Shown here: positions 1 through 25,504 of the stretch, piece by piece | Position numbering within the stretch: the stretch's first letter is position 1 | Layout of the letters: each line of letters starts with the position of its first letter | IMG/VR virus record: IMGVR_UViG_3300044949_000012 | Location: 1-25,504 of that record | Direction: 5' to 3' (one strand) | DNA from: a virus | Length of the DNA: 25,504 nt | Notes under the pieces: generated by a model | Told to the model about the DNA's origin: nothing | What the model saw: only the letters and a program-made list of their open reading frames with translations | Database searches by the model: none | Program-made: the position numbers and the translations under genes

Positions 1-939
1 GTACCCAAAACCTACACCGGCAAGCCGCAAGATATTCTGGTGGCCATGCAATGGGGCGCAGAGATCGGCCTGGCACCCATGCAGGCGTTACAAAATATCG
101 CGGTGATAAATGGGAAGCCCAGCGTCTACGGTGACGCAGCGATGGCGCTGGTGCAGGCCAGCCCACACTGCGAAGACATCGAAGAGTATTTCGAGGGTGA
201 AGGCACGCCGAACCCGACCGCTGTGTGCGTTGCCAAGCGCAAGGGTCGCAAGCCGGTGGTGGCCAAGTTCTCGGTCGAGGATGCCAAGCGAGCTGGCCTG
301 TGGGGCAAGCAGGGGCCATGGCAGGCGTACCCAAAGCGCATGATGCAGATGCGAGCTCGAGGCTTTGCGCTGCGTGATGCGTTTCCTGACGCGCTCAAAG
401 GGCTGATCACGGTGGAGGAGGCGCAGGATTTCCCGCCAGAGGCCAAGCCACAGCCAGCCAAGAATATCACTCCGCTGCCTGCTAATCCACTGGATCGGAT
501 CGCGCCGCCCGAGCCAACCGCAGTGATGGAGGCAATCATCGCCACCACGGTGGATGAGTATGTGCCGGATCTGGATGAAGCCAATTCTGATTTGCAGAAT
601 GATTCTGCAGAATCTGCAGAACCTGCTGCAGAACCTGGCGTGATAAGCATCTACCAGCTTATGGTGCCAGGCAAAGGTGATGCCGGGCCGGTGGTCAAAT
701 CAACCCACGCCACCCAGCTGGATTGGTCTGCGGCCTACGAAGAACTGGCCGATAAGACAATGTCAGCAGGCAAGGCAAGTGAGCGTGACAGGATGACAGC
801 GTTAAAAAATTTTAAGGAAGCGAACCAGGCGATGTTCAAACAGATGGAACCTGGCGCGATGCTGCAGCACTCGCAGGCTTACCAGAAGCGACTGCGAATG
901 CTGGGCGCTGAAATGAACAGGGAAAAAAATCCCGACTGA
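1..939 (+). CDS. RecT/Bet-type single-strand DNA annealing protein (5' truncated by window edge)
   Basis: Likely role: single-strand annealing in phage DNA recombination or replication. The frame is open from base 1, and the first in-frame ATG at 40 sits inside the conserved domain, so the true start lies left of the window. Visible family features, numbered from that ATG, are the run GLAPMQALQNIAVINGKPS near residue 10, GDAAMALV near 32, a KRKGRKP segment, and the block AGLWGKQGPWQAYPKRMMQM followed by RARGFALRDAFPDALKG (residues 85-121). The last 150 or so residues are low-complexity and poorly conserved, ending in a charged helix. It is the only convincing plus-strand gene and converges on the lysis cassette with a 50-base gap. 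This suggests the boundary between early and late modules. The assignment to RecT rather than another annealing family is from remembered sequence similarity. Confidence 0.88.
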   Translation, partial: VPKTYTGKPQDILVAMQWGAEIGLAPMQALQNIAVINGKPSVYGDAAMALVQASPHCEDIEEYFEGEGTPNPTAVCVAKRKGRKPVVAKFSVEDAKRAGLWGKQGPWQAYPKRMMQMRARGFALRDAFPDALKGLITVEEAQDFPPEAKPQPAKNITPLPANPLDRIAPPEPTAVMEAIIATTVDEYVPDLDEANSDLQNDSAESAEPAAEPGVISIYQLMVPGKGDAGPVVKSTHATQLDWSAAYEELADKTMSAGKASERDRMTALKNFKEANQAMFKQMEPGAMLQHSQAYQKRLRMLGAEMNREKNPD

Positions 940-989
940 TAGCCGGGAAAACCCGCTGGTACCTTGGTTGGCGCAGGAGTGGCGCGGTA

Positions 990-1463
990 TCAGCGGGGGG
1001 TGTTCCTCACTGCTTCGTACTGACGGATGCAGGTGTCGAGGGCTGATTGGAGCCTTGCTGCGTCGGTGGCGTACCTTGCAAGAAACTCTCCATTTCTCCG
1101 ATCCAGTTCCGCTCCAGACGCTCCACTGCAAGTGCTGGCGGTACTGGACACGGTACCTGCCGGGGCGGTGGCGGGGCGCTCGGGGCGCTTGCGCAGGCTG
1201 TCAATAAGCCGGTCAGACCGAGCGCTAATATCTTTGATGCGTTCATTTGACTCCTCTCTCAGCTGGTCAGCCTGGGCCTGCAGCTGCTGTTCCTTCTCGC
1301 GTGCAGCTGCCTGCGCCTTCGCATACTCTTCGGCCAACCTGGCCTTCTCCTGATCCCACTGCGCCTGTACCTCGGCCTTACCTGCTGCCGAGCCTTTGAC
1401 ATAGCCACCAGCGCCAGCCACTGCGACAGCGATAACGGCAGCGGCAATGAAATAGGGATTCAT
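990..1463 (-). CDS. Rz: Inner-membrane spanin (Rz-like i-spanin)
   Basis: This protein of 157 aa should form, with the nested Rz1, the spanin complex that disrupts the outer membrane in the last step of lysis. It has an N-terminal membrane anchor (residues about 4-22, Ala/Val-rich), then a long charged Gln/Glu/Lys-rich periplasmic coiled coil (about 30-95). The C-terminal part has the Rz-typical segment from GAELDRRNGEF to LDTCIRQYEAVR. The length is in the usual Rz range. Its ATG overlaps the stop of the preceding small secreted gene as ATGA, suggesting translational coupling. It is the last gene of the minus-strand block and converges with the RecT-like gene. Confidence rests on the combination of topology, position and embedded lipoprotein frame. 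Confidence 0.9.
   Translation of the reverse strand: MNPYFIAAAVIAVAVAGAGGYVKGSAAGKAEVQAQWDQEKARLAEEYAKAQAAAREKEQQLQAQADQLREESNERIKDISARSDRLIDSLRKRPERPATAPAGTVSSTASTCSGASGAELDRRNGEFLARYATDAARLQSALDTCIRQYEAVRNTPR
1007..1246 (-). CDS. Rz1: Outer-membrane spanin lipoprotein (Rz1-like o-spanin), nested in Rz
   Basis: The 79-aa protein is encoded entirely within the Rz gene in another frame, the arrangement known from lambda-type spanins. The N-terminus is a lipoprotein signal sequence: a hydrophobic stretch ending in the lipobox LLTAC, with Cys18 as the expected lipidated residue. The mature part is proline-rich (APSAPPPPRQVPCPVPPA), typical of Rz1 proteins. It would be attached to the inner leaflet of the outer membrane and meet the Rz coiled coil across the periplasm. 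A genuine lipobox in a frame fully inside an Rz-like gene is unlikely by chance. The real stop and start lie well inside the Rz boundaries. Confidence 0.9.
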   Translation of the reverse strand: MNASKILALGLTGLLTACASAPSAPPPPRQVPCPVPPALAVERLERNWIGEMESFLQGTPPTQQGSNQPSTPASVSTKQ

Positions 1464-1645
1464 TTCGGTGGAACCTTGGTGCCTTCCAGTTTCTTATGCA
1501 CCTTGATTGTCTTGCAAACTTCCTTCTTGGTCTTCGGATCTTCCCGGCAAACTTTCTTCATTTCGCCACCAGCGTGGACGTTGAATGCTAACAGCAGGCT
1601 GGCTGCTACGGTTGCGGCCATGCGAATCAGTACAAAAGCGTTCAT
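1460..1645 (-). CDS. Small secreted cationic protein of the lysis cassette
   Basis: This 61-aa protein has a clear Sec-type signal peptide (about residues 1-25, cleavage expected after VHA). The predicted mature peptide of about 36 residues is lysine-rich, with net charge roughly +7, and has two cysteines (in VCRED and EVCKT) that could form a disulfide in the periplasm. The start is supported by a GGGGGA ribosome-binding site about 5 bases upstream of the ATG at 1645. It sits between the holin candidate and Rz, and its stop overlaps the Rz start (ATGA). I do not recognise the family. Position and export suggest a role in lysis or envelope interaction, but no function can be assigned from sequence. 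Confidence 0.75.
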   Translation of the reverse strand: MNAFVLIRMAATVAASLLLAFNVHAGGEMKKVCREDPKTKKEVCKTIKVHKKLEGTKVPPK

Positions 1646-1653
1646 GGTTCCCC

Positions 1654-2085
1654 CTATAGTTCAGGTTGCGGCGCTGCGGGTGGTGCTGCTTTACCGTTGA
1701 AGCCTGCCGCCACAGGTGGTGGTGGGCTAGTCTCTAGCATAGGCTCGACGCGCTGATGCACTGGTGCCGGAGCCTTGGGTGCTGGTGGTTGCGGGTCAGT
1801 CCAATCGCTGGCCTTGCTAACACCAGGCGGTGGGTCGATCAGCTTGGCCACGCCGTCCTTGCCTTTGATGGCCAGCAGGGTTGCCAACGCACCGAGGATG
1901 TACTTCGACATGTCCGACAGCAACATAAAGAATTGCTTGTCAGCTGGTGCGATAGAGTTCATCGGCTGGGTGACGAACACGACCGAGTACATCGCCAGGC
2001 TCGACATCATCAGCAGCACAGCACAGAAGGTCGTGCCGATGACTAGTTTGATGATCGAATCAATTTGATCTGGAGTCCATTTCAT
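1654..2085 (-). CDS. Putative holin / two-span membrane protein
   Basis: The 143-aa protein has two hydrophobic segments, about residues 11-38 and 58-74, separated by a short polar loop, then a long proline-rich hydrophilic tail (from about 84). Two spans with a soluble tail, between endolysin and spanins, fit a class II-like holin that would release the cytoplasmic endolysin. The tail is longer than in classic small holins. The start ATG at 2085 has a strong GGAGG (2093-2097) and overlaps the stop of the small lipoprotein gene (ATGA). The neighbouring endolysin lacks a signal sequence, so a holin is needed somewhere. Other membrane proteins in the cassette (92 aa, 232 aa and 114 aa upstream) are alternative candidates. 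Confidence 0.65.
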   Translation of the reverse strand: MKWTPDQIDSIIKLVIGTTFCAVLLMMSSLAMYSVVFVTQPMNSIAPADKQFFMLLSDMSKYILGALATLLAIKGKDGVAKLIDPPPGVSKASDWTDPQPPAPKAPAPVHQRVEPMLETSPPPPVAAGFNGKAAPPAAPQPEL

Positions 2086-2261
2086 TTTTGTTCCTCCGGC
2101 TTAAAGTCAGCAGCTGGCACCAGCTGGTCGGGGCAAGTGCCGGTCACCGCGCAGGTCGGTCGCTGGCACTCAGGCTTGTTCCAGTTCTTGTTGTCCTGAC
2201 ATGGATAACGAAAGCGATCCTCACACCCAGCCAGCAGCAGCAAGATCAGCAGGTATCTCAT
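2082..2261 (-). CDS. Small cysteine-rich lipoprotein
   Basis: This 59-aa protein begins MRYLLILLLLAGC, a short lipoprotein signal peptide with lipobox LAGC, so Cys13 is the expected lipidation site. The mature part has four further cysteines (positions 21, 32, 37 and 43) and aromatic and proline residues (RFRYPCQDNKNW), suggesting a small disulfide-stabilised domain on the periplasmic face of a membrane. Its ATG at 2261 overlaps the endolysin stop, and its stop overlaps the next gene start, both as ATGA. It is therefore tightly coupled in the lysis block. Function is not known. Possibilities are a lysis accessory or a superinfection-exclusion lipoprotein. It is distinct from Rz1, which is encoded further on. 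Confidence 0.8.
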   Translation of the reverse strand: MRYLLILLLLAGCEDRFRYPCQDNKNWNKPECQRPTCAVTGTCPDQLVPAADFKPEEQK

Positions 2262-2881
2262 TTCACCCCCAGGACATGCAGCGCGTGTTTGTAATGCTTG
2301 ATCCGGTCTTGCAATCCTATCGTGCCGCCGTTGATCCGCTTCGTCATACCGAGGATGTCATCAGCGTCGGCGAATTTGTTTAGACCATTGGTCTCCCAAA
2401 ACCAGCAAGCAGACTGTGCAGCGCCCTCGAAGGTGGCAAGATACTCAGGCACATCATTGATGTCCATCTCGACCGAGTCAGCAAATGCCTGGTAGTTTGA
2501 GCGACCGGTCAGCTGGATCAATCCGCGACCGATCCATTTTGCGGGATCAGATGACTGCTCATCGCCGTTACCCATGCGGCCAGCGTAGATCCGATTAGCG
2601 ATTGCCGCCTGCTTGTTCGGCCTGCTCGCGTAGTCCTTGGCCATCTCATCGGTGGGAAAGTATTTAGGGAACAACCTGCGCAGGGTTTCCCACTTGTAGT
2701 TGAGATTCTCTTTCAGCGCTGTGAAGTTGCCAGACTCATGTGCGCACTGAGCAATGAAGGATGCAATGCGCTTGGGCGTATTGATGTCATAGTCCGGCAG
2801 CAGCTGCTCCAGTGCGTTGTGCCAATAGGACACATACTTATTCCCTGGGATCAGTTGCTTCAGTTGGCTCTCTGTAAGCAT
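2258..2881 (-). CDS. Endolysin, glycoside hydrolase family 19 (chitinase-like) muramidase
   Basis: This peptidoglycan-degrading lysis enzyme of 207 aa acts on the cell wall after holin opening. GH19 features are CAHESGNF with probable catalytic Glu49, the second acid in KEN (Glu58), the core block GRGLIQLTGRSNY (118-130) and the INGG motif (183-186). There is no N-terminal signal or membrane anchor, so export should depend on a holin. I chose the ATG at 2881 because GGAGG lies 7 bases upstream (2889-2893). The alternative start at 2911 adds ten residues without this support. It overlaps the preceding 114-aa membrane gene by 44 bases and is coupled to the lipoprotein gene by ATGA. Confidence 0.92.
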   Translation of the reverse strand: MLTESQLKQLIPGNKYVSYWHNALEQLLPDYDINTPKRIASFIAQCAHESGNFTALKENLNYKWETLRRLFPKYFPTDEMAKDYASRPNKQAAIANRIYAGRMGNGDEQSSDPAKWIGRGLIQLTGRSNYQAFADSVEMDINDVPEYLATFEGAAQSACWFWETNGLNKFADADDILGMTKRINGGTIGLQDRIKHYKHALHVLGVK

Positions 2882-3182
2882 TGCCTTGCCTCCGCTCTTC
2901 CAGTATTTCACGCCTTAATTGTTTCATCTTCTTTACTTCATGCACCGCAGCCTGGGTCGCAAAGTACATGTCGTAATACATGAAAGCCAGGATAGGCATG
3001 ACGATAAAGAACATCAGCACCACAGCCATGACCGTAGCAATCAGTGACCAAGGTACATCCTCATTGTCGCGCTTCTGATTACCAGCCACATTAGACCCAC
3101 TGCCCACAGTATTACGAACACGACTGCTCCAATCCATACCAGACGGCTTTTGAGCCGATTTACCGCCTGCCTTCGTTGCCAT
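2838..3182 (-). CDS. Single-span membrane protein overlapping its upstream neighbour
   Basis: This 114-aa protein has a polar, basic N-terminal tail (1-44), one strong transmembrane segment (about 45-70, rich in Val, Met and Phe), then a charged helix (about 80-100, KKMKQLRREILEERR). The first 142 bases of the gene lie inside the end of the 232-aa gene in another frame, and its own end overlaps the endolysin start by 44 bases. The start at 3182 has only a modest purine-rich upstream sequence (AGGCGG). A start at Met16 cannot be excluded, but the span is unaffected. I do not recognise the family. Location suggests a lysis or membrane role. Confidence 0.7.
   Translation of the reverse strand: MATKAGGKSAQKPSGMDWSSRVRNTVGSGSNVAGNQKRDNEDVPWSLIATVMAVVLMFFIVMPILAFMYYDMYFATQAAVHEVKKMKQLRREILEERRQGNAYREPTEATDPRE
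2889..2893 (-). promoter_or_regulatory. Ribosome-binding site deciding the endolysin start
   Basis: A perfect GGAGG (read on the minus strand) lies 7 bases before the ATG at 2881. It is located inside the end of the upstream 114-aa gene and favours this start over the in-frame ATG at 2911. Confidence 0.75.
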
Positions 3183-3739
3183 CTAGCCGCCTGTAGTTTT
3201 CTTGTCTCTGCTGCTAACGCATCGGCCTGCTCGTTTTGTATATCAGTCCAAGCCTTCTCGAACCTTGACCATACAGAGCCCAGCTCTGATGGCGTGTTGT
3301 AGACCATTTGCTCTCGCACCTGCGCCAGCATCTCATCCAGCTTAGACTCTAGCCGGATACGCTCCAGAGCCCTGCGACCTAACGACAGATCACCCTTGTA
3401 AACCTCCTTCGCTGCTGCCTCGCTCTGTACATAGATCTTTGCGAGCGCCTCGTACTGGTCAATGAAGTTGCCAAGGTTTGACCAGATGTCATTCAGTACA
3501 TCATCCGGCGTGGCCTTCGCCACCTCCTGCACTCGCTTGACCTCTTCGTTGTACTGCTTCGTCTGCTCCTTACTCGGGCTGGCTATTCTGTTGTACTGCT
3601 CTCGCAGGTCTTTCAGTACGTCGCTGACATCCCCGCTGGTACTCTTGATCTGCTTGTAAAGTTCGACACCCTTCTTGGCAAGATCGATTGCTGTTGTACA
3701 GGCCTTGTAAGCCGCAGCAATTGTGATCGGGTCAAGCAC
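3041..3739 (-). CDS. Tail-anchored coiled-coil membrane protein
   Basis: This 232-aa protein starts with GTG at 3739, directly at the stop of the preceding gene (sequence TGATGTG on the minus strand), consistent with coupled initiation. There is no obvious strong ribosome-binding site. Residues 1-195 are helical and charged (runs such as EEVKRVQEVAKA). A hydrophobic segment at about 201-221 forms a C-terminal anchor, followed by a short tail. The predicted product is a cytoplasmic helical domain tethered to the inner membrane. The anchor is encoded in the stretch shared with the 114-aa gene. I cannot name a family. Membrane anchoring near the endolysin suggests lysis control or envelope function. 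Confidence 0.75.
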   Translation of the reverse strand: MLDPITIAAAYKACTTAIDLAKKGVELYKQIKSTSGDVSDVLKDLREQYNRIASPSKEQTKQYNEEVKRVQEVAKATPDDVLNDIWSNLGNFIDQYEALAKIYVQSEAAAKEVYKGDLSLGRRALERIRLESKLDEMLAQVREQMVYNTPSELGSVWSRFEKAWTDIQNEQADALAAETRKLQAARWQRRQAVNRLKSRLVWIGAVVFVILWAVGLMWLVIRSATMRMYLGH

Positions 3740-3740
3740 A

Positions 3741-4019
3741 TCAGAACAGGTGGAGCTGCTTCTTCATTGCAATGATCTCTTCGCGCAAGGCATCATTAGC
3801 TTCCTCGCACTTACGGTTCTGCTCTTCGACCGCAGCCAGCCGCTGCGACAGGCGCTCGACTTCATCCCGCAGCATCTGGATGACCTGCTGGGTAGCAGCG
3901 TCAGTCGTGCTGTTGATGCGGCCTTCGCGGTTGTCGGCTAGCACCTTGCGGTACATGGCATAAGCACCGGCCACAGCAGCGCCAGCACCCACGCCGAGGT
4001 TAGTCAGCCAATCATTCAC
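3741..4019 (-). CDS. Small membrane protein with coiled coil
   Basis: This 92-aa protein starts from GTG at 4019. GAGG about 6 bases upstream and overlap with the stop of the preceding small gene (4012) support this start. An ATG at 4031 is also in frame, and the open frame back to 4247 runs through two other genes and is not credible. Residues about 7-22 (Gly/Ala-rich, [15 protein letters not shown]) could span the membrane. Residues about 40-88 are a Glu/Gln/Arg-rich coiled coil. The topology resembles single-span phage lysis-region proteins, and it could be a holin-like or accessory component. No family recognised with confidence. Confidence 0.7.
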
Positions 4020-4185
4020 CTGACACCTCATCTGCTGGCAATGGTTCGTTGCCTTCTTCGCACCAGCGTAAATAGGCTTGGTAGTCGGTATTAGCCTCGT
4101 CCATTGGGATGCAAGCACCATCAGACAGTCTACGTAATGTTTGAGCTTTTCCAAAAATTGGATGATCTTGATGAAGTTGGTACAT
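4012..4185 (-). CDS. Small tail-fibre-associated protein
   Basis: The 57-aa protein contains [17 protein letters not shown], then [15 protein letters not shown]. This pattern is remembered from many small phage proteins found just after tail-fibre genes (general form DGA.IP.D..N.DYQ.YL.W...GN.P.PA). The ATG at 4185 is 3 bases after the fibre stop, and GGAG lies about 9 bases upstream within the fibre end. The function of the family is not established; an assembly or chaperone role for the adjacent receptor-binding protein is an inference from position. The stop overlaps the next gene's GTG start region. Confidence 0.8.
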
Positions 4186-4188
4186 TTC

Positions 4189-5277
4189 TTAAAGCTCCGC
4201 AGCAAAGTCAATATAGGCAGATGCATTGTTGTTACCACACAAAACACCAGCGCGTCCTACAGTAGCAGTTCCAGTTACAGCAACGTTTACCCCTGCAGAA
4301 TCCGATCCGTAATAAGCCGTTCCTAAACTAGATGTTGGGAAAACTGAAGCGCTGGTATATACGCCAGTATTAGATTGAGCAACTGTAGGCGTGGCTCTCA
4401 TTGTTGTTGGATACTTTACGTATAAAAAATAGTTTGATGTCGAATCAGCAGTTCCAGACCCAAACACTACATAGTTGCCAGATAAAGATGTCATTCTTGC
4501 GTAGTACCGCTGTGCCATCATCAACTCACGCCCATAATCTCTGCGCTCGAACGGTGTTGCTACTGAGCCAGCTTCTAGTTGTACGCCAGTGATGTAGAAG
4601 GTTGCGCCGTTGGTAGCTACCACGTTGACAGTTCCGGTGGCAGTGAAAGCAGTTGAGCCAGTCCAAGCTCCTGCTGTGCCGCTATAAAAGGAACCATTGC
4701 CAACGCTGAAATTGACCTTTAGGCCGATTCCGTTTGTCGCACCAATCCACGTTCCGGTTGTGTCGCCAGCAATAGTGACTGTTTTGTATTCCCAAGTGTT
4801 TGCGCTGCTTATTGTGTAGCTAAACGGATATGAACGAGTTTCTGCGCTGTTAAGCAACGCACCGCCAAATGTTCCTGTCAATGAACTACGAACCCAAAAT
4901 GACAGCGTTACTGTTTGAGCGTTTGCCGTTCCCCACGCCATGTCAGAAAAATTAAACCCCTCAATAAATTGCTGAACACCAAAATAGTCGTTTGTTAATA
5001 CCGAATATGCGGAAGAAGATGTCACCCCTAAATAGTTTGAAAACCCAACGGGTGGAGTTACTGAGCCAGCATTCTGTTGAACAGTCGCCTTCGATGCTTG
5101 ACTAGCGTAATATCTCCACCTATCAAGGGTGTAAGAAAATGCAGCAGGAGTAACACTCGCCCCAGCATTGCGCTGATCTATCCGCATGTCACCATTAATG
5201 ATGCGGTTACGGAAACCAAGTGAGCCACCGCTGTCATAGCTGGTGGCAAGTTCTGCTAGTTCTCTTGATCGTGGCAT
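4189..5277 (-). CDS. Receptor-binding-type tail fibre/spike protein
   Basis: This 362-aa protein begins with a short helix, then FRNRIINGDMRIDQRNAG (about residues 22-39), a hallmark of a widespread phage tail-fibre or tail-tip family with a beta-rich carbohydrate-binding-like domain. The middle has many Thr/Ser/Gly beta-strand-like stretches and the block YITGVQLEAGSVATPFERRDYG, also characteristic of this family. The C-terminal part (from about 262) is variable and probably contacts the host surface. The gene is AT-rich compared with neighbours (one hand-counted line, 4981-5040, is 35% GC), suggesting exchange between phages. Its ATG shares a base with the stop of the 82-aa gene (TAATG). 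Confidence 0.85.
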   Translation of the reverse strand: MPRSRELAELATSYDSGGSLGFRNRIINGDMRIDQRNAGASVTPAAFSYTLDRWRYYASQASKATVQQNAGSVTPPVGFSNYLGVTSSSAYSVLTNDYFGVQQFIEGFNFSDMAWGTANAQTVTLSFWVRSSLTGTFGGALLNSAETRSYPFSYTISSANTWEYKTVTIAGDTTGTWIGATNGIGLKVNFSVGNGSFYSGTAGAWTGSTAFTATGTVNVVATNGATFYITGVQLEAGSVATPFERRDYGRELMMAQRYYARMTSLSGNYVVFGSGTADSTSNYFLYVKYPTTMRATPTVAQSNTGVYTSASVFPTSSLGTAYYGSDSAGVNVAVTGTATVGRAGVLCGNNNASAYIDFAAEL

Positions 5278-5525
5278 TATTTGGCCTCCAATGCGGCTTG
5301 CTGTGCTTGATACGCTGCAACCACTTCAGGTGTCCAAGCCGTATTGCAGATAGCAGCTACGTTGGCTGGCTGACCATCAAGGTCTTGCCCCGGTGTCAGG
5401 CTTGAACGGTGATAGGTCTGAGTCAGAACCTTGCCGTCTTCAATGATGCGGGTTGCTTCACGGTAAAAAACAGTGCCGTTCTCAACCACAGTAATTTGAT
5501 CCACAACTGTTTCTTTGGTAATCAT
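5277..5525 (-). CDS. Small conserved protein between the two tail-fibre genes
   Basis: This 82-aa protein has an N-terminal part (TKETVVDQITVVENGTVFYREAT) that looks like a small beta-rich domain. Next comes TYHRSSLTPGQDLDGQPANV and a C-terminal helix ending QAQQAALEAK. Similar small proteins are common beside tail fibres of marine and freshwater phages, without known function. The ATG at 5525 has an upstream purine-rich GGAAAGGAAAA. The stop overlaps the start of the 362-aa fibre, suggesting coupled expression and possibly a shared structural role. Confidence 0.75.
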   Translation of the reverse strand: MITKETVVDQITVVENGTVFYREATRIIEDGKVLTQTYHRSSLTPGQDLDGQPANVAAICNTAWTPEVVAAYQAQQAALEAK

Positions 5526-5564
5526 GAGTTTTCCTTTCCGTCTGCATCAGTCCAATGCAGATAA

Positions 5565-7550
5565 TTAAGATACAAAATAAGTGCCAGTAATTCTTAGGTA
5601 ACGGAACGTACCCGGGTTATGAAGCACATCAACCCATGCTGCATCGTCTTTTGATGCTTGTAAATAAACTGCTGCGTTTAAAAAATCTCCAAACACACTT
5701 GTGCCAGTATTTAAATCAAAAAGAAAAGTGCCTACAGTAGCAATAGCTCTTGTTCCATCTTCGCTAAACGGCAATCCATCAACAAAAGCAAGTCCTGACG
5801 CGCCAGTTGTAGTAACACCATTAAAATAAATCGCTATTGTTACTTGGCGACCAATTTTTGTGTATTTGCCAGTAGCCGTGACTGGAGTTGTTGGGTTGGT
5901 AGTGACGCCTTTTAATGTTCCTGTCCAAGTTCCCTCCTCATAGTCATCTAGCGTATTAGCATCCGTTGATGAGGATTGCGTAGCAGGGAAAGTAATACCG
6001 GCACCAGACGTTGAAGGTGTAGCGTTACCTACTGAGATTGTCCCGACTGTCTGAGTATTACCTGAGCTATTAACCGTTAGTCTTTGTGTACCACCCGTAG
6101 CAATAGCCACCGTATCCGCAGCAGGGAAGAACACACCCGTATTGGTGTCATCAGAATTGCTCAACGCAGGCGTTGATGCCGAGCCATCAGGCAACAGCAG
6201 CGATCCTGTCATCGTGTCACCGGTCTTGGCGACAGCGTTCGCCACGTTGAACACGGCGAAGGCGATCACCATCAGATCATCGTTCAGCGCAGCAGCAACA
6301 TTCAGCACAACGCTGGTGCCGTTGGTCGCGGTGTAGTCATCACCCGGACGCAGCGTCACGCCGTTCAACGATACGCTGATGCTGTTGGCGACATAGCTCA
6401 GTGTCGCGCCGTTGGCATCTGTACCGGAGAAGGTAGTCTGGCCTGCGGTGGCGACAAACTCATATGTCACCATTAACGACTGCTGGGCAGCGGAAGCCTC
6501 GATCCACTGAGCGCCGTCATAGACCTTCATGCCCACAGGCGTGGTCGTGCGGTAGTACAGCGCACCAGTTACCAGCGCGTTGCCGTCGTTGTCCACCGTC
6601 GGGTTGCTAGACTTGGCACCAAGGTAGCGGTCATCAAAACTGTCCAAGGCAGCAGCCGCTGAAGCAGCCGAAGCCGCTGCATTTGTTTCACTTGTGGCCG
6701 CGGCAGTGGCGCTGTTCGATGCGTTTGTTGCACTTGTGCTGGCATTGCTGGCAGACGTGCTGGCAGCTGTTGCTGAGTTTGATGCGTTGGTCGCCGACGT
6801 GCTGGCAGAGCTCGCGCTGTTGGCTGCGTTCGTTGCCGATGTCGATGCGTTACTGGCGCTAGTCGATGCCGAGCTGGCCGAGTTAGATGCGTTGGTCGCG
6901 CTGGTGGAAGCATTCGACGCAGAGGTCGAGGCATTGCTGGCTTGAGTAGTAGCTGTGCTGGCCGAGCTCGACGCGCTTGAGGCAGAGCTCGCAGCAGCGC
7001 TTGCCGATGCCGCAGCCGCTGTGGCACTGTTAGCCGCATTGGTCGCATAGGTCACCGCATTGGCCACATCAGCTGCAGAGACACCCGGCGTAGGATTGCC
7101 ATCAGCATCAAATGACAGCGTCTTATTGGCGCGGGATGCCTTACCCGGCAAGGTCATATTGATCGTAGTCGGGTCAGTCTGTGGTGCCTGCAAGGCACGC
7201 TGCAAACCCTCAGCATTCTGCTGGTTGAAGATGGTCTGCTGATCCAGCTCGTCGTTCAGCGTGTTGGCAAAGAAGTCGCCACCGGTCACAAAGTCTGTAG
7301 TGCGCTGGATCGTGCGGTTGCCGACGATAGCGATCTGCGTCGCACCCGTGGGTGTCGCTGTCAGCGTTACAAAGCCGGTGCCGTTGGTGTTGATCGTGAC
7401 CGTGTAGTTGGTGGTCAAAGTCAACAGCGTATCGTCCCGGTACACCGCAATGTCGGTTGCAGCCAGGATCTCAAACGTAAAGTTATACGGGCCGGTGCCG
7501 CTTGCGGCATAGACCACCCGCCTTGTCACATTGTTAATTGGCACGCCCAT
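5565..7550 (-). CDS. Tail fibre with T7 gp17-like N-terminal anchor
   Basis: The 661-aa fibre would attach to the tail and carry the host-recognition tip. Residues about 1-130 match the remembered T7-type anchor (NNVTRRVVYAASGTGPYNFTF, then a DELDQQTIFNQQ helix). Residues 171-300 are an Ala/Ser/Thr/Asn array of seven-residue units such as NASTSAS and NASTSAT, likely a trimeric shaft. A hinge (SFDDRYLGAKSSNPTVDNDGNAL) and a GDTMTGSLLLPDG fibre repeat follow, then LDDYEEGTWTGTL and a beta-rich tip. The DNA coding the tip (about 5565-6000) is AT-rich, whereas the shaft and anchor are GC-rich, pointing to tip replacement. AAGGAAGG lies a few bases before the ATG. Confidence 0.9.
   Translation of the reverse strand: MGVPINNVTRRVVYAASGTGPYNFTFEILAATDIAVYRDDTLLTLTTNYTVTINTNGTGFVTLTATPTGATQIAIVGNRTIQRTTDFVTGGDFFANTLNDELDQQTIFNQQNAEGLQRALQAPQTDPTTINMTLPGKASRANKTLSFDADGNPTPGVSAADVANAVTYATNAANSATAAAASASAAASSASSASSSASTATTQASNASTSASNASTSATNASNSASSASTSASNASTSATNAANSASSASTSATNASNSATAASTSASNASTSATNASNSATAAATSETNAAASAASAAAALDSFDDRYLGAKSSNPTVDNDGNALVTGALYYRTTTPVGMKVYDGAQWIEASAAQQSLMVTYEFVATAGQTTFSGTDANGATLSYVANSISVSLNGVTLRPGDDYTATNGTSVVLNVAAALNDDLMVIAFAVFNVANAVAKTGDTMTGSLLLPDGSASTPALSNSDDTNTGVFFPAADTVAIATGGTQRLTVNSSGNTQTVGTISVGNATPSTSGAGITFPATQSSSTDANTLDDYEEGTWTGTLKGVTTNPTTPVTATGKYTKIGRQVTIAIYFNGVTTTGASGLAFVDGLPFSEDGTRAIATVGTFLFDLNTGTSVFGDFLNAAVYLQASKDDAAWVDVLHNPGTFRYLRITGTYFVS
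6651..7040 (-). repeat. Heptad-coding tandem repeat in the fibre shaft
   Basis: About 18 consecutive seven-codon (21-base) degenerate units encode variants of N-A-S-T-S-A-S/T, at residues about 171-300 of the fibre. The clearest run is residues 206-289, where Ala, Ser and Thr positions recur every seven residues. The units differ at DNA level, so it is an old, diverged array rather than a recent expansion. On the opposite strand the same array gives a spurious Ala/Leu/Val/Asp-rich open frame. Confidence 0.85.
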
Positions 7551-7585
7551 GATTTATATTCCTTCCTTGTCAAAATTGTACAAAA

Positions 7586-10500
7586 CTATTTGCCGCGAAT
7601 GTCATCAATTTGGCGGTTTCTGCGCATCTTCGCCCCAAGATCTGGAAACTCAACCTTGAGATCTCCCGTGCCAATATCGACAGGGCCGCCATCCTCGTCG
7701 CCAATCATGCGCAGCTTTGCCATTTCGCGGTATTCCGAAAATAGTCCTTGAATTAATTTCTGCTTGGCTCCCTTAGTTAGCGGATTGCCAACAGCGTCAG
7801 CGTCGATGTCTGCCTGCTTCAGCTCGTAAATGATCCGCTGCTCAAGGTTGAGCCCGTCGATAGTGATCTCCTGGCCATATAAGCGCTTGAAGCGATTAAT
7901 CTGGCCTGAGGATAGTCTGACCCCATCCCAAATTTCAGAAGCCTTAGGCCAGCCATAATCAAGGCTGACAGCGATTTCGTCTGCTTCGGAAAACTTACCT
8001 TCTTGCGCTTGGATCACAGGGCTGTAGTTCAGCCAGTAATCAAGCCCACGGTTGCGCACGGTTACTTCTCGGCCAAGGTCATCCAGCATTGGTGGCACGT
8101 TTTCCGATACGCCTGGAATGCGCGACATAACCCGCTGACGGGTTTCGTATAGCGCACGCAACCCAGCTGGCGCATCCATGACCGGCGACTTGATGTTTGA
8201 TTTTGCCGGATCTGTCAGGCGCTCAATGTGCGCCATTGCCGTTGAGTTAGTGATGCCCAGCCCAGGCGTGCCGGTATATACAAAGTTTGCAAACTGGCCA
8301 GACAGTTGATCAAAGATCTGAGCAAGCCTTTCACCGCCATCCGTTGACCGAGATCTTGCAATTTGCAGCAGCTCACCGATCCCCTGCATAAAAGGCAGGT
8401 TGCCCATGTATTCACCGGTCGCAGTCATGCCAGCCAATGCCATGCGCTCAAAGTCTTCCGCATCCCTAGTGCGGCTAAACTTGGCTGCGTCACCCATGTC
8501 GGAACCAATAGCAAACACCATCGATACCGGGTCAAACCTGGCATAAGAAACATAAACTTTGTCAGGGCCAACCGCTACCTTAGTGATCTTGCGTAGGCGC
8601 TCAAGAGATTGCTCATTGAGCTCGCCACGGTCAAACACAAAAGAATGCGCTTGCCAGCCAAGTTTCTCTAATGCCTTGCGGTCTTCCGTTTGTGATGGGC
8701 CAGATCCAGTAATCCTATTGTCTAAGTTCAGCTGCGATGCTGCATAGATTGCCGAGCCGCCCATTGCCATGCGGGTAATTGCCACATCGCGGTGCCTGCC
8801 ACCTTTTGCCCACATGTCATAGAAACGTGGCGACAAAGCATTCAAAACCGGAATGTAACTAGAGCCTTCGACAAACAGATTGGTGACCGTGTTAGCAAAT
8901 GGAACAAAGATTTTTACCGGTGGCAAATTAAGAATCTTGTTTGTCCAGTAATAGGTTTCACCAAGGTTGCCATTGCGCTCAATGCGTTCCTGCAACGTCA
9001 CCATCCGGCGCACAGAATCAATGTTTTCCTGCATTTCCCGAGGGCGCTCAATCAGCAGCTGGTCTACCTTAGAAGTAACCTCTGCCTTGGCAGCTGCCTC
9101 GCTCATGCCTTCCGAGATCAGCCGGTCATATTCTTTGTTGCCATAGCGCCAGGCTTCCTCATGCAATTGGTATCTTGCAACCCAGCCGCCAATAAATTCA
9201 TCACCAGCCGCAATGGGTCTAAAGCTCATTGCATCTTGCACAAAGCCAATGCCATTGATTGCCTTGCCTAGCCAGGTATCGCGCAGATCTGGCGTACGAT
9301 AAACCTCTTTGCCAAACATTCTAATTGGCGTATCTGACAAATATTCTGCAGACAATGGATTTAGCGGCCTACCAGCTTCTGTAACTTTTGATTGACCACC
9401 ACGCTTTAATGCTTCAGCAGCCAACACCCAACCATCAATGACACCATTTTTGGTGCCAGACAATCCAGCCAGAATGTCATCAAACTGGTATCGATCAGGA
9501 TCTGCATTGGCAAACAGCTGCCGAGCTTTACCAAGCGGGATAGACAGCGTTCTCTCAATTGGCATAAGCGAACCAAAGACAGCACTACCCACAACATTGT
9601 ATGAGTGCGTCTGCGGATCGTTTAGCAAATTAGCCTGGTAAGTGTGAAACCACACATCACGCATCTTTGCGCCAAACCCAGCCTCAATAATGCGATTCTT
9701 AGCAGCTCTGCTTGGCGATGTTAGGTAATCTTCAGCAAGCTGGAATAGCACCTTGTCCGATTGATTAGCGCCGAGCTCATCCAATGCAGCCCTAATGTCT
9801 TTGGACGCAAGGCCTGGGCCTTTGTCCTTAACGCGCTTAAACACATTCATCGACCTAGCAACATCAGTCTGAATGCCTTTGAGCTGGTCAACAATAATCT
9901 TATGCTGTGCCAGCTTTAACCGCAGATCTAGTTTGCCAGCGTCATCAAGTGTACCTGCCGCCATTTTGGCAAACAGATCGTCCAGCATCTTTGCGCTTTC
10001 GTCGTGCGTAAACACAGCACCAGCCAATTGCTTTGCTAGCTGGCTACCGCCGACAGTTGTCTCCATGCTTTCGCCTGCTAACGCACGCTGCAGGAATTGC
10101 TCTGGAATGCCAGCATTAATGGCACGCATGTAAATGGAACGAACCGACATGCTCGGATCTTGCTTGGCGGCTGCCTCACCGCTTGCGCGGATCGTAGCGG
10201 CCAGGCCATCGTTGTCAGTCCAAGCGCTTGAGATTGGTGTTTCTGGTGGCTTTGCTTGAGCTTCGCCTGCAGCCAGCAGGCGCTCGCGCTCCGCAGAGAC
10301 AGCATTGATTTCAGTAATGTCTGCAGCCCTGACCTTTTGTTTTGCAGGCGCAGGCTTTGGTGCTGGCGGTGGTGGCGGTGGTGTTGCGCTTACCGGTGCA
10401 GGTGGTGGCGGCGTTAGCTTGATCGGCTGGTCAACTAGCTTTGGCTCTTTGGCTGCGCGTGCGCCTTTGCGCATGAGCGGCTCAAGAATTTCAAAACCAA

Positions 10501-10633
10501 GTTTGCCAACACCAGCAACCTGAATATCTGCAGGCTGTTCTGTTTCCTGCTCCGGCATAGCGGCAGGCTGCGGCATTGGGTCAGCGTTCTGAACCATTTC
10601 CTCAATGCGGCGCTCAAGAGGTGGGATAGCCAT
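7586..10633 (-). CDS. Giant internal virion / polyvalent-type protein (gp16 position)
   Basis: This 1015-aa protein is the largest in the window and lies just upstream of the tail fibre, the place of the T7 internal core protein gp16. Residues about 73-101 are an extreme Pro/Ala linker (PPPPAP and similar), separating a short N-terminal part from a long helical body. The body (about 220-770) has runs such as FHTYQANLLNDPQTHSYN and TNKILNLPPVKIFVPFANT that recall large polyvalent-protein-associated domains of phage ejection proteins. I see no lysozyme or transglycosylase motif. The likely role is an ejected protein helping DNA cross the envelope. Its ATG overlaps the stop of the 599-aa gene (TAATG). 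Confidence 0.75.
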   Translation of the reverse strand: MAIPPLERRIEEMVQNADPMPQPAAMPEQETEQPADIQVAGVGKLGFEILEPLMRKGARAAKEPKLVDQPIKLTPPPPAPVSATPPPPPPAPKPAPAKQKVRAADITEINAVSAERERLLAAGEAQAKPPETPISSAWTDNDGLAATIRASGEAAAKQDPSMSVRSIYMRAINAGIPEQFLQRALAGESMETTVGGSQLAKQLAGAVFTHDESAKMLDDLFAKMAAGTLDDAGKLDLRLKLAQHKIIVDQLKGIQTDVARSMNVFKRVKDKGPGLASKDIRAALDELGANQSDKVLFQLAEDYLTSPSRAAKNRIIEAGFGAKMRDVWFHTYQANLLNDPQTHSYNVVGSAVFGSLMPIERTLSIPLGKARQLFANADPDRYQFDDILAGLSGTKNGVIDGWVLAAEALKRGGQSKVTEAGRPLNPLSAEYLSDTPIRMFGKEVYRTPDLRDTWLGKAINGIGFVQDAMSFRPIAAGDEFIGGWVARYQLHEEAWRYGNKEYDRLISEGMSEAAAKAEVTSKVDQLLIERPREMQENIDSVRRMVTLQERIERNGNLGETYYWTNKILNLPPVKIFVPFANTVTNLFVEGSSYIPVLNALSPRFYDMWAKGGRHRDVAITRMAMGGSAIYAASQLNLDNRITGSGPSQTEDRKALEKLGWQAHSFVFDRGELNEQSLERLRKITKVAVGPDKVYVSYARFDPVSMVFAIGSDMGDAAKFSRTRDAEDFERMALAGMTATGEYMGNLPFMQGIGELLQIARSRSTDGGERLAQIFDQLSGQFANFVYTGTPGLGITNSTAMAHIERLTDPAKSNIKSPVMDAPAGLRALYETRQRVMSRIPGVSENVPPMLDDLGREVTVRNRGLDYWLNYSPVIQAQEGKFSEADEIAVSLDYGWPKASEIWDGVRLSSGQINRFKRLYGQEITIDGLNLEQRIIYELKQADIDADAVGNPLTKGAKQKLIQGLFSEYREMAKLRMIGDEDGGPVDIGTGDLKVEFPDLGAKMRRNRQIDDIRGK

Positions 10634-12432
10634 TATTCAGCACCTCCAGCTTTCATTTGGGCTTTTGCTTTGGCTTTGGCAGCAGCCTCTTTCTCTCTGT
10701 CTTTGCGTAGTTTGTCTAAGCGCTTGGCATTTCGCTCAAGGTATTTTCTCTGAGCTTCTGGATCAAGCGTGCCTGCTTGGCCGCTAGCTCCGGGTTTTTT
10801 TGCTCCTGCTGCGACATCAGATCCTGAAGTAGCTGCTCTGAGCTGGGCAAGCTGTTCTGAGTAACCGGCTTGCTCAAGGATTGGGCCGAATCTTTCATCA
10901 TAGAATAATGTCCTAAAGTCAGGGGTCGCAGCGATCAGTTCATCAGTAATCGCATTGTCCTGGATTAATTGAACAGCCGAGCGTGTCTCACCTTTGGCGC
11001 TGGCTGTCTCGTATAGGGTTTTCGCCCATGACCAGATTGTCTCCTGAACCTCTGCCGGTGTCCATTTCTCCCCAGTAAATTTTGTAAGGTAATCAGCAGT
11101 CTCGCGCACCCTTGCATTCATGGCAATGTAGCCTGGGCCTTTGCCGGGGTCGCCGCCTTTAGTCAGGCCACCGCTAAACAAATTCTGATCAACATAAGTA
11201 AACGCTGCCATCCAAGCATCGTTTGTTACCTCATTGACATTGCCTTGTAAATTCAACATGAAGCTGTTGACCTTTGGGCCTGACAGCACAACAGTTGACG
11301 GATCTTCTGCAGATAGCGCTTTAACGCTGTTATTGATCCAGGCATCCAATACAGACTCTTCGCCCTTGCTGCCCTGGACGCTGTCGCCCATTATGCGAAC
11401 AATTGATGCCCGGTCTATAGGCCTACCAGCTGCAGTCCAGTTTTTCCATACTTGCAACGCATTGAACAAATTAGATTCGACGCTGGTCTGTGGGCTGGTG
11501 GCAGACAGCAGCGCAGCAAACCGCTGCGAGTCTGGCCCAAATACCTGAATGATTGCTTGCGTGCTTCCTTCGTACCAGCCCTTCTTAGCTTTGCCTGCCA
11601 CAGCAGCTGCGCCGAACTCTTCTTTGCTTGGCAAGGTTTTCAGGATATTGACAAACTTTACCGCAGTGTCTGACCTAAATTTTGCTTGCTCTTGTGGTGT
11701 CAGATTTTTAAGCGCACGCTGCAGCGATGCTGCTTCTTTAGCCGGTATTTTTATTTCGCGCTCACCAATCTTGACCGGAACGACAACCTGGCCTGGGCCG
11801 CTTGGCGCAATGTCCATGATCATGCCAGCCTTGCGCAGGTTGCTCTCAATCACATTGGCAGCAGCCGGAGCCAGCGCAGCACCTGCAGCTTTAGCACCTT
11901 TGACACCAATCTTTACAGCCTCTGGTGCTCCCAAGATCGGGTTGTATTCACCCAGCTTGCCAGCAATATTAGCTGTTTGGCGACGGCCTTCTGCTGAATA
12001 GCCAACCATATCTGGCGCATTTTCAGGCACCACAGGCGGCAGCATTTCGCTCACCCGTTCTGTAGTCGGCAGCACTTGCTCGCCACCGGTCAACAAGCGA
12101 ACCAGGCTTTCAATGTCACCAGGCAGGCCAAGCGACTGCGCAACCGTGCCACGCAGTGCGCCAGCTAGCGTGTCTGCCAATCCCATCACTGGAACCTCAA
12201 GACCACCGGCAGCCTCAGACTGAGCTCTGGTAACACCACCGCGACCAAAGCGCGGTTCAGGCTTACCAGCTGGGCCACCAGCACCTGTCGGCTTTTCTGG
12301 CTCACCGGTAACCACAACCTCCGGCAGGCGACCGGTATCGGCAGCAGCCAACTGCATACCGTCCATCGACATCGGTGGATAGTCTCGATCAACCAAGTGG
12401 TCAATGTACATCGTGTCAAATTCTTTGCTCAT
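10633..12432 (-). CDS. Internal virion protein with HhH-glycosylase-like domain
   Basis: This 599-aa protein has a Gly/Pro/Ala-rich N-terminus (about 30-75) and a hydrophobic Ala/Gly stretch (about 176-194). The compact central domain (about 265-475) contains ALLSATSPQTSVESN, then LSGPKVNSFMLNLQG followed by VTNDAW. These resemble helix-hairpin-helix DNA glycosylases of the endonuclease III type: LLSA, a lysine at 387 and an aspartate 18 residues later at 405, as in the Lys120/Asp138 pair of E. coli Nth. The C-terminus is a Lys/Arg/Ala-rich tail. Overlaps with both neighbours and its place in the internal-protein cluster suggest a virion protein ejected with DNA. Enzymatic activity is an inference only. 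Confidence 0.75.
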   Translation of the reverse strand: MSKEFDTMYIDHLVDRDYPPMSMDGMQLAAADTGRLPEVVVTGEPEKPTGAGGPAGKPEPRFGRGGVTRAQSEAAGGLEVPVMGLADTLAGALRGTVAQSLGLPGDIESLVRLLTGGEQVLPTTERVSEMLPPVVPENAPDMVGYSAEGRRQTANIAGKLGEYNPILGAPEAVKIGVKGAKAAGAALAPAAANVIESNLRKAGMIMDIAPSGPGQVVVPVKIGEREIKIPAKEAASLQRALKNLTPQEQAKFRSDTAVKFVNILKTLPSKEEFGAAAVAGKAKKGWYEGSTQAIIQVFGPDSQRFAALLSATSPQTSVESNLFNALQVWKNWTAAGRPIDRASIVRIMGDSVQGSKGEESVLDAWINNSVKALSAEDPSTVVLSGPKVNSFMLNLQGNVNEVTNDAWMAAFTYVDQNLFSGGLTKGGDPGKGPGYIAMNARVRETADYLTKFTGEKWTPAEVQETIWSWAKTLYETASAKGETRSAVQLIQDNAITDELIAATPDFRTLFYDERFGPILEQAGYSEQLAQLRAATSGSDVAAGAKKPGASGQAGTLDPEAQRKYLERNAKRLDKLRKDREKEAAAKAKAKAQMKAGGAE

Positions 12433-14237
12433 CTTCCACCCGGCTGCGATCTGACAGGATTCAAAATTTGATACTGCTTTTTAATAATTGCATATTCCGA
12501 GCGCAGCAATTCAATGTCAAGGTCGCTCAGTTTATTTTTACCTCTTCTCGCTTGGTCAGCCAGCTCATCAATGTTTGTGTTGATGTCAAACACAATGCCT
12601 GTCTTTTTGTCCGAGCTGCTTTTGCCATAAGACTCATTGACCGACTTTAGCTTCATTTCAATAATTTGATTGGCCTGCGACTTTTTGCGCTCCTCTTGCA
12701 CATCCCTCAAGATTGCAGATTTAGTCTGCCTCTTTTCTGGCGGGAAACTGTTTTGCTCTTGGAATCGTTCATCAACTTCCTGCTCAATAGACTGTCGTGC
12801 GCGTTGCACGTTCTTTTCATTTCTTGAACCAGCGTCCATGTTGGCCGCTCTGTTGAAACCTTGATATAACAGACCTTGCTCTTTGTCTTTCCTGCTAATG
12901 AAAAATGGCTGCAGATCAGAATAGATAAATTTCTCAGGCACACCCATTCTTCTTGCGGCAACCTTCATCTGCTCAATGTTTAAATACTTGTCATTGAATA
13001 TGTTTTCTTTCATCATCGTAAGCACGCCGTAAGACGGCTCTTGCTTATCGGCAGCCTGCTTTTTAATCAGCGCAATATCTTTCGGGTTTATCGCTGTCGG
13101 GTCGCGGTAGGAAATGCTCAAAAGAATACCTTCGGCCTCCCGATCATTACCATCAGCAGCAATTATTCTTTGCGTCATCTCATTGACCAAAGATAAATTA
13201 CTTCTGTGTTCCTCATCTCTTGCCCGTGTTTCAGCCGTCACCTTGTCTGCGTATACAGAGCGCAAGCCATCTCGAACCTTTGCCTTTTCAGAAAAGTTCA
13301 TTGAGTTCCAAATTGGCGACAGCTGACCAGCATCATCTCTATCCAGCCGCCTAACAGCCGCTAGGTTATTTGCAGCAAATTCAGTATTGGTGACGTAGGT
13401 TGAAACTGCATCAATTTTTGCATTGGTTACCGCTTCATTAACGCGCTTTCTCATGTCAGCGACAATGGCGCGATCATTTGTTTTGACTGCTTCCTCAATC
13501 AAATTTCTGGCAAACACATCAGCATATAGCTGGGTATTGTCTGGAAATTGCACAAGCGAATCTTTTAATATTTTCAACCTGTCTTCAAAATCTTGATCAA
13601 GGCGAATCAACTGCCTTTCTTTGGCAGCCTTTGCCTCCAGCCCTCTAACCTTTTCAATGGCCGTGTAACCATGCGCAGCCAACGATGCCCGAACCTCAAG
13701 CGCTGCAGCTGGGCTTTCTTTGCGTGCGGCGGCCTCAAAGCCGTTGATCATGTTTTCAATCTGCGTTTCAACGTCTTTGGACGTTAAGGCATTAGCGCCT
13801 TCTTTGTCAGTCCTGGTAATCAAGTTTGCAATCTGGTGCAAACCTTCTTGCTTGATTAGGCTGGCAATCTGCGCATCTCTGGCTTTCTGATATACCTTGT
13901 CAAACTCAGTCCAGTTATATTGCGCACCCTCTTTCTTTGGCGGTGGAGCGCCGCGAAATGTGCCTGTCTCTGGATCAAAGCCAGCAGCAATCAAAAACTG
14001 CGTGCGATCTGGTGGGTTGGTCGCGACATATTGCACAGCCTCTGTCGCCGCCATTTCCTTTGCAGCGCCGTAGATGCTCGCCGACATGCGGTCAATGATG
14101 TCAGCCATCACGCCAGCGCCTCTAGCCTGCTCTCTGGCGGCAGGCATGTAATCAACCTGCTGCGGAACGACGCGCTCCATCGGCACGCCGCCCGGTGCAT
14201 TTAGCTGAATTCGACCAGATTCAAGTCTTGTCACCAT
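12429..14237 (-). CDS. Internal virion protein (T7 gp15-like position)
   Basis: This long helical protein of 602 aa is rich in Lys, Glu, Ala and Gln with no membrane span. The N-terminal segment (RIQLNAPGGVPMERVVPQQV, about 9-28) resembles the start of podovirus internal core proteins. It is followed by helical repeats such as IEKVRGLEAKAAKERQLI. Position between the gp14-like protein and the large internal proteins, and the size, fit the second ejection protein that builds the trans-periplasmic tube in T7-like phages. It shows little primary-sequence motif, so the assignment is mainly by order, size and composition. The stop overlaps the next start by ATGA. Confidence 0.75.
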   Translation of the reverse strand: MVTRLESGRIQLNAPGGVPMERVVPQQVDYMPAAREQARGAGVMADIIDRMSASIYGAAKEMAATEAVQYVATNPPDRTQFLIAAGFDPETGTFRGAPPPKKEGAQYNWTEFDKVYQKARDAQIASLIKQEGLHQIANLITRTDKEGANALTSKDVETQIENMINGFEAAARKESPAAALEVRASLAAHGYTAIEKVRGLEAKAAKERQLIRLDQDFEDRLKILKDSLVQFPDNTQLYADVFARNLIEEAVKTNDRAIVADMRKRVNEAVTNAKIDAVSTYVTNTEFAANNLAAVRRLDRDDAGQLSPIWNSMNFSEKAKVRDGLRSVYADKVTAETRARDEEHRSNLSLVNEMTQRIIAADGNDREAEGILLSISYRDPTAINPKDIALIKKQAADKQEPSYGVLTMMKENIFNDKYLNIEQMKVAARRMGVPEKFIYSDLQPFFISRKDKEQGLLYQGFNRAANMDAGSRNEKNVQRARQSIEQEVDERFQEQNSFPPEKRQTKSAILRDVQEERKKSQANQIIEMKLKSVNESYGKSSSDKKTGIVFDINTNIDELADQARRGKNKLSDLDIELLRSEYAIIKKQYQILNPVRSQPGGR

Positions 14238-14246
14238 GATGTCGCC

Positions 14247-14855
14247 TTAGCTTTTCTTTTCTCTGAAGTATGTCTGACCAAACTCAACAGCACCACGGGT
14301 CAATGTAGCACCAGCCATCAGACCACCAGCCTGGCGAGCTGCTGCGCCTGCTTGGACAAACTGGCCAGCCTGGCGCTGTGCCGCAAACACACTTAGGAAG
14401 TTCTGGTAGTCAGTCGATTGGATCATTGCAGCCGCATCTTCATAACCCATCGTGCGAGCTGTCAATGCATTGAGCTCTGCAATGTTGACATCAAACATGA
14501 CGCTGCGAGTGTTCTCTGCCTGTATCGCAGCTGCACTACCTTCGCCAAACGCAACGCCTGACGCAGCAGCTCTGGCGCGTAATGCGGCATTAGTAACCCG
14601 AGCATTTTTCAGCAAAGTATTGCCAGCAATTTGATAGTTGCGTGCTTCAATCTCTGCCTTCTTCAACATCCGGCCAGCTTGGATCTGCGCGTACTGATCC
14701 GACATTTCTGCGCGAACCTCGGCCACCGCCAGGTTGTCGCGTGCTTGCAGCAAGTAGCCGGTCTGCTGCTGGATGCCTGCAGCTTGCTGCGCTTGGGCAG
14801 CGCCGTATGACGCTATAAGGCCAGCGCCTGCGACTATTTGGGAGGGATCTGCCAT
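14247..14855 (-). CDS. Internal virion protein (T7 gp14-like)
   Basis: This 202-aa, Ala/Gln-rich protein has a hydrophobic N-terminus (IVAGAGLIASYGAAQAQQAAG), a long helical middle (AEIEARNYQIAGNTLLKNARVTN region) and the stretch RARAAASGVAFGEGSAAAIQ. This segment, roughly 'R A . ASG V F . GS', is typical of small podovirus internal or ejection proteins remembered as gp14-like. In T7 this protein forms the outer-membrane part of the ejection channel. It lies directly after tail tubular B and before the gp15-like gene, the conserved order. The start ATG at 14855 is 3 bases past the tubular B stop, so translation is probably coupled. Confidence 0.82.
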   Translation of the reverse strand: MADPSQIVAGAGLIASYGAAQAQQAAGIQQQTGYLLQARDNLAVAEVRAEMSDQYAQIQAGRMLKKAEIEARNYQIAGNTLLKNARVTNAALRARAAASGVAFGEGSAAAIQAENTRSVMFDVNIAELNALTARTMGYEDAAAMIQSTDYQNFLSVFAAQRQAGQFVQAGAAARQAGGLMAGATLTRGAVEFGQTYFREKKS

Positions 14856-14857
14856 GT

Positions 14858-17071
14858 CTATGTTCCCGAGTAAACGGCCACGCGATAGTCAAGGCCGAGC
14901 AAGTTCATCTTCAGCGGCAGATTCTGCGACACCACAATCGACTGCTCGCGGCTGTAACCCAGCACGCCATTGACCCGCTTGATGCCCGTGAAGGTAGGCT
15001 CCGGGTCATCCAGCAACGGATTATCCAACAGCCTAAACGCCACCGGCTGATTATTCAGCACAATGTTTTGTGTCTCTTCCAGCACCGCACTGATCTCAAC
15101 GATACGCTTCTTAAACGATACCCGGCTACCGGTCTGCAGCTTGATCTCAACCGGCATGGTTTTGACGTACACGGTGATCGGCAAGCCTACCTCGTAGCTG
15201 GTGGTCGATGCGCGGTCAAACGTCACCGAGCCGCCACCGCTGACAGTCTCGTTACTCTGTGGCACGCCGTCAGTGATGACATTCAGCGCCTTGCCAATAT
15301 GCGGCAGGCTTGATGCGCTGGCTGCAGCGCCACCAGTAAATGCGCAGTCGGTATACAGATTGTCCTGGAACAGCTCAATAAAGTACCTTGTAGTGCTGTT
15401 GAATACACGTTTGGTCACCGCATAGATCTGCGTCACATCCACGCCAACATCGATAAACTCACCGTCGGTGGTGTACTCAGACGGCGACGTAATCTGCTGG
15501 CTGCGCATGATGGAAAAGACCGCCATGCTGCCGTCATTAGTGTTGGTCATCAGCAACAGATCTGCCTCTTCTGTACTAGATGCCCGACGCAAAGCAATCC
15601 GCTGCGGCCCCTTTAGCAGGTGGCCAGACAGTAGCGAGATCCGCTGAGTGATGTAGGTCAGCTGGGTATCGCTAAACAGAAACTCATTGAGCGACTTGCC
15701 CTGGCGCTGGATGTAGACCGAGCCAGACTCAACCGACTGCACCCGAGTGCCAGGCTTAATCCCATTTCGGCTGACGTTCTTAAACGTAAACGACAGCGGA
15801 GTGATCGGCTCAGTACCCTGCTGCGGCACAAAGAATTCACCGCCGGTGGTAAACACTTGGAAGTCACGCGAGCTGATAATGTCGGTGATGACGTTCAGAT
15901 CGTTGGTATCTAGCGTCGCCTCGACCGCATCATCGTCCAAAGACTCGAATGGTACAAAGTCAAAGAATAGCCCGATTTTGCTGCCCCACACGGTCGATGG
16001 CCGCGACTTACTGCCGCCAAAGTACAGCCGACCCTCGTGGAAAGTCACGCTGCGTGGCCAGCCTCTAGCGCTCGACCAGACATCCTCGTAATTGTGTTCC
16101 AGCTCCCAGCGACCAGCATCAATCACCGTGGTATTAAAGAACGGGTATTCGGTAACAGCTTCGACCACTGTTGCCGATATGTACCGAGTAATCCTTGCGC
16201 GACCCTGTGGGCTGGCATTGATGTACTGGTTGACAGATTCTACTGACCAAGTGGTAACCAAATAATTGCTGGTGCCGTTCGGCGTGACAGTCCAAGGCGT
16301 GTCTACCGTCGCAACCTTGGTGCTGCCGACATAGTCCTTGATAATCCTAATTTGCCCCGAGCCAGTGCCGCCAGTAATCGTGACATACATACCGTTGTAG
16401 ATGTCATCAGTGGCACTAGCCGTTGATTTCAGCGTGATGGTGGTACTGGTGCCAGCCTGCGCTGCGCCGCTGTCGTGGTTGGTCGCAGAGGCTGTCAGCG
16501 TGATGTTTCCTGATACCGCAGATGGTGTCAGTGTCGAGCCGATGTTTGTATCAAACTCAATGTTGAATGCGTACTTAGGGATGCTGTCAAAGGTGATCGT
16601 CGTGGCCGTCCAGGCTGTGTCGCTGGTGCGTGTTATGCGCACCGGCTGCAGGTCAGGATGCACCAAAATCAGCGTGTCAGCCGACTGCGTCCAGCACATA
16701 TCGTCAACGATGCTGCTGCCGATGGTGGTGGTCAGGTAGTTATTTCCGCTGCCGTTGATGTTGGTCTGCACTACACCATTCTTGATGATATACATGCGGT
16801 TATGTGTAAAGCACAGCATGTAGGAATCATCAACAGAAAATGAGAATGGCACCAAGCGCACACCGTTGCCTGCAGAGGCAGTGCTGGTATTGGGCAGCTC
16901 AAGGATATGCTTTAAGCCTGGGCGGCGACGCAGGCCACCTTGTGGCTGGATCAAGACGTTCGTTGCCTTGGCCAGCGCATTGCCATACTGCTGCAGATCG
17001 ACACGCGCACGAAGTAACGGGTCGAGTTCGCCCGTCGAGAAGTTCGTTGTAAAGTCAACGAAGCGAGCCAT
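14858..17071 (-). CDS. Tail tubular protein B (gp12-like, nozzle)
   Basis: This 737-aa protein starts with the hallmark FTTNFSTGELDPLLRARVDLQQYG, then NVLIQPQGGLRRRPG (about residues 38-52), characteristic of podovirus tail nozzle proteins of the T7 gp12 class. The remainder is beta-rich with many Thr/Ser/Gly stretches, for example WELEHNYEDVWSSARGWPRS and VTFHEGRLYFGGSKSRP, also typical. The function is to form the distal part of the short tail, and it probably contacts the fibres and gates DNA. It follows tubular A with a one-base overlap at 17071. Size is in the usual range for this family. Confidence 0.93.
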   Translation of the reverse strand: MARFVDFTTNFSTGELDPLLRARVDLQQYGNALAKATNVLIQPQGGLRRRPGLKHILELPNTSTASAGNGVRLVPFSFSVDDSYMLCFTHNRMYIIKNGVVQTNINGSGNNYLTTTIGSSIVDDMCWTQSADTLILVHPDLQPVRITRTSDTAWTATTITFDSIPKYAFNIEFDTNIGSTLTPSAVSGNITLTASATNHDSGAAQAGTSTTITLKSTASATDDIYNGMYVTITGGTGSGQIRIIKDYVGSTKVATVDTPWTVTPNGTSNYLVTTWSVESVNQYINASPQGRARITRYISATVVEAVTEYPFFNTTVIDAGRWELEHNYEDVWSSARGWPRSVTFHEGRLYFGGSKSRPSTVWGSKIGLFFDFVPFESLDDDAVEATLDTNDLNVITDIISSRDFQVFTTGGEFFVPQQGTEPITPLSFTFKNVSRNGIKPGTRVQSVESGSVYIQRQGKSLNEFLFSDTQLTYITQRISLLSGHLLKGPQRIALRRASSTEEADLLLMTNTNDGSMAVFSIMRSQQITSPSEYTTDGEFIDVGVDVTQIYAVTKRVFNSTTRYFIELFQDNLYTDCAFTGGAAASASSLPHIGKALNVITDGVPQSNETVSGGGSVTFDRASTTSYEVGLPITVYVKTMPVEIKLQTGSRVSFKKRIVEISAVLEETQNIVLNNQPVAFRLLDNPLLDDPEPTFTGIKRVNGVLGYSREQSIVVSQNLPLKMNLLGLDYRVAVYSGT

Positions 17072-17685
17072 CAGTTCCTCACCGAAACCAAGGTGTAATC
17101 CTCAATAACGCGCACCGGCTGATTCTTGCCATCAATCACAGCAGCCTGCCGGAAGAATCCACCGCGCCCATTTTCAGCTGGGTCGCCAACAGCAATCTGC
17201 CGCCAGCGCAATGCCTTGTCGCCCTGCTCGGTAATAGGCTCGGCAACATGCCAAGCAATCATGTACTTCAGCAGCTGCACAAAGTATTGCGGCATTGCAT
17301 ATTCTGGTGTCTGGTACTGGTAGTCGATATAGACCGACTCCAGATTCGTCAGCAGCTTGTCGCCGTGGATTTCCCAATCGACACTAATGAAGCCGCCAAT
17401 TGCAGCTGTATCGCGCACAGAGTGCGGATTGCCTAGCCTGTCACCAGGCAAAAGGTATTCATACTTCCAAAAGCTGGTGGGCGTAGTAACCAGCCGCGCC
17501 AGTTGGATCTTCTTCATGGAGAACGACCAGGGGTGCATCATCAGGGTCGAATCTCGGATGTCTGGATATAGACGGTCGCAGACAGAACTCTCGTCGGTGC
17601 CGTCGTTAAAAGATGAGATTGCCTTCGCGCCCAGCAGAATCAGCGCGTCAGAGCAAATCGAAACACCTGTATCGCCTGCTGCCAT
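17071..17685 (-). CDS. Tail tubular protein A (gp11-like, adaptor)
   Basis: This 204-aa tail adaptor sits between portal and nozzle. Family features are the N-terminal VSICSDALILLGAKAISSFNDGT and the block ESSVCDRLYPDIRDSTLMMHPWSFSMKK, widely conserved in T7 gp11-type proteins, and a C-terminal part containing the alternating aromatic Q(Y)QTPEYAMP motif. The ATG at 17685 is preceded by AAGAGG five bases upstream. It is the first gene after the terminator at 17702-17736, so its expression may come from read-through or a promoter I could not define. Confidence 0.93.
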   Translation of the reverse strand: MAAGDTGVSICSDALILLGAKAISSFNDGTDESSVCDRLYPDIRDSTLMMHPWSFSMKKIQLARLVTTPTSFWKYEYLLPGDRLGNPHSVRDTAAIGGFISVDWEIHGDKLLTNLESVYIDYQYQTPEYAMPQYFVQLLKYMIAWHVAEPITEQGDKALRWRQIAVGDPAENGRGGFFRQAAVIDGKNQPVRVIEDYTLVSVRN

Positions 17686-17701
17686 TGCAACCTCTTAATG
17701 T

Positions 17702-17736
17702 AAGAAAGGGCTGGCCTCTCTCAGAAACCAGCCCTT
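17702..17736 (-). terminator. Probable intrinsic terminator after the capsid/decoration genes
   Basis: A 9-base-pair perfect stem, AAGGGCTGG at 17728-17736 paired with CCAGCCCTT at 17706-17714 (minus strand), with a 13-base loop, is followed by TCTTA. The stem is strong but the U tract is weak, so partial read-through into the tail genes is plausible. It lies in the 70-base gap between the decoration-like gene and tubular A. Partial termination would make capsid proteins more abundant than tail proteins. Confidence 0.65.
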
Positions 17737-17755
17737 GATACTACATGATGGCGAC

Positions 17756-18034
17756 TTAATCGCCGTCGGTAGCCGACAGCGTGGTGCCGTCGGTTACGTC
17801 AACAACGCCGCTTGCGTTGGAAACGACATACACCAAAGTGACAACGGCGGTTGTGCCGGTCGAAGTCACGCAGTGGATAACGTCGCCCACTTCGAGCGTG
17901 TTGGCCAGCGCGTTGAAGTAACCCGCTGTGTTGACATCCGCGATTGCATCGGTCGTTTTGTAACCGTACATCGACGGGGCGTTGCCTCGCTTGGAGGCAC
18001 TGTAGGCTGTAAAGCCAGCTGCATCATAAGCCAT
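17756..18034 (-). CDS. Putative capsid decoration / head-fibre-like protein
   Basis: This 92-aa protein directly follows the major capsid gene. Its core reads GYKTTDAIADVNTAGYFNAL, then LEVGDVIHCVTSTGTTAVVTLVYVVSN and a Thr/Asp-rich end. Small proteins of this pattern (D.I.dV...GYFn....L.vGDvI) are often seen after phage capsid genes and are thought to be decoration or head-fibre domains. The high beta propensity fits this. It should be made in high amount, as it shares the capsid transcript and ends just before a terminator. Identification is by position and remembered pattern, not by a decisive motif. Confidence 0.72.
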   Translation of the reverse strand: MAYDAAGFTAYSASKRGNAPSMYGYKTTDAIADVNTAGYFNALANTLEVGDVIHCVTSTGTTAVVTLVYVVSNASGVVDVTDGTTLSATDGD

Positions 18035-18049
18035 GATTCAGCCCTCCTA

Positions 18050-18904
18050 TTAAGCTGCAGCCGCAGTATCGCGGGCAGTGATTTTAACGATACCCTCTGC
18101 ATCGATAGCAATCGAACCAGCCGAGAATAATGCGTTGACCAGCCAGCTGGTCTTTTCCGGAACATAGTTGATTTCGGTGCGAGGGGCGATGCCTTCTGCG
18201 TAGCCGATAGCGTCGCGGTGGAAAGCAAACAGAGTGCGATCCGACGAACCATCGATCGGCAGGCCACCTTCCGAGCGGTCACCCAAGACATGGAACGTGA
18301 AGCCCATGTACTGGTTGATCTCACCCTGAACCAGCGCCTTCACGGTGTTGAAGTCCGAGCTGGTGACCGAAGTCTGCTCGAGCATCGCTGCCAGCGAGTT
18401 AGCGTGGATGATGATGTGACGGCCATCAGATGGCACGTTCTTGGCGTTCAGAATCTTCGCAGCTTCGCGCAGCTTGGAAATGTTCATGTTGGTGTTTGCA
18501 CCACCAATTGAATTTGCCACGGTGCCTGTGCCGGAAGCAGCATTCAGTGCGTCAAGGATCAGCTGATCCTGGCGACGGCCAATTGCAGCGCCAACTACTT
18601 GGGCGAGCTCAGAGCGCTCGTCAAAGTTGACCTTCTGCTGCGAGAAGATGTCCGAATATTCTGCAGCGTTCCAATCGGACAGCGTGCAGGTGACATTCGA
18701 GAAACCTACGTTCATTGGGGTGACATCAGTCTGCGTTACACGGGCAGTAGCCACGCCGCGACCGACTTTAGGGAAACGTACAGTAGAGCCTTCGACACCA
18801 CGACGCTGACGCACAGCACCAACCAGCATTGCTTTGCCCTGGTAGGCTTGCTTAACTTCAGCATCGAACAGCGTAACAAAGGCGTTCGATAGAGAAACGG
18901 CCAT
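18050..18904 (-). CDS. Major capsid protein
   Basis: This 284-aa protein is expected to form the icosahedral shell with an HK97-type fold. Features are the N-terminal ALSNAFVTLFDAEVKQAYQ-like helix (residues 3-22), GSTVRFPKVGRGVATAR (39-55), the middle segment SQQKVNFDERSELAQVVGAAIGRRQDQ and the C-terminal LVNALFSAGSIAIDAEGIVKI. These are typical of podovirus capsid proteins. It follows the scaffold gene and a terminator, and precedes a decoration-like gene. The ATG at 18904 has AGAGG seven bases upstream. A 214-base leader with a predicted promoter lies in front, so capsid is probably separately and strongly transcribed. Confidence 0.9.
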   Translation of the reverse strand: MAVSLSNAFVTLFDAEVKQAYQGKAMLVGAVRQRRGVEGSTVRFPKVGRGVATARVTQTDVTPMNVGFSNVTCTLSDWNAAEYSDIFSQQKVNFDERSELAQVVGAAIGRRQDQLILDALNAASGTGTVANSIGGANTNMNISKLREAAKILNAKNVPSDGRHIIIHANSLAAMLEQTSVTSSDFNTVKALVQGEINQYMGFTFHVLGDRSEGGLPIDGSSDRTLFAFHRDAIGYAEGIAPRTEINYVPEKTSWLVNALFSAGSIAIDAEGIVKITARDTAAAA

Positions 18905-18951
18905 TTGAATACCTCTTCGGTTAATTAGTCAGGGTTTTGCGCGTCGGTGAG

Positions 18952-18963
18952 CCGCTGATGCGG
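18952..18963 (-). other. Hairpin in the capsid mRNA leader (proximal)
   Basis: CCGC at 18952-18955 pairs with GCGG at 18960-18963 around a four-base loop, about 50 bases upstream of the capsid start codon. It is short, and on its own only weak evidence for function. Confidence 0.35.
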
Positions 18964-18972
18964 GCCTTGCTT

Positions 18973-18987
18973 GCTGATTACGTCAGC
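18973..18987 (-). other. Hairpin in the capsid mRNA leader (middle)
   Basis: GCTGA at 18973-18977 pairs with TCAGC at 18983-18987 around a five-base loop. Together with the flanking hairpins it makes the leader unusually structured. Confidence 0.35.
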
Positions 18988-19010
18988 CGGTCGGTGGCAT
19001 CTCGCCACAA

Positions 19011-19039
19011 GTAAGGGTCGGTAAACCGGTAGGCCTTAC
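19011..19039 (-). other. Two-part hairpin in the capsid mRNA leader (distal)
   Basis: An outer stem of 6 base pairs (19011-19016 with 19034-19039) encloses an inner CGGT/ACCG stem (19019-19022 with 19025-19028). It begins a few bases downstream of the predicted -10 element, so it would be at or near the 5' end of the capsid transcript. A stabilising or processing role is an inference. Confidence 0.45.
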
Positions 19040-19043
19040 CACA

Positions 19044-19071
19044 ATTGTATTTGCTTTTTGGAAAAAAGCAA
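19044..19071 (-). promoter_or_regulatory. Candidate sigma-70-like promoter for the capsid gene
   Basis: On the minus strand a -35-like TTGCTT (19066-19071) is followed after 16 bases by TACAAT (19044-19049), one mismatch from the consensus -10. It sits right after the scaffold terminator and before a 140-base leader. The -35 match is only 3 of 6, but its overlap with a perfect dyad and its position after a terminator add weight. Confidence 0.5.
19051..19071. repeat. Perfect 9-base inverted repeat overlapping the capsid promoter
   Basis: TTGCTTTTT at 19051-19059 and AAAAAGCAA at 19063-19071 are perfect inverted copies separated by three bases (GGA). It covers the predicted -35 element and the spacer. 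It could be an operator, a small hairpin extending the terminator, or both. Confidence 0.55.
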
Positions 19072-19072
19072 T

Positions 19073-19099
19073 AAAAAAACCCCAGCACACAGGCTGGGG
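19073..19099 (-). terminator. Strong intrinsic terminator after the scaffold gene
   Basis: On the minus strand a 7-base-pair GC-rich stem, CCCCAGC/GCTGGGG (19093-19099 with 19080-19086), with a six-base loop is followed directly by seven T (19079-19073). This is a textbook rho-independent terminator 20 bases past the scaffold stop. Confidence 0.9.
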
Positions 19100-19118
19100 C
19101 AAAGTCGCGGCTGCTGGG

Positions 19119-19904
19119 TTAGTCTTTGACGTAGGTGTTAAACATCCTCGCTACCTTCTGCCGGTAAGCCGGGTCGGTATTGTATTTTGGATCGGCCACC
19201 ATTGCATAAAGTTCATCTTTGCTAGGTGCGCCCTCAAGCGGTGCCGACTCAATCGGGATGCGTCCTTCGTAGGCTTCGCGGATCTTCATCAAGGCATTTA
19301 AACCGCGAGCCGTGCCGCCCATGATTTTAAACTCTTCGAAGTCGTCCTTGCTCCAAACACCCTTGTTGACTAGGCCGCGAGCCCAATCAACCATGCCGTT
19401 GACCACGGCACCGGCATTCGGGCCGAGCTTCTTCATTTCCTCGGCAGGATCGACCACCTCGCCAGCCATCATCTCCTGCGCTTGGCTGCGCAACGATGTT
19501 GCTAGGTCATCAAACTGTGCTTGGGATAGCCCGTTCTCTTTCGCCCAGTTGGCAAGCGTTGCTGCCATCGGGTTGTCGGCAGAGTCCTCGCCGCCAAAAG
19601 AGGTAAGGTCGTACTTGCCATCAGCTGGTGCGTTGTGAGCGCCCTTGGAAATCTTGGCTCTTAGGTCGCGCCATGACTTGGCAATGCCTTCCAGGTCGGG
19701 CTCGTTGCTGTCTTTGTTCCAGAAGTTCTCAGGCCAATAGTCTGGCCGCTCCAGCGGATCTTCTGCTGGTGCTTTGGTGGGGTCAGGTGGCCGGTGATCA
19801 ATATCGACTGCCTGAGTGGCTTGCGCCGGGGTGTTGGGGTCATCGACTGTAACGCTGTCGAGTAGGCCGGATTGACCGGGCTCGACAGATGTTGTGTCTG
19901 TCAT
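19119..19904 (-). CDS. Capsid assembly scaffolding protein
   Basis: This 261-aa, acidic, hydrophilic, mostly helical protein lies between portal and capsid genes, the standard place for the scaffold. Family-like elements are ERPDYWPENFWNKDSNEPDLEG followed by KSWRDLRAKI (about residues 52-85), a Pro/Asp-rich disordered N-terminus, and a helical C-terminus ending KVARMFNTYVKD, a likely capsid-binding end. It acts inside the prohead and is released or degraded during packaging. The ATG at 19904 overlaps the stop of the preceding 85-aa gene (ATGA). A strong terminator follows, so scaffold and capsid may be expressed separately. Confidence 0.88.
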   Translation of the reverse strand: MTDTTSVEPGQSGLLDSVTVDDPNTPAQATQAVDIDHRPPDPTKAPAEDPLERPDYWPENFWNKDSNEPDLEGIAKSWRDLRAKISKGAHNAPADGKYDLTSFGGEDSADNPMAATLANWAKENGLSQAQFDDLATSLRSQAQEMMAGEVVDPAEEMKKLGPNAGAVVNGMVDWARGLVNKGVWSKDDFEEFKIMGGTARGLNALMKIREAYEGRIPIESAPLEGAPSKDELYAMVADPKYNTDPAYRQKVARMFNTYVKD

Positions 19905-20158
19905 AAATTCCTCGCTTGATGAATCCGTGCTATGAGTTCTCGCACGACAGTCCTCTGCCCTTCAGCAAAGAATGCGTGCGATGGGTCGGTGCCTGGCACG
20001 GCAACAGGCACATCCACATACATCTGACGCAGCCAAGCCAGCAGCTTCTGGCCGTCCTCGGTGGCAAACACTCGCAGGCAAAGCCTAGCCAAGTCTTCCC
20101 GCTGCTGTTCTGCTGGCCGTATGTCAGCCGTTATTGCGTCGAGCTCATCCCAGCTCAT
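19901..20158 (-). CDS. Small conserved phage protein (Bbp19-like)
   Basis: This 85-aa protein contains LCLRVFATEDGQKLLAWLRQM in the middle and FAEGQRTVVRELIARIHQ near the end. These resemble the small Bbp19-like phage domain (F.t.dG..vL..L and EGqR..v..i...i) found near portal and scaffold genes. The family has no established function in my knowledge; it is probably a structural or assembly accessory. Its start overlaps the upstream gene by four bases and its stop overlaps the scaffold start, so all three are probably co-translated. Confidence 0.72.
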   Translation of the reverse strand: MSWDELDAITADIRPAEQQREDLARLCLRVFATEDGQKLLAWLRQMYVDVPVAVPGTDPSHAFFAEGQRTVVRELIARIHQARNL

Positions 20159-20481
20159 TTGATCGGCATCTTAGAGACTTCATCCGGGCCAGCAAATGGC
20201 GACTTGTTTTCCTTCATGCGCATCACCGCATGATCGACCGCCTTGTCCATGATTGACCTTGGCATCTTCTCCATAAACATTTGGGATTGCGGATCTGATC
20301 TCATCAGGTAATTGAGCTCAGACTTGTTTAGGGTCGGCACCACCAATGGAATTAGTGTTTCTTTGCCATTAAGACCAACGCCCACGCTGATCTCGGTCAT
20401 GACGTTACCATCTGGCCGCTTGATCTCGCCAAAGTAGCCGGAGCCCTTGGCCGTCTTGTCTGGCCGCATTCCATAATCCAT
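20155..20481 (-). CDS. Conserved small virion-region protein
   Basis: This 108-aa protein has the recognisable pattern GSGYFGEIKRPDGNVMTEIS, then LIPLVVPTLNKSELNYLM, and later SIMDKAVDHAVMRMKENKSPFA. Proteins of this form are common in phages, either alone or as domains of larger internal proteins. Their function is not known to me. It lies directly after the portal gene with a one-base overlap at 20481, so it is probably made with the head proteins. No membrane or signal segment is visible. Confidence 0.75.
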   Translation of the reverse strand: MDYGMRPDKTAKGSGYFGEIKRPDGNVMTEISVGVGLNGKETLIPLVVPTLNKSELNYLMRSDPQSQMFMEKMPRSIMDKAVDHAVMRMKENKSPFAGPDEVSKMPIK

Positions 20482-22073
20482 TATGCGCCCTCCATCGGCA
20501 TCGCCCCAGCTTGTGCCTGCATGGCCATCGCCTGCGCCATTGCAGCCTCTTGCTGTTGCTGTTGCATGGTTTCCATCAGTACCGCACGCTCTGCTGCCGT
20601 ATTGCGCACAGCAGCTGGCACGCCCAGCTTGTCGCCAATGTAATCAACCACCGCATCTGTCTTGATTGCCAGTGCGCCATCGGTGCCAAAGCCTTGCATC
20701 AGCTGAGTGTACTGGATGATGGCGTTGACCTCTTCCATATTCTGCGCCATCGCCAGCGGTGCCACCGGCACCACCTTGGCCTCAAGGCCGTTGATGCGCA
20801 AAGGCATGTCAATCAGGCCGCGCTCGTCCATCACCTCGAGAATCTTGGCCACCAGCGGGATCATTGTCTCGTTGATCAGGCGACCAAACGCCGAGCCTAG
20901 ATTCTGCGCGAGCTCCTTCATCCGCTCGACAATCTCGGTGGCCGACCGTGCCGACATGTTGTCCGGCGGCAGCGACTCGTCCAGCAGAATGCGCTTGATG
21001 TTGGCCACCAAGTCGTTGATCACCAGCTGCGACACGTTGAAGTCACCCGAGCGGGGCAGCGCCTGCAGTGCTGGGCCTTGTGGGCCACCATTGCGAGCCA
21101 CAGGAATAATCGCACCAGGCACCAGCTTGACCGTATTCGGGTTCAGCACGCCATCGTCTGCCGCTGTGTACACACCAGCCACCGCCAATGAGGCATTCTT
21201 TAGCAGCAGTTCCTTGGTTTTGTTCAGCGTCTTGATGTCAGGCAGCGCAGTCATCAACGGGCCACGGCCATAGATCTCGCCTGCGACCTTCATATACCGC
21301 GAGATTACCCAAGGCGAAGTCTTGCGACGGCGATAGACCAGCTCGTCTTTGCCTTCCTTCCAGATAACGTGGTAACAGTAGTCGCCGCGCTTGGCATCAA
21401 AGATTGTCGCCTCCAGCAATTCGACATCGTCGGTAGGCTTCTGCTCAATCAAGCGCTGCAACGTGTCCGGTATCTTTGCGTCTGGCCACTGGCGCTGGAT
21501 CGACTCAGCCTTCATGCGCATCCGACGGTAGACGTTATCTACTTGACCGTTCGCGCCTTCCTCGTAGCTGACCAAAAACAGCGGCACAGGAACAAAGTTG
21601 ATCGGCGCAACATCGTCACCCGGCTGCACCATCATGCAAGCCGTACCGACTGCAAGATCTAACAGGAATTCACCGATAGCAATGTCAAAGTTTGATTGCT
21701 TCAGTACAGCAAACATCTGGTCGCTGTAGACATCCAGCACTGCCTGCAGTTGCTGACGGCGATCTGTCGGGATCGACGGGCCAGGCTCTAGCCTGCACCA
21801 CTTGCGCTGTGGCGGGAACACCACAGATTGCAGCCGGTTGGCAAAGCGCTGGGTCGAGTTGATAGCAGTCGAGTCAAACACCCGCGCCATCTTCTTGCTG
21901 CCGGTAGCGCCACCTTCCCAAACGCCATAGAGCTGTCGCTGTGGCAAGGCAAACTCGTAGGCATCCTGGTACAGCTGCTGAAACTCATCCTTTTTGGTCT
22001 GAGCTGCAGCCTGCCGCTTGATGATCTCTTCGGGTTTTAGCCGCATCCCGCCGAGTGGTTCTTTGTATGCCAT
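20481..22073 (-). CDS. Portal protein (T7-type head-tail connector)
   Basis: This 530-aa connector forms the ring at the capsid vertex through which DNA is packaged. Characteristic blocks are RVFDSTAINSTQRFANRLQSVVFPP (residues about 55-80), RKTSPWVISRYMKVAGEIYGRGP (near 250) and GVLNPNTVKLVPGAIIPVARNG (near 312). They match T7-family connectors, and the Gln/Met/Ala-rich C-terminus is also typical. I chose the ATG at 22073, which has AAGGA just upstream and lies directly after the preceding gene. The open frame back to 22175 overlaps that gene without support. It follows the terminase and small genes and precedes scaffold and capsid, as expected. Confidence 0.94.
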   Translation of the reverse strand: MAYKEPLGGMRLKPEEIIKRQAAAQTKKDEFQQLYQDAYEFALPQRQLYGVWEGGATGSKKMARVFDSTAINSTQRFANRLQSVVFPPQRKWCRLEPGPSIPTDRRQQLQAVLDVYSDQMFAVLKQSNFDIAIGEFLLDLAVGTACMMVQPGDDVAPINFVPVPLFLVSYEEGANGQVDNVYRRMRMKAESIQRQWPDAKIPDTLQRLIEQKPTDDVELLEATIFDAKRGDYCYHVIWKEGKDELVYRRRKTSPWVISRYMKVAGEIYGRGPLMTALPDIKTLNKTKELLLKNASLAVAGVYTAADDGVLNPNTVKLVPGAIIPVARNGGPQGPALQALPRSGDFNVSQLVINDLVANIKRILLDESLPPDNMSARSATEIVERMKELAQNLGSAFGRLINETMIPLVAKILEVMDERGLIDMPLRINGLEAKVVPVAPLAMAQNMEEVNAIIQYTQLMQGFGTDGALAIKTDAVVDYIGDKLGVPAAVRNTAAERAVLMETMQQQQQEAAMAQAMAMQAQAGAMPMEGA

Positions 22074-22075
22074 GA

Positions 22076-22402
22076 TTATTCGTCCTTGTTTAGCTTGTAC
22101 TTTTCCAGCAGGTTGCGACCTTTTGCTGCCAGCCTTGCTGCTGCACCTGCTGTGCGCGGCACCGGCTCGCCCCAAGCGTTTGCTGCTAGTGCCAGCCTGG
22201 TCGGATCACCGTCATCATCAACCAGCGGCCCACTCGGGTTGGTATAAAACCGAGTCAGGAAAGATCCTTTGCGCCGTGCGCGCTCACCCGATGGTGAAGA
22301 TTCTTTGACCCCAGGCTGCAGATTCTTGCTCTCACCGGAGCGCTCAAACTTTCGCCTGCCAGCCTCAGTCAGCCCACCTTCAGGGTCGCGCAACTGTGGC
22401 AT
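22076..22402 (-). CDS. Conserved phage protein (DUF6321-like)
   Basis: This 108-aa, basic protein starts MPQLRDPEGGLTEAGRRKFE. It continues with KNLQPGVKE, RRKGSFLTRFYTNPSGPL and PTRLALAANAWGEPVPRT, and ends in AAKGRNLLEKYKL. This pattern matches a small conserved phage family I remember as DUF6321, whose function is unknown. The high Arg/Lys content suggests nucleic-acid contact, but this is an inference. The ATG directly abuts the stop of the 62-aa gene. It is the last small gene before the portal. Confidence 0.8.
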   Translation of the reverse strand: MPQLRDPEGGLTEAGRRKFERSGESKNLQPGVKESSPSGERARRKGSFLTRFYTNPSGPLVDDDGDPTRLALAANAWGEPVPRTAGAAARLAAKGRNLLEKYKLNKDE

Positions 22403-22591
22403 TTAGTCTTCCTCTTCGTCTTCGAGTTCAGCCTCGTCCATCATTTCCTTTAAGCCGCGCATTGGCTTCTCTGGCTTTTTGGTGGACATGTACTTTGCAA
22501 CCTTTTTGCGCAGAGCTGGTGGCAGCTTCGACAGCTCGACCATTCCCTCTTTGTCTTCGTATTCTTTTTCGATAGAGATTTCGATCTTCAT
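22403..22591 (-). CDS. Small acidic-tailed protein
   Basis: This 62-aa protein has a beta-like N-terminus (MKIEISIEKEYEDKEG), a central basic helix (KLPPALRKKVAKYMSTKKPEKP) and a strongly acidic end (DEAELEDEEED). Its ATG overlaps the stop of the 52-aa gene as ATGA. I do not recognise the family. The bipolar charge suggests protein-protein or nucleic-acid contact. Confidence 0.7.
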   Translation of the reverse strand: MKIEISIEKEYEDKEGMVELSKLPPALRKKVAKYMSTKKPEKPMRGLKEMMDEAELEDEEED

Positions 22592-22746
22592 TTGTTGCCT
22601 TTCGCTGCAATCATGTTGTCGATCAGGTTGGGATAGGGTCGGCCTGCCTTCTGCGCTCGACGCATCGCGCTGCGCTTCTCCGACTCGGACAGCTTTTGTG
22701 GCTTGCCTAGATCCTTTGGCCTTGGCTTATCCCATACCTCTTTCAT
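22588..22746 (-). CDS. Small basic protein with conserved GRPYPNLIDN motif
   Basis: This 52-aa protein is reconstructed by direct translation between two ATGA overlaps (22744-22747 and 22588-22591). It is very basic (KEVWDKPRPKDLGKPQKLS, then KRSAMRRAQKAGRPYPNLIDN, residues 24-44). The segment AGRPYPNLIDNM recalls small conserved phage proteins seen elsewhere, function unknown. The double coupling and motif make it a credible gene despite its size. Confidence 0.72.
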   Translation of the reverse strand: MKEVWDKPRPKDLGKPQKLSESEKRSAMRRAQKAGRPYPNLIDNMIAAKGNK

Positions 22747-22916
22747 CACTTGCCTTTCTTGGCCATACCGGCCTCTGACATGGCAATCGCAACAGCCTGA
22801 TCACGCGACTTGACCTTGTCGCCGCTGGAAGATTTCAGTTTGCCAGCCTTGTACTCGCGCATGACCTTGGAAACCTTCATCTTCATCTTGTCTTCCTTGT
22901 CGTAATTGCCTGGCAT
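22746..22916 (-). CDS. Small DUF6496-like protein
   Basis: This 56-aa, highly basic protein contains KVMREYKAGKLKSSSGDKV and KSRDQAVAIAMSEAGMAKKGK. They match the remembered DUF6496 pattern (K.M.EfK.G.L.s...G..V..R.QAiAIAlSEAG). The start at 22916 has AGGAG eight bases upstream, and the stop overlaps the next gene (ATGA). The role is unknown; small size and charge suggest DNA or virion association. Confidence 0.82.
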   Translation of the reverse strand: MPGNYDKEDKMKMKVSKVMREYKAGKLKSSSGDKVKSRDQAVAIAMSEAGMAKKGK

Positions 22917-22918
22917 GG

Positions 22919-23620
22919 TTAAGTCTCCTGTAGCATTGGTCGGGTTGCGCGTCGGCTGACAGCGCCCAAGCGTGCAGCCTTGCGTTCGCTGACTTCACGT
23001 TGAAATGCTGATTCAGCTTCTGCGCGTCGCTTTTGAAATCCAGATGAATCAAACGTGCCGAGCTCTGGCATGGTTGGCGCTGTCGGTGCCGTGGGTGCCT
23101 TCTCAGTAAATTGACCCGGTGGCGTTCTCTTACGCAGCTCTTGGCCAACCACTTTTGTGATCATGTTTCCGGTTTGCACTTGTCTAGCACCACGGCCAGC
23201 GCCCACCGTTCTCGTTTCTGGCACTTCGCCCATCACATCTGCCATAAAATAATTAACTGGCAAATCAGTAGCGCTATATTGAGTACCGTCAATGGTAAAG
23301 AATTTATTCCCTCTGACTACTGACATTGGCACATTAGCCTTCTCGCCTGCTGACGTTGGGAAATCCTCGATGGCTTTCTGATACGCAGCCAATCTTTGTT
23401 TGTAGCCAGCTGCTTGCTTTTCGTAATCAGCAAACTGAGTTCTGTATTGCTCCATCGCAAGGTTGTAAGGCTCCAGCGTTTTAGCGCGACCTGCTTCAAA
23501 CTCACCAAAAGCCTTTTGATACTCACCGGTCATAGCATCGACGTTGCGTCTGTACTCAGCGGCCAGGCGATCAATGTCTGTCATCCGGCGCAGACCTCTG
23601 CCCTTTGGTGAAGTCGCCAT
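22919..23620 (-). CDS. Helical protein downstream of terminase, possibly structural
   Basis: This 233-aa protein is helical and coiled-coil-like from about 14-85 (EYRRNVDAMTGEYQKAFGEF and following), repeatedly spaced with Tyr and Gln. The middle domain (about 98-160) includes VVRGNKFFTIDGTQYSATDLP and NMITKVVGQELRKRTPPG, and the basic C-terminus ends RRATRPMLQET. I do not recognise the family. It starts where the 150-aa gene ends (TAATG), and both share coiled-coil character, so they may act together as virion or packaging accessories. Confidence 0.7.
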   Translation of the reverse strand: MATSPKGRGLRRMTDIDRLAAEYRRNVDAMTGEYQKAFGEFEAGRAKTLEPYNLAMEQYRTQFADYEKQAAGYKQRLAAYQKAIEDFPTSAGEKANVPMSVVRGNKFFTIDGTQYSATDLPVNYFMADVMGEVPETRTVGAGRGARQVQTGNMITKVVGQELRKRTPPGQFTEKAPTAPTAPTMPELGTFDSSGFQKRRAEAESAFQREVSERKAARLGAVSRRATRPMLQET

Positions 23621-24072
23621 TATTGGAGCCTCATGCCGGGTGTCAGTTCAGCTGTCGTAATGCCCAGCTCCGGCGTTAGACGTTCTTGCGACAGCAGCGC
23701 TCGACGGCCACCACGGGTGCGAGCCTTCAGCGCAGAGGCTTCAGACTGTGCTGCCTTGCGACGCTCTTCATCAGCTGCAGCCTGCACTTCCTTGGCCTTC
23801 TTCTCCATCTCCAGCTTGTTTTCTTGGTACTGGAGCTGCTGTTGCTCAAACTGTTGACGCGCCATTTGCGCCTGCTGCTCGAGCGACGCACCTTGCTTGG
23901 CATACTCAGCGGTCTGCCGTGACATTTCCAAGCGCATTGCAGCGGCATCCTCTGACTGCTGTTTCAATGCAGCAGCCTGCTGACGTTCGGCAGATCGACG
24001 CGCTGCAGATGCCTCTGATGCTTGATAAATGGTTGATCCTAGAATCGCCAATGCTACCCAAGGCACAGCCAT
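23620..24072 (-). CDS. Ala/Gln-rich coiled-coil protein with hydrophobic N-terminus
   Basis: This 150-aa protein has a hydrophobic start (AVPWVALAILGSTIYQ, residues 2-17), then a long Gln/Ala/Glu coiled coil (about 20-115). The C-terminus is GGRRALLSQERLTPELGITTAEL. The layout resembles small internal or ejection-type virion proteins, and similar short proteins occur beside terminase genes in other podoviruses, but I cannot name a family. The ATG at 24072 has AGGGGG about 7 bases upstream. It is the first gene after a candidate promoter, 83 bases from the terminase stop. Confidence 0.72.
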   Translation of the reverse strand: MAVPWVALAILGSTIYQASEASAARRSAERQQAAALKQQSEDAAAMRLEMSRQTAEYAKQGASLEQQAQMARQQFEQQQLQYQENKLEMEKKAKEVQAAADEERRKAAQSEASALKARTRGGRRALLSQERLTPELGITTAELTPGMRLQ

Positions 24073-24101
24073 GATTACCCCCTATTTACAGAATTACGTT
24101 G

Positions 24102-24129
24102 ATTCTATTGGGTTTTCAAAAGGTTGCAA
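24102..24129 (-). promoter_or_regulatory. Candidate sigma-70-like promoter between terminase and the small-gene block
   Basis: On the minus strand a -35-like TTGCAA (24124-24129) is followed after 16 bases by TAGAAT (24102-24107), one mismatch from the consensus. It lies in the 83-base gap downstream of the terminase stop, one of the few real intergenic gaps. The -35 box lies in a perfect 10-base palindrome GGTTGCAACC (24122-24131). The prediction is by eye only. Confidence 0.4.
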
Positions 24130-24155
24130 CCATAAAGCTATATTGCAGATATACC

Positions 24156-25504
24156 TCATGCAAAAATATCGAAGTCCATCTTCGCCACCATCAGTCCGGG
24201 TGCCTTGCCGCCCAGGCTGTGAGTTCTTGTCATGCGGTTATATTCGCCGCCACCGAGCATCAGATACCCGAATGAGTCGCCAATGTGCGAGTGTTCGTTC
24301 TTGTTGGGCGCATCTCGGAACCGCTCTTGCCCTGCGCCGACCGCCACGCGCTTGAAATGGTAGCCACCGGCCAAAGCCTTCCTCAGTAGCTTGCAGTTGC
24401 GGTTGACGATCAGCCCTGGTTTGCCGTCGATTAGGCGTTGCATGGGCGCTGCAGAGGCTTCTCGGCGTACCTTGAAGTCGTTGCTGGCAGTGGGTTGAGC
24501 CTTTAGCCCCAGTGTGCGCAGGAAATCAAAGGCAGTGACCTCAAAGATGGCATCCCGCGCCATACCGGCAGGGTCGCCCCAAATCATTACCTGGTGCTGT
24601 GGGTATCGCGCATTGAGCTCGGCCAGCAGTTGCATACCAAATCGCTCCAAACCCATGTCGAACGTCACGATTTCATGGTGGATCACCCAGCGGCCATTGG
24701 GTAGACGCTGGCCAATGGTGGCGGCTGGGGTCAATCCGAAGTCGAGCCCGACCTGAATCGGCACATCAAGCGACAGATCGGTTTCGCCCGACATGGTGGA
24801 ATCGTCATATTCAGGCCAGACGGGTCGGCCTTCTTGGACGTAGGTGTACAGACCGCCTGCGTAGCACTTGATCCAATCCAAGTTCTTACCCAGCAGCATC
24901 TGTTGGTAGTAACCGCCGGGCAGGTTGTTGACGTTCTCGGCCTTTGGGTTGACTTTCCACCACTTGCCAGCAGCGAATATATGGTCGTTAGCCTCGGGAT
25001 TGTCGGGCAGTTGGTCAGGATCGACCTCGATCACACCACCAGGCTGCTGCCAAAACTTCCAAGCATACTGGCCGGTCATCTTTTCCTTGACGGCCATCTT
25101 GTGCCACCAGTGATCATCGTCTGTTGGGTTGGTATCCATCCAGATACCGTGCCATGTAGCGCCGCCATCGCGCTTGGTAGGGTAGCGTCCGACTCGGTGG
25201 GTCAGACCATCAATGACAGCCTTGGGCAGTTCTCGCGCTTCGTTGACCCACGCACCAGTGAGCTCAAGCGACAGCAGCTTTCTAACGTCCTTGGGCTGGT
25301 CAAGTGCTAAGAAAATGACTTCCATATCGATGCCTGCAGCCTCACCTCGGGCTGGCAGTCGGATATGGTGGGTAATGGGTGGGGTGTGCATCATCGGCCC
25401 GAAGGTAGATTCGGGGAACAGGTCGAGCCAGGTCTTGATGGTGGTGGTTTTCAGCATGGGGTAGCTGTTTCGCACCACCGCCCAGCGCGAATATCGGATG
25501 TTAT
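24156..25504 (-). CDS. terL: Terminase large subunit (5' truncated by window edge)
   Basis: This is the DNA-packaging motor and nuclease. The frame stays open to the right edge (first whole codon at 25502), so the start and the Walker A part lie outside. Numbering from the in-frame GTG at 25478, visible ATPase features are LELTGAWVNEARELP (about 71-85, Walker B region) and GIWMDTNPTDDDHW. The C-terminal RNase H-like nuclease has acidic candidates Asp246 (GLDFGLTP), Asp302 (WGDPAG) and Asp401 (HIGDSFGYL). The gene order, terminase before portal, differs from T7, where the large subunit lies after the virion and lysis genes. The small subunit would be expected upstream, outside the window. Confidence 0.95.
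   Translation of the reverse strand, partial: NIRYSRWAVVRNSYPMLKTTTIKTWLDLFPESTFGPMMHTPPITHHIRLPARGEAAGIDMEVIFLALDQPKDVRKLLSLELTGAWVNEARELPKAVIDGLTHRVGRYPTKRDGGATWHGIWMDTNPTDDDHWWHKMAVKEKMTGQYAWKFWQQPGGVIEVDPDQLPDNPEANDHIFAAGKWWKVNPKAENVNNLPGGYYQQMLLGKNLDWIKCYAGGLYTYVQEGRPVWPEYDDSTMSGETDLSLDVPIQVGLDFGLTPAATIGQRLPNGRWVIHHEIVTFDMGLERFGMQLLAELNARYPQHQVMIWGDPAGMARDAIFEVTAFDFLRTLGLKAQPTASNDFKVRREASAAPMQRLIDGKPGLIVNRNCKLLRKALAGGYHFKRVAVGAGQERFRDAPNKNEHSHIGDSFGYLMLGGGEYNRMTRTHSLGGKAPGLMVAKMDFDIFA

Follow-up and report, generated by a model that had tools for sequence, protein, structure and literature searches.

A new structured RNA, about 100 nt long, precedes the major capsid gene of a phage group from lakes and seas; it is recognised here from comparative sequence analysis and appears to lead the capsid message from its predicted +1. 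Structured leader RNAs are well known, and the coat protein is usually the most abundant protein of a phage. The present leader heads the message of such a coat protein, lies outside the catalogued RNA families and is tied to one virion gene in the records examined; it probably controls the making, keeping or reading of that message. The phage group is widespread, aquatic and very common, with at least 80 capsid loci and at least 119 pattern stretches in viral contigs. With a cultured member, MEP301, and a portable fragment of ~240 bp, the dosing of capsid in podophages that depend on the host polymerase is now directly testable. A sequence-only reading of the same DNA had already named a structured leader in its title, which is correct and by far its strongest part, while the conservation of the leader was not recognised there.

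The window, that is, the whole stretch of DNA analysed, is a viral record of 25.5 kb with the late genes on the minus strand (Table 1). Their order is terminase (a weak assignment, scored below Pfam's cut-off), portal, scaffold, capsid, a 92-aa protein, tail tubular proteins, large structural-type ORFs and lysis genes, and a RecT-like gene lies at the far end of the window on the plus strand. One late gene of 661 aa (5565-7550, minus strand) contains a long Ala/Ser/Asn/Thr repeat run and perhaps encodes a tail fibre. By capsid, the closest cultured relative is MEP301, a marine Methylophilales phage, with 74% capsid identity. The loci found by the capsid scan of viral contigs, at least 80, provided 79 upstream stretches (L047 is without upstream sequence), which together with the window and MEP301 make 81; among the matches listed, 64 of them show a recognisable scaffold end, with scaffold–capsid gaps of 184-261 nt. 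For the promoter and terminator counts we used 119 distinct upstream stretches, drawn among the matches listed from the capsid-scan loci and later hits.

Table 1. Features of the window around the capsid message and at the end of the late unit
Feature	Position	Strand	Basis
Scaffold gene (T7-type capsid assembly protein), last gene of the upstream late unit	19119..19904	-	PF05396, E 3.4e-36
Intrinsic terminator after scaffold	19073..19100	-	two scans; recurs upstream of the leader in relatives
-35-like TTGCTT, 3/6 matches to TTGACA, 16-nt spacer to -10	19066..19071	-	sequence; aligned promoters
Inverted repeat, 9+9, overlapping -35 and spacer, not conserved	19051..19071	.	sequence; comparison with relatives
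-10 TACAAT	19044..19049	-	commonest -10, in 51/119 promoters among the matches listed
Conserved structured RNA domain, predicted +1 at 19037 (AAGG)	18939..19037	-	covariation; model R1, 145.3 bits (window among the model's own sequences)
Hairpin H1, window loop UUUA	19019..19028	-	covariation
Hairpin H2	18994..19008	-	covariation
Hairpin H3, CGYAA loop	18973..18987	-	covariation
Hairpin H4	18952..18963	-	covariation
Less conserved spacer with Shine-Dalgarno GAGGT (18915-18911)	18905..18938	-	alignment
Major capsid gene	18050..18904	-	PF19821, E 2.3e-75; phrog_3437
92-aa gene behind capsid, phrog_18004 (function-unknown family)	17756..18034	-	phrog match
G+C-rich hairpin with weak U tract, behind the capsid/92-aa pair and before tail tubular protein A	17706..17736	-	counted from sequence
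Terminator at late-unit end	930..948	-	terminator scan

The structure of the leader is supported above all by covariation. An alignment of 58 leaders (57 distinct; MEP301 and the window included, among the matches listed) contains 38 invariant columns, and several unpaired stretches are invariant. In the four-hairpin structure 94.1% of the cells are paired compared with 80.0% in shuffles, 13 of the 17 pairs have changed on both sides compared with 8.2, and double-change cells amount to 138 compared with 41.1. Because such shuffles ignore relatedness, slid controls and further checks matter: pairing in the 58 leaders falls to 5-52% when the partners are slid by 1-3 columns, and when 133 distinct leaders (effective number 63, among the matches listed) were scanned for mutual information without guidance, helix pairs took the top seven places and 10 of the first 11. 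An independent set was formed from 70 hits below 100 bits, on contigs without a capsid locus used for the model, giving 54 distinct rows, none of them 90% identical to a training leader (highest identity 0.897, median 0.75). It yielded 95.6% paired cells, 12 of 17 pairs changed on both sides and 157 double-change cells, against 80.0%, 8.4 and 41.4 in shuffles, in an alignment that is fitted to the model and hence biased towards it. An earlier alignment, A2, is not fully independent, as contigs that also yielded capsid loci account for 15 of its 79 source loci; one of its five measures was not above shuffles (further pair types 34 vs 32.9).

Conservation extends to the loops. The H3 loop is CGUAA or CGCAA in all 133 leaders among the matches listed, and in the same set a GNRA loop occurs in 50 of 90 four-base loops of H1 and in 22 of 87 at H4. 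The domain is also better conserved than the spacer behind it (mean distance 0.31 vs 0.43). Thermodynamics alone would have missed this structure, the mean probability of the conserved pairs being 0.58 (131 leaders, among the matches listed). The window leader folds no better than its shuffles (z 0.40 and 0.12), so the leader is not an unusually stable barrier. A closing helix GGCCU/AGGCC suggested by the minimum-energy fold was rejected, since its bases are conserved without covariation and it is 78.6% paired. Two candidate pairings, a helix AGG/CCU flanking H1 and a lengthening of H4 by 2 bp, consist of nearly invariant bases, and a 3-bp hairpin ACC/GGU around the Shine-Dalgarno (SD) sequence is 98.2% paired with few double changes.

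The leader was then recognised independently of the capsid gene, by a capsid-blind pattern built from its core, which gave the at least 119 stretches in viral contigs mentioned above. Among the matches listed, the pattern scan gave 117 new loci, 21 of them on contigs already known from the capsid scan; the covariance model R1 confirmed 77 of 79 (all except L110 and L133) and 37 of 38 (all except L185) pattern loci, so that pattern and model together identify the leader in 114 of 117 viral loci. Of 116 model hits among the matches listed, 112 have a homologue of the window's capsid gene directly behind the leader; the remaining four comprise three contig ends (L108, L145, L170) and one locus, L090, without a long frame. 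All 27 long records were matched, 26 of them with one strong copy (about 72 bits or more) and the record G015 with only a 24.2-bit piece at a contig end; the sole second match in these records scored 11.3 bits (G012, E 0.34). Two weaker second matches were observed at other loci: a partial one of 22.6 bits at a contig end (L084:1-99, minus strand), with a full copy on the same contig, which may reflect chance, a chimera or a second copy, and one of 13.2 bits (L173, E 0.99). Genome contigs contained 46 pattern stretches, of which one is real and the rest reach at most 18 bits. The real one (L232:53-189, minus strand) lies on a 6.9-kb contig binned with a Flavobacteriaceae MAG, and this is probably a phage contig placed in a bacterial bin.

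Regarding cultured phages, R1 scores 89.7 bits on MEP301, which is among the 58 sequences of the model. No cultured phage, MEP301 included, was matched by the 134-nt leader at the DNA level, hence the link of the leader to MEP301 rests on structure plus sequence. With filters off, R1 reached at best 11.1 bits, which is not credible, on 8 cultured relatives (SI2, three Vibrio, three Pelagibacter and one Limnohabitans phage). Rfam 15 gave no match at the gathering threshold in the whole window; in a permissive search of three leaders, the best match inside the window leader was 9.9 bits against a threshold of 45, and the leader regions of MEP301 and L037 also remained below threshold. The tail of the MEP301 leader overlaps weakly with the freshwater-2 RNA (RF02980), listed as cis-regulatory, at 16 bits against a threshold of 49.9 and over one hairpin plus the SD region only, and the window has no match to this family. 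Within the literature searched, the capsid leader is not described.

The scaffold–capsid gap of 214 nt (18905-19118, minus strand) contains in succession a terminator, a sigma-70-like promoter and the leader, and it is indeed the largest gap found on the late strand, as had been proposed, if the small ORFs at 22588-22749 and 22746-22916 are taken into account. The terminator proposed behind the scaffold gene was confirmed as well: its stem (19100-19079) has 8 pairs, 6 of them G-C, followed by TTTTTT on the minus strand. It ranks first among terminator-like sites in 12000-25504, and by a stricter scan it is one of just two strong terminators on the transcribed strand of the window, the other being that at 930. 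Among the matches listed, 83 of 118 distinct relatives likewise have a terminator-like hairpin ahead of the leader, with a stem that varies in sequence, and by the same criterion none was found in the other 35, MEP301 included. Since the domain begins where transcription is predicted to start and usually has a terminator upstream, it is taken to be the 5' end of the transcript.

The promoter of the window is supported by comparison. Its -35 has only three of six consensus bases, and because of this weakness a generic promoter scan does not report it. Hexamers of the -35 and -10 type about 17 nt apart nevertheless recur at a conserved place across the family. In 82 of 119 stretches among the matches listed, a -10-like hexamer with at least 5/6 matches to TATAAT precedes the leader by 4-11 nt, compared with 2/119, 10/118 and 0/118 when the search is shifted by 25, 45 and 65 nt. 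A strict test of both hexamers is passed by 46 of 119, compared with 2, 9 and 1 at the three shifted places; the spacer is 17 in 77 of 119, and in 103 of 119 the distance from the -10 to the leader start is 6 or 7 nt, all among the matches listed. The capsid gene thus appears from sequence comparison to have its own promoter, and the conservation of both the upstream hairpin and the -10, set against the shifted controls, supports the proposal that it is transcribed independently of the scaffold gene.

It had further been suggested that an inverted repeat covers this promoter and may control it. The repeat does exist, with perfect 9+9 arms at 19051-19059 and 19063-19071, a 3-base spacer and one base between it and the terminator tail; it overlaps the -35 and the promoter spacer but misses the -10 by one base. 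That it is the operator of a transcription factor controlling the capsid promoter might be argued from its perfect arms over the -35 and spacer and from its being the sole copy within the window, where the search for the same repeat elsewhere found no second one (0.02 expected, with at most 3 mismatches). When its own A/T-rich 30 bases are shuffled by dinucleotides, about 2% of the shuffles contain arms of at least 9. Against the operator, arms of at least 7 are found in 2 of 119 promoters, those of the window and L195, among the matches listed, where 2.26 are expected from dinucleotide shuffles. The relatives retain 6 of its pairs (L010), 4 (L020, L023) or 3 (L040, L041) together with the -10 and the leader, and in the near relatives L020, L023 and L040 the terminator is kept too. 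As the repeat is lost while -10 and leader persist, a regulator bound to it is not a conserved feature; we rejected the operator, the least probable of all readings considered here, since the promoters of the relatives carry no conserved inverted repeat.

At the other end, the capsid gene and the small gene behind it look like a bounded message, because terminator, promoter, folded leader, two genes and a hairpin follow one another in succession. The scan gave no strong terminator within the following ~18 kb of the window's unit. In relatives (22 loci of 8.3-8.9 kb) exactly one strong terminator was found in 17, always 173-198 nt before the capsid gene, and none in five; in eight longer stretches (12.7-20 kb) terminators occur only at the apparent unit end (L336) and at the post-capsid hairpin (L337), the latter directly behind the small gene that follows capsid. 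A perfect stem of at least 7 behind the capsid/92-aa pair is found in 63 of 109 loci, with 6 of the 63 placed elsewhere, and is absent in 46, MEP301 included (loci among the matches listed, not dereplicated). The stems vary in sequence and are mostly followed by a weak U tract, e.g. TTCTCACATT. In T7, which uses its own RNA polymerase, the phi10 promoter, the gene 10 leader and the Tphi terminator are arranged around the capsid gene. Here, too, a podophage with structural genes of the T7 type has a separate promoter and a stop signal around its capsid gene, but its promoter is sigma-70-like and its leader forms a conserved structured domain.

What the comparison reveals is this anatomy, from which we infer function. 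Our first, still tentative choice is that the leader acts in cis on the capsid message so that this segment may be long-lived and efficiently loaded by ribosomes. Host RNA polymerase would make the capsid message, the terminator after scaffold would keep the domain always at its 5' end, the folded domain would confer in cis a long life and efficient ribosome loading on the capsid/92-aa segment, and the hairpin at 17706-17736 would mark the 3' end; if that hairpin does bound the message, capsid would be produced in great excess over portal, scaffold and tail. Such a role fits the 5'-terminal place of the domain, the more variable spacer before the SD sequence, the downstream hairpin and a start site that is not hidden. 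The T4 gene 32 mRNA is very stable, and its leader is likewise a structured 5' leader upstream of the start site in the mRNA of a phage protein; the present one differs in having four hairpins, not a pseudoknot, before a coat-protein gene. Against stabilisation and loading, a plain stabiliser needs no invariant loops and linkers (CGYAA in 133/133, among the matches listed), the fold is not unusually stable, and the 46 of 109 listed loci noted above are without a downstream stem of 7. The accessibility of the SD sequence also counts against it, being no better than with shuffled leaders (0.373 vs 0.367, higher in 59 of 131, among the matches listed). The invariance of unpaired bases suggests that the domain adopts a specific fold or is bound by a factor of host or phage, and is not a mere stem barrier. 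Sequestration of the SD sequence by the leader was rejected, as SD pairing is at or below shuffle level in the window's clade, and we found no riboswitch-type expression platform, SD pairing being at shuffle level and the window having no terminator between leader and capsid.

The put RNA of phage HK022 suppresses pausing and termination through the zinc-binding domain of the RNA polymerase beta' subunit. A similar action, in which the nascent leader would bind host RNA polymerase and resist pausing and termination over the ~18-kb late unit with no antiterminator protein, is possible and ranks second behind a stable, well-loaded message. It fits the position of the domain at +1 of a host-type promoter heading a long late unit, with one strong copy per record, the conservation of its unpaired bases and the more variable spacer that parts it from the start site. 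MEP301 is reported to have no RNA polymerase of its own (PMC8024684). The leader would share with putL and putR the presence of a structured nascent RNA near a host-type phage promoter and, presumably, action in cis; putL is located just downstream of its promoter, as the capsid leader is, and put affects terminators at least 10 kb away (PMC9378689). However, the window's unit has no strong intrinsic terminator to pass and the scanned relatives hardly any, and if the polymerase ran through it, the recurrent hairpin directly after the capsid pair would serve no purpose. Moreover, put has ~70 nt with two stem-loops and is present in two copies at early promoters (PMC9378689), whereas the leader has ~100 nt, four covarying hairpins and one copy, at the capsid unit. 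If the reading were true, the nascent leader would carry host RNA polymerase through ~18 kb, an RNA doing the job of the lambda Q protein in very common podophages of lakes and seas.

Third in rank, and rather doubtful, is a translational operator, to which the capsid protein or another phage or host protein would bind so as to turn down (or switch on) the translation of capsid once assembly reaches saturation. The leader is closely linked to capsid and its loops are conserved at the sequence level; the T4 gene 32 leader offers a precedent, a pseudoknot upstream of the start through which bound gp32 regulates its own synthesis (PMC3014915). A sister clade described below also has a conserved 8-bp stem that pairs part of the SD sequence, but that stem is almost without double changes (one cell), and in the window's clade SD sequestration does not exceed chance. 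In addition, the leader follows the divergence of scaffold as closely as that of capsid: among the matches listed, the rank correlations of leader distance are 0.70 for scaffold and 0.68 for capsid, and the partial ones 0.47 and 0.41 (87 of 133 leaders with all genes). A capsid-specific coevolution was accordingly rejected.

It is very unlikely that the leader acts as a free small RNA after its release or codes for a leader peptide. Of the 133 leaders among the matches listed, 106 have an NTG codon (TTG, GTG, ATG or CTG) at position 49 (window 18990-18988), which might be taken in favour of this reading, but the frame downstream is not kept. The H3–H4 linker has 2, 3 or 4 bases and so breaks the frame, and the window itself has CCG at that position, on which grounds the peptide was rejected; a free small RNA is opposed by the lack of a terminator between domain and capsid in the window.

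The edge of the family was approached by a search with the capsid of Dunaliella viridis virus SI2. In 24 of its 80 loci that were scanned with R1, the model detected L329, L310, L330 and L313 at 69-92 bits, and a weak match of 18.4 bits lies exactly before the capsid gene of L306. The SI2-like clade (L254-L300 and SI2 itself, L246) has a different and very conserved capsid leader, CAAGATGCAGACCC..., which R1 with filters off did not detect; a loose expression for it matches 46 of 52 loci, 24 of them distinct. By eye, this leader sits after a promoter-like stretch and usually a terminator too. The 8-bp stem that includes part of the SD sequence is 93.4% paired, with only one double-change cell. 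That the window's leader is an RNA-only processivity element, of which the SI2-like leader would be a second form, is a rather improbable proposal. In five loci (L265, L275, L276, L255, L256) an ATG after the leader seems, by eye, to extend the capsid N-terminally by ~40 hydrophobic residues. An alga is recorded as the host of SI2, yet the virus belongs to Caudoviricetes and has phage-type head and tail genes; its true host may be a bacterium in the algal culture.
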